The translations under genes and the position numbers were made by a program. A stretch of DNA of 36,846 nucleotides. Origin: Clostridia bacterium (GTDB lineage Bacteria; Bacillota; Clostridia; Christensenellales; QALW01). Positions 1 to 36,846 of the stretch are shown piece by piece; position 1 is the first letter of the stretch; each line of letters starts with the position of its first letter. The notes beneath the pieces were generated by a model. The model searched no databases and had not been told where the DNA came from. It saw only the letters and a list, made by a program, of their open reading frames with translations. The stretch covers positions 1 through 36,846 of the forward strand of contig JAFVVO010000018.1 of the NCBI GenBank assembly GCA_017502165.1. Reading direction: 5' to 3'.

Positions 1-136
1 AAAAAAGACAGCCGCACGGGAGCGGCTGCCGGAAAAGGTAATGCGATGCTAAACTTTCAGAGCCACTTTCAGTGGCAAGCCAGCAACAACCCCTTATAGG
101 GGTAGGAGAAAACCACTAGTTGAACTAGTGGTTTTT
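1..136. other. Cluster of four hairpins at the window edge
   Basis: Four perfect short palindromes lie within 136 bases: 9-15/22-28 (7 bp, with six A residues at 1-6, so a terminator when read on the minus strand), 62-67/71-76 (GCCACT/AGTGGC), 89-94/98-103 (ACCCCT/AGGGGT) and 109-120/124-135 (12 bp). No protein-coding frame is evident between them. The density suggests either a small structured RNA on the minus strand ending at the poly-U, or the end of an IS200/IS605-type element, whose ends are hairpins rather than inverted repeats. Which one is inference; the hairpins themselves are seen. Confidence 0.5.
109..136 (-). terminator. Terminator hairpin of the alpha-CTD-like gene
   Basis: A perfect 12-bp stem (109-120 with 124-135) with a 3-base loop, flanked by A on the left and T on the right. 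The stop codon of the minus-strand gene at 125 sits inside the stem. It could work in both directions. Confidence 0.65.
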
Positions 137-496
137 ATTTTCACTAATAAGCGTTTCGAAGAAGGAGAGCTTTTCTTGGTCGGTCATTGCTTCGTAGGCG
201 GTTTTTAAGAATTTTACTTTTATTTCGTTCTCGGTTTTTGCGTTTACTATGCGAAGGGCGGGAAGGAGATTTACCTTAATTAAGGGGAGCAGCTCGCGCA
301 TGCAGGAAACGTTTCCGCGTTTAAGGGCATTATAGCCGCGGACAGATAAATCCAAGTCCTCAATGGCAATTTTTTCTGCCTGCTCGTTTACGGAAATGGT
401 TATGGATACGTCGCCACCGAAAGCACTATAAATGGTTTTCAGAATTCCTTGCTCGTTGGCAGATTTGAGCATGTCCTGCGGGGTAGGCTTATTCAT
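125..496 (-). CDS. Stand-alone RNA polymerase alpha C-terminal-domain-like protein
   Basis: A 123-aa protein. Residues about 44-99 resemble the alpha-CTD of RNA polymerase: IEDLDLSVRGYNALKR matches the conserved helix that reads UP elements, and the later AKTENEIK block matches the second DNA-contact segment. By hand alignment to E. coli RpoA, Arg265, Asn268 and Lys298 correspond to R53, N56 and K87, all kept. The first 43 residues have no recognisable domain and no assembly (NTD) domain is present, so this is not RpoA. It might bind DNA or an activator; that is inference. A GAAGGAG site precedes the ATG. The stop is inside a terminator hairpin. Similar small alpha-CTD proteins are, as far as I know, scattered in Clostridia with no assigned function. 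Confidence 0.8.
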   Translation of the reverse strand: MNKPTPQDMLKSANEQGILKTIYSAFGGDVSITISVNEQAEKIAIEDLDLSVRGYNALKRGNVSCMRELLPLIKVNLLPALRIVNAKTENEIKVKFLKTAYEAMTDQEKLSFFETLISENKNH

Positions 497-555
497 TATA
501 AAACTCCTTCGCTAAAATTTATTAAGTCGGAACTGACGAAAGCCTTGCTAAAGGC

Positions 556-1080
556 TTAAGACTTGAAGCTTCCGTAAACAACTACGTCGTCGATGGATTT
601 TGATTCAAAATGCATATCCATCGGCTTTGCGTCAGGGGCGGGATAACCCATAACTAAAAGGGCGTGGGGCTCGATATTTTCGGGAATTGAAAAGGCTTGG
701 CGCATCTTGACCGGGTCAAAGTGCATCACCCAGCAGGTACCTACGCCTTCGTTTTGGGCGGCAAGCATCAAATAGGTTGTAACGATGGAAGCGTCAACGG
801 GGGAGGAAAGCGCGCCGTCGTATTTTCTTACCCAGCTTTCATTTTTGTTGTGACACACTAAAAATGCGGTGGGAGCGTTAAAATGGCAACGTGTGCAATC
901 GTGCAGACGAGCCATTTCCTCGTCGGAATTGAGCACTAAAATTCTTTGGGGCTGAAAATTGCATCCGGTGGGTGCTTTATGTCCGCAGGCAAGAATTTTG
1001 TCTATAACCGTCTGGGGAAGATGCTCGGGCAAAAACGAGCGGACGGAATAACGCTCTGAAATAAGCTTTTCAAAATCCAT
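556..1080 (-). CDS. Nitroreductase-family FMN oxidoreductase
   Basis: A 174-aa protein of the nitroreductase fold, usual length for the short members. The N-terminal ERYSVRSF (R10, S12, R14) and APTGCNFQPQR are the FMN phosphate and ring-binding segments, and GVGTCWVMHFDP followed by LLVMGYPAPDAKP is the typical C-terminal pair. The family uses FMN and NAD(P)H to reduce nitro groups, quinones or enones in the cytoplasm; the substrate cannot be read from sequence. AGGAGA lies 6 bases before the ATG. It lies on the same strand between the aminotransferase and the alpha-CTD-like gene, with gaps of about 50-60 bases, so the three may be co-transcribed. Confidence 0.88.
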   Translation of the reverse strand: MDFEKLISERYSVRSFLPEHLPQTVIDKILACGHKAPTGCNFQPQRILVLNSDEEMARLHDCTRCHFNAPTAFLVCHNKNESWVRKYDGALSSPVDASIVTTYLMLAAQNEGVGTCWVMHFDPVKMRQAFSIPENIEPHALLVMGYPAPDAKPMDMHFESKSIDDVVVYGSFKS

Positions 1081-1129
1081 AATAATCTCCTAAAGTAATT
1101 ACTTTTTGAAATTTAGGGGCACTTAAAAA

Positions 1130-1978
1130 TTAAAGTCTTACGCCTGTGTCGGCAAACACCTTATCCAAGAATAATTCCTGCAAACGTGTTGCAAGAGCAG
1201 AGTCTTTTCCGCCAACGTAAGCGTCGTCCACCTCAAAAACTCTGATAACGTTTTTGGTAGTGCTGCAAAGCAGAATTTCGTCAGCATTTTTCAGCTCGTC
1301 AACGGTGAAAACTCTGATTTCAACGGGTATGGAGTTTTCGTCGCAAACGCGGTGAAGAATTTTGCGGGTAATGCCGGGCAAAATTAAATTATCAAGAGGC
1401 GGCATAATAACTGTGCCGTCTTTAATAATTAAAATACTGCTATGGGCGGCCTCGGTAACTCTGTCACCGCGGTGGAAAAGCACTTCTGTTTTGCCTGCGG
1501 CAGTTGCCTTTTGTGCGGCAAAAACGTTGGGCATAAGGTTGGTGGTTTTAATGTTGCAGAACCGGAACCGCAAATCTTCAACACTTAAAAGCGAGGCCCT
1601 TTTGTTTTTATCGGGAAGAGGGCAGGGCGCAATAAACATAAATAAGTTGGGCTTTGCATTTTCGGGATATTCGTGTTTTCTCGGCGCGGCACCGCGGGAA
1701 ACCTGCAAATAAAGCATTGCGCATTTGCCGGTGTTATGAGAAATAAGACGCTGAATTTCGCCGTTTAATTCTTCGCGCGGCATAGTAAATTCAATGTCAG
1801 CTAAAGTGCAACTGTTGTAGAGTCTGTCAAGATGGTCTTCTAAGGCGAAGCACAAATTATCTAAAACCAAAACGGCGTCATAAATAGCGTCACCGTAAAA
1901 AATAGAACGGTCCGCAAAGGGAACGGTCATTTTTTCGTAATCACCTATAGCACCGTTAAAATAGGCTATTCTTTCCAT
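1130..1978 (-). CDS. dat: D-amino acid aminotransferase (class IV PLP)
   Basis: A 282-aa class IV aminotransferase, the same length as Bacillus D-alanine transaminase. Residues expected for the D-specific enzyme are visible: Y33 in YGDAIYD, R100 and H102 in YLQVSRGAAPRKHEYP (the carboxylate trap), the PLP lysine K144 in NIKTTNLMPN, and E176 in RVTEAAHSS. It probably makes D-alanine or D-glutamate for peptidoglycan from 2-oxo acids. I chose the ATG at 1978 because GAGGTG lies upstream at proper distance; an in-frame start at 2014 would add 12 unlikely residues. A branched-chain or aminodeoxychorismate lyase role is less likely given the R/H pair. A TTGACC-17-TATCAT promoter precedes it. Confidence 0.85.
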   Translation of the reverse strand: MERIAYFNGAIGDYEKMTVPFADRSIFYGDAIYDAVLVLDNLCFALEDHLDRLYNSCTLADIEFTMPREELNGEIQRLISHNTGKCAMLYLQVSRGAAPRKHEYPENAKPNLFMFIAPCPLPDKNKRASLLSVEDLRFRFCNIKTTNLMPNVFAAQKATAAGKTEVLFHRGDRVTEAAHSSILIIKDGTVIMPPLDNLILPGITRKILHRVCDENSIPVEIRVFTVDELKNADEILLCSTTKNVIRVFEVDDAYVGGKDSALATRLQELFLDKVFADTGVRL

Positions 1979-2004
1979 AATAACACCTCGAATTTCTTTT
2001 TTAT

Positions 2005-2033
2005 ATGATACCACTTATGCCTTTTGCGGTCAA
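2005..2033 (-). promoter_or_regulatory. SigA-type promoter for the aminotransferase
   Basis: On the minus strand, TTGACC (2028-2033), a 17-base spacer, then TATCAT (2005-2010), 27 bases upstream of the chosen start codon. Confidence 0.6.
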
Positions 2034-2043
2034 CAAAAACAAG

Positions 2044-2919
2044 CTAAATAGTTTGCACGGAGTTTTTATATTCACTTGGAGTCATATTGGTTTTTCTTTT
2101 GAACACGGTTGAAAAATAGTGGGGATTATCAAAGGAAAGCATATCGGAAATTTCCGTAAAGGTATAGCGCTCCTGACGGATAAGCTTCTTCGCTTCCTGA
2201 ATTTTAAGCATAGTGATATATTCGGAAATAGTGTGCCCCGAATGTAGCTTAAAAATTTTAGAAAGATAAGTTCTGGAATAATTAAGCGTAGCACAAATTT
2301 CTTCAACTGTAATTCGAGAATACACCTTTTCTTCAATAATGTGCATCATTTGAAGCGTTAGGTGGTTTTCCATGCTTTCTTTAGATGGAAAAATAGTTTC
2401 CTGCCGTTTTTCCTGCTGAGCACGTATAAGCATAATCAAAAGCTGCTCAAGATGGGTACGAATCATTTGCTGTCCGCCTATACGGGCGTTTTCTCGCAAC
2501 TTTAATTCCATATCCTTAAAGTTCATTTTATCGAAGGTCTGGTTATACTCGTCAATAATGGCGGCAATGTATCGTTTGAGCTTGGGCGGCAGATGAAGTG
2601 TTTTATCCTTAAAGAGCTTCATTGCCTCAGAGGAGCAAACGAAAGAAAGCACAAAAACGTTAGCAGGAGCATTTTTGTTTGCTTTAAGTGTGTGAAACTC
2701 GTTGGGCTTATGGAAAATAATTTCGCCCTGCCCTAAAAAATAAGTATTTTTGTTGGCGTTGATTTCAACCTCGCCTGCGTCAACGTAAACCAACTCCCAG
2801 AAATTATGACTTTCGCCCTCAAAGAAAAAGGTCTTGTCAAGCTCGTAATAGTGAATGGTAACAATCTTGTTAATGCTTATTAAATTTGCAATTCTATGCT
2901 TTATATATTCTGATTTCAC
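2044..2919 (-). CDS. AraC-family transcriptional regulator with cupin sensor
   Basis: A 291-aa regulator. The N-terminal half is an AraC-type cupin (YFLGQGEIIFHKPNEFHTL is the typical fold signature) that likely binds a sugar. The C-terminal ~100 residues hold the two helix-turn-helix motifs: ITVEEICATLNYSRTYLSKIFK, and FTEISDMLSFDNPHYFSTVFK followed by TNMTPSEYK. The start is a GTG at 2917-2919, preceded by AGAGG; no upstream ATG fits. It is divergent from the epimerase/oxidoreductase operon across a 108-base gap, so it most likely controls that operon, and possibly itself. The ligand is unknown. Confidence 0.92.
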   Translation of the reverse strand: MKSEYIKHRIANLISINKIVTIHYYELDKTFFFEGESHNFWELVYVDAGEVEINANKNTYFLGQGEIIFHKPNEFHTLKANKNAPANVFVLSFVCSSEAMKLFKDKTLHLPPKLKRYIAAIIDEYNQTFDKMNFKDMELKLRENARIGGQQMIRTHLEQLLIMLIRAQQEKRQETIFPSKESMENHLTLQMMHIIEEKVYSRITVEEICATLNYSRTYLSKIFKLHSGHTISEYITMLKIQEAKKLIRQERYTFTEISDMLSFDNPHYFSTVFKRKTNMTPSEYKNSVQTI

Positions 2920-3027
2920 TTTTTTGCCTCTGTTTACAAAATTATACTTTTAGAATAAAAAAATATATGGAACTTTCTTTCAAATTATTCTATCATAAAG
3001 TAAAGATATTTTCAAGGAGGAATTTAT
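2920..3027. promoter_or_regulatory. Divergent control region between AraC gene and sugar operon
   Basis: AT-rich 108 bases. On the minus strand a consensus TATAAT (2941-2946) lies 22 bases before the GTG of the regulator, without a good -35. On the plus strand TATCAT (2991-2996) is a possible -10 for the operon, with a poor -35, as expected for an AraC-activated promoter. AAGGAGG precedes the operon ATG. Confidence 0.4.
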
Positions 3028-3867
3028 ATGAAAAAAGGTATAAGTATTTGGTCTTTTACTGAACCTGACCTTAAAAAATGTTTTGAAACTGCAAAGGATG
3101 CGGGCTTCGACGGTGTAGAAGTTGCACTTGATTTTCAGGGCCCCGTTTCAATGGAATCAACAAAGGAAGATATTCTTGCAGTTAAGAAAATGGCTGAAGA
3201 AGTAGGTGTTGAGCTTTATAGCGTTGCCTGCGGTCTTTATTGGGATTTTAATTACACTTCAGATATTGAAGCAAACAGAGAAAAAGCAAAGGAAATTACA
3301 AAAAAACAGCTTCAGGTTGCATCGTGGCTTGGCTGTGATTCAATTTTAGTTGTGCCCGGCGCGGTTGACGTTGTATTTAACCCCGCCAGCGAAGTTATTC
3401 CTTATGACGTTGCTTATGACAGAGCGCTTAGTGCATTAAAGGAGCTTGCTCCCTTTGCAGAAGAATTAAAGGTTAATATCGGTGTTGAAAACGTATGGAA
3501 CAAGTTCTTACTTTCACCGATTGAAATGCGTAATTTTATTGATGAAATTGGCTCTGATTTTGTTGGCTCATATTTCGATGTTGGAAACGTTGCTTATATC
3601 GGTTACCCTGAACAGTGGGTTAAGATTCTCGGCAAGAGAATTAAGAAGGTTCACTTTAAGGATTACAGACGTGCGGTGGGCAGCCTTGACGGTTTCGTTG
3701 ACCTTTTAGCAGGTGACGTTGACTATAAGGCAGTTATGGAAGCTTTTGCTTCAATCGGCTATGAAGATTGGGCAACGGCTGAAATGATACCGCCTTACAA
3801 GCAGTATTCCGAAACAATTATTTATAACACGTCCAATGCTATGGACAAGATTTTAGGGAGGAAATAA
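3028..3867 (+). CDS. Sugar phosphate isomerase/epimerase (TIM barrel, AP-endonuclease 2 fold)
   Basis: A 279-aa xylose-isomerase-like TIM barrel. The four metal ligands of the ribulose-phosphate 3-epimerase / tagatose epimerase group are visible: E154 (GVENVW), D184 (FDVGN), H209 (KVHFKD) and E252 (TAEMI). It should epimerise or isomerise a sugar, sugar phosphate or keto-inositol, or do a retro-aldol/elimination on a keto-sugar; the exact substrate is not readable. First gene of the operon, with a consensus AAGGAGG site. The next gene starts one base after its stop. Family confidence is high, substrate confidence low. Confidence 0.88.
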   Translation: MKKGISIWSFTEPDLKKCFETAKDAGFDGVEVALDFQGPVSMESTKEDILAVKKMAEEVGVELYSVACGLYWDFNYTSDIEANREKAKEITKKQLQVASWLGCDSILVVPGAVDVVFNPASEVIPYDVAYDRALSALKELAPFAEELKVNIGVENVWNKFLLSPIEMRNFIDEIGSDFVGSYFDVGNVAYIGYPEQWVKILGKRIKKVHFKDYRRAVGSLDGFVDLLAGDVDYKAVMEAFASIGYEDWATAEMIPPYKQYSETIIYNTSNAMDKILGRK

Positions 3868-3868
3868 T

Positions 3869-4870
3869 ATGTTGAAAGTTGGTTTAATCGGTTGCGGTTT
3901 TATGGGTGGAATGCACTCGGCATGCTACAAGGCTATTGACGGTGTTGAAGTTGTTGCAGTTGCTGACGTTCGTTTAGAAAAGGCTCAGGAAATTGCACGC
4001 GTACACAATGCAGAAATTTATGCAACGGGTATGGAGCTTATTGAAAACGCTAACGTAGATATTATTGATATTTGCTTGCCTACTTATCTTCACACCGAGC
4101 ACGCAGTTGCCGCTATGAAGAAGGTTAAAAACGTATTTATTGAAAAGCCCGTTTGCTTAAACGAAGCAGAAGGCGAGCTTTTGCTTAAAACTCAAAAGGA
4201 AACGGGAGCAAACGTGCAAATCGGTCAGGTTATTCGTTTCTGGGATGAGTACGTTTGGCTTAAGGAAGTCTTTGATAAAAAGGAATACGGTGAAGTTTTA
4301 TCAGCAGCATTCTGCCGTTTAAGTTCAAGACCCACTTGGGCTTGGGATAACTGGCTCCATACTGCCGATAAGAGCGGCTCAATGGCTCTTGACCTTCACG
4401 TGCACGACGTTGACTTTATGCGCTATATGCTTGGTGAACCCGACGGTCTTACTTCAACAGCGGTTCGCAATGCTGACGGTGTAATCGAGCAGATTTTCAC
4501 CACTTATACCTACGGCGGAAAAGCTGTTTCTGTTGAAGGCTGCTGGGACTATCCTGCAGATTTCCCCTTTACAGCAGGCTTCCGCGTTAAATTTGAGAAA
4601 GCAACCGTTGTGCTTGATGCAGGCGGCCTTGCAGTTTATTTTGTTGATGGCGGTAGCTTCAAGCCTGAAATTAAGCCTGCCTTTGAAGCAGACAACGATA
4701 TTGGCGGAAACCTTTCAAGCCTTGGCGGATATTATAACGAGCTTAAATATTTCGTTGATAACATTGCAGAAGGAAAGGCTCTTGAGGTTGCACCTCTTTG
4801 CGAAGGCGTTAAGTCAGTAAATCTTATATTAAAGGAAATTGCTTTTGTAGGCGGAGCACAGAAAAAATGA
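3869..4870 (+). CDS. Gfo/Idh/MocA-family NAD(P)-dependent oxidoreductase (first copy)
   Basis: A 333-aa dehydrogenase. The N-terminal Rossmann motif is GLIGCGFMGGMH (residues 5-16), the family EKP motif is at 92-94, and the catalytic-site segment DLHVHDVDFMRY begins at about residue 175. Family members oxidise a ring or side-chain hydroxyl of sugars, inositols or glycosides to a ketone using NAD(P). Its stop overlaps the start of the next gene in an ATGA junction, implying translational coupling. No signal peptide, so cytoplasmic. It is only distantly similar to the adjacent second copy, so the two probably act on different substrates or steps. Confidence 0.9.
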   Translation: MLKVGLIGCGFMGGMHSACYKAIDGVEVVAVADVRLEKAQEIARVHNAEIYATGMELIENANVDIIDICLPTYLHTEHAVAAMKKVKNVFIEKPVCLNEAEGELLLKTQKETGANVQIGQVIRFWDEYVWLKEVFDKKEYGEVLSAAFCRLSSRPTWAWDNWLHTADKSGSMALDLHVHDVDFMRYMLGEPDGLTSTAVRNADGVIEQIFTTYTYGGKAVSVEGCWDYPADFPFTAGFRVKFEKATVVLDAGGLAVYFVDGGSFKPEIKPAFEADNDIGGNLSSLGGYYNELKYFVDNIAEGKALEVAPLCEGVKSVNLILKEIAFVGGAQKK

Positions 4871-5871
4871 AAATTCACAATATAGCGCTCATCGGCTGTG
4901 GACAAATGGGCGCGGCGCATCTGGACGATATTTATTTTAAGGAAAACGTGTGCATCACTTACGTTTGCGACCTTGACGTTCAGCGTGCTGAGTTGTTCAA
5001 AAGAAAATACAACGCTAAAAGCATTATTACGGATTATAAAGAATGTATCGCAAAGGATGACGTTGACATTGTTATTTGCGCTACCTATCCTTCAACACAT
5101 CTTGATATTTTGAAAGAATGTATTAAGCATAACAAGAATTTACTTTGCGAAAAGCCTATAACGTCCGACCTTGAGTCAGGAAAAGAGTTTGTGCGTCTTG
5201 TTAAGGAAAACCCGCAAATAAAGGTTTTAATCGGTCACATTCTGCGTCATAATACCACTTATAATATGGTGCGTGATATGATATTTGATGGAGCAATCGG
5301 CTCGCCGATTATTATGCGTATGGCTCAAAATCATCACACAATGAATTGGCAGAAGTATCTTGGCCTTATTAAAGAAACCTCGCCGCTTGTTGATTGCGGA
5401 GTTCATTATATCGACGTTATGCGTTGGTTTACGGGCGCGGAAATCGTTTCCGTTTCAGGAGTAGGTCTTCGAACTGACGAAGAAGTGCCAAAGGATAAGT
5501 GTAATTATGCGTTGATGACCGCAAAGCTTTCCGACGGTTCCGTAGGATATTATGAGGTAGGCTGGGCAAATACTATGTCTTCAGATAACCTTAAGGAGTT
5601 TATCGGTCCCAAGGGAAGAATAAAGCTTGTTTACCGCAAAGACAGACAAACCCATCAGGAAGAGGGAGATTTGATTGAGTATTACAAATATCCCGAAAAA
5701 ACCTATCAGCTTATAAACGTGGACAGTAAACGTAAGCCTACGGGCAAACAGCTTGACTGCCTTATTGATATGATTGAAAACGGCGCTGACGCAAATCCCA
5801 CTATTGATGAGGTTTGGCGCAGTTTCGAAATCGCCCAAGAGGCAGATGCTATCATTCGAGGTGCTGTATGA
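4867..5871 (+). CDS. Gfo/Idh/MocA-family oxidoreductase (second copy)
   Basis: A 334-aa dehydrogenase with an N-terminal ALIGCGQMGAAH Rossmann motif (residues 7-18), CEKP at 94-97, and the active-site segment SPLVDCGVHYIDVMRWF, where Cys-Gly-Val-His replaces the DLHVH of the first copy. It overlaps both neighbours by ATGA junctions. It likely uses NAD(P) on a sugar derivative; the different active-site segment argues for a different substrate from its upstream partner, for example catalysing the reverse reduction of the final product. That division of labour is inference. Confidence 0.9.
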   Translation: MKIHNIALIGCGQMGAAHLDDIYFKENVCITYVCDLDVQRAELFKRKYNAKSIITDYKECIAKDDVDIVICATYPSTHLDILKECIKHNKNLLCEKPITSDLESGKEFVRLVKENPQIKVLIGHILRHNTTYNMVRDMIFDGAIGSPIIMRMAQNHHTMNWQKYLGLIKETSPLVDCGVHYIDVMRWFTGAEIVSVSGVGLRTDEEVPKDKCNYALMTAKLSDGSVGYYEVGWANTMSSDNLKEFIGPKGRIKLVYRKDRQTHQEEGDLIEYYKYPEKTYQLINVDSKRKPTGKQLDCLIDMIENGADANPTIDEVWRSFEIAQEADAIIRGAV

Positions 5872-6644
5872 AAACCGGTATAATTGTTGAAAGCTTCAAA
5901 ACAGATTATGAATCTGCCATAAAGCTTGCTAAGGAAATGGGCTTCGAGGGCATTCAGTTTTACGGCAATTTTTATTCGCCTGATAAAACTGCTTTACCTG
6001 TTTCGGCAGTTTGTGCTGAAATTGAAGGCGATAGCTTCGAAACCTATAACGTTCAGCGTATTGCCAAAACCAAGGAAATTATGCTTTTAGCCAAAAAACT
6101 TGGCACAAATATCGTTACTACCCATATAGGCGTAGTAGATATGCAAAATCAGGATATGCGCGCTTGTTTAGAAGAAATTGGCGCTTTCGGCGAGGAAATC
6201 GGCGTCAGCCTTGCCATTGAAACGGGACCCGAAAAGGCAACGCAGTTAAAGGAATTTATCGAATCGCTTAAAACGAAAAATATCGGCGTTAACCTTGACG
6301 GAGCAAATCTTGTTATGGTAACCGATGACGATCCCGTTGAAGCGGTTTACACTCTTCGAGAGTATATTCTCCACGTGCATATTAAAGACGGAGTAATGCT
6401 TAAAAAGACTGAGCCCAAGATTATTTACGATTTCTTTGCTTCAGGGGGAATAGGTGACCTTAGGCTTGACGAATATTTTAAGGAAACGCCCTTAGGCGAA
6501 GGCAACGTTGACTTAAAGGGAATGATAAATGCTCTTAAGGATATCGGCTATGACGGATATTTAACCATTGAGCGCGAAACAAGCGACACGCCTATGGTTG
6601 ATATAACAAGGGCGAAAGATTATCTGGATGAATTGATGAAATAA
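5868..6644 (+). CDS. Sugar phosphate isomerase/epimerase (second TIM barrel)
   Basis: A 258-aa TIM barrel. Putative metal ligands are E118 (AIETG), D144 (NLDGAN), H171 (HVHIKD) and E235 (TIERE), the same order as in the first epimerase of the operon. The start at 5868 overlaps the upstream stop as ATGA; a longer frame from 5814 would read through the upstream gene. It closes the operon and is followed by a terminator. Its last 24 codons have a diverged second copy at 7261-7329 (see fossil). Substrate unknown; the shape of the operon suggests that it acts on a keto-sugar made by one of the oxidoreductases. Confidence 0.87.
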   Translation: MKTGIIVESFKTDYESAIKLAKEMGFEGIQFYGNFYSPDKTALPVSAVCAEIEGDSFETYNVQRIAKTKEIMLLAKKLGTNIVTTHIGVVDMQNQDMRACLEEIGAFGEEIGVSLAIETGPEKATQLKEFIESLKTKNIGVNLDGANLVMVTDDDPVEAVYTLREYILHVHIKDGVMLKKTEPKIIYDFFASGGIGDLRLDEYFKETPLGEGNVDLKGMINALKDIGYDGYLTIERETSDTPMVDITRAKDYLDELMK

Positions 6645-6654
6645 ATATTCAAAA

Positions 6655-6689
6655 CGGAGCGCCTGCAAAAGCAAGACGCTCCGCTTTTA
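6655..6689 (+). terminator. Terminator of the epimerase/oxidoreductase operon
   Basis: Stem CGGAGCG/CGCTCCG (6655-6661 with 6677-6683) followed by CTTTT, 11 bases after the last stop codon. Confidence 0.8.
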
Positions 6690-6697
6690 TAAAAAAC

Positions 6698-6726
6698 TTG
6701 CATTTTGATTATCACAGTAGTATAAT
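6698..6726 (+). promoter_or_regulatory. Strong SigA promoter for the membrane protein
   Basis: TTGCAT (6698-6703), 17 bases, TATAAT (6721-6726), 30 bases upstream of the ATG at 6756. Confidence 0.75.
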
Positions 6727-6755
6727 GGTAGTAACAAAATAAAAGGAGAAAAAAT

Positions 6756-7289
6756 ATGGAACTTAAGAAGAAAGACAAAAATTCGCGTGAAGTATTACAA
6801 CAGCAGTTTAATAATGCAAGAAGCAACCTGTTATTGATGCTTGCATTTACCGTGCTTAACATTGTGCTCCTCGTTTTAGATACAGGAACAATGTTCCTTT
6901 TCTCTGCAACCGTACCTTATTATGCAGTATTGTTTGCTATGATAGAGCCTGCGATAATGTATCATTGTATTGCAATAGCCGCAATAAGCATTATTGCATA
7001 TGTACTTTGCTGGATTTTCAGTAAAAAGCAATTTGGCTGGATGATAGCCGCACTGGTTTTGTTTGTGATAGATACCATTGCTATGCTTGACGTTTATATT
7101 ACCGCAGAAGACGCATCGGGAATTCTTGACTTGGTTATTCACGCTTGGGTGCTTTGGTACCTCGTAATAGGTGTAATAAGCGGAAGAAAGCTTAAAAAGC
7201 TTCCCCAAGAGGTTATTGACGGTGAAGCACAGATAGTTGAAGATCAGGCAAATACGCAAACGGAAAACAAGCCAAACTCCGATAGTTGA
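6756..7289 (+). CDS. Small four-helix membrane protein, unknown function
   Basis: A 177-aa protein I do not recognise. A charged N-terminus (ELKKKDKNSRE) is followed by about four hydrophobic helices (roughly 24-46, 56-76, 80-103, 108-128 with a fifth weak one to 157), then a polar tail rich in E, Q, N and T. It has its own promoter and AAAGGAG site. The tail is odd: its last nine or so codons overlap, in another frame, a decayed copy of the end of the upstream epimerase gene. The C-terminus was therefore probably gained by reading into foreign DNA. It likely sits in the cytoplasmic membrane. Confidence 0.75.
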   Translation: MELKKKDKNSREVLQQQFNNARSNLLLMLAFTVLNIVLLVLDTGTMFLFSATVPYYAVLFAMIEPAIMYHCIAIAAISIIAYVLCWIFSKKQFGWMIAALVLFVIDTIAMLDVYITAEDASGILDLVIHAWVLWYLVIGVISGRKLKKLPQEVIDGEAQIVEDQANTQTENKPNSDS

Positions 7290-7329
7290 TATTACAAGAG
7301 CAAAAGAGTATCTTGATAAGTTGATATAA
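7261..7329 (+). pseudogene. Fossil of the 3' end of a sugar isomerase/epimerase gene
   Basis: In this frame the DNA reads RKTSQTPIVDITRAKEYLD then KLI and stop. The intact epimerase at 5868-6644 ends RETSDTPMVDITRAKDYLD then ELMK and stop. By hand count 16 of 22 residues and about 54 of 69 bases agree. There is no start codon or upstream coding part, so this is a truncated remnant. The 3' end of the membrane-protein gene overprints it in a different frame. Its stop abuts the next terminator, which may be the original terminator of the lost gene. Confidence 0.85.
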
Positions 7330-7368
7330 ACAAACAGCGACAGAAATTCTGTCGCTGTTTGTTTTTTT
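7329..7368. terminator. Long perfect terminator hairpin
   Basis: A 15-bp perfect stem (7329-7343 with 7349-7363) with a 5-base loop, followed by a T run on the plus strand. It ends plus-strand transcription. The stop codon of the convergent 53-aa gene lies in the T run, so it may also act for that strand. Confidence 0.9.
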
Positions 7369-7528
7369 ATCCACGAACGATTTTACTAACTACGTAATCT
7401 GGATATTTTGCCATAAATCGCATCAATGCAATTGATTCACTAGTAGCATGAACCATAGTGGTACCGCGGTTATGATAAACAGTCCACATTACAGCATTGC
7501 CTTCGTATGATGTAAATCCGTTATACAT
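7367..7528 (-). CDS. 53-aa small protein, last gene of the XRE-controlled cassette
   Basis: A short frame, MYNGFTSYEGNAVMWTVYHN followed by a basic C-terminus ending KIVRG. GGAGG lies 7 bases before the ATG, which is a strong ribosome site and the main reason to accept it. It is rich in aromatic residues (W15, several Tyr and Phe) and has no signal peptide or transmembrane helix. I do not recognise a family. It is the promoter-distal member of the four-gene minus-strand cassette and ends at the T run of the long terminator. Its start region follows a fossil of a CBM9-like gene. Confidence 0.65.
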   Translation of the reverse strand: MYNGFTSYEGNAVMWTVYHNRGTTMVHATSESIALMRFMAKYPDYVVSKIVRG

Positions 7529-7578
7529 ATATATTCCTCCTTTATTTTAAGCAACTAAATTGCTATATTAACTAAGTT

Positions 7579-7617
7579 TTTAAGGTTGGGATAGAATCTA
7601 CGGATAAATTCAAAGGG
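7579..7617 (-). pseudogene. Fossil fragment of a CBM9-like gene
   Basis: Read on the minus strand this gives PFEFIRRFYPNLK, matching PFEFIRRFYPDFK in the intact CBM9-like gene (11013-11051). The block 7588-7617 is identical to 11022-11051 at 28 of 30 bases, far beyond chance. No start, no flanking homology and no functional frame remain. It lies between the 64-aa and 53-aa genes of the cassette. Confidence 0.85.
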
Positions 7618-7624
7618 TTTTGTT

Positions 7625-7819
7625 TTATCGCAATAAAGTTAAAACAATATCGCCATAACCTATCATTCGACCATAAAAATCAAATGTCTTATCGAGAGAC
7701 TTATCATAATAGCCAAGTCTTCGACCATAAAAATCGCTGAGCCATTTTTTATTACCTGACCATTCTATAGCACCAATGATTTTACCTGTGTAATCTTTAA
7801 TAACCTCTTTTGCCATCAT
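7625..7819 (-). CDS. Small beta-repeat protein (5-fold beta-flower type)
   Basis: A 64-aa protein made of three diverged copies of a glycine-turn strand unit: GKIIGAIEW, YGRRLGYYDKSL, YGRMIGYGD. This resembles the 5-fold beta-flower small-protein family as I remember it, which has the same DFYGRxLGYxD units. Function is not known to me; such folds are often oligomer-forming or binding modules. Two ATG codons (7817-7819 and 7814-7816) share one GGAGC site; the second gives better spacing. It is the third gene of the minus-strand cassette, 27 bases after the Cys-rich gene. Confidence 0.7.
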   Translation of the reverse strand: MMAKEVIKDYTGKIIGAIEWSGNKKWLSDFYGRRLGYYDKSLDKTFDFYGRMIGYGDIVLTLLR

Positions 7820-7846
7820 ATATGCTCCTAGTTAATAGAATTTTTA

Positions 7847-8059
7847 TTAACTGAGTGCGCTCCACTTTTGAAATTTAGGGCAATAAGTTCCAGAACAAGC
7901 AAAATGTCCGGCACTACTACTGGTGAACACGCCAGCATAGCACTTGCCTTGATCGTTCTGAGAATTTGTTTGAGCGGCTTTTGCATAATTGATGGTTCTG
8001 TTACCACCCCAGTTTGCACAAGTTGCACAGCATTTGGTGTTTTGTGATGCAGTCCACAT
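7847..8059 (-). CDS. 70-aa cysteine-rich small protein
   Basis: A 70-aa protein starting MWTASQNTKCCATCANWGGN. Cysteines occur as CCxxC near the N-terminus, then KCY, FxC and YCPKF with a conserved-looking W near the end. The arrangement suggests a small metal-binding or disulfide-stabilised domain. I recall similar uncharacterised proteins in gut Firmicutes, often with CCATCAxWGG, but no function. AAGGTGG precedes the ATG. An overlapping frame (7828-8073) is less Cys-patterned and was rejected. Second gene of the cassette, 34 bases after the 341-aa gene. Confidence 0.7.
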   Translation of the reverse strand: MWTASQNTKCCATCANWGGNRTINYAKAAQTNSQNDQGKCYAGVFTSSSAGHFACSGTYCPKFQKWSALS

Positions 8060-8093
8060 AAGAGATTCACCACCTTAATATAAAATATAAATT

Positions 8094-9119
8094 TTACTTA
8101 TACAAGAGAACTTTCTTGAATTCTTCCGTAGCAGTTTCAATAGTTTCTTTCGAGGAATCTATTAAAGTTCGGGAAGCTTCTTTCAGTTCGTCTTCGCTAC
8201 CGAAATATTCTAAAGTCATAAACTTGTTCCAAAGGGTGTCGCCGTATTCGCCAACTGCTTCACCGCCAAAACCTATGCGCTTTAATTTGTTGTTTTCCAT
8301 AAAGTCGGTAACATTCAACTCTTTATCTTTAACTATTAAAATAAAGGTAAAAAGAGTGGCGAAATCCAATTCACTAAGAGAAAAAACAGCAGAATCTTTT
8401 GCAAGTTCGGCAAACAAATCTACCAATTGGGGATAAATAGTTAAAATAAAAATGAAAAAAGCGGCATGGTGCTGATTTTCAATTTCTATGTTTTCAATTT
8501 CATTTAATTTTGAAACAAAATCTCTTAAAGGTTTATATTTTTCAGAAATACCGTATCGTAAGCACCAACCTGCAAGCACAGGATATTTTGATAAGTTTGG
8601 ATAAAACTCTTCAGTAAATTTGGTAAAAATTTGTATGGCGAGTTCATAAGAATTGCGATCAATTATACTTTCGATTGTTTCTACAGGAAGCGTACTGTAA
8701 GAACTTGCTAAGTCGTCAATCTGCTCTTGGCGGGTGCTTGAATCAAAGGAAATGACCCCGTTTAATGACTTACCATAATCTATAAACCTAAGATTATCTG
8801 TTTGCTCGATTGCTATATCTTTGGCAAACATTTTCTTTTTTGCTTCACAAGACTGTTCTTTGGGACAGGAACAACAAAATTCTTGAGAAAAGAGAAAAGC
8901 ACCGCATTTTTGACCATCTAAGATTGTGCAGTTGTAATCATTAGGAATTTCAACTTCTTCTGTTTCTTCTTCAACTTCTTCTTCGCTAATGTTTGACGTA
9001 ATTTCGTCGGAGGAATTGTTTGAGAGATCCTTTCTAGAGTCGGTTGTTTCGGCTGCTTTGAAAAAACGATCAAATAAATTCTTCAATAGTTTAATCAAAG
9101 ATTCGAAAAGTGAATTCAT
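8094..9119 (-). CDS. 341-aa protein of unknown function, first gene of XRE-controlled cassette
   Basis: I do not recognise this protein. Residues 1-22 form an amphipathic, Phe/Leu/Lys-rich segment (LFESLIKLLKNLFDRFFK). A strongly acidic Ser/Glu linker runs to about 60. A cysteine cluster follows (CTILDGQKCG, then FCCSCPKEQSCE), which could bind metal. The rest, about 100-341, is helical and rich in acidic and aromatic residues, with no transmembrane helix long enough to be sure of. A GAAAGGGG site precedes the ATG. It is transcribed from a strong promoter flanked by two operators, divergent from an XRE regulator. It may attach peripherally to the membrane through its N-terminal helix; that is inference. 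Confidence 0.8.
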   Translation of the reverse strand: MNSLFESLIKLLKNLFDRFFKAAETTDSRKDLSNNSSDEITSNISEEEVEEETEEVEIPNDYNCTILDGQKCGAFLFSQEFCCSCPKEQSCEAKKKMFAKDIAIEQTDNLRFIDYGKSLNGVISFDSSTRQEQIDDLASSYSTLPVETIESIIDRNSYELAIQIFTKFTEEFYPNLSKYPVLAGWCLRYGISEKYKPLRDFVSKLNEIENIEIENQHHAAFFIFILTIYPQLVDLFAELAKDSAVFSLSELDFATLFTFILIVKDKELNVTDFMENNKLKRIGFGGEAVGEYGDTLWNKFMTLEYFGSEDELKEASRTLIDSSKETIETATEEFKKVLLYK

Positions 9120-9153
9120 TTTTTTATACCCCTTTCAAAAATATAATAATAAC

Positions 9154-9180
9154 AATATGACATTCACTGAATGTCATATT
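9154..9180. promoter_or_regulatory. Operator 1: 27-bp perfect palindrome
   Basis: Half-site AATATGACATTCA (9154-9166), one central base, and its exact complement (9168-9180). The inner 19 bp (9158-9176) match operator 2 except at three positions. It lies just downstream of the -10 element of the cassette promoter. Confidence 0.8.
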
Positions 9181-9187
9181 TTACTTG

Positions 9188-9216
9188 ATTATAGCATAAA
9201 ATATTTCTATTGACAA
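9188..9216 (-). promoter_or_regulatory. Strong SigA promoter of the small-protein cassette
   Basis: On the minus strand TTGTCA (9211-9216), a 17-base spacer ending TGC (extended -10), then TATAAT (9188-9193). The -35 lies inside operator 2, and operator 1 starts 8 bases past the -10. Confidence 0.8.
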
Positions 9217-9229
9217 GCACTAAATGTCA
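9211..9229. promoter_or_regulatory. Operator 2: second copy of the palindrome
   Basis: TGACAAGCACTAAATGTCA, identical to the core of operator 1 at 16 of 19 positions. Centres are 53 bp apart, about five helical turns, so two repressor dimers could sit on the same DNA face. It overlaps the -35 of the cassette promoter and lies just before the XRE gene. Confidence 0.75.
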
Positions 9230-9245
9230 AAAATGGGGGATTTTT

Positions 9246-9485
9246 ATGTTTATTAACAAGACAAATGATGGATTAAACAATGTTTGCGGGAAAAATATTG
9301 CCCGATTGAGAATGGGTATGAAAATATCACAGCGACAGTTGGCAGATAAAATGCAGCTTGAAGGAATAGATATAGATAAAAATGCGATACAAAGAATAGA
9401 GTGTGGGAAAAGATTTGTAACAGATATTGAATTAATAGCGTTTCAAAAACTCTTTGGAGTTGCGTTTGAAGAACTGTTAAAATAA
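9246..9485 (+). CDS. XRE-family helix-turn-helix regulator
   Basis: A 79-aa Cro/CI-type DNA-binding protein. The HTH spans about 15-77: IARLRMGMKISQRQLADKM, then NAIQRIECGKRFVTDIELIA and the closing helix LFGVAFEELLK. It consists of the DNA-binding domain alone with no sensor domain. I chose the ATG at 9246 with GGGGGA upstream; a longer frame from 9210 would start inside operator 2. It is divergent from the 341-aa gene and close to two copies of a palindrome, so it is the likely repressor of the cassette and of itself. What releases it is unknown. Confidence 0.85.
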   Translation: MFINKTNDGLNNVCGKNIARLRMGMKISQRQLADKMQLEGIDIDKNAIQRIECGKRFVTDIELIAFQKLFGVAFEELLK

Positions 9486-9502
9486 GTTGAAAAGTTAATA
9501 TG

Positions 9503-9531
9503 TTGCATTCTTTCGAGTTTGAAGATATAAT
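9503..9531 (+). promoter_or_regulatory. SigA promoter for the MFS transporter
   Basis: TTGCAT (9503-9508), 17-base spacer, TATAAT (9526-9531), 38 bases upstream of the ATG. Confidence 0.75.
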
Positions 9532-9569
9532 TGTGGTAGATAGATTGTTTATATAATAAGGAAAGTAAG

Positions 9570-10805
9570 ATGGAAAACAAATATAAAATTACAAAAGTAG
9601 CTTGCTATATGACTAACGTTTCAATGGCAATGACGTCTTGTATGCCGCCGCTTTTGTTTTTGACATTTAATAAAGCCTATAATATTTCATTTACGCTTTT
9701 AGGCTTGCTGGCGGTTGCCTGCTTTGGTATCCAGCTTTTTATTGATCTTGTTTTCACCTTTTTTGCCAAGCATTTTAATTTGCATCTTACCTTAAAAACT
9801 ATGCCGCTTTTCAGCGCCTTCGGACTGTTGTTCTATGCCCTTATGCCCCTGTTGTTTCCCCAAAACGCTTACGCCTTTTTGTTTGTGGGAACGCTTATGT
9901 TTTCCGTTTCAGCAGGACTTGCTGAGGTGTTAATAAGCCCCTTGGTTGCGGCAATTCCTTCGGATAATCCTGAGAAGGAAATGAGCAAGCTTCACGCAGT
10001 TTATGCTTGGGGCGTTGTGGCGGTAGTTATTATCAGCAGTATTTTGCTTCAGCTTTTAGGCGGAGAAAATTGGTTTTTACTGCCTTGCATCTGGTCACTT
10101 TTGCCCATTGCAACCTTTATAGCCTTTTCCTTTGCCGCGCTTCCGTGCATTTCAGTAGGAAACGGCGAAAGAGGAATAAAATTCCCCAAGGGAATATTTT
10201 TGTTGTTTTTGTGCATTTTCTTGGGCGGCGCCGCAGAAAATTCTATGACGCAGTGGTGCTCAAGCTTTCTTGAAAAGTCCGCAGGGCTTCCTAAAACAGT
10301 AGGCGACGTTTTCGGTCTTGCGCTTTTTGCTCTGCTTTTAGGTTTAGGCAGAACTCTTTACGGAAAATTCGGTAAAAATATATTAAACACACTGCTTGCG
10401 TGTATGACCTCAAGCTTTGTCTGCTACGTTGTTGCGGCAATTTCGCCAAGCCCGATTGTTTCCCTTATTGCCTGCGTTTTAACCGGCTTTTGCGTTTCGA
10501 TGCTTTGGCCCGGCACGCTTATTTTAATGGAAGAAAAATACGCTTCCGTCGGTGTTGCCGCTTACGCCTTAATGGCGGCAGGGGGCGACGCGGGCTGTTC
10601 TGTGGGACCGCAGATGGTAGGTGCCGTAACGGACGCAGTTTTGTCCTTTGAAGGCGCAACGGAGCTTGCCCAGACCTTTGGGTTAACTGCCGACCAAATG
10701 AGTATGCGCGTTGCAATTTTATGCGCTTCGCTGTTTTCGCTTATAGGAATTTTCCTTTTAATAGGAATAAAACACTTCTTTAAGAATAAAGAAAAAACAA
10801 GATAA
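9570..10805 (+). CDS. MFS transporter, sugar-porter-like
   Basis: A 411-aa protein with about 12 hydrophobic helices and a short central cytoplasmic loop (GNGERGIKFPKG) between the two halves, as expected for the major facilitator superfamily. Segments such as CMPPLLFLTF, LHAVYAWG and TGFCVSMLWPGT resemble fucose/nucleoside-permease-like members, so a sugar substrate and proton symport are reasonable but not proved. It has its own promoter. It faces the ceramidase/NagA/CBM9 operon across a shared terminator and may bring in a sugar released by that pathway; this link rests on position only. Confidence 0.88.
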   Translation: MENKYKITKVACYMTNVSMAMTSCMPPLLFLTFNKAYNISFTLLGLLAVACFGIQLFIDLVFTFFAKHFNLHLTLKTMPLFSAFGLLFYALMPLLFPQNAYAFLFVGTLMFSVSAGLAEVLISPLVAAIPSDNPEKEMSKLHAVYAWGVVAVVIISSILLQLLGGENWFLLPCIWSLLPIATFIAFSFAALPCISVGNGERGIKFPKGIFLLFLCIFLGGAAENSMTQWCSSFLEKSAGLPKTVGDVFGLALFALLLGLGRTLYGKFGKNILNTLLACMTSSFVCYVVAAISPSPIVSLIACVLTGFCVSMLWPGTLILMEEKYASVGVAAYALMAAGGDAGCSVGPQMVGAVTDAVLSFEGATELAQTFGLTADQMSMRVAILCASLFSLIGIFLLIGIKHFFKNKEKTR

Positions 10806-10820
10806 CGAATTTATAGAATA

Positions 10821-10852
10821 AAAAAAGAGCTGAAGAATATCAGCTCTTTTTT
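10821..10852. terminator. Bidirectional terminator
   Basis: A 13-bp stem (10821-10833 with 10840-10852) with A-run and T-run arms, between two convergent genes. Confidence 0.88.
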
Positions 10853-10865
10853 GATGTTTAAGTAA

Positions 10866-11468
10866 TTATTCAACAAAATTCATTTTACCGAACATTGCGG
10901 GCTGATGGAAATCAAGCTCCGTGGTAATGGGGTTCCAAGAAAGGTAATGAGGGGGATTTGAAAAGTCTGCGCACTTATAGCAGTTTGCGTAGAAGGATTT
11001 TCCTGCCTCTGCCTTAAAATCGGGATAGAATCTACGGATGAACTCAAAGGGAACAGTGTAATAAATTTCCCAGCCGCCGTCAAAGAATTTAATGTCGGGG
11101 GAGAAAATTGCTTCAGGCTCGTCGGGAACGATACGAAGGGCATCAGCTCTTCCGGTAGCAATTCCCAAATACAAGCAACCGTTTGAGTTAAACTCGATGT
11201 TAACGTATCTGGGATCCTCTGCAACGGGGCGGAAGAAAAATTCAAGACAGCTATCTTCGCAGGGCATACCTAAGGGACCCTTTTCTACTGCACGGATAAC
11301 GGCTTCCTTAGTTTCAAGGTGAACTAAAAATCCGTCGTCGTTGTAACAGATTTGTGCGTTTGCAGTAATTTCGGCAGGAGTTTGCTCGTAGGGCGTGTCA
11401 ATGTTAAGCTTATCTATTTTGCTCCAGTCAGGCGCGCCGCAAACCTTTTTAACGTTATATTCTTTCAT
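10866..11468 (-). CDS. CBM9-like carbohydrate-binding protein
   Basis: A 200-aa protein of the CBM9-like domain group. Typical segments are EDSCLEFFFRP, RYVNIEFNSNGCLYLG and the closing HYLSWNPITTELDFHQP...FGKMNF. No signal peptide is seen, so it seems cytoplasmic, unlike classical xylanase-linked CBM9; intracellular members are common as single-domain proteins near sugar genes. Ligand unknown. Its start overlaps the NagA-like stop by one base (TAATG). Last gene of the three-gene operon. A 39-base piece of a close paralogue survives as a fossil at 7579-7617. Confidence 0.8.
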   Translation of the reverse strand: MKEYNVKKVCGAPDWSKIDKLNIDTPYEQTPAEITANAQICYNDDGFLVHLETKEAVIRAVEKGPLGMPCEDSCLEFFFRPVAEDPRYVNIEFNSNGCLYLGIATGRADALRIVPDEPEAIFSPDIKFFDGGWEIYYTVPFEFIRRFYPDFKAEAGKSFYANCYKCADFSNPPHYLSWNPITTELDFHQPAMFGKMNFVE

Positions 11469-12607
11469 TACTGTATTTCTCCGTTCATCATAACCTTTTG
11501 TACATTCATTCTGTGGTCCACAAAAACCAGGTCGGCGCGCTTGCCTACGGCAATTTCACCACGGTCAAGCAAGCCTACCGCAACGGAGGGGTTGTATGAG
11601 GCGAACTTGAACACGTCAACGATTGATGCGCCGGTATGCTTAATCATATTACGGCAGGCAATGTCAAGAGTCATCTTGGAGCCTGCAATTTCACCTGCGT
11701 GGTCGAAGTTGATATCGTCAACGCCTTCATAGCCCTCGGGAATGGGGCCGTCGAATACACAAGCGTCGGAAATAAGAATAATACGGTCATCACCCTTAAT
11801 TTTGCGTACCAAACGAAGCATATAGGGGTCAACGTGAATACCGCGGCTATCACAAATAAGTTCAGCAAAAATACTGTCGTTATAGTTAACGGTTTCATCT
11901 ACGCAGGGAGTGCGGCATTCAGGATATTTCTGAAGGGTTCCTGTTGCATTGGTGTGGTGAGTGCCGATCTTCAGCCCGTGAGGTATCAAGGCCTCAATAT
12001 CTTCGGGAGTAGCCTCGGAGTGAGCCACGGTGAATACCACGTTGGGATTTACCTTTTTGCAATCCAGAACAAAGTCCAAAATGTTTTCTCTCTCCGGAGC
12101 AAGCGCCCACACTCTAACGTCTTTTCCTGCCTGAAGAATCAGATCCATATAGTCTTCTTTTCTAATGGGACTCCGCCAAGGGTTACTTTCGCGGTTCGCA
12201 CCGAATTTGGGGTTCATATAGGGGCCTTCCATATAGAAGCCGCCGAAGTTGGGAAGTTCTCCGTCTGCAACGGCTTTCTGAATCCTCTTGGTGTCCCCCA
12301 AAAAATTTTCTTTGTTGCGGTCGAAGTACACCACGGGAAGAACGGTGGTAACGCCGTGCTCAAGAATACGTTCTCCGGCAATTTCCGGCTCTTCATAAAA
12401 CCAATGACCGCAAGCGGCGTGGGTATGAATATCCACAAAGCCGGGGCCGACGTATGCTCCGAGAGCATCAATAACCTCAGCGTCTGCAGGAATATTTGTT
12501 TTGCGCATTTCACCGAAGTATGTAATTTTGCCGTCTTCAACAAAAATGCAACCGTCGGGAATATAATGGTCGCGCATGACCAAGGTAGCATTTATAATTG
12601 CAATCAT
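11468..12607 (-). CDS. NagA-like N-acetylglucosamine-6-phosphate deacetylase / amidohydrolase
   Basis: A 379-aa amidohydrolase, normal length for NagA. Metal and catalytic motifs: HTH at 61-63 (PGFVDIHTHAACGHW), E127 (MEGPY), H196 (AHSEAT), H217 (GTHHTNAT) and a C-terminal ISDAC aspartate. NagA normally has GxHLFNAM at the 217 position and an LEGP...GAH segment; here these are GTHHTNAT and MEGPYMNPKFGA, so the substrate may be another N-acyl sugar. It overlaps the ceramidase-like gene by ATGA and the CBM9-like gene by TAATG, showing strict coupling. Cytoplasmic. Gene symbol withheld because the substrate is uncertain. Confidence 0.82.
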   Translation of the reverse strand: MIAIINATLVMRDHYIPDGCIFVEDGKITYFGEMRKTNIPADAEVIDALGAYVGPGFVDIHTHAACGHWFYEEPEIAGERILEHGVTTVLPVVYFDRNKENFLGDTKRIQKAVADGELPNFGGFYMEGPYMNPKFGANRESNPWRSPIRKEDYMDLILQAGKDVRVWALAPERENILDFVLDCKKVNPNVVFTVAHSEATPEDIEALIPHGLKIGTHHTNATGTLQKYPECRTPCVDETVNYNDSIFAELICDSRGIHVDPYMLRLVRKIKGDDRIILISDACVFDGPIPEGYEGVDDINFDHAGEIAGSKMTLDIACRNMIKHTGASIVDVFKFASYNPSVAVGLLDRGEIAVGKRADLVFVDHRMNVQKVMMNGEIQ

Positions 12608-13374
12608 TTCTTCAAATCCTCAAGAATTTTTTTGCTTTCTGCGGCTATATGCTCGGCAACACCTGCTTTGAAGTTGGAGCTTCTTGCTTCGTAGCCGCCT
12701 TCGTCATAGGAATCTTGCATGGGGAAGTAGCCTTCACCGCCGTTAGTTAAGCAGTTAGCGATAATAAGGTCGAAAGCGTCAGATTCTCTGATAAGCTTGC
12801 CGATGCCGGAGAAGGGCTCACCGGGGATACCAACGAAGGCAACCGGGCCGATGGCAATGGCGGAAAGAGTCATATCAAAGGTGTCGGGAGCGTCAGCAAG
12901 GCGAACCATTCTGCCTGCTTCGGCAACGATAGTAGTGAGCATCATACCCTCGTAGGGAAGCTCTGCGTCCTTACCTGCATTATGTAAATCGTTAATGCGG
13001 ATAGCTTCGGGAAGCTGCTCGGGAGTGGGCTTGTTGGAGGGAAGCTCAAGGCGCTTGTTAAGGTAGTTAATAGAGTCAACGTCAACATAAGCAACCTTGT
13101 CGAATGCCTGAAGCACGCCGCCGGTAACAACACGGGCAATATATTTTGCGTGAGCGTAGCCGCGGGAAACGTCGTCAAAATCCATGAACATATCGTTAAG
13201 GAAGCCGCCGGTGGGGAATACGTTAACGTGGTTAATGTCGCCCTGAGTGCCGTTAAGAACAAGACACTTTGTGCCGTCTAAAATCTTTTCTACGGTTCTG
13301 CGGGTTAAGCCCGGCCAGTCAGCAGAAATAAGCTCTCCGCCAACAACGTCGGGATGGTTTGCAAAGGAAGTCAA
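12604..13374 (-). pseudogene. Neutral ceramidase-like protein, C-terminal part after a frameshift
   Basis: A 256-aa reading frame beginning MTSFANHPDVVGGELISADWPG, which is the middle of the family and not a natural N-terminus. NGTQGDINHVN matches the family's QGD segment. Upstream of its first Met the same frame continues without a stop as far as about 13480 and joins the N-terminal part with one base missing. Whole protein would be about 450 aa. Its stop overlaps the NagA-like start (ATGA), so its translation should couple to that of NagA. Confidence 0.8.
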
Positions 13375-13955
13375 AACGATATCCTCTGCATTTTCTCTTG
13401 TAAAGCGAACAACGGAAACAGTGTCGTCGGTAACACCGCCAACGGGACCAACGATATCGGGGTTGTTAACGCCGGGGTTGGTTTGATGCTGCCGTCCTTC
13501 ATAACGTAGCGGCGAACGAAAGCAACGTTGGGAGCGTGGCCTGTGCCATAACCCATTTTTGCGTCCTTAAGATCAGCAAAGGCGTAAACGGCAACGTCGC
13601 TGATTCTGCCTAAAACGAAGTTGATATATTCGTCTTCAAGCTCGGTTTTACCACCCTCTTCAACAAGGAAAGCACCGGTGTGGGTGTGGGTTACGTGAAG
13701 ATAAACTGCCTCAACGTCAATTCCGGCTGCTTTAGCGGCGGCAGTGCGGAATTTAAGGGCCAGCTCCTGCTTAATACCGCAAGTATCTACTGTAAGAATA
13801 AGTGCTTTTTTGCCGTTACATTCAATGGCAAGTGCGTTAACTTCAAGGTCATCTAAAATGCCCTTAACGTGTCTGGGCTTAAAATAACCGTTGATAACGG
13901 TACCTAATTTGGGGTTAATGTTAACTCTGGCAAAGCCTGCTTTAAGTGCGTTCAT
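13371..13955 (-). pseudogene. Neutral/alkaline ceramidase-like protein, N-terminal part before a frameshift
   Basis: A 194-aa frame whose first ~158 residues are the N-terminal domain of the neutral/non-lysosomal ceramidase family: AGFARVNINPKLGT, then VYLHVTHTHTGA with HTHTG at 90-94 (zinc ligands), and FVRRYVMKDGSIKP. After that the frame turns into a Leu/Pro/Thr-rich sequence typical of a wrong frame. Adding one G in the GGTTGG run on the plus strand near 13479-13482 restores SIKPNPGVNNPDIVGPVGG and continues to 12604. The family cleaves the amide of ceramide in known cases; most gut members have no tested substrate. Either a real mutation, or a base-calling error. AAGGAG precedes the ATG. 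Confidence 0.82.
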
Positions 13956-13991
13956 AGTTGGAAATCTCCTTCTAAATAATATTATAGATAT

Positions 13992-14020
13992 ATTCTACAT
14001 TTTAGAACAAGTAATGTCAA
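13992..14020 (-). promoter_or_regulatory. SigA promoter of the ceramidase/NagA/CBM9 operon
   Basis: On the minus strand TTGACA (14015-14020), 17-base spacer, TAGAAT (13992-13997), 36 bases before the start codon. Confidence 0.7.
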
Positions 14021-14103
14021 TATGTTTATCAAAAATTCCGTTAAATTTTCCAATTAATTCATAAATTTTTGTGAGAAAAAATGAGATGCGCAGGCTAAAA
14101 GCA

Positions 14104-14132
14104 TTGACAAAGAATTTTTGAAATGTTAGTAT
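14104..14132 (+). promoter_or_regulatory. SigA promoter of the FGGY kinase
   Basis: TTGACA (14104-14109) with TAGTAT (14127-14132) at 17 bases; a perfect TATAAT at 14130-14135 would need a 20-base spacer. Divergent from the ceramidase promoter across a 216-base gap with no gene. Confidence 0.55.
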
Positions 14133-14171
14133 AATAATATATCAAAAAAAGAAAAAATTCGGCAGGTAAAA

Positions 14172-15596
14172 ATGAAAAAGTATTTGGGAATCGATATTGG
14201 AACAACGTCGTTAAAGGCGGCGGTGTTTGACGAAAAGGGTAACCGTTTAGGTCTTGAAAAGGTGGACTACACTCTCGACACAAATGCAGAAACGGGCTTT
14301 ATTGAGTTTGATGCAAACACATACGTTGAAATGTGCAAGGAGGTTATCGAAAGATTAACCGAAAAATGCGGGCAAATTACGGCACTTTCTGTTGATACTC
14401 AGGGTGAAACCATTATTTTTGCCGACGAGGAGGGTAAGCCTCTTTGCCCTGCAATAGTTTGGCTCGATAACAGAGCAACTGCGCAGGCGGACAAAATCAA
14501 GGAAAAATTCGGCAACGAAAGAGTATATTCCGTTTGCGGTCAGCCCGAAATTATTGCCACCTGGCCGGCTGCAAAAATTATGTGGCTTAAAGAAAATAAG
14601 CCTGAAATTTTTGCCAAAACCAAGAAAATATTTATGCTTGAGGACTGGATACTGTTTGGACTTACGGGAGCCTTCGTAACGGAGCCTACCATACAGTCTT
14701 CAACCATATATCTTGATATTACCTCTAAAAATTGGTGGAGTGAAATGCTTGATTTTATCGGCATTACCCCTTCGCAGCTTCCAAACATCAAAAAAAGCGC
14801 CACGGTAGTGGGCGAATATAAGGGTATTAAGGTTGTAACGGGCGCTTTAGACCAGATTGCAGGTACAATTGGTGTCGGCGTTGTTGACGAAACACGTATC
14901 AGCGAAATGACGGGCACTATTATGGCTATCTGCGTTATGAGTAAGGATATTCCCGCTTTTGACCCCAAGAGCATCGTGCCCTGCCATCTTCACGCAATGG
15001 ACGGCAAGTATTGCCTTATTCTTTGGTCGGCAACGGCAGGTATGGCGCTCAAATGGTTTAAGGAACAGTTTTGCGGGGAGCTGTCCTTTGCGCAGATTGA
15101 TGAGCTTGCTAAAAACGTTCCTGCAGGATGCGAGGGAATGAGTATGCTTCCCTACTTTTGCGGCTCAACTATTCCAAACTATAACCCCGAAGCTACCGCC
15201 ACCTTCTCAGGAATAACCCTTTCCCACACGAAAGCGCACTTTGCAAGGGCAATTATGGAGGCCGTTGCGTTTATGCTCCGCCAGAATCTTGAATATGCTT
15301 CAGCAGGCGAAGATTGTCAGTTGCGTATTACCGGCGGCGGCGCATCAAGTCCCCTTTGGGCAGGCATTAAGGCAAACGTTACGGTCAAAACACTTAATAC
15401 CGTTGTGGAAAGCGAAACCGCATGCTTAGGAACTGCAATTCTTGCTATGGTAGGCGACGGCGCTTACGCAACGATAGAAGAAGCGGCAGAGGCAACGGTT
15501 AAGGTTAAAGATGCGTATTTACCTAACGGCGAGGATTACGAAAAAGCATATAAGCTTTTCTGTGAACTTGACGAAAAATTAAATTCAAAAGAATAA
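14172..15596 (+). CDS. FGGY-family carbohydrate kinase (xylulokinase-like)
   Basis: A 474-aa sugar kinase of the FGGY family, normal length. N-terminal phosphate-binding motif GIDIGTTSLKAAVFD (residues 5-19), SVDTQGETIIFAD, AIVWLDNRA, the catalytic-base segment TGALDQIAGTIG, and the C-terminal RITGGGASSPLW signature. It should phosphorylate a ketose or polyol with ATP in the cytoplasm. It does not show the RhaB-type N-terminus, so it is probably not the partner of the rhamnose isomerase further on. Xylulose, or another keto-pentose, is most likely. Monocistronic with its own promoter and terminator. Confidence 0.88.
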   Translation: MKKYLGIDIGTTSLKAAVFDEKGNRLGLEKVDYTLDTNAETGFIEFDANTYVEMCKEVIERLTEKCGQITALSVDTQGETIIFADEEGKPLCPAIVWLDNRATAQADKIKEKFGNERVYSVCGQPEIIATWPAAKIMWLKENKPEIFAKTKKIFMLEDWILFGLTGAFVTEPTIQSSTIYLDITSKNWWSEMLDFIGITPSQLPNIKKSATVVGEYKGIKVVTGALDQIAGTIGVGVVDETRISEMTGTIMAICVMSKDIPAFDPKSIVPCHLHAMDGKYCLILWSATAGMALKWFKEQFCGELSFAQIDELAKNVPAGCEGMSMLPYFCGSTIPNYNPEATATFSGITLSHTKAHFARAIMEAVAFMLRQNLEYASAGEDCQLRITGGGASSPLWAGIKANVTVKTLNTVVESETACLGTAILAMVGDGAYATIEEAAEATVKVKDAYLPNGEDYEKAYKLFCELDEKLNSKE

Positions 15597-15600
15597 TAAG

Positions 15601-15636
15601 AAAAACTATCCGTTATTGTCGGATAGTTTTTTGTTT
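15601..15636 (+). terminator. Terminator of the FGGY kinase
   Basis: A 12-bp perfect stem (15601-15612 with 15620-15631) and T-rich tail. It also lies at the end of the convergent DUF4363 gene and likely serves both. Confidence 0.9.
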
Positions 15637-15982
15637 ACAGAATGTTATCCAGAGAAAAGGTGTTGCGCTCCTTCAGGTGTTTGAACATTTCCTTTGCCAG
15701 CTTTTTTGATTCCATAAATTCATCAAAATCGTGCTCGATTTCCTCGTTCATAGCCCATAGGTACTGGTTTAATAAATCCACTTCGCTATGGTCAAGCACC
15801 AGCTCCGCAAGGACGCTTTTTTTCTTCCACTCTTCCGTAAGGGCGGTTAGCTCTTCACGGCTTGAAACGGAATCGATTTCCCGAGCCATATAGTCTGCAA
15901 CTGAGGAAATATAACGGTCGGATAAAAACGTGCCGAACACAAAAATAAAAATTAAAAGAAGTACGATAATTAAGTTGCGCAT
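15635..15982 (-). CDS. DUF4363 family membrane-anchored protein
   Basis: A 115-aa protein with one N-terminal transmembrane helix (LIIVLLLIFIFVFGTFL, about 4-20) and a helical, charged outer domain with WKKKSVLAELVLDHSEVDLLNQYL, typical of DUF4363. In Clostridia this family usually sits next to a DUF421 gene, as here, where the two overlap by 13 bases. Function is unknown; a role in spore or envelope formation has been guessed from phylogenetic spread. Confidence 0.8.
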   Translation of the reverse strand: MRNLIIVLLLIFIFVFGTFLSDRYISSVADYMAREIDSVSSREELTALTEEWKKKSVLAELVLDHSEVDLLNQYLWAMNEEIEHDFDEFMESKKLAKEMFKHLKERNTFSLDNIL

Positions 15983-16674
15983 ATAAACTCCTTAAGACGC
16001 GGACTGTCTCCCTTACCTTGAAAGAAAATTTTATTACCGTCAAAAAGCATAATAAAAACCTCCTTTTCGCTCGAAACGTGCGCCTTTTTATATTGCCTTT
16101 TGAGCCAGTTAAGGTCTTTATTAAGAATTTTGAGGTTGTCTTTTTGAATTTTGCCGTCCATAATTAAAATGGAAAAGGCTTCCTCCTGCTCAACGGGCAG
16201 GCTTACATCGTCAGGGGAAAGGGCGCGGAACTGACTTTTTAATAATACGCTTATTTCACCGTTGGTTTCAAGATAAGCGTAATAGACCTGGGAAACGTCA
16301 AAAACTCCGTTGTTTCTCAGTTGCTCAAGCAGGTCGTTAAGGGTGTAACGGACCTTTTTTAAGGAGGCCTCTATTATTACGCCCTTTTCGATTAAAACAC
16401 GGGGCTTTCCGCAGATTACTTTTCTTGCCCAGGCGGATTTTAAGGATAAAAACGACAGAATAAGGCCAATGGAAAGCAAAACGTAAATTGGAACTACTCC
16501 CCATAGAAGCGGTGTGTCCAGGTGTGACATGGGAATTGTTACAAGATTCGACGAAATAAGCGTTACCGCAAACTCGTAGGGCTGAAGCTCACCGATTTGC
16601 CGTTTTCCCATTAGCCGAAGCATAATTAAAAGCGAAAAAAATAAAATTACCGTGCGGACTATGATATTTCCCAA
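15970..16674 (-). CDS. DUF421 (YetF-like) membrane protein
   Basis: A 234-aa protein with three N-terminal helices and a cytoplasmic alpha/beta domain. LMGKRQIGELQPYEFAVTLI and RYTLNDLLEQLRNNGVFDVSQVYYA are signature segments of DUF421. The start is best placed at a TTG (16672-16674) because AGAGGTG lies 8 bases upstream; an earlier TTG at 16707 has no ribosome site. B. subtilis YetF-like proteins are general-stress or spore-related with no known activity. It overlaps the DUF4363 gene. Confidence 0.85.
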   Translation of the reverse strand: MGNIIVRTVILFFSLLIMLRLMGKRQIGELQPYEFAVTLISSNLVTIPMSHLDTPLLWGVVPIYVLLSIGLILSFLSLKSAWARKVICGKPRVLIEKGVIIEASLKKVRYTLNDLLEQLRNNGVFDVSQVYYAYLETNGEISVLLKSQFRALSPDDVSLPVEQEEAFSILIMDGKIQKDNLKILNKDLNWLKRQYKKAHVSSEKEVFIMLFDGNKIFFQGKGDSPRLKEFICAT

Positions 16675-16764
16675 AAATAAACACCTCTTTGAAATATTGT
16701 GTGCCAAAATTAAGAAAGTAAACTGAAATTTTGTAAATATTTTTGAAATTATTAAACTTGCTTA

Positions 16765-16793
16765 TATACATTTATTAAAAAGTGTGGTACAAT
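16765..16793 (+). promoter_or_regulatory. Extended -10 promoter for the SH3/VanW pair
   Basis: TATACA (16765-16770), 17 bases ending TGG, then TACAAT (16788-16793), 31 bases before the ATG. Confidence 0.45.
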
Positions 16794-16823
16794 AAAAATG
16801 AAAAAGAATGGAGGAGTGTACCT

Positions 16824-17648
16824 ATGGTAAAAAAGGCGTTGTTTTATATATGCACCCGTCTTGCGCTTGCGTTGGTGCTTATAGGCATTATTGTAGGCGC
16901 ATTTTACTCAAGTATGAAAACCTCCAACGTATACTTTCTGCTTAACGATGCCCTTAAAGCAAGGCTTGACGTTATTATTTTAGGCGACGATATTGAGGAC
17001 AGATCAAAGTTCTTCTCTTATAATTATTTACAGAGCAAAGAGTATTCCGATTTGAAGGAAAAATACAGCCTTTATATTATCAGCAACTACGGTCATAAGC
17101 TTGAGTACGGCGGTCTGTTCGTTTGGCCCTGGCAAAAGAGCGTAACGGTAACCGTTAAGGAAGCGGTCTTTGCTATTAACGGTGAGCTTGATACGACTCA
17201 GATGTCCAAGGCTGACGCAATGGCGCACGATTTATACAACGTTCCTGCTTGGAATAACAGTGTGTACCGTGTAAAGCTGGTTTACGAAAACGGCTCCTGG
17301 CTGATTGATTCGGTGGTGCGCAGAGGAGATTTTGATTATTCACCTCCTGCAACACCATCGTTATCTGAAGAAGAAATAGAGGCTCTACGCACTCCCGAGC
17401 CTACACCTACTCCCACGCCCGATGCTAACGCTACTCCCGACGGCAACAGAACTGCTATAATAAGCAGCGCCTTAAGCGGTGATAAGATAAATCTTCGCGA
17501 AGGACCTATGACGGAGTACGAAATCATTGCAAAGCTGGAGCCGGGTGACAAGGTAACCGTGCTCGGCGAAAGCGACGGCTGGTACTATGTTGAGACCGCC
17601 GACGGCAAAAAGGGATACGTAAGCGGATATTACGTTTCCTTTTCTTAA
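16824..17648 (+). CDS. Membrane-anchored protein with C-terminal SH3 domain
   Basis: A 274-aa protein. One N-terminal transmembrane helix (about 10-28), an outer alpha/beta domain of about 150 residues that I do not recognise, a Pro/Thr linker (PEPTPTPTPDANATPDG), and a bacterial SH3 domain in the last 70 residues (INLREGP, then VTVLGESDGWYYVE and GKKGYVSGYYV). SH3b domains bind peptidoglycan, so it is probably anchored in the membrane with its head on the cell wall. Start placed at 16824 with GGAGGAG upstream, not at 16782. The VanW gene follows after a 45-base gap, likely the same transcript. Confidence 0.82.
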   Translation: MVKKALFYICTRLALALVLIGIIVGAFYSSMKTSNVYFLLNDALKARLDVIILGDDIEDRSKFFSYNYLQSKEYSDLKEKYSLYIISNYGHKLEYGGLFVWPWQKSVTVTVKEAVFAINGELDTTQMSKADAMAHDLYNVPAWNNSVYRVKLVYENGSWLIDSVVRRGDFDYSPPATPSLSEEEIEALRTPEPTPTPTPDANATPDGNRTAIISSALSGDKINLREGPMTEYEIIAKLEPGDKVTVLGESDGWYYVETADGKKGYVSGYYVSFS

Positions 17649-17693
17649 AAGTAACTTAAATTTGTAAGCAAAATAAACCGATTGGACAGAAAA

Positions 17694-19205
17694 ATGAAGC
17701 AATTTGAAATTGATTCTGACAAAAACTTTTATCATATAACAACGGTTTTGATTTGCCTGGGGATAATTCTTCTGGCAAGTCTTGCTTTGCTTGTCCGCTA
17801 CGTTGTTCAGGTTAACGAGCAGCACGCTACCGATAGCGCAGTAACTCAGGCTGACCTTTACAATAACGCGTATTTTTCAAATAAGATTTTACACGGTGTA
17901 ACCGTTTCCGGCTGTGACGTTGGGGGAATGACTGTTCAGGAGGCTAAAAAGCATCTTTCGGGCAACGTTAACTATAACATTCAGCTTTCTGAAATCGAAA
18001 TCGAGTTTGAGGATAAATCCTGGATATTGGATAAGGATGTGCTTAACTTAACCGTTGACGTTGAATATGCCGCTCAGCAGGCCTTTAACGTGGGCAGATT
18101 CGGTGACGAGGAAACACGAAAAAAGCAGCTTGAAACCTTAGATGCAGGCGGTAACGTTGATATTTCCGCAACAATAATTAAAGAGCCTCAAACGGTAATG
18201 AACGCTCTTAAGGATATTAAAAAGGAAGTCGACATTAAAAAGGTAGATGCTACCGTAACCTTTGCATTTAATAACGGACCGCAGTACGCGTATACCGACG
18301 AAAAGACGGGCAGAAGCCTTAACGTGCAGAAGGCCTACGATGACCTTTGCCAGCTTGTTAAGGTGGAAGAAAAAACCGCAAAATACACTCTTGAGCTTGA
18401 CGTTGTTGAGCCCGACGTAAAGCGGGCAGATATTGAAAAGGAATATTCCCTTGTAGGCTCCTTTGCAACAACTCTCTCCGTTTCCTCTAAGGCGGGAAGA
18501 GTGCAGAACATCAAAACCGCGCTTTTGAGCCTTGACGGCAGAGTGTGGATGCCGGGAGAAACCTTCTCCTTTAATCAGTGGGTAGGCGAGCGCACCATTG
18601 AAAACGGCTTTGGCTTAGGCGTTTTCATTAACGAGGATCAGGCATACGACGAGGTTGTGGGCGGAGGTATTTGCCAGGTTTCAACTACTATTTACTATTG
18701 CTCGCTTCTTTGCGGAGCCAATAGCGTAGGCAGAAATGCACCTATAGAAATTATTGAACGCAGGCCTCACACCTGGCCCAGCGTTTACGTTGGCAAGGGG
18801 CTTGACGCTACTGTAAGCTGGCCTCATTCGGATCTTAAGCTGTTCAATAACAGTCAAACTCCCTATTTCCTGCACACCTCTTTTGATAAAAAAGGAAGCC
18901 TTTATTACGTTAACGTTGAAATATACGGCGTTCCGCTTCCCAATGAAGCAAAGATTGCCATTGAAACCGAGGTTATTGAGGAAATTCAGCCGGGCGAGCC
19001 TGAATATATCATTGATAAGGACAACAAATACAATCTTGCTCCGGGAGCGCAAAAGGCAATAAATGAAGCGCGCACGGGCTACACGGTAAACGTATATCAG
19101 ATTTGGACCGAGAAGGGCAAGGAGCCCGTAAAATCACTTATAACCGTTTCAAAATACGATCCCGTAAAGCTGAAAATATACGTTGGCGCAACGCCTGAGA
19201 CTTAA
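17694..19205 (+). CDS. VanW-family cell-wall protein
   Basis: About 503 aa. One N-terminal transmembrane helix (about 17-40), then two repeats of the peptidoglycan-binding-4 type domain (NYNIQLSEIEIEF, about 90-250), and a VanW domain at about 265-410 with FNQWVGERT, GGGICQVSTTIYYCSLL and RRPHTWPS. A G5-like tail follows (IQPGEPEYIIDKDNKYNLAPG). VanW proteins are linked to glycopeptide resistance clusters but are common in Clostridia without resistance; function unknown. The ATG at 17694 has a weak GGACAG site; a TTG at 17682 is in frame and possible. No other van genes occur here except a distant VanZ-like one. Confidence 0.88.
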   Translation: MKQFEIDSDKNFYHITTVLICLGIILLASLALLVRYVVQVNEQHATDSAVTQADLYNNAYFSNKILHGVTVSGCDVGGMTVQEAKKHLSGNVNYNIQLSEIEIEFEDKSWILDKDVLNLTVDVEYAAQQAFNVGRFGDEETRKKQLETLDAGGNVDISATIIKEPQTVMNALKDIKKEVDIKKVDATVTFAFNNGPQYAYTDEKTGRSLNVQKAYDDLCQLVKVEEKTAKYTLELDVVEPDVKRADIEKEYSLVGSFATTLSVSSKAGRVQNIKTALLSLDGRVWMPGETFSFNQWVGERTIENGFGLGVFINEDQAYDEVVGGGICQVSTTIYYCSLLCGANSVGRNAPIEIIERRPHTWPSVYVGKGLDATVSWPHSDLKLFNNSQTPYFLHTSFDKKGSLYYVNVEIYGVPLPNEAKIAIETEVIEEIQPGEPEYIIDKDNKYNLAPGAQKAINEARTGYTVNVYQIWTEKGKEPVKSLITVSKYDPVKLKIYVGATPET

Positions 19206-19221
19206 AAAATAATAATAAGTC

Positions 19222-19250
19222 TTTACAAATTACTGTTCATAATATATAAT
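19222..19250 (+). promoter_or_regulatory. SigA promoter of the rhamnose isomerase gene
   Basis: TTTACA (19222-19227), 17 bases, TATAAT (19245-19250), 32 bases before the ATG. Confidence 0.7.
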
Positions 19251-19282
19251 TTATATATAATTTCAAAATAAGGAGAAAAAAT

Positions 19283-20533
19283 ATGAGCACACGTTATGAA
19301 TCTGCAAAGAGCATTTATGCGGCACTCGGCGTAGATACCGATGCAGCTATTGCAAAACTTAAGAACATTCCCGTAGCAATCCATTGCTGGCAGGGTGATG
19401 ACGTTATCGGCTTTGACCATGACGGCCCCTTAACCGGCGGTATTCAGACTACCGGTAACTATCCCGGCAAAGCTACTACTCCCGAACAGCTTATGGCTGA
19501 TATGGATAAGGCTATGTCACTTTGCCCCGGCGCAAAGAAGCTTAACGTTCACGCTTGCTACGCTATTTTTGACGGCGAGTTTGCTGACAGAGATAAGCTT
19601 GAGCCCAAGCACTTCGCTAAGTGGGTAGAATTTGCAAAAGAAAGAGGTATGGGTATCGACTTTAACCCCACCTTCTTCTCACATCCCATGGTAAAGGACG
19701 GTCTTACTCTTTCCAGCCCCGACGAAGCAACCCGTAAGTTCTGGGTTGAACACGGAAAGGCTTGTATCCGTATTTCACAGTATATGGCTGAAGAAACAGG
19801 CTTCCCCTGCGTAATGAACATTTGGACCGGTGACGGCTTTAAGGATATTCCTGCTGACCGCCTTGGCCCCAGAATGCGTTATAAGAAATCCCTCGAAGAA
19901 ATTTTTTCCGAACCCTTTGACAGAAACCTTGTTAAGCCCTGCGTAGAATCCAAGGTATTCGGTATCGGCGTTGAAGCTTATACTTCAGGCTCTGCTGAAT
20001 TTACTCTTACCTTTGCGGCAACTCACGAAGGCTGCCTTCCCTTAATGGATAACGGCCACTATCATCCCACTGAAGTTGTTTCTGATAAGATTTCAGCACT
20101 CCTTTGCTTCTTTGACGAAATCGCACTTCACATTACAAGACCTATCCGTTGGGACTCTGACCACGTTCTTCTTTTCGATGATGAAACTAAGGAAATGGCA
20201 AAAGAAATCGTTCGTAATGACGCTCTTGACAGAGTTTATATGGCTCTTGACTATTTTGATGCAAGCATCAACCGTATTTCCGCTTGGGTAGTAGGTATCC
20301 GTGCATGGCAGAAAGCACTTTTGAATGCACTTTTACTTCCCAATGCACGTCTTAAGGAGCTTCAGGACACCAACCAGCTCACTGAGCTTATGATGCTTCA
20401 GGAAGAAATCAAAACCCTTCCCTTTGGTGACGTTTGGAAGCAATACTGCGAGGAATGCGGTGTTGCAGGCGACGCTTCCTGGTTTGAAGAGGTTAAAAAG
20501 TACGAAGCAGAGGTTCTTTCAAAGAGAGCATAA
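19283..20533 (+). CDS. rhaA: L-rhamnose isomerase
   Basis: A 416-aa protein aligning along its whole length with E. coli RhaA (419 aa) from memory: HCWQGDDVIGFDHDGPLTGG, ATGNYPGKA-like GNYPGKA, DFNPTFFSHP, FGIGVEAYTSGS, GHYHPTEVVSDKIS and RPIRWDSDHV. These hold the manganese and zinc ligands (Glu, Asp, His). It converts L-rhamnose to L-rhamnulose in the cytoplasm. No rhaB or rhaD kinase/aldolase lies next to it, and it has its own promoter and terminator. Codon use seems strongly biased to common codons, as for a well-expressed gene. GGAG precedes the ATG. Confidence 0.95.
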   Translation: MSTRYESAKSIYAALGVDTDAAIAKLKNIPVAIHCWQGDDVIGFDHDGPLTGGIQTTGNYPGKATTPEQLMADMDKAMSLCPGAKKLNVHACYAIFDGEFADRDKLEPKHFAKWVEFAKERGMGIDFNPTFFSHPMVKDGLTLSSPDEATRKFWVEHGKACIRISQYMAEETGFPCVMNIWTGDGFKDIPADRLGPRMRYKKSLEEIFSEPFDRNLVKPCVESKVFGIGVEAYTSGSAEFTLTFAATHEGCLPLMDNGHYHPTEVVSDKISALLCFFDEIALHITRPIRWDSDHVLLFDDETKEMAKEIVRNDALDRVYMALDYFDASINRISAWVVGIRAWQKALLNALLLPNARLKELQDTNQLTELMMLQEEIKTLPFGDVWKQYCEECGVAGDASWFEEVKKYEAEVLSKRA

Positions 20534-20549
20534 TTTGCGCATAAAAAAT

Positions 20550-20585
20550 AAAGAGATATGTTTTTTGACATATCTCTTTTTTTAT
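20550..20585 (+). terminator. Terminator of rhaA
   Basis: A 12-bp stem (20550-20561 with 20568-20579) with a T-rich loop and a T tail. Confidence 0.88.
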
Positions 20586-20604
20586 GCTTTTATCAGGTGG
20601 TTGC

Positions 20605-21048
20605 CTAACAAACCGATCCGCAAGGAGAACAGCTGTTATTCCAACAATTATTGCAGGAGCAATTATTGCAGGAGCAATTATTACAGGAATTATTATTACA
20701 GGAATTATTATTACAGGAATTATTATTACAACCATTATTTGTTGAATTGTTATTTGAACCGTTATTTGATGAATTATTATTGCAACCGTTGCACGAGCAA
20801 TTATTGTTGCAGGTATTCGAACAGGAATTATTGCTAAAGCAGGAGGAAATGGAACTTAATCCCTGCCCGCCTAATAAAAAGGCAAACAAAAGCAGAATGA
20901 GAGCATCATTATTATTAGAGCAGGAAAAATTGTTTTGCGAAAGAATAAAAAGCGCAAGCAAAGCAAAAAGATAGTTTGAGTCATTAGTACCCGTTGAATT
21001 AAAAACAGAATTTCCAAGGTTAGAACAGTTATTGTAGCCGTAAGCCAT
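20605..21048 (-). CDS. Asn/Cys-rich low-complexity protein, possible spore-surface protein
   Basis: A 147-aa protein. It starts MAYGYNNCSNLGN, has two hydrophobic segments (NYLFALLALFIL and DALILLLFAFLLGG, about 26-60), then a C-terminal half made of Asn, Ser and Cys with the unit CNNNS repeated. AAAGGAG precedes the ATG. I do not recognise a domain. A structural, cross-linkable role such as a spore coat or exosporium component is plausible because Cys-rich repeats are typical there and the strain encodes SpoIIE; this is inference. The plus-strand frames over this region are shadows. It is divergent from another Cys-rich gene. Confidence 0.75.
   Translation of the reverse strand: MAYGYNNCSNLGNSVFNSTGTNDSNYLFALLALFILSQNNFSCSNNNDALILLLFAFLLGGQGLSSISSCFSNNSCSNTCNNNCSCNGCNNNSSNNGSNNNSTNNGCNNNSCNNNSCNNNSCNNCSCNNCSCNNCWNNSCSPCGSVC
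20645..20734. repeat. 15-bp tandem repeat, six units
   Basis: Six head-to-tail 15-base units of the type CAATTATTGCAGGAG / TTATTATTACAGGAA, encoding the five-residue CNNNS-like units of the Asn/Cys-rich protein on the minus strand. Units 1-2 and 4-5 are identical in pairs, which points to recent slippage, so copy number may vary. Confidence 0.85.
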
Positions 21049-21199
21049 ATAAACACTCCTTTCAGATTTAGTTAATTATATTTCCGAAAGATATAAAAAA
21101 TGACAAAAAATAAAAAGAAGTAACACCTTTTTACCAACGGTCATATTATGAAACTGTAAGAAGTACTTACAAAAAATTCTTTTATAAAGGAGTATTATT
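21049..21199. promoter_or_regulatory. Divergent control region between the two Cys-rich genes
   Basis: 151 AT-rich bases. On the plus strand ACA (21124-21126) followed after 16 bases by CATATTATG resembles a SigK promoter (AC, 16-17 bases, CATANNNTA) with one mismatch. Nothing clear on the other strand. Weak evidence. Confidence 0.3.
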
Positions 21200-21424
21200 A
21201 TGGGTAAATTCTTTAACGGTTCAGATTGCGGAAATAATGATTGCACTTGGCTCATTATTATCCTCATCCTTCTCTTCTGCTGCGGCGGCTGCAATTCAAA
21301 TTCCTGCGGTGGCGGCTTCGGCGGTGACAACTGCTGCTGGATTATTATCTTAATTCTTTTTATTTGCTGCTGCGGTTGCGGTAACAACGACGGTTACGGC
21401 AACGTAGGAAACTGCGGTTGCTAA
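21200..21424 (+). CDS. Small Cys/Gly-rich protein with two hydrophobic helices
   Basis: A 74-aa protein: MGKFFNGSDCGNNDCTW, hydrophobic LIIILILLF, CCGGCNSNSCGGG, then CCWIIILILFICCCGCG and a Gly/Asn/Cys tail. The two halves are an obvious internal repeat (CxW + LIIILIL + CC). AAAGGAG precedes the ATG and a strong terminator follows, so it is a real gene. It resembles the small YjcZ-type and other Cys-rich sporulation proteins in form only. It may be a membrane or coat peptide; no enzyme for RiPP maturation is nearby. Confidence 0.75.
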   Translation: MGKFFNGSDCGNNDCTWLIIILILLFCCGGCNSNSCGGGFGGDNCCWIIILILFICCCGCGNNDGYGNVGNCGC

Positions 21425-21465
21425 AAACTTAATAAAATTCCTTTGCAAAAACAAGGGAATAAAAC

Positions 21466-21497
21466 AAAACCGCCTTTCATAAGGCGGTTTTTGTTTG
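21466..21497. terminator. Bidirectional terminator
   Basis: An 11-bp perfect stem AAAACCGCCTT/AAGGCGGTTTT (21466-21476 with 21481-21491) with A and T arms, between convergent genes. Confidence 0.9.
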
Positions 21498-21509
21498 TTA
21501 TTTGTTTTG

Positions 21510-22757
21510 TTATTCTTCTTGCGAAAAACGTTTTTCAAAATGCTCGATTTCTTTCTTTAAGAAGGAAAGATCGCAATTCCAAAGTGCTTTATCAGCTAAA
21601 ACGTCGGTGCTTTGGGCAAATAACTTTGCAAATTTATCATTTGGCTCAAAGTTTTTGTAGAATTGAATAGTGCAGAAAAGACCGAACACAAGATGCTTTG
21701 GTGCAGGACGGTCATTGTTGTAATAGTGGCGCAAAATGGGGGCTATTGACGAGGCAAACTTTTCACCGAGATTTTCACTGTAGGCTTCCCAGAAAAAAGG
21801 AATGGCGGAGTTTTCAAAGCGCTTGAACATATCAAGGGCGAATACCTGCATGGTTTCAAAGTTAACGTCAAGAGCAGGAATAATTTCTTCAAACACCGAA
21901 ACGGTCATATGCTTGGCAAGGCGCTCCTTTGAAATAAAGGAATCAAGTGTTTTAACGTCGTGCAAAAGAGCATAAGCGCAGGAAGATGCAAGCGCGCCCT
22001 CCTTAACGAAGGAATTAAGTGCGTAGTACTCCTTAATGGAATCAACCTGAGCAACGAGGGAGCTGCTTGCAAGCAAGGAGTTTTCCTTATCAACAACGAA
22101 CAGAAGATATTTTTCCGAGGGAATATTTATTCCGTTGTTTATTGGCACTATATCACCAACACGGCAATCGGCAAAGGAGTTAACGAACACGTTTTCAAAG
22201 TTCAGCCAGTTGACGAAGTCCATACCTAACTGGCGAAGAGAAGCAAGCTCAATAATATCCTGCTTTAATTTGTCACCGTTGAAATCGTGAGGCGTGGCGG
22301 AAACTATAGTAAAGCCCTTCATCTCCAGGCAATGACGGCGGAACAAAAGCATTAAAAGCATACCGAGAGGATTCTCCTTCTCGTTTTTTAATTTGCCGTC
22401 GGAAAGAAGCCAGGAGGTGCCCTCCGGCGCCCAGAAAACAGTGTCAACATCCTTTGAATCTGCTAAGGCAGAAAAAGCGTCAAAATTTGTGTAGGGGTCC
22501 AAAACGGAAGAAACACAGTCGATTTTAACAGTGTCCTGAGAACGCAGACCGCTTAAAACAAGAGAGGATGAGGCAAAAACCTGCTGTTTTTTTTCTAATT
22601 GCTTGTCTGTAATTATGATGCAGTTAGCATTAGCGCCGTCTTCATTGGCGGAAGTTAAAATTCTTCCGAAAACGCTTCGGGCAAAAGCGCCGTCACCGAA
22701 TTGAACTACTTTGACGGGACGGGGAATAATTGTTTCAACCGTGTGTTTCTTTTTCAT
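21510..22757 (-). CDS. Divergent mannitol dehydrogenase / tagaturonate reductase family protein
   Basis: A 415-aa protein of the long-chain mannitol dehydrogenase family by its N-terminal VVQFGDGAFARSVF (equivalent of VVQFGEGNFLRAF), the middle NFENVFVNSFADCRVGDIVP (normally NTLVDRIVP), and the C-terminal RFENSAIPFFWEAYSENLGEKF. Core motifs are degenerate: the VDRI segment has become FADCRV, and the SKFxxR catalytic segment appears as EKFASS. It may reduce tagaturonate or fructuronate, or may have a changed function. Start placed at 22757 with GAGG upstream; a frame from 22862 is too long. Own promoter. Confidence 0.72.
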   Translation of the reverse strand: MKKKHTVETIIPRPVKVVQFGDGAFARSVFGRILTSANEDGANANCIIITDKQLEKKQQVFASSSLVLSGLRSQDTVKIDCVSSVLDPYTNFDAFSALADSKDVDTVFWAPEGTSWLLSDGKLKNEKENPLGMLLMLLFRRHCLEMKGFTIVSATPHDFNGDKLKQDIIELASLRQLGMDFVNWLNFENVFVNSFADCRVGDIVPINNGINIPSEKYLLFVVDKENSLLASSSLVAQVDSIKEYYALNSFVKEGALASSCAYALLHDVKTLDSFISKERLAKHMTVSVFEEIIPALDVNFETMQVFALDMFKRFENSAIPFFWEAYSENLGEKFASSIAPILRHYYNNDRPAPKHLVFGLFCTIQFYKNFEPNDKFAKLFAQSTDVLADKALWNCDLSFLKKEIEHFEKRFSQEE

Positions 22758-22785
22758 AAAAACCTCGCAACAAAGATATATAAAT

Positions 22786-22814
22786 ATTTTAACATACTTT
22801 GTCGAAGTTTTCAA
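22786..22814 (-). promoter_or_regulatory. SigA promoter of the mannitol-dehydrogenase-like gene
   Basis: On the minus strand TTGAAA (22809-22814), 17-base spacer, TAAAAT (22786-22791). Confidence 0.6.
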
Positions 22815-22873
22815 GAAAAAAGTAATAATGACTATGGAATGTGCAGAAATTAAATTCTCCACAAATTCGATAG

Positions 22874-22898
22874 CGAAATAAGGCTTTGCTTTATTTCG
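22874..22898. repeat. Intergenic palindrome with CTTTGCTT core
   Basis: CGAAATAA/TTATTTCG arms around GGCTTTGCT. A related hairpin occurs at 33385-33403. No U run, so not an obvious terminator. The rest of the 221-base gap holds only the promoter above. Confidence 0.5.
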
Positions 22899-22978
22899 AC
22901 ATCAACATAATCATTATAATCGGCTTTGCATCGCAAAAAAACGTCTTAAACGATATTTTGCAACTTCATATAATTTAA

Positions 22979-23296
22979 CTATTCAAAATCGTCTTCCTCG
23001 TAAACGTAGAACTTGTCAAGCCAGCCCTTTAAGGCGTCAACAAGCTGAAATATAAGCCCCGATTTTCTCTTTATGCTGTTTTTATTGTCTGCAAAATTTG
23101 ATTCATTCAGGTGCTCCCGCGGCTTAGGATAGGAGCTTTCCTTTGCTAAATTTACAAGGCGCATATATTGGCGCTTTTTCGTTTCCAGATTATAAATTGC
23201 GTAGTCAATATCGTCCTTTTCCGTGGCGTTGTTAAACACGTTAATTGCCTGTTGCCACTCCTTATAAGCCCTTTCAAGCTGAGAATTGTTTTCCAT
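22979..23296 (-). CDS. DUF2508 (YaaL-like) protein
   Basis: A 105-aa cytoplasmic helical protein. The part LERAYKEWQQAINVFNNAT, then DDIDYAIYNLETKKRQYMRLVNLAK, matches the DUF2508 pattern (YaaL of B. subtilis: W..A...F....D..ID.AIY.......Y..L...AK). Its C-terminal extension (about 60-105) is basic and then acidic and is not part of the family core. Function unknown. The GGAGGG ribosome site lies in the stem of a terminator-like hairpin. Confidence 0.75.
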   Translation of the reverse strand: MENNSQLERAYKEWQQAINVFNNATEKDDIDYAIYNLETKKRQYMRLVNLAKESSYPKPREHLNESNFADNKNSIKRKSGLIFQLVDALKGWLDKFYVYEEDDFE

Positions 23297-23331
23297 AAAA
23301 AATCCCTCCGCTAAAAAATATTAGCGAAGGG
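23297..23331 (-). promoter_or_regulatory. Terminator-like hairpin that contains the ribosome site of the DUF2508 gene
   Basis: On the minus strand CCCTTCGCTAA (23331-23321), 6-base loop, TTAGCGGAGGG (23314-23304), then ATTTTTT and the ATG. It is an 11-bp stem with one mismatch followed by U residues, hence a terminator form, and the GGAGGG is the Shine-Dalgarno of the next gene. Confidence 0.6.
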
Positions 23332-23429
23332 TTAAAAATAGTATTAAATCCTTAAAAATATAAATATTTATATATGCTCAATAAAGCATAATACGGGCAA
23401 TCAGGGGGAGCCAGTTAACAAAAATAAAA

Positions 23430-24383
23430 TCAGTCAGATTCCTTTTTGTAGAGCCTGCGGTTATCAAGTCGCCACTGTCTTTCGGAGAAGCCGCCCTCTT
23501 TCACCTCGGAAAGAGCCTTTCGGAAGTCGTACATACGGGCATCAATCATATCAAGATAGTGGAGCATTTCCGCTTCGGGAAACATAGGTCTTTTAACAGA
23601 GCCAAACTCCGGCTCGTAATGGTGTGAAATAAGCATATGCTGAAGAAGTACGGTAGTTTCTTCTTTTGCTGAAACCGCTTTAGCGGCTTCGGCAACAAGT
23701 AAGGGCCCCTGAATAACGTGGCCAAGCAAAAGTCCCTTTGTAGTGTAGTCGCTAACAAGGCCTAATTCGGAAGCGTTCATTTCACCGATCTTTTCAATGT
23801 CGTGCAAAATAACGCCTGCATAAAGCCAATCGGGATCCAGGTCAGTATAAATTTTGCACATAGCCTCGGCTGAAGCCAGCATTGTGGTGGTGTGGTACAG
23901 AAGTCCGCCGCGAATTGCGTGATGGTTGCTTTGGGCGGCAGGATAATAAAGCAGCTTATCCTTAACGGAGTCAATAGCGTAATAAACGATATTTTTAATG
24001 TCCTGCTTTGTAATTCTGTCCGCAAAGGAAAGAAGCGTTGCAAGCATTTCTTCGCTTGTCTTTGGGGCGGAAGGCACAAAATCACTTATTGAAACGGGGT
24101 CAAGGTCAGTTGCTAAGCGAAATTTTTCAATTTTAATTTGCATATTGTTTTGCCAAGCAACAACAGTACCGCGAATTTTAATTAAAGAATTAACCACAAA
24201 GCCGGCGATGTTCTCTTCGGTAAAGTTCCAGATTTTGCCGTTTAAGTCACCCGTTGCGTCGGCTATTGTAAGGTCAACGTAATTTTTACCCGTCTGACCG
24301 GTTTTAATTGCTATAGCGCGAATAAGCACAAAGCCTTCAAAGGTTTCATTAACTTCAAGCTGATTAAGTGATTTTTGTTCCAT
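23430..24383 (-). CDS. yhaM: YhaM-family 3'-5' exoribonuclease (OB fold + HD domain)
   Basis: A 317-aa protein, normal YhaM length. N-terminal OB-fold (about 10-95, GKNYVDLTIADATGDLNGKIW) and an HD phosphohydrolase domain (about 150-290) with metal ligands in GGLLYHTTTML, ILHDIEKIGE, LLGHVIQG and HMLISHHYEPEFGS, closing with YLDMIDARM. It trims RNA 3' ends with Mn or Co, in the cytoplasm. GGAGAG precedes the ATG. Confidence 0.92.
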   Translation of the reverse strand: MEQKSLNQLEVNETFEGFVLIRAIAIKTGQTGKNYVDLTIADATGDLNGKIWNFTEENIAGFVVNSLIKIRGTVVAWQNNMQIKIEKFRLATDLDPVSISDFVPSAPKTSEEMLATLLSFADRITKQDIKNIVYYAIDSVKDKLLYYPAAQSNHHAIRGGLLYHTTTMLASAEAMCKIYTDLDPDWLYAGVILHDIEKIGEMNASELGLVSDYTTKGLLLGHVIQGPLLVAEAAKAVSAKEETTVLLQHMLISHHYEPEFGSVKRPMFPEAEMLHYLDMIDARMYDFRKALSEVKEGGFSERQWRLDNRRLYKKESD

Positions 24384-24468
24384 AACAACTCTCCAATAAA
24401 TTACTTTAACATAATTGTATCATAAATTGGAAAAAATATAAAGAGAAATTTATTAAGGAGTGTTCATT

Positions 24469-24588
24469 ATGAAAAAGAAAGCGCAAAAAATATGGCATAA
24501 CGAAAAAATAAAGTCCGACGTGGAGGGAAGCTATACGGGAGTAAGCGTTGATGGAAGCTGTCCCGTGCAGGATGCAGATGATTTGTGA
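24469..24588 (+). CDS. 39-aa conserved-type microprotein (SYTG...PVQDADDL)
   Basis: A frame too short for most ORF callers: basic N-terminus MKKKAQKIWHNEKIKSD followed by VEGSYTGVSVDGSCPVQDADDL. AAGGAG lies 8 bases before the ATG. I recall small Clostridia proteins with the pattern D..GSYTG......PVQDADDL, which supports a real gene, though I cannot check it. Function unknown. It is divergent from yhaM and lies upstream of spoIIE. Confidence 0.7.
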   Translation: MKKKAQKIWHNEKIKSDVEGSYTGVSVDGSCPVQDADDL

Positions 24589-24615
24589 AAAGCTTAAGAA
24601 GGCATCCAATAATAG

Positions 24616-24656
24616 TTGGGGGTTTTTTTGTATGAATTTATAACAAAATCCCCCAA
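24616..24656 (+). terminator. Imperfect hairpin after the microprotein
   Basis: TTGGGGG + TTTT (24616-24627) pairs with AAAAT + CCCCCAA (24645-24656) with one mismatch; a T run lies in the left arm, giving also a short CCAA/TTGG hairpin followed directly by GGG and seven T. A termination role is plausible but the form is unusual. Confidence 0.4.
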
Positions 24657-24731
24657 TACCTTATTAAAATCAATTTTTGTCCTGCAATAAGTATAAAAAT
24701 CACCGAAGAAAAACAAAAATCGTGCACCTTT

Positions 24732-24765
24732 ACCGACAAAGTATTTTCGGCAGATAAAATATAAT
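24732..24765 (+). promoter_or_regulatory. Possible Spo0A-controlled spoIIE promoter
   Basis: TATAAT at 24760-24765 with no good -35. The reverse complement of 24732-24740 is TTTGTCGGT, 7 of 9 to the 0A box TTTGTCRAA, located where Spo0A sits at the B. subtilis spoIIE promoter. Inference from a known regulation and a partial match. Confidence 0.35.
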
Positions 24766-24798
24766 AGGAGTAGTTCTAAGGTGTAGGGTGGGATAAAA

Positions 24799-27057
24799 AT
24801 GGTTGCAAATAAAATAGCCGAAAAAATAAAAATTAAAGGCTGGGGGAAGCCTCTTGCGTTCGTTTTGTTGGGGTTTTTGGCCGCAAAATGCGACTTTTTG
24901 GAGCAAACCCATCCTCTTGGGGTGTCGGTGCTTTGCGCACTTGCCTTTAACAAGAATTTCTTTTCCGTTTTTTTAGGCGCGCTTGCAGGAAGCATAACAT
25001 TAGGAAGCACTTTTCGGGAAATTCTTGTTTTTGCCCTTCCCTGCGCATTGGCGTCACCGATTTTAATTCTTTTTAGAAAATACCGCATTGAAAATCTGTG
25101 GGCATTTATGCTCTGCTGTCTTTTATCTTATTCCTTGCCTGCCTTTATACTTTCCTTAAGCTTAGGGGAAAAAACGGTTATGATTTTTCAAGGCTTGATA
25201 TCCGCCTGCCTTTATCCTATCTGCAAAAGGATATACACCTCCTGCATAGAGCTTGAAAGCCGCTTATCTTTAGAGCGTGCCGACATTTTGGCCATTTCCA
25301 CATTGGGCGGACTTGCCATAACGTCTCTGCCTAAAACTGATTTTTACGGCTTTAATCTGTGCCTTTTTGCCATACTTTTCTCTTGCTCTTTAGCGGTCAG
25401 CGCCTTTGAAATAGGCGGCTCGATTTGGTGTGCTGTTTGCGCTTTAATGTGGGTGATTAAGGGCGGTGACGTAACGGTGGCGCTCTGTCTGCTTGCAGGC
25501 GGCGTATTTGCAGGAATGTTATCTAATAAACGGGGCGGTGCACTTTTAGGCTTCGTTCTTGGGGATATGGTTATAAGTCTGTTTTTGTTAAACGCTCCCA
25601 TTTTAAGCTGCGGAATAATAAACGTGCTTGCCGGCTGTGCATATACGGTGTTTCTAAAAAAGGAATTTTTGCTTAAAATTAAGAGGTTGTCGGGGATTCA
25701 TTCAGGCGTAAACGACTTGGAAATGAATTACATAGAAGGCTTGCGAGTGCAACAAAAAAGTAAAATAGAAAATGCGGCAAGAATGTATCTGGAGCTTTCA
25801 AAGGCGTTTACAAGCGTCAGCCGCGGCAAAGAATTTCAAAAACAATTAGTGGAAGAAACGATTAAGGTGTGCAAAAACTGCAATAAGTACGAGTATTGTC
25901 ACAAAAGCAGGAAAAGCGATACGGTGCTTGAGCTTAATTCTGCCGCCGAAGAAATAATAAAAACCGAGCGTCTGTACGCTATGCCATTGACCTTAACTGC
26001 CAGATGCGTTCAGCCTATAAATTTAGTTTGCTCGATGCAACAGAGCTTTGAAAGGATGTCTCTTGCCCAAAGAGAAAACCCCACTCAAGAGGGGGAGCTG
26101 GCAATGCAGTTAAAGGGAATTTCTCAAATGCTCTTCTCCCTTGCGGAAGATATTTCTGCCCTGCCCGAATTTGACGTTGAAAAGGAAAAGCAGGTTAAAA
26201 ACGTGCTTTCTTCGCGCATAGGCAACGTGGACAAGGTAAGCTGCCGTAAAAGCGGTGAAAGCCATATTTTGCAGATTTCCTTAATGCAAAACAAAAAGGA
26301 TATTAAAGAGGAAATTTGTTCTGCTCTGGAAGACGGCTTCGTGGGAAGATACCGTTTTATTTCGGGCGGAATCAACAAGCAGGGCGGCTTTTCGGGGATG
26401 TTTGCGCCGGTTCCTAAGTTTACCGTTTCAGCCTACGCCTGCCGAAGCAATAAAAAAGGCGAAAGCGTTTGCGGTGATTCCTTTACCTTTGGTGACGTGG
26501 TGGGGGACAAATACATTGCCGCCATAAGTGACGGAGCAGGAAGCGGTGAGCGCGCCGCAAGAGAAAGTGAAAGCGCCCTTGATTTACTTGAAGCCTTTTC
26601 CGAAACCCATATTTCGCGGAAGGAAATATTTGCATCAATGAACCGACTGCTTCTGCTTAAGGGAGATAACGAGGCGTACTCCACTATTGACGTTGCGGAG
26701 TTTGACTTGAACGAGGGACTTTTGTTCTGGACTAAAATCGGCGCAGTTCCCGGGTATATTCTGCGCTCGGGTAATGTGGAAAAAATTGAAGCAGGGGCAT
26801 TGCCCATGGGCATTTTAACTAAGATAAATCCCATTACCACGAAAAAACTGGTGCAAAAGGGTGACGTAATAGTTCTTGTTACCGACGGGGTTTATGACGG
26901 AATGTGCTTGGGTAATTCTGACGGAATAAAGGATATGTTATCTGAAAATGCGACCCAAGACCCTCAAGAGCTTGCACAAAATATACTTGAAAAAGCAAAA
27001 GAAACTATCGTTGACGACGATATGACAGTTTTGGTATTAAAGGTTGATGCGGCATAA
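24799..27057 (+). CDS. spoIIE: Stage II sporulation protein E, PP2C-type phosphatase
   Basis: A 752-aa SpoIIE. About ten hydrophobic helices fill residues 15-290. A central regulatory region follows, with a Cys cluster CKNCNKYEYCHKS at about 356-368. The C-terminal PP2C phosphatase domain (about 545-750) has ISDGAGSGERAARES, TIDVAEFDLNEG, FWTKIGAVPGYI, ALPMGIL and LVTDGVYDG, keeping the manganese-binding aspartates. At the asymmetric septum SpoIIE dephosphorylates SpoIIAA and so frees SigF in the forespore. This gene marks the host as a spore former. A possible GGGTGGGA site precedes the ATG. Followed by a terminator shared with the zinc-ribbon gene. Confidence 0.95.
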   Translation: MVANKIAEKIKIKGWGKPLAFVLLGFLAAKCDFLEQTHPLGVSVLCALAFNKNFFSVFLGALAGSITLGSTFREILVFALPCALASPILILFRKYRIENLWAFMLCCLLSYSLPAFILSLSLGEKTVMIFQGLISACLYPICKRIYTSCIELESRLSLERADILAISTLGGLAITSLPKTDFYGFNLCLFAILFSCSLAVSAFEIGGSIWCAVCALMWVIKGGDVTVALCLLAGGVFAGMLSNKRGGALLGFVLGDMVISLFLLNAPILSCGIINVLAGCAYTVFLKKEFLLKIKRLSGIHSGVNDLEMNYIEGLRVQQKSKIENAARMYLELSKAFTSVSRGKEFQKQLVEETIKVCKNCNKYEYCHKSRKSDTVLELNSAAEEIIKTERLYAMPLTLTARCVQPINLVCSMQQSFERMSLAQRENPTQEGELAMQLKGISQMLFSLAEDISALPEFDVEKEKQVKNVLSSRIGNVDKVSCRKSGESHILQISLMQNKKDIKEEICSALEDGFVGRYRFISGGINKQGGFSGMFAPVPKFTVSAYACRSNKKGESVCGDSFTFGDVVGDKYIAAISDGAGSGERAARESESALDLLEAFSETHISRKEIFASMNRLLLLKGDNEAYSTIDVAEFDLNEGLLFWTKIGAVPGYILRSGNVEKIEAGALPMGILTKINPITTKKLVQKGDVIVLVTDGVYDGMCLGNSDGIKDMLSENATQDPQELAQNILEKAKETIVDDDMTVLVLKVDAA

Positions 27058-27133
27058 CAACGCTTGCAAAATCAATGCAAAGGAAACAAGCGCCTATAAA
27101 ACTAATGCAAAGAAAGCATCGGCTTGAATAACA

Positions 27134-27172
27134 AAAGACGCAAGAAAATTCTTGCGTCTTTATGTTTTTTTG
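27134..27172. terminator. Terminator of spoIIE
   Basis: An 11-bp stem AAAGACGCAAG/CTTGCGTCTTT (27134-27144 with 27151-27161) followed by ATGTTTTTTT. It lies between convergent genes. Confidence 0.88.
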
Positions 27173-27178
27173 CAACGT

Positions 27179-27373
27179 TTATTTTTTATTTTCTACAGTA
27201 AATAATGATACAAAACCGCAATCCTGGCAAACGAAGGCTTGTACCTTTGTGGTTTTAGGAAATAATTTGGAAGATTGTTCTTTAGAAATAAAGGTAAATC
27301 GCATAGCGTCGTTTGTCTGCAGAACGCCTTCACTTAAATTTATTGATGAACAGTTAGGGCATTTCTTTTCCAT
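27179..27373 (-). CDS. Small zinc-ribbon protein
   Basis: A 64-aa protein with two CxxC knuckles, CPNC at residues 5-8 and CQDC at about 49-52, forming a zinc ribbon. Nothing else is recognisable. AAGGAG lies 6 bases before the ATG. It follows trxB by 9 bases on the same strand, so it is probably the last gene of that transcript. Role unknown; could be a nucleic-acid or protein-binding module. Confidence 0.8.
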   Translation of the reverse strand: MEKKCPNCSSINLSEGVLQTNDAMRFTFISKEQSSKLFPKTTKVQAFVCQDCGFVSLFTVENKK

Positions 27374-27382
27374 AATAACTCC

Positions 27383-28294
27383 TTAAAGTTCGTCAATATA
27401 TCTGCAAGCGCTGATTGCGGCAACGGCGCCGTCGGATGCGGCAGTTGCAACCTGGCGAATTGCTTTTGTTCTGCAGTCACCTGCAACAAAAATACCGTTT
27501 GTTTTAGTTAAGCAAGTTTCGTTTGCTGAAATGTACCCCTGCTCGTTAAGCTCAGTAACGTCAGCAAAGGCGCTGTTTTCGGGTTGAAGTCCGATAGCAA
27601 CGAACATACCGTCAAGCTCAAGCTCTGTTTCACTTCCGTCGGCAACTTTTTTAAGGGTAATACCGGAAAATTCGGGGGTGTCCTTAATTGCGGAAACAAC
27701 TGTGCCTAAAATAATTTCAACGTTCAGTCGGTTTTTAAGAATATCCTGCAGTTTTTGTTCGCCCCTTAAAAAGTCAAGGTTATGAATAACGTAAACCTTT
27801 TTGCTTGTTTCTGCAAGAAGAATTGCTTCCTGCAGGGCAGAGTTCCCGCCGCCGATTAAAGCAACGGTTTTATTTTTATAAAATGCGCCGTCACAAACTG
27901 CACAGAAGGAAATACCTTCACCGATGAATTTTTCCTCGTTTTCAAGACCTAAATGGCGGTGCTGTGCGCCGGAAGCTATAATAACGGCTTTTCCGCAATA
28001 GGTGTTGCCGTCCTCGGTGTAAACCTCTTTATAGTCACCGCAGTCCTTAACGCCCGTAACGGTTTCAATTTCCACGTCTGCTCCCTGAGAAAGTACCTGG
28101 TCAACCATTTTGTCGGCAAGCTCACTACCGCTGATTGACTCAAAGGCAGGGTAATTTTCTACCTTGGGCGAAAAGGCTATCTGACCGCCAAAGGCAGACT
28201 TTTCTAAAATGAGCACGCTTTTGTTTGCACGGCGTGCGTATATTGCGGCGGTCAGACCTGCCGGGCCTGCACCGATAATAATAATATCAACCAT
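27383..28294 (-). CDS. trxB: Thioredoxin reductase
   Basis: A 303-aa flavoprotein, typical TrxB length. FAD site IIGAGPAGLTAAIYARR at the N-terminus, the redox CxxC in SFCAVCDGAFY (about 130-140), NADPH site IGGGNSALQEA, and the C-terminal FVAGDCRTKAIRQVATAASDG. It passes electrons from NADPH to thioredoxin-like proteins. Start at 28294 with GAGG upstream; a 28306 start is less supported. It follows the glutaredoxin-fused nrdD on the same strand across a weak terminator-like hairpin, which makes the fused redoxin a possible substrate. Confidence 0.94.
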   Translation of the reverse strand: MVDIIIIGAGPAGLTAAIYARRANKSVLILEKSAFGGQIAFSPKVENYPAFESISGSELADKMVDQVLSQGADVEIETVTGVKDCGDYKEVYTEDGNTYCGKAVIIASGAQHRHLGLENEEKFIGEGISFCAVCDGAFYKNKTVALIGGGNSALQEAILLAETSKKVYVIHNLDFLRGEQKLQDILKNRLNVEIILGTVVSAIKDTPEFSGITLKKVADGSETELELDGMFVAIGLQPENSAFADVTELNEQGYISANETCLTKTNGIFVAGDCRTKAIRQVATAASDGAVAAISACRYIDEL

Positions 28295-28323
28295 AATAAA
28301 CCTCAAATTTTCTGTAATAAGAT

Positions 28324-28351
28324 TTTCGGAATGACTTGCGCCATTCCGAAA
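28324..28351 (-). terminator. Weak hairpin after nrdD
   Basis: A 10-bp stem TTTCGGAATG/CATTCCGAAA (28324-28333 with 28342-28351) and a poor U tail (ATCTTATT). Partial termination is likely, leaving some read-through into trxB. Confidence 0.5.
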
Positions 28352-28361
28352 TTAGCTTTAA

Positions 28362-30728
28362 TTAGTTGTTTGCAATGAATTTCTTAATTTCAGAAACCAT
28401 TACGAACTTTTCAACGTTGTCACCCTTAACACTAACTAACGTGGGAGCCTGCTTAATGCCAAGGCTTTCAGTTAATTCAACGTTTTCCTGAGCAAGAACC
28501 TTGGTGTAAGGAATGTTTGCCTTTGTTAAAAGGGCTTCAGCAATCTTACAGTTGGGGCAAGTGCTTGATGCAAAGAGGTAAACGCCGTCGTTAAGTGTGC
28601 AGGGAGTGCAATCACAGCAAGCTTCTTCCTCCTGAACGGGACCTGAATGGGTCAGCACGGAAGTTTCAACGTTATAGGTCTTGCGCTCTTTGTATTCCTG
28701 AGTTTTACCTGCGTTCCAGTTTTTAACGGGACGGTAGTAACCGGTAATACGGCTGTAAACCTCGGTTTCGTTTCCGCATCTGGGACAGGAGAACTTTTCA
28801 CCTACGATATAACCGTGTTCTTTACATACGGAATAGGTGGGAGAAATTGAATAGTAGGGAAGACGGTAGTTTTCGGCAATCTTGCGAACAAGAGCGGCGG
28901 CTGCCTGCCAGGAGGGAAGCTTTTCACCGATAAATGCGTGGAAAACTGTACCTGAAGTATAAAGCGTATGTAACTCGTCCTGCATATCAAGAGCAGTAAA
29001 TACGTCGTCAGTAAAGCCAACGGGAAGATGTGAAGAGTTGGTGTAGTAGGGAGTTTCCGCATCGGAAGCGCAGATAATATCGGGATAATGCTTACGGTCG
29101 TGCTTTGCAAGACGGTATGAGGTGGACTCTGCAGGAGTTGCCTCAAGGTTGTAAAGGTCACCGTACATTTCCTGATAGTCGGAAAGGCGTTCACGCATGT
29201 GGTTAAGCACGTCTCTGGTGAATTCGCGGGTTTCCTTGCTTGTCATATCCTTTCTTATCCACTTTGCGTTAAGACCTGCTTCGTTCATACCAACGAGGCC
29301 GATAGTTGAGAAGTGGTTTGCAAAGGTGCCGAGATATCTCTTGGTGTAGGGGTAAAGTCCCTCGTCAAGAAGTTTTGTAATGATGGTACGCTTAACCTTA
29401 AGTGAACGTGCAGCAATATCCATCATCTTGTCAAGACGCTTGTAGAAGTCATCTTTGTCCTGGGCAAGATAAGCAATTCTGGGCATATTGATCGTTACAA
29501 CGCCAACTGAACCGGTGCTTTCGCCGCTGCCGAAGAAGCCGCCGGACTTTTTACGAAGCTCACGAAGGTCAAGGCGAAGTCTGCAGCACATTGAACGAAC
29601 GTCAGAGGGCTCCATATCGGAGTTAACGTAGTTGGAGAAGTAGGGGGTGCCGTATTTTGAAGTCATTTCAAACAACAGCTTGTTGTTTTCGGTTTCTGAC
29701 CAGTCAAAGTCGCGGGTAATTGAATATGTGGGGATAGGATACTGGAAGCCTCTTCCGTTGGCGTCGCCCTCTAACATAATTTCAATAAAGGCGCGGTTAA
29801 CCATATCCATTTCCTTTTTGCAGTCGCCGTACTTGAAGTCCATACGCTTTCCGCCTACGATAGCGTATTCGTCCTCAAGGTCGTGGGGAACCGTCCAGTC
29901 AAGAGTAATATTGCTGAAGGGAGCCTGAGTGCCCCAGCGTGAAGGAGTGTTAACACCGTAAATAAAGGATTCAATGCACTTTTTAACTGCATCATAGGAT
30001 AAGTTATCGGACTTAACGAAGGGAGCAAGATAGGTATCAAAGGATGAGAAAGCCTGAGCGCCTGCCCATTCGTTCTGCATAATGCCTAAGAAGTTTACCA
30101 TCTGGTTGCAAAGTGTTGCAAGATGCTTTGCAGGGGCAGAAGTAATCTTTCCGCCTACACCGCCTAAGCCCTCTTCAATAAGCTGCTTTAATGACCAACC
30201 TGCGCAATAGCCTGTAAGCATAGAAAGGTCGTGAATATGAATATCGGCATTTTTGTGTGCCTGAGCAATTTCGTCGTCATAAATTTCGGAAAGCCAGTAG
30301 TTAGCGGTAATAGCACCGGAGTTGCTCAAAATAAGACCGCCAACGGAATAGGTAACGGTAGAGTTTTCCTTAACGCGCCAGTCAATGCTCTTAACGTACT
30401 GGTCAACCAGCTCCTTGTAGTCAAGAATAGTTGATTTCATGTTACGGAGCTTTTCTCTCTGACGGCGGTAAAGAATATATGCCTTTGCAACGTCGGCATA
30501 GCCTGCCTGAACTAAAACAGTTTCAACGCTGTCCTGAATATCCTCAACGGCAATAATACCGTCGGTAATTTTCGGCTCAAAGTCGGAAGTAACCTTTAAG
30601 GCCAAAAAGTCGATAATGTTATCGTTAAACTGGCGGTTGCAGGCTTCAAAGGCCAGCTTGATAGCTGATGAAATTTTTGTAATGTCGAATTCGGCAATTT
30701 TGCCATCTCTTTTGTTTACTCTGAACAT
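28362..30728 (-). CDS. nrdD: Anaerobic ribonucleoside-triphosphate reductase with fused C-terminal glutaredoxin-like domain
   Basis: A 788-aa class III ribonucleotide reductase; E. coli NrdD has about 710. An ATP-cone occupies about 1-90. The barrel carries NVNTPSRWG-like VNTPSRWGTQAPFSN, GRGFQYPIPTYS and MCCRLRLDLREL. Near the C-terminus are the zinc ligands CKEHGY and CPRCG (about 636-652) and the glycyl-radical site RITGYYRP (G664). Past the usual end come a Cys cluster ACCDCTPC (704-710) and a redoxin domain (715-788) with CPNC at 724-727 and the cis-proline segment KQAPTLV. It makes dNTPs without oxygen; the fused domain likely supplies reducing power. Confidence 0.95.
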   Translation of the reverse strand: MFRVNKRDGKIAEFDITKISSAIKLAFEACNRQFNDNIIDFLALKVTSDFEPKITDGIIAVEDIQDSVETVLVQAGYADVAKAYILYRRQREKLRNMKSTILDYKELVDQYVKSIDWRVKENSTVTYSVGGLILSNSGAITANYWLSEIYDDEIAQAHKNADIHIHDLSMLTGYCAGWSLKQLIEEGLGGVGGKITSAPAKHLATLCNQMVNFLGIMQNEWAGAQAFSSFDTYLAPFVKSDNLSYDAVKKCIESFIYGVNTPSRWGTQAPFSNITLDWTVPHDLEDEYAIVGGKRMDFKYGDCKKEMDMVNRAFIEIMLEGDANGRGFQYPIPTYSITRDFDWSETENNKLLFEMTSKYGTPYFSNYVNSDMEPSDVRSMCCRLRLDLRELRKKSGGFFGSGESTGSVGVVTINMPRIAYLAQDKDDFYKRLDKMMDIAARSLKVKRTIITKLLDEGLYPYTKRYLGTFANHFSTIGLVGMNEAGLNAKWIRKDMTSKETREFTRDVLNHMRERLSDYQEMYGDLYNLEATPAESTSYRLAKHDRKHYPDIICASDAETPYYTNSSHLPVGFTDDVFTALDMQDELHTLYTSGTVFHAFIGEKLPSWQAAAALVRKIAENYRLPYYSISPTYSVCKEHGYIVGEKFSCPRCGNETEVYSRITGYYRPVKNWNAGKTQEYKERKTYNVETSVLTHSGPVQEEEACCDCTPCTLNDGVYLFASSTCPNCKIAEALLTKANIPYTKVLAQENVELTESLGIKQAPTLVSVKGDNVEKFVMVSEIKKFIANN

Positions 30729-30742
30729 AATTTTTTTCCTCT

Positions 30743-31432
30743 CTATTCTTGTCCCCGAAGAGTTGCTTGGGGAATTATTTTTTTAACTGTCTGTAAAATC
30801 TGATCCATTTCATCGTAGGAAAACGCACTGCAGTCAGTACCCAGCAGATTTCCTGAATCAACGAATTTTTGAATAAAATATTTGCTTTCGCTTCCAAGCC
30901 AATGGGCAATGCTCTCAAACTCGTCTATGGAGTGGATTCCCTTAACCGCCGTGGTGCGAAATTCGTGGTCAATGTGCGATGAACGGATAATTTTAATACT
31001 TTCTTCGATTTTAGCAACGTCCACGCTGCAGCCGCAGGCGCGGGAGTAATTTTCTTTTGAAGCCTTTACGTCCATTGCAACATAATCAACCAGACCGCTG
31101 TCGAGAACTTCTTTGAGCCTGCTTGGTGATGCACCGTTTGTATCAAGCTTTACCTTGTATCCCATAGACTTAATTTTTTCGATGAACGGAAGAATGTCCT
31201 TTTGCAATAACGGTTCACCGCCCGTTAAGCAAACACCGTCTAAAATATTGGTACGCGTTGGCAGATATTCAAGCACGTCCCCTTCCGCTGACGGATATTC
31301 GTTGGGACTAAAAACAAGACCTGCATTGTGGCAAAAGGGACACCTAAGATTGCAGCCGCCGGTGAAGACCGTGCAGGCAACCTTGCCCGGAAAATCAAGG
31401 AGAGTAAGCTTTTGAAAGCCCTGAACATTCAT
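30743..31432 (-). CDS. nrdG: Anaerobic ribonucleotide reductase activating protein (radical SAM)
   Basis: A 229-aa radical-SAM enzyme. The iron-sulfur motif CNLRCPFCHN lies at about residue 27-36, after KLTLLDFPGKVACTVFTGG; CLTGGEPLL is the SAM-binding GGE motif. It forms the glycyl radical on NrdD G664. The start at 31432 has a GAGAGGATG site; a longer frame from 31582 would run through the promoter. It precedes nrdD by 14 bases, the reverse of the E. coli order, and is controlled by the promoter and two NrdR-type boxes upstream. Confidence 0.94.
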   Translation of the reverse strand: MNVQGFQKLTLLDFPGKVACTVFTGGCNLRCPFCHNAGLVFSPNEYPSAEGDVLEYLPTRTNILDGVCLTGGEPLLQKDILPFIEKIKSMGYKVKLDTNGASPSRLKEVLDSGLVDYVAMDVKASKENYSRACGCSVDVAKIEESIKIIRSSHIDHEFRTTAVKGIHSIDEFESIAHWLGSESKYFIQKFVDSGNLLGTDCSAFSYDEMDQILQTVKKIIPQATLRGQE

Positions 31433-31478
31433 AAAAATCATCCTCTCCACACGATTCTTGCCCAAATTAAGCATCGTT

Positions 31479-31507
31479 AGTATAGCATACATATTTTGCG
31501 ATGTCAA
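31479..31507 (-). promoter_or_regulatory. Consensus SigA promoter of the nrdG-nrdD operon
   Basis: On the minus strand TTGACA (31502-31507), 17-base spacer ending TGC (extended), TATACT (31479-31484), 46 bases before the nrdG start. Confidence 0.85.
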
Positions 31508-31516
31508 CATAAAAAA

Positions 31517-31532
31517 ACACAATATGTAGTAT
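31517..31532 (-). promoter_or_regulatory. NrdR box 1
   Basis: ACACAATATGTAGTAT, 14 of 16 positions of the NrdR consensus ACACWATATATWGTGT, ten bases upstream of the -35. Confidence 0.75.
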
Positions 31533-31549
31533 TTTTTTATAAATTTTGT

Positions 31550-31565
31550 TAACAATATATTGATA
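31550..31565 (-). promoter_or_regulatory. NrdR box 2
   Basis: TAACAATATATTGATA, with the perfect palindromic core CAATATATTG. Its centre is 33 bp, three helical turns, from box 1, which is the spacing of paired NrdR sites. Confidence 0.7.
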
Positions 31566-31814
31566 TATGGACTTGTGAACATACGTAAATACTTACTAAA
31601 TGGTATAAATTTGCAGAGAAAATTTGCATTTATACATTCTGCCTAAAGAGAAAGGGCTTGCAGAATCTATCAAATGCTTGCGCTTGCAGATAAAAAACAA
31701 AAATAATTATTCAATTTTGCGCGGCGTGTTATTTGGAAATAGAATAAATAAAGCGCTGCGTTTAGTGTTTGGGAGGAAAATCAAAAAAATTTTTCTGTAA
31801 GAAAACATAAACTT
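31566..31814. other. Gene-free stretch between nrdG and ddh
   Basis: No credible reading frame. It holds TATAAAT/ATTTATA arms (about 31604-31634), ATTCTGC/GCAGAAT arms further on, and several CTTGC-rich repeats. I recognise no riboswitch, lysine element or T-box. The whole gap between the nrdG and ddh starts is 442 bases. Confidence 0.4.
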
Positions 31815-31843
31815 TTGACGAATAGAAAATTTAATAGTATAAT
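31815..31843 (+). promoter_or_regulatory. SigA promoter of ddh
   Basis: TTGACG (31815-31820), 17-base spacer, TATAAT (31838-31843), 31 bases before the ATG. Confidence 0.8.
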
Positions 31844-31874
31844 ACAATATATAAATTTTGAAAGAAGGCAGATT

Positions 31875-32852
31875 ATGAAAATAGGAATTGTAGGATACGG
31901 TAACTTAGGTAAAGGCGTTGAATGTGCCATAAGGCAAAATCCTGATATGGAGCTGTACGGAATTTTTACCCGTCGCGCACCTGAAAGCCTTAAAACTTTG
32001 ACAGGCGCAAACGTATATTCTTTAGATGATATTCTTTCCCATAAAGGAAAGGTTGACGTGCTTATTATTTGTTCAGGAAGCGCAACCGATTTACCCGAAC
32101 AGACACCTTATTTGGCAAAACACTTTAACGTGGTTGACAGCTTTGACACTCACGCAAAAATTCCCGAGCATTTTGCACGTGTTGACGAAGCAAGCCGTGA
32201 AGCAGGAACCGTTGCAATGATTTCTGTAGGCTGGGACCCCGGTATGTTTTCTCTTAACAGATTGTATTTAGAGGTTATTCTTCCTGAAGGAAAAACATAT
32301 ACCTTCTGGGGTAAGGGTGTAAGCCAGGGTCATTCCGACGCCATCAGAAGAATCGAAGGCGTGCTTGACGCCCGTCAGTATACAATTCCCGTGCCCGAAG
32401 CAATGCAGAGCGTCCGCAGTGGTGAAAATCCTGATTTAACCGTTCGCCAAAAGCACACGAGAGAATGCTTCGTTGTGGCTAAGGAGGGCGCAGATAAGGC
32501 AAAAATTGAGCAGCAGATTAAAACTATGCCCAACTATTTTGCCGATTACGATACAACCGTTCATTTTATATCCTTGGAGGAGCTTAAACGCGACCATAGC
32601 GGTATCCCTCACGGCGGAAGCGTTATTCGTTGCGGTCAGACGGGCTTAAACGGCGAAAATAAGCACGTTGTTGAATACAGCATCAAGCTTGATTCAAACC
32701 CCGAGTTTACCTCTTCGGTGCTCGTCTCTTACGCCCGCGCGGCAGTAAAAATGAGCGCAGAAGGAATTTGCGGCTGCAAAACCGTCTTCGACGTTGCGCC
32801 CAAATATCTTACCGACAAAACCTTATTTGAAATAAATAAAGAGCTTTTGTAA
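31875..32852 (+). CDS. ddh: meso-Diaminopimelate dehydrogenase
   Basis: A 325-aa enzyme of the length seen in Corynebacterium Ddh. N-terminal NADPH motif GIVGYGNLGKGVE, then DVLIICSGSATDLPEQ, NVVDSFDTHAKIPEH and the substrate-loop MISVGWDPGMFSLNR, with FWGKGVSQGHSDAIRRI, all typical of the family. It makes meso-DAP from tetrahydrodipicolinate in one step, for peptidoglycan and lysine. Start at 31875 with AAGGCAG upstream; a frame from 31815 overlaps the promoter. VanZ-like gene follows one base after its stop. Confidence 0.94.
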   Translation: MKIGIVGYGNLGKGVECAIRQNPDMELYGIFTRRAPESLKTLTGANVYSLDDILSHKGKVDVLIICSGSATDLPEQTPYLAKHFNVVDSFDTHAKIPEHFARVDEASREAGTVAMISVGWDPGMFSLNRLYLEVILPEGKTYTFWGKGVSQGHSDAIRRIEGVLDARQYTIPVPEAMQSVRSGENPDLTVRQKHTRECFVVAKEGADKAKIEQQIKTMPNYFADYDTTVHFISLEELKRDHSGIPHGGSVIRCGQTGLNGENKHVVEYSIKLDSNPEFTSSVLVSYARAAVKMSAEGICGCKTVFDVAPKYLTDKTLFEINKELL

Positions 32853-32853
32853 A

Positions 32854-33336
32854 ATGAAACGAATATTTTTGATTATCCTTGGGTATTTAGGGGTAATATC
32901 AATAATGGTGGGTATTTTTTGCTTTTCCGCTCAGCCTGCAGAAGAATCTGCTTCTGTCAGCGGCGGAATAGTAAAGACTATAGCAGACCGGTTTTTTGAT
33001 TCGGACACTTTAACTGCAGAAAACCTGGAAATGCTGATAGACAGACTTCAGTTTATAGTTCGCAAAACTGCCCACTACCTCGTTTACGCAGGCTTAGGTT
33101 TCTTTGCTTATATGGCACTAAAAAATACCTTTGAGAAAAGATACACCTTTGTCCCTGCATTTGCCTGGGGAGTTCTGTATTCCGTAAGCGACGAAATACA
33201 TCAACTTTTTGTGCCCGGCAGATCCGGTGAAATTCGGGACGTTTTTCTCGATTCCTTAGGTGTTGCCACAGGCGTGCTTACCCTAATGCTCATATATAAT
33301 TTATTGACAATGAAAAACAAAAGAAATATAATGTAA
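32854..33336 (+). CDS. VanZ-like membrane protein
   Basis: A 160-aa protein with about four helices. FSAQPAEESASVSGG after the first helix, VRKTAHYLVYAGLGFFAY, and the conserved SDEIHQLFVPGRSGEIRDVFLDSLG are the VanZ family pattern. VanZ lowers teicoplanin binding in some enterococci; most chromosomal homologues have no proved role. It probably shares the ddh transcript: the start is one base after the ddh stop. Confidence 0.88.
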   Translation: MKRIFLIILGYLGVISIMVGIFCFSAQPAEESASVSGGIVKTIADRFFDSDTLTAENLEMLIDRLQFIVRKTAHYLVYAGLGFFAYMALKNTFEKRYTFVPAFAWGVLYSVSDEIHQLFVPGRSGEIRDVFLDSLGVATGVLTLMLIYNLLTMKNKRNIM

Positions 33337-33384
33337 TTGTTCGAAGTCCACTTTTTAAGGGGCTATCGAATAAAATATATTTTT

Positions 33385-33403
33385 GAATAAGCTTTGCTTA
33401 TTC
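33385..33403. repeat. Intergenic palindrome with CTTTGCTT core
   Basis: Perfect stem GAATAAGC/GCTTATTC with a TTT loop. Similar in core to the hairpin at 22874-22898. Lies between the VanZ-like and PanT-like genes. Confidence 0.5.
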
Positions 33404-33453
33404 GTCTAAGCGTTGTATCACGAAATGTGAACGACAGCAAAGGAGGAAAGATT

Positions 33454-34023
33454 ATGAAAAAGGTTTCAACGAAAAAAATAGTTTTAGGTGGCGTGCTTAC
33501 GGCACTGGTAATCGCATTGTATTTAATGGCGTCGTTTATCAGGCTGGGCACGTTTTCTACTGCCACGTTAGTGCTCGTTCCCATTATTTTAGGCGGCGCT
33601 ACCTGCGGCTGCTTAATGGGAGCATGGCTTGGCCTTGTGTTTGGTTTAGTGGTGCTTTTAAGCGGTGACGCGGGACCCTTTTTAGCCATTAGCGTTCCCG
33701 GAACGATAATAACGGTTTTGGCAAAGGGTGCTCTTTCGGGCTTGCTTTCGGCACTTGTTTATAAGGCGCTTAACAAGTGGAATAAATTAGTTGCGGTAAT
33801 AAGCGCATCCTTGATTTGCCCCTTTGTTAATACGGCAATCTTCGTGCTTGGCTGCCTTACGTTTTTCCTGCCTGCATTATCACTTCAGGCAGGTGACCAA
33901 AACGTATTTTTGTTTATTCTTACGGTTTACGTAGGCGGAAACTTCTTCTTAGAGCTTGGGGTAAACGCCGTGCTTGCACCGGTAATTTTCAGATTATTAA
34001 ACATTAAAGAAATAAAAGGATAA
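33454..34023 (+). CDS. ECF transporter S component, probably for pantothenate
   Basis: A 189-aa membrane protein with about six hydrophobic helices: KKIVLGGVLTALVIALYLM, TLVLVPIILGGATCG, LGLVFGLVVLLSG and so on, the general pattern of energy-coupling-factor substrate subunits. No ATPase (ecfA) or ecfT is nearby, as for group II ECF systems that share an energising module. Substrate is inferred from the neighbour coaX, 64 bases downstream, as for PanT. Start at 33454 with AGGAGG upstream; a frame from 33394 has no site. Gene symbol withheld. Confidence 0.8.
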   Translation: MKKVSTKKIVLGGVLTALVIALYLMASFIRLGTFSTATLVLVPIILGGATCGCLMGAWLGLVFGLVVLLSGDAGPFLAISVPGTIITVLAKGALSGLLSALVYKALNKWNKLVAVISASLICPFVNTAIFVLGCLTFFLPALSLQAGDQNVFLFILTVYVGGNFFLELGVNAVLAPVIFRLLNIKEIKG

Positions 34024-34087
34024 TCCGTGTGTCCTGAAAGATAAAACGCGTCAGCTCGTTTTACGGGCATAGCTAAAGGAGAACAAA

Positions 34088-34867
34088 ATGATTCTTGTAC
34101 TTGATATAGGTAACACCAACGTTAAGCTTGGTGTGTTTGAAAACGATAAATTGAAGGGTACCTGGCGAATTTCTACCGATACGAGAAAAACCAGTGACGA
34201 ATACGGTATAGCAGTTGTAGAAATGCTTACCTCAGGTGGAGTTGAAATCGACAAAATCGAAGGCGTTATTATGTCTTCGGTTGTGCCGGGAATTAACTTT
34301 ACCATTGAGCATATGCTTGATGATTATATTCACAAAAAGCCCATCGTTGTTGGTGCAGGTGTTCGCACGGGACTTAACATTAAAATTGATAACCCCAAGG
34401 AAATGGGCGGAGATATTATTTGTGACAGCGTTTCTGCCTTTAACCGTTACGGCGGACCTTGCATTACTATTGACTTTGGCACGGCAACTACCATTTGCGC
34501 AACTAACGAAAAGTGCGAGCTTTTAGGCGGTTGCATTTTACCGGGAGTGAGAGTTTCCTCCGAAGCACTTTCTGATAAGGCGGCAAAGCTTCCCACCGTT
34601 GCCCTTGAATTGCCCGAAAGCATTATCGGTAAAAACACCATTGCCTGTATGCAGGCGGGGCTTTTGTACGGCTATATCGGTCAGATAGAATATATCATCG
34701 GCAAAATGAAAAAGGAAGCAGGCTTTGAAAACGCGCGTGTTATAGCAACGGGCGGTCTTGCAAAAACAATAGCGGTTCATACGGAATGTATCGACGTGGT
34801 AGATTCCCGCTTAACTCTTGAAGGCTTAAGACTTATTTACAAAATGAACAAGGACGGTAGAAGATAA
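34088..34867 (+). CDS. coaX: Type III pantothenate kinase
   Basis: A 259-aa enzyme of the usual length. LDIGNTNVKLGVF (5-17), SSVVPGIN, GADI-like GGDIICDS with the catalytic aspartate, IDFGTATTICAT, GGCILPGV and ATGGLAKTI are the CoaX motifs. It phosphorylates pantothenate as the first step of CoA synthesis. AAAGGAG precedes the ATG. Its stop overlaps the htpG start by one base (TAATG). With the S component upstream it forms an uptake-plus-kinase unit. Confidence 0.94.
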   Translation: MILVLDIGNTNVKLGVFENDKLKGTWRISTDTRKTSDEYGIAVVEMLTSGGVEIDKIEGVIMSSVVPGINFTIEHMLDDYIHKKPIVVGAGVRTGLNIKIDNPKEMGGDIICDSVSAFNRYGGPCITIDFGTATTICATNEKCELLGGCILPGVRVSSEALSDKAAKLPTVALELPESIIGKNTIACMQAGLLYGYIGQIEYIIGKMKKEAGFENARVIATGGLAKTIAVHTECIDVVDSRLTLEGLRLIYKMNKDGRR

Positions 34868-36639
34868 TGACAGAAAAGGGTAAAATCTCAGTTAACTCCG
34901 ATAATTTGATGCCAATAATCAAAAAGTGGCTTTACAGTGATAGAGACATTTTTGTGCGCGAGCTTGTTTCCAACGGCGTTGACGCTATCAGTAAGTACAA
35001 GAAGCTTGTGCAAATGGGTCAGGCTGAAGAAAAGGAAAGCTATAGCGTTACCGTTAAAGCAGACGCTGAAGCAGGCACATTAACCTTTACCGATAACGGA
35101 CTTGGTATGACCAAGGAAGAAGTAGAAAAATATATCAATCAAGTAGCGTTTTCAGGCGCGGTTGACTTTTTGGAAAAGTATGAGGACACCGACAGCAGCG
35201 GCATAATCGGCCATTTCGGTCTTGGCTTTTATTCTGCCTTTATGGTTTCAAATAGGGTTACCATTGAAACACTTTCTTATCAGACCGGGGCAAAGGCAAT
35301 TTTTTGGGAAAGCGACGGAAGCGACGAATATGCTATCTCCGATTCGGACAAAACTGACGTAGGTACAAAAATTACCCTTTATCTTAATGAAGAAAGCCTT
35401 GAATTTGCCAAAAACTCTGCAGTTTTGGCAGTCTTGGAAAAGTACTGCCGCTTTATGCCCGTTGAAATTTTCCTTGAGGGCGAAAATGACGGCAAGGCCA
35501 TTAATGACGTTTCTCCCTTGTGGCTTAAAAAGCCTTCCGAGTGTACGGAAGAGGAATATAAAGAGTTCTATCATAAGGTGTTTACGGATTTTAACGATCC
35601 TCTTTTCTGGATACACCTTAACGTAGATTATCCCTTCAACCTTAAGGGCATCGTATATTTCCCCAAATTGACGGAAAATCCCGAAAGCATCCAGGGTCAG
35701 ATTAAGCTTTTCAATAACCAGGTATTCGTTGCGGATAACATTAAGGAGATTATTCCCGAATTTTTAATGCTGCTTAAGGGCGTTATTGATTGCCCCGATA
35801 TGCCCCTTAACGTTTCAAGAAGCTTTTTACAAAACGACAGAACGGTTGCACAGATAAGCAATCACATCACCAAGAAAATTGCCGACAGATTAACTAATAT
35901 GGCAAAGAACGAAAAAGAAGCTTACGAAAAGTTCTGGGATGACATTAACGTTTTCGTAAAATACGGCTGTATGCGCGACAGTAAGTTTGACGAGCGCTTG
36001 AAGGATTACGTTATTTACAAAACTACCGATAACGGCTTTGTAACCTTGGAAGAATACCTTAAGGATGCAGAGGATAAAAAGGTTTACTACGTAAGCAACG
36101 AAAAGCAGCAGGCACAGTATATTTCACTTCTTACCTCTGCGGGCAAAAAAGCGGTGCATTTAGGCGGTATGCTTGATATTCCCTTTATGCAACACGTGGA
36201 AATGCATAACCAGGGTGTACGCTTTGAGCGTGTTGATGCGTCTATTGCAGGCGCGCTTGATGCAGAAAATCATCTGTTTGACGTGCTTTGCGAGTACACC
36301 GCCAAGTTAGTTAATGAAAATACCACCGTTAAGGCTCAGAAAATTCAGAGTGATATGCCTGCTGTGCTTCTTGTTGACGAGTTCGGCAGAAGAATGGACG
36401 AAGCGCAGAAATATTACGGTATGAAAAATTTAGGCAATATGCTTAAATATACTCTTGTGCTCAACACCTCAAGTCCTCTGGTTGAAAGCATTAACAAGAT
36501 GGCAGAGGGAGAAAGCAAGGAGCAGGCGGTTAAATACGTTTACGATTTAGCCCGCTTGGCACACGGAAGTCTTACGGCAGAAGAAACGGCGCAGTTTATT
36601 TCTCAAAGCGCCCAAAACTTAGAAAAGCTTTGTGAATAA
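34867..36639 (+). CDS. htpG: Molecular chaperone HtpG (Hsp90)
   Basis: A 590-aa bacterial Hsp90, somewhat shorter than E. coli HtpG (624). The ATP site shows RELVSNGVDAISK (usually RELISNASDA), TDNGLGMTKEEV, and GHFGLGFYSAFMVSN; the middle domain has DCPDMPLNVSRSFLQND with the ATP-contacting Arg. Cytoplasmic chaperone. Translation is coupled to coaX by a TAATG overlap, an unusual partner for htpG. A terminator follows. Confidence 0.94.
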   Translation: MTEKGKISVNSDNLMPIIKKWLYSDRDIFVRELVSNGVDAISKYKKLVQMGQAEEKESYSVTVKADAEAGTLTFTDNGLGMTKEEVEKYINQVAFSGAVDFLEKYEDTDSSGIIGHFGLGFYSAFMVSNRVTIETLSYQTGAKAIFWESDGSDEYAISDSDKTDVGTKITLYLNEESLEFAKNSAVLAVLEKYCRFMPVEIFLEGENDGKAINDVSPLWLKKPSECTEEEYKEFYHKVFTDFNDPLFWIHLNVDYPFNLKGIVYFPKLTENPESIQGQIKLFNNQVFVADNIKEIIPEFLMLLKGVIDCPDMPLNVSRSFLQNDRTVAQISNHITKKIADRLTNMAKNEKEAYEKFWDDINVFVKYGCMRDSKFDERLKDYVIYKTTDNGFVTLEEYLKDAEDKKVYYVSNEKQQAQYISLLTSAGKKAVHLGGMLDIPFMQHVEMHNQGVRFERVDASIAGALDAENHLFDVLCEYTAKLVNENTTVKAQKIQSDMPAVLLVDEFGRRMDEAQKYYGMKNLGNMLKYTLVLNTSSPLVESINKMAEGESKEQAVKYVYDLARLAHGSLTAEETAQFISQSAQNLEKLCE

Positions 36640-36673
36640 ATAGCAGTGTTATAATTTGACCGAAAAAAATAGC

Positions 36674-36709
36674 GGATACGGCTTAAAATGGGCCGTATCC
36701 CTTTATTTT
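36674..36709 (+). terminator. Terminator of htpG
   Basis: A 9-bp stem GGATACGGC/GCCGTATCC (36674-36682 with 36692-36700) followed by CTTTATTTT. Confidence 0.85.
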
Positions 36710-36733
36710 GGCGTCTTCAGACGTGGAAATAAA

Positions 36734-36846
36734 CCCCCAGTTATACTGGGGGAAGAAAAACGCGCAGAGCGACAATGAAAAGGGCGAGCTAAAAGCAAGC
36801 CTAAAAAGCTTGAGAAAAATCAAACCTCCCAATATAATGGTAGTGG
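36734..36846 (+). mobile_element. Possible left end of an IS200/IS605-type element, cut by the window
   Basis: A 7-bp hairpin CCCCCAG/CTGGGGG (36734-36740 with 36746-36752) with loop TTATA, then 84 bases without a gene, and an ATG at 36837 reading M-V-V into the window edge. IS200/IS605 elements have a subterminal hairpin followed closely by the Y1 transposase gene. The hairpin is seen; the element is inferred and needs the next 500 bases. Confidence 0.35.

Follow-up and report, generated by a model that had tools for sequence, protein, structure and literature searches.

Organization of the locus

The window analysed here, i.e. the whole stretch of 36,846 nucleotides (positions 1-36,846), is an entire contig in the draft assembly of a Clostridia bacterium genome (1.83 Mb in 44 contigs). 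According to the list of open reading frames and the Pfam matches, positions 3028-6644 hold a four-gene operon whose genes overlap or adjoin one another, and whose products are recognized by Pfam as an AP_endonuc_2 TIM-barrel protein, two oxidoreductases of the GFO/IDH/MocA family and a second AP_endonuc_2 protein. The gene for the latter (5868-6644, + strand; PF01261, E 4.2e-27) encodes an epimerase-like TIM-barrel protein of the sugar phosphate isomerase/epimerase type, and is the single full copy found in the genome. With 258 residues it is approximately 20 residues shorter than its homologues (about 280), the main gap in the alignment falling at about residues 33-42 of the window protein. 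The third-position GC of the four operon genes and of the membrane-protein gene that follows them ranges from 0.35 to 0.42, compared with an average of 0.44 (sd 0.05) for 30 genes of the window, and no operon gene is singled out as foreign by this measure.

The epimerase gene is followed by a hairpin with a T-rich tail (6655-6689, + strand), which is the probable terminator of the operon; it is absent from the list of the consensus terminator scan, and the fold of 6645-6700 has an energy of -17.2 kcal/mol (z -4.07). Further downstream, signals recognized by eye on the + strand include a possible promoter (6698-6726; TTGCAT, 17 bases, TATAAT), whose first hexamer agrees at only 3/6 positions and which is absent from the scan list, and an AGGAG at 6744-6748 that, 7 bases ahead of the next gene's ATG, is likely to be its ribosome-binding site. 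This gene (6756-7289, + strand, from the list of open reading frames) encodes a membrane protein of 177 residues with no Pfam family. The only strong terminator after it lies at 7328-7364 (+ strand), and was detected by the consensus scan as a 17-pair stem with a T tail (-25.4 kcal/mol, z -7.82).

A remnant of a second epimerase gene

The first-pass annotation had placed the end of a diverged epimerase copy, 22 codons and a stop, at 7261-7329 (+ strand), and this holds exactly to the base: in an ungapped alignment of 6573-6644 with 7261-7329, the 22 codons at 6573-6638 in the 3' part of the live gene match the fossil at 51/66 bases and 16/22 residues. Translation from 7261 gives RKTSQTPIVDITRAKEYLDKLI followed by a stop, and translation from 6573 gives RETSDTPMVDITRAKDYLDELMK, likewise followed by a stop. 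The fossil lacks the last Lys codon of the live epimerase, with no other codon missing from the matched end. Its left edge is abrupt, in that just 6/30 bases agree upstream of 7261, and a stop in the same frame is found immediately upstream, at 7234-7236. A gapped alignment spans about 300 bases, and given the ungapped count of 6/30 we attach no weight to the part of it that lies upstream of the fossil.

A match this short invites the suspicion of a chance resemblance, or of a peptide with a separate use, and we regard the probability of either as negligible. The best ungapped match of 66 bases in 300 base shuffles averaged 33.9 identities and reached a maximum of 41, against the 51 observed, and a tblastn search of the window with the epimerase recovered the fossil at E 3.6e-6; these two results refute the chance explanation. 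With respect to a separate peptide, the in-frame stop just upstream leaves a frame of 7237-7329, for which no ribosome-binding site is apparent by eye. A degenerate 39-base pattern occurs at exactly two places in the whole genome, namely the live tail and the fossil, with a reversed control giving 0, and viral contigs yielded no match to a pattern built on the shared peptide. The fossil is thus what is left of an AP_endonuc_2 (PF01261) epimerase gene; its reading frame runs on to the corresponding stop, and with neither a start nor a barrel it no longer functions as a gene. Its third-position GC is 0.27, a value which, coming from 22 codons, is based on too few for a judgement.

To place the remnant within the family, both tails were compared with the tails of 53 homologous epimerases, retaining tblastn matches of at least 35% identity that reach residue 240 and start by residue 70; one genome (L051) enters this set twice, and the two collections from which it derives may repeat a species. 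The best identity to any of these tails is 11/22 residues for the live tail and 9/22 for the fossil. Since the two share 16/22 residues with each other, the lost gene was a close sister of the live one rather than a distant member of the family. In the flanks of the 53 homologues, two of which have under 300 bases downstream, we found no tail-only fragments, the remaining matches being whole neighboring paralogues; such tail-only stumps are not common in this epimerase family. The L051 locus (1785-5834), from a goat-rectum Clostridia genome, encodes two epimerases in tandem that are 76% identical over 278 residues, each accompanied by an oxidoreductase gene. This genome is not a close relative: its epimerases share 45% and 37% identity with the window protein.

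Beyond the fossil, the interval up to the gene at 8094-9119 contains three short open reading frames in a row on the - strand (7367-8073), namely 7367-7528, 7625-7819 and 7847-8059, or the overlapping 7828-8073 in place of the last. The frame at 7625-7819 (- strand) contains repeated DFYGRxxGY motifs. Between two of these small frames, 38 bases at 7580-7617 (- strand) show an 87% match, in frame, to 11014-11051 (- strand), which lies within a CBM9-like gene at 10866-11468 (peptides PFEFIRRFYPNLK versus PFEFIRRFYPDFK; E 1.5e-5 in its own genome). Judging from this resemblance, the segment may be a second gene stump near the first.

Divergence under coding constraint

The 15 base differences between the fossil and the live tail are distributed over the first, second and third epimerase codon positions as 3/0/12 (binomial p 0.0003), which implies that both tails diverged as parts of working epimerases before one of them died. 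The corresponding estimates of dS (about 1.1) and dN (about 0.15) are rough figures, being derived from 66 bases. Selection on the overlapping membrane-protein frame did not create this pattern, for the seven differences inside the overlap fall as 5/2/0 on the codon positions of the membrane-protein gene. Most of the divergence thus dates from the time when each copy still encoded an epimerase, and the truncation is young by comparison. At the second residue the fossil has Lys, where the live gene and all 53 homologues have Glu; hence, this codon has either decayed or sits at the junction, which might then be placed one codon further in.

The codon positions also bear on a simpler history, in which only the end of the present epimerase was copied downstream and drifted neutrally thereafter. 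The presence of just 22 codons, together with a single full copy in the genome, agrees with such a partial duplication, but neutral drift would spread the changes over the codon positions, contrary to what is observed, and the sequences behind the two stops are unrelated, each with its own hairpin. We therefore hold a partial duplication to be distinctly improbable.

The membrane protein and its borrowed tail

The frame of the membrane-protein gene enters the fossil and overlaps it over 7261-7289 in a different frame, with nine codons and a TGA stop (7287-7289) inside the fossil; the residues so derived are 169-177 (TENKPNSDS), with codon 169 starting at position 7260. The earlier reading that this gene uses fossil DNA in another frame to make its C-terminal tail is thereby borne out. 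The same annotation also spoke of overprinting, which in the strict sense means that two frames are in use at once. It was right in that a second frame is read over the fossil, but the usage is a loose one, as the epimerase frame is devoid of both start and barrel, and judging from the DNA only the membrane-protein frame appears to belong to a complete gene. The terminator at 7328-7364 starts inside the stop codon of the fossil. This position suggests that the membrane-protein transcript ends at the terminator of the lost epimerase, and it is very likely there that transcription of the gene stops.

Homologues of the membrane protein were found in 19 other genomes of the 395 belonging to the same order (20/396 when the genome of the window is counted). 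For their comparison, duplicates of a protein were collapsed to one, and L076 and L077, having no match at E 1e-3, were left out; the resulting 19 sequences include two incomplete pieces from one genome (L074 and L082). Neither the window protein nor three of the homologues matched a Pfam family, and the window gene (6756-7289) and loci L003-L082 constitute a membrane protein family with a conserved membrane core and no Pfam model. Across the 19 sequences the conserved core stops near residue 149 of the window protein, and the tails beyond it vary freely, the complete ones measuring about 10 to 190 residues and being mostly disordered-looking. By eye, seven homologues have an extra C-terminal domain, of which at least two kinds can be distinguished, as in L079/L007/L081/L068 and in L080/L071. 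A longer original tail may have been lost from the window protein, but short-tailed homologues also exist (L063 and L069). A homologue with the same tail and no epimerase nearby would have argued against an origin of the tail in the fossil; none of the 19 homologue sequences (0/19) shares it, and a search of the flanks fetched around the homologues (mostly 1.5 kb) revealed no epimerase of this family.

Given that the assembly is a draft in 44 contigs, one might also consider a wrong join between contigs of two strains. We consider this highly improbable: an identity of only 77% between the two tails is very low for strain variants to have been merged, and the membrane-protein gene ends properly, with an intact stop and a terminator. 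A misjoin at about 7260 would be an odd one.

Origin of the scar

The homology of the two tails, its abrupt left end, the divergence under coding constraint and the positions of the stop and the terminator are observed features of the locus. As to how they arose, we find it very probable that a second, related epimerase once stood here, and that a junction near 7260 left a stump of 22 codons joined to the membrane-protein gene. Under this scenario the locus would formerly have held a closely related second epimerase that ended at 7329, with the terminator at 7328-7364 behind it. Recombination would then have created a junction near 7260, deleting all but the last 22 codons of that gene, and the same junction would have fused the stump to the 3' part of the membrane-protein gene. 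The latter would now read on into the stump in another frame for its last nine codons and its stop codon, with the stump's terminator probably serving it as well. We infer this order of events, and with it the loss of the membrane-protein gene's own 3' end.

Two routes to such a junction appear about equally likely. In one, a tandem duplication of the epimerase gene would have been followed by divergence and by a deletion that fused the membrane-protein gene to the 3'-terminal codons of the second copy; the tandem pair of L051, although not from a close relative, shows that a two-copy stage occurs elsewhere. In the other, an incoming segment with a diverged epimerase and the membrane-protein gene would have displaced the resident gene, through a homology join on the left and a non-homologous join on the right. 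The remnant and the gene that would have replaced it are indeed diverged versions of one gene (16/22 residues, against at most 11 and 9 with the 53 homologues). Of the initial description of the locus as a scar of gene replacement, the stump of a diverged epimerase copy stands, but replacement is unproved, as a tandem duplication with deletion explains the same facts. The locus was absent from the same-genus and same-family genomes searched, and the DNA of window positions 1-16700 gave only scattered short matches in two genomes of the same genus and two of the same family; consequently, a two-copy or an empty state has never been seen in a close relative.

Site-specific elements are able to bring with them a diverged version of their target gene's 3' end. 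The layout of a restored tail, a cargo gene and a displaced tail would fit a tiny element that integrated site-specifically at the 3' end of the epimerase gene, supplied a new end and shifted the former one downstream, in the manner of genomic islands. Against this, the longest exact run between the tails is 8 bases, which is short for an attachment core, and the 0.6 kb between them contain no open reading frame of the size of an integrase besides the membrane-protein gene, so that neither the integrase nor the attachment core expected of a site-specific island is apparent. The membrane protein also has no match in 72,556 plasmid and 50,697 phage records. A literature search on island insertion at gene ends found nothing. 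We judge such an insertion improbable, and prefer the truncation of a second epimerase at a recombination junction.

A broader reading is that a membrane-protein gene with a lost 3' end was rescued by a captured stop and terminator, and that gene tails with terminators may be favored sites for such junctions, because they safely close an incoming frame; we offer it tentatively, and think it rather unlikely.

Relationship to known systems

A study of Vibrio cholerae type VI secretion effector modules (PMC5361080) describes displaced 3' ends that are tentatively ascribed to homology-facilitated illegitimate recombination. As at the present locus, an incoming module there displaces a resident gene, whose 3' part is left further downstream. 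In that system the successive steps can be followed through orphan immunity genes and numerous strains, whereas here a single stump of 22 codons lies beside metabolic genes, with the earlier state seen in no relative. A second parallel is with recent de novo C-termini, for which PMC4494051 likewise describes an existing protein gaining C-terminal residues from DNA that previously did not code for it. Those cases, from yeast and fly, involve loss of a stop codon with extension into noncoding DNA, while the present one probably involves a recombination junction into a dead gene. Finally, in bacterial overprinting (for example PMC2268670 and PMC4683798) one stretch is read in a second frame, as it is here; the difference is that at this locus the original frame has ceased to be a functioning gene, and the event gave rise to no new one.

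The locus is a tidy, ordinary instance of a familiar type of genome scar, left by gene loss or replacement. On its own it changes little, and it would gain greater weight if a survey showed that junctions favor the tails of dying genes with terminators. It provides a clean example of the debris of another gene setting the end of a protein, along with evidence from codon positions that this debris once was a working gene.

Follow-up and report, generated by a model that had tools for sequence, protein, structure and literature searches.

Gene content and setting of the cassette

Four minus-strand ORFs, encoding proteins of 341, 70, 64, and 53 aa, occupy positions 7,367–9,119 of the window (the whole stretch of DNA analysed, 36,846 nucleotides of a Clostridia bacterium contig) and face a plus-strand gene at 9,246–9,485 that encodes a 79-aa XRE repressor, which confirms the four ORFs at the places given by the first-pass annotation. 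The 341-aa gene (8,094–9,119), whose coding bias is clear (z 7.8), is followed by the genes of a CxxC protein of 70 aa (7,847–8,059), a beta-flower-like protein of 64 aa (7,625–7,819), and a basic protein of 53 aa (7,367–7,528). Each of the four is preceded by a purine-rich ribosome-binding site; relatives could be aligned for the 70-aa protein, and the 64-aa protein has relatives within the taxonomic order. Coding bias is marginal for the three small genes (z 1.8–2.0; repressor gene, z 1.2), and for this reason the orphan 53-aa gene was accepted chiefly on the strength of its AAGGAGG site and its position. At the 3′ end of the cassette, a 17-pair inverted repeat (7,328–7,364) scores as a terminator on the plus strand, with the tail TTTTATCCAC. 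The spacing of the genes, the single promoter described below, and this repeat suggest that the four genes are co-transcribed.

The cassette interval is AT-rich (G+C fraction 0.338 versus 0.42 for the window) and its flanks are metabolic, with a sugar-catabolism-type gene group on one side and an MFS transporter on the other. AT-richness and the orphan genes support the accessory location proposed earlier, and the cassette is probably a small accessory unit that was acquired horizontally. Since the three genomes of the same family have only 34–36% identical MFS relatives and share no flank with the cassette region, no empty site could be read. An Rfam scan gave no match within 7,000–9,700. A 30-bp direct repeat (93%) is present at 7,588–7,617 and 11,022–11,051, possibly a rearrangement scar: one copy falls in the gap between the 64- and 53-aa genes and resembles CBM9 coding sequence (PFEFIRRFYP) that lies 3.4 kb off.

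Repressor, promoter, and operators

The repressor is a single-domain XRE protein that matches PF01381 (HTH_3) above the cut-off (E 4.7e-5; 23.8 bits against a gathering score of 23). Its most likely start is the ATG at 9,246, rather than the TTG at 9,210 to which the ORF extends, because this start has a GGGGG site and lets the protein align without gaps to a homologue of 79 aa. The promoter facing the four genes (9,188–9,216, minus strand; TTGTCA and TATAAT, 17 bp apart) has an extended −10, agrees with the consensus at 11 of 12 positions, and is the best-scoring of the region. Promoter-like sites overall show no excess over shuffled sequences (10 observed versus 9.4), and the argument for a control region is therefore carried by the operators.

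This promoter sits between two copies of one putative 19-bp operator, whose centres are 53 bp apart. O1 (9,154–9,180), directly downstream of the −10 element, is a perfect 13-bp inverted repeat with a 1-bp spacer, whereas O2 (9,211–9,229) reads TGACATTTAGTGCTTGTCA on the minus strand and its final six bases form the −35 element. In a pattern search of the entire 1.83-Mb genome, allowing up to two mismatches, the exact 19-bp pattern was found in only two places, O1 and O2; all remaining matches carry two mismatches, and a backward-read control yields a similar number. The expected number of matches in the window at two mismatches is 0.23. The operator pair and its genome-wide uniqueness constitute direct sequence evidence for a putative dedicated local repressor, and the earlier proposal of a small repressor for these genes gains support, as both exact operators of the genome lie at this promoter.

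The four products and their relatives

The 341-aa protein had been described as acidic, with an N-terminal amphipathic helix and a Cys cluster, and all these features were borne out. Its pI is 4.5, and the helix (residues 4–25) has the highest hydrophobic moment in the protein (0.71; shuffling p = 0.0004); an acidic linker, a Cys cluster at about residues 64–91, and a C-terminal part predicted with low confidence to be mostly helical complete the architecture. An AF2 model made without an alignment was unusable (pLDDT 36.6). No relative was found in Pfam, PHROGs, NCBIfam, PADLOC, PDB sequences, IMG/VR, or phage and plasmid records, nor in a pattern search of 84,980 GTDB genomes, which detects close relatives only, and none was accepted among 248 genomes of the order. 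Weak matches there (best E 0.0012) were taken as chance and fall in or beside unrelated genes (MgtE-, ScpB-, and histidine-kinase-like, named by inspection). We also rejected a phage match, H1 (E 0.5), which overlaps a purT-like frame, and PDB matches to designed repeat proteins, in which no single stretch passes. As it has no relative, the role of this main protein is without homology support. The second orphan is the 53-aa protein, with no relative in any collection searched.

The 70-aa protein (pI 9.1) belongs to an unnamed small family with the motif Cx2Cx2W...C...Cx2[WFY]. An alignment of 12 sequences contains this motif, with Cx2C, W, and two further Cys invariant, and the protein is likely to bind metal. 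An XRE gene stands opposite the CxxC gene in three loci. In G235, it is divergent from genes for a 221-aa protein and the CxxC protein, and TGTACA repeats flank TTGACA/TATAAT; in G498, it is divergent from the CxxC gene, and its product is 38% identical to the cassette repressor; in G549, it faces the CxxC gene together with small genes, within an island that also encodes a resolvase and a type I R subunit. Two members of the family lie beside DUF262/GmrSD enzymes, one adjoining GmrSD/HEC-06 (G171) and one on a Sphaerotilus plasmid (MoxR – VWA – CxxC – 129 aa – DUF262, with Sir2). Another two are neighbours of WYL genes, one also of dynamin-like GTPases and the other of a PD-(D/E)XK nuclease: in G622, WYL is followed by two dynamin-like GTPases with LeoBC/LeoA matches and by CxxC at the cluster end, and the faecal scaffold MT838960 has the order CxxC – WYL – PDDEXK_4. 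The plasmid and MT838960, both defence-linked, come from phage and plasmid collections and are thus biased samples; in the genome searches only, a dedicated XRE or a neighbour of defence type is present at five of nine CxxC loci. Elsewhere (G286, G540, and G006), CxxC genes are alone or near feoAB, without XRE or defence company, and the UDG-like neighbour in G380 scores under the gathering cut-off.

Some of these loci have features of their own. MT838960 (locus L098, 153–2,512) is a GenBank "Bacteriophage sp." from human faeces and looks less like a phage than like a bacterial defence locus, and the Sphaerotilus CxxC gene (locus L101, 7,001–7,177) is missing from the annotated gene table. Similar-looking HTH-like proteins of about 156 aa are encoded near two CxxC loci (L068, 13,478–13,951; L078, 16,440–16,910); a Pfam scan of one of the two gave no match.

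That none of the four proteins has a known function was correctly stated before, but the 64-aa protein (pI 9.3) probably falls in a named fold class, being beta-flower-like (Tubby clan). Beta-flowers were assigned to the same clan as Tubby-like proteins, which are lipid-linked (PMC10584680); a literature search for a part of Tubby-like proteins in defence against phage found none. The AF2 model of the 64-aa protein (pLDDT 94.5) has six strands and a short C-terminal helix, to be compared with the small symmetric barrel of beta-hairpins, often surrounding a C-terminal helix, that characterises the class. Against 1zxu, Foldseek gave a partial match with a TMq of 0.59 and an rmsd of 1.5 but an E value of 1.1, and VIA gave a Z of 4.2 (rmsd 2.6, 59 aligned) that is tied with unrelated folds in a list with no standout. 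A viral structure library gave a single match under E 0.001, to a Caudovirales protein that is uncharacterised (E 5.6e-4), which we took as a shared small fold only. The likeness to the beta-flower families PF21784 and PF21785 (clan CL0395; PMC10584680) lies in a repeat motif, a confident beta-hairpin model, and the relatives, 12 of which were found in 247 other genomes of the order: each of the two profiles is matched by three members out of the ten aligned (best E values for the two, 0.00053 and 0.008), whereas the 64-aa protein of the window itself matches neither profile.

Among the beta-flower relatives, the one in G241 lies with a 277-aa gene divergent from an XRE gene, and that in G145 is the last gene of an operon with AAA/M41, WYL, and PD-T4-3 (E 1.5e-62). 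Others are found near a UvrD/GajB-like helicase (G130) or before a cut AAA gene (G435); most otherwise sit among housekeeping genes, many alone. A short FtsH-like AAA(/M41) gene is close to 3 of 15 beta-flower loci (L025, L029, and L065).

Recurrence of the layout and proposed function

The first-pass annotation had looked to the same four genes occurring together in other genomes. The full set has no second occurrence in any collection searched, the 341- and 53-aa proteins being without relatives, which by the refuting condition named in that annotation counts in part against its reading, but relatives of the 70- and 64-aa proteins do recur by XRE or WYL genes and defence genes. The divergent XRE layout is found elsewhere with unrelated payload genes (G235, G498, G549, and G241), the recurring unit being a dedicated repressor, a variable payload, and a small accessory protein. 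The cassette hence belongs to a loosely defined architecture and does not represent a conserved system of four genes. Of six XRE-like genes detected in the 245 kb surrounding 23 focal genes with a profile built from these same XREs, four lie within 700 bp of a focal gene; this proximity is the sole count, and the defence-type company of the CxxC and beta-flower relatives is a lead, not a statistic. Shared regulation or common islands, rather than a common function, may explain such company.

Several known systems resemble the cassette in part. WYL repressors, BrxR among them, are found together with defence systems, and the loci they control have, like the cassette, a repressor of their own, operators made of inverted repeats, and accessory genes (PMC9122601); two CxxC relatives and one beta-flower relative adjoin WYL genes. 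Here, in contrast, regulation would fall to a 79-aa XRE that lacks a sensor domain, and the cassette contains no known defence gene. In CapK/CapS-controlled immune operons (PMC13373217), a dedicated repressor keeps an adjacent immune operon silent and two CapS sites are described, an arrangement that the predicted sites of the cassette would parallel; in contrast, the cassette has no kinase partner and has an XRE instead of a STAS-like repressor. The WYL – dynamin – dynamin cluster that ends in a CxxC relative recalls the LeoABC dynamin-like loci (PMC4159319), whereas the cassette has no dynamin-like gene.

Because of the recurring unit and of the regulators and nucleases around the relatives, we consider an inducible defence or stress cassette, self-repressed and membrane-directed, to be the best reading, with about an even chance of being right, and the sequence context suggests a role in defence. 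Against such a role, the surroundings of the cassette showed no defence gene, and its matches in the PADLOC defence library are limited to the repressor HTH. A self-repressed cassette for envelope or metal stress, induced by membrane or redox damage and with CxxC and beta-flower proteins binding metal and lipid, would dispense with phage defence altogether. It would suit the amphipathic helix of the 341-aa protein, the putative Tubby-clan fold of the 64-aa protein, the CxxC relative divergent from feoAB in G286, and the many beta-flower relatives alone among housekeeping genes; we nevertheless hold it to be unlikely, given that the CxxC family is repeatedly found beside restriction, WYL, and dynamin loci.

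The earlier suggestion of a defence, phage-derived, or stress-triggered module is supported for the defence or stress setting, through the relatives beside XRE, WYL, and defence genes, and finds no support for a phage origin. A prophage or mobile-element relic, with the XRE as a leftover phage repressor and early-region or moron genes as its payload, is improbable: the window has neither a tRNA nor an apparent integrase or phage structural gene (ORFs judged by inspection), the four products have no relative of significant E value in PHROG, IMG/VR, or phage records, and metabolic genes flank both sides, even if the repressor HTH resembles phage repressor families, the DNA is AT-rich, and the divergent repressor/early-promoter layout with two operators is phage-like. 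The small proteins under a dedicated HTH regulator, whose HTH is weakly similar to HipB/MqsA-type antitoxin models, could also point to a toxin–antitoxin or bacteriocin-like unit in which a small toxic protein is neutralised by the repressor or another small protein. These similarities are far under the curated cut-offs, however, repressor and payload are divergent instead of forming one operon, and no toxin family was matched in Pfam, NCBIfam, or PADLOC, so that we regard this as very improbable; like a prophage remnant, it is less likely than a defence or stress cassette. Hardly credible is a chance neighbourhood of four unrelated small genes that form no functional unit, since they share a strand, a promoter with two dedicated operators, a ribosome-binding site at each gene, and an inverted repeat at the end; in its favour, the set is known from one genome only, two of its genes are orphans, and the small ORFs show only marginal coding bias.

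For the inducible defence or stress cassette, we propose that the XRE protein sits as a dimer on O1 and O2, whose separation amounts to about five helical turns, and that the promoter between them would be blocked, with O2 covering the −35 element and O1 the start region. Loss of the repressor, or its inactivation by a signal such as phage infection or DNA or envelope stress, would allow the four genes to be made together. The 341-aa protein might then reach the inner membrane via its amphipathic helix, where the basic beta-flower protein may likewise act, as the lipid-linked Tubby-like proteins of its clan suggest, the CxxC protein would serve as a small metal-binding accessory, and the cell would be protected against phage or a related stress.

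More tentatively, the cassette could represent a new class of inducible defence cassettes in Clostridia, each under a single repressor, whose effectors vary, being membrane-directed or of unknown kind, and are combined with shared small accessories (metal-binding CxxC and beta-flower proteins) of which restriction, dynamin, and nuclease systems make use as well. If the association is true, the exact operators would open the switch to direct testing, and two tiny and easily missed families would mark inducible defence cassettes that are absent from the defence library used.
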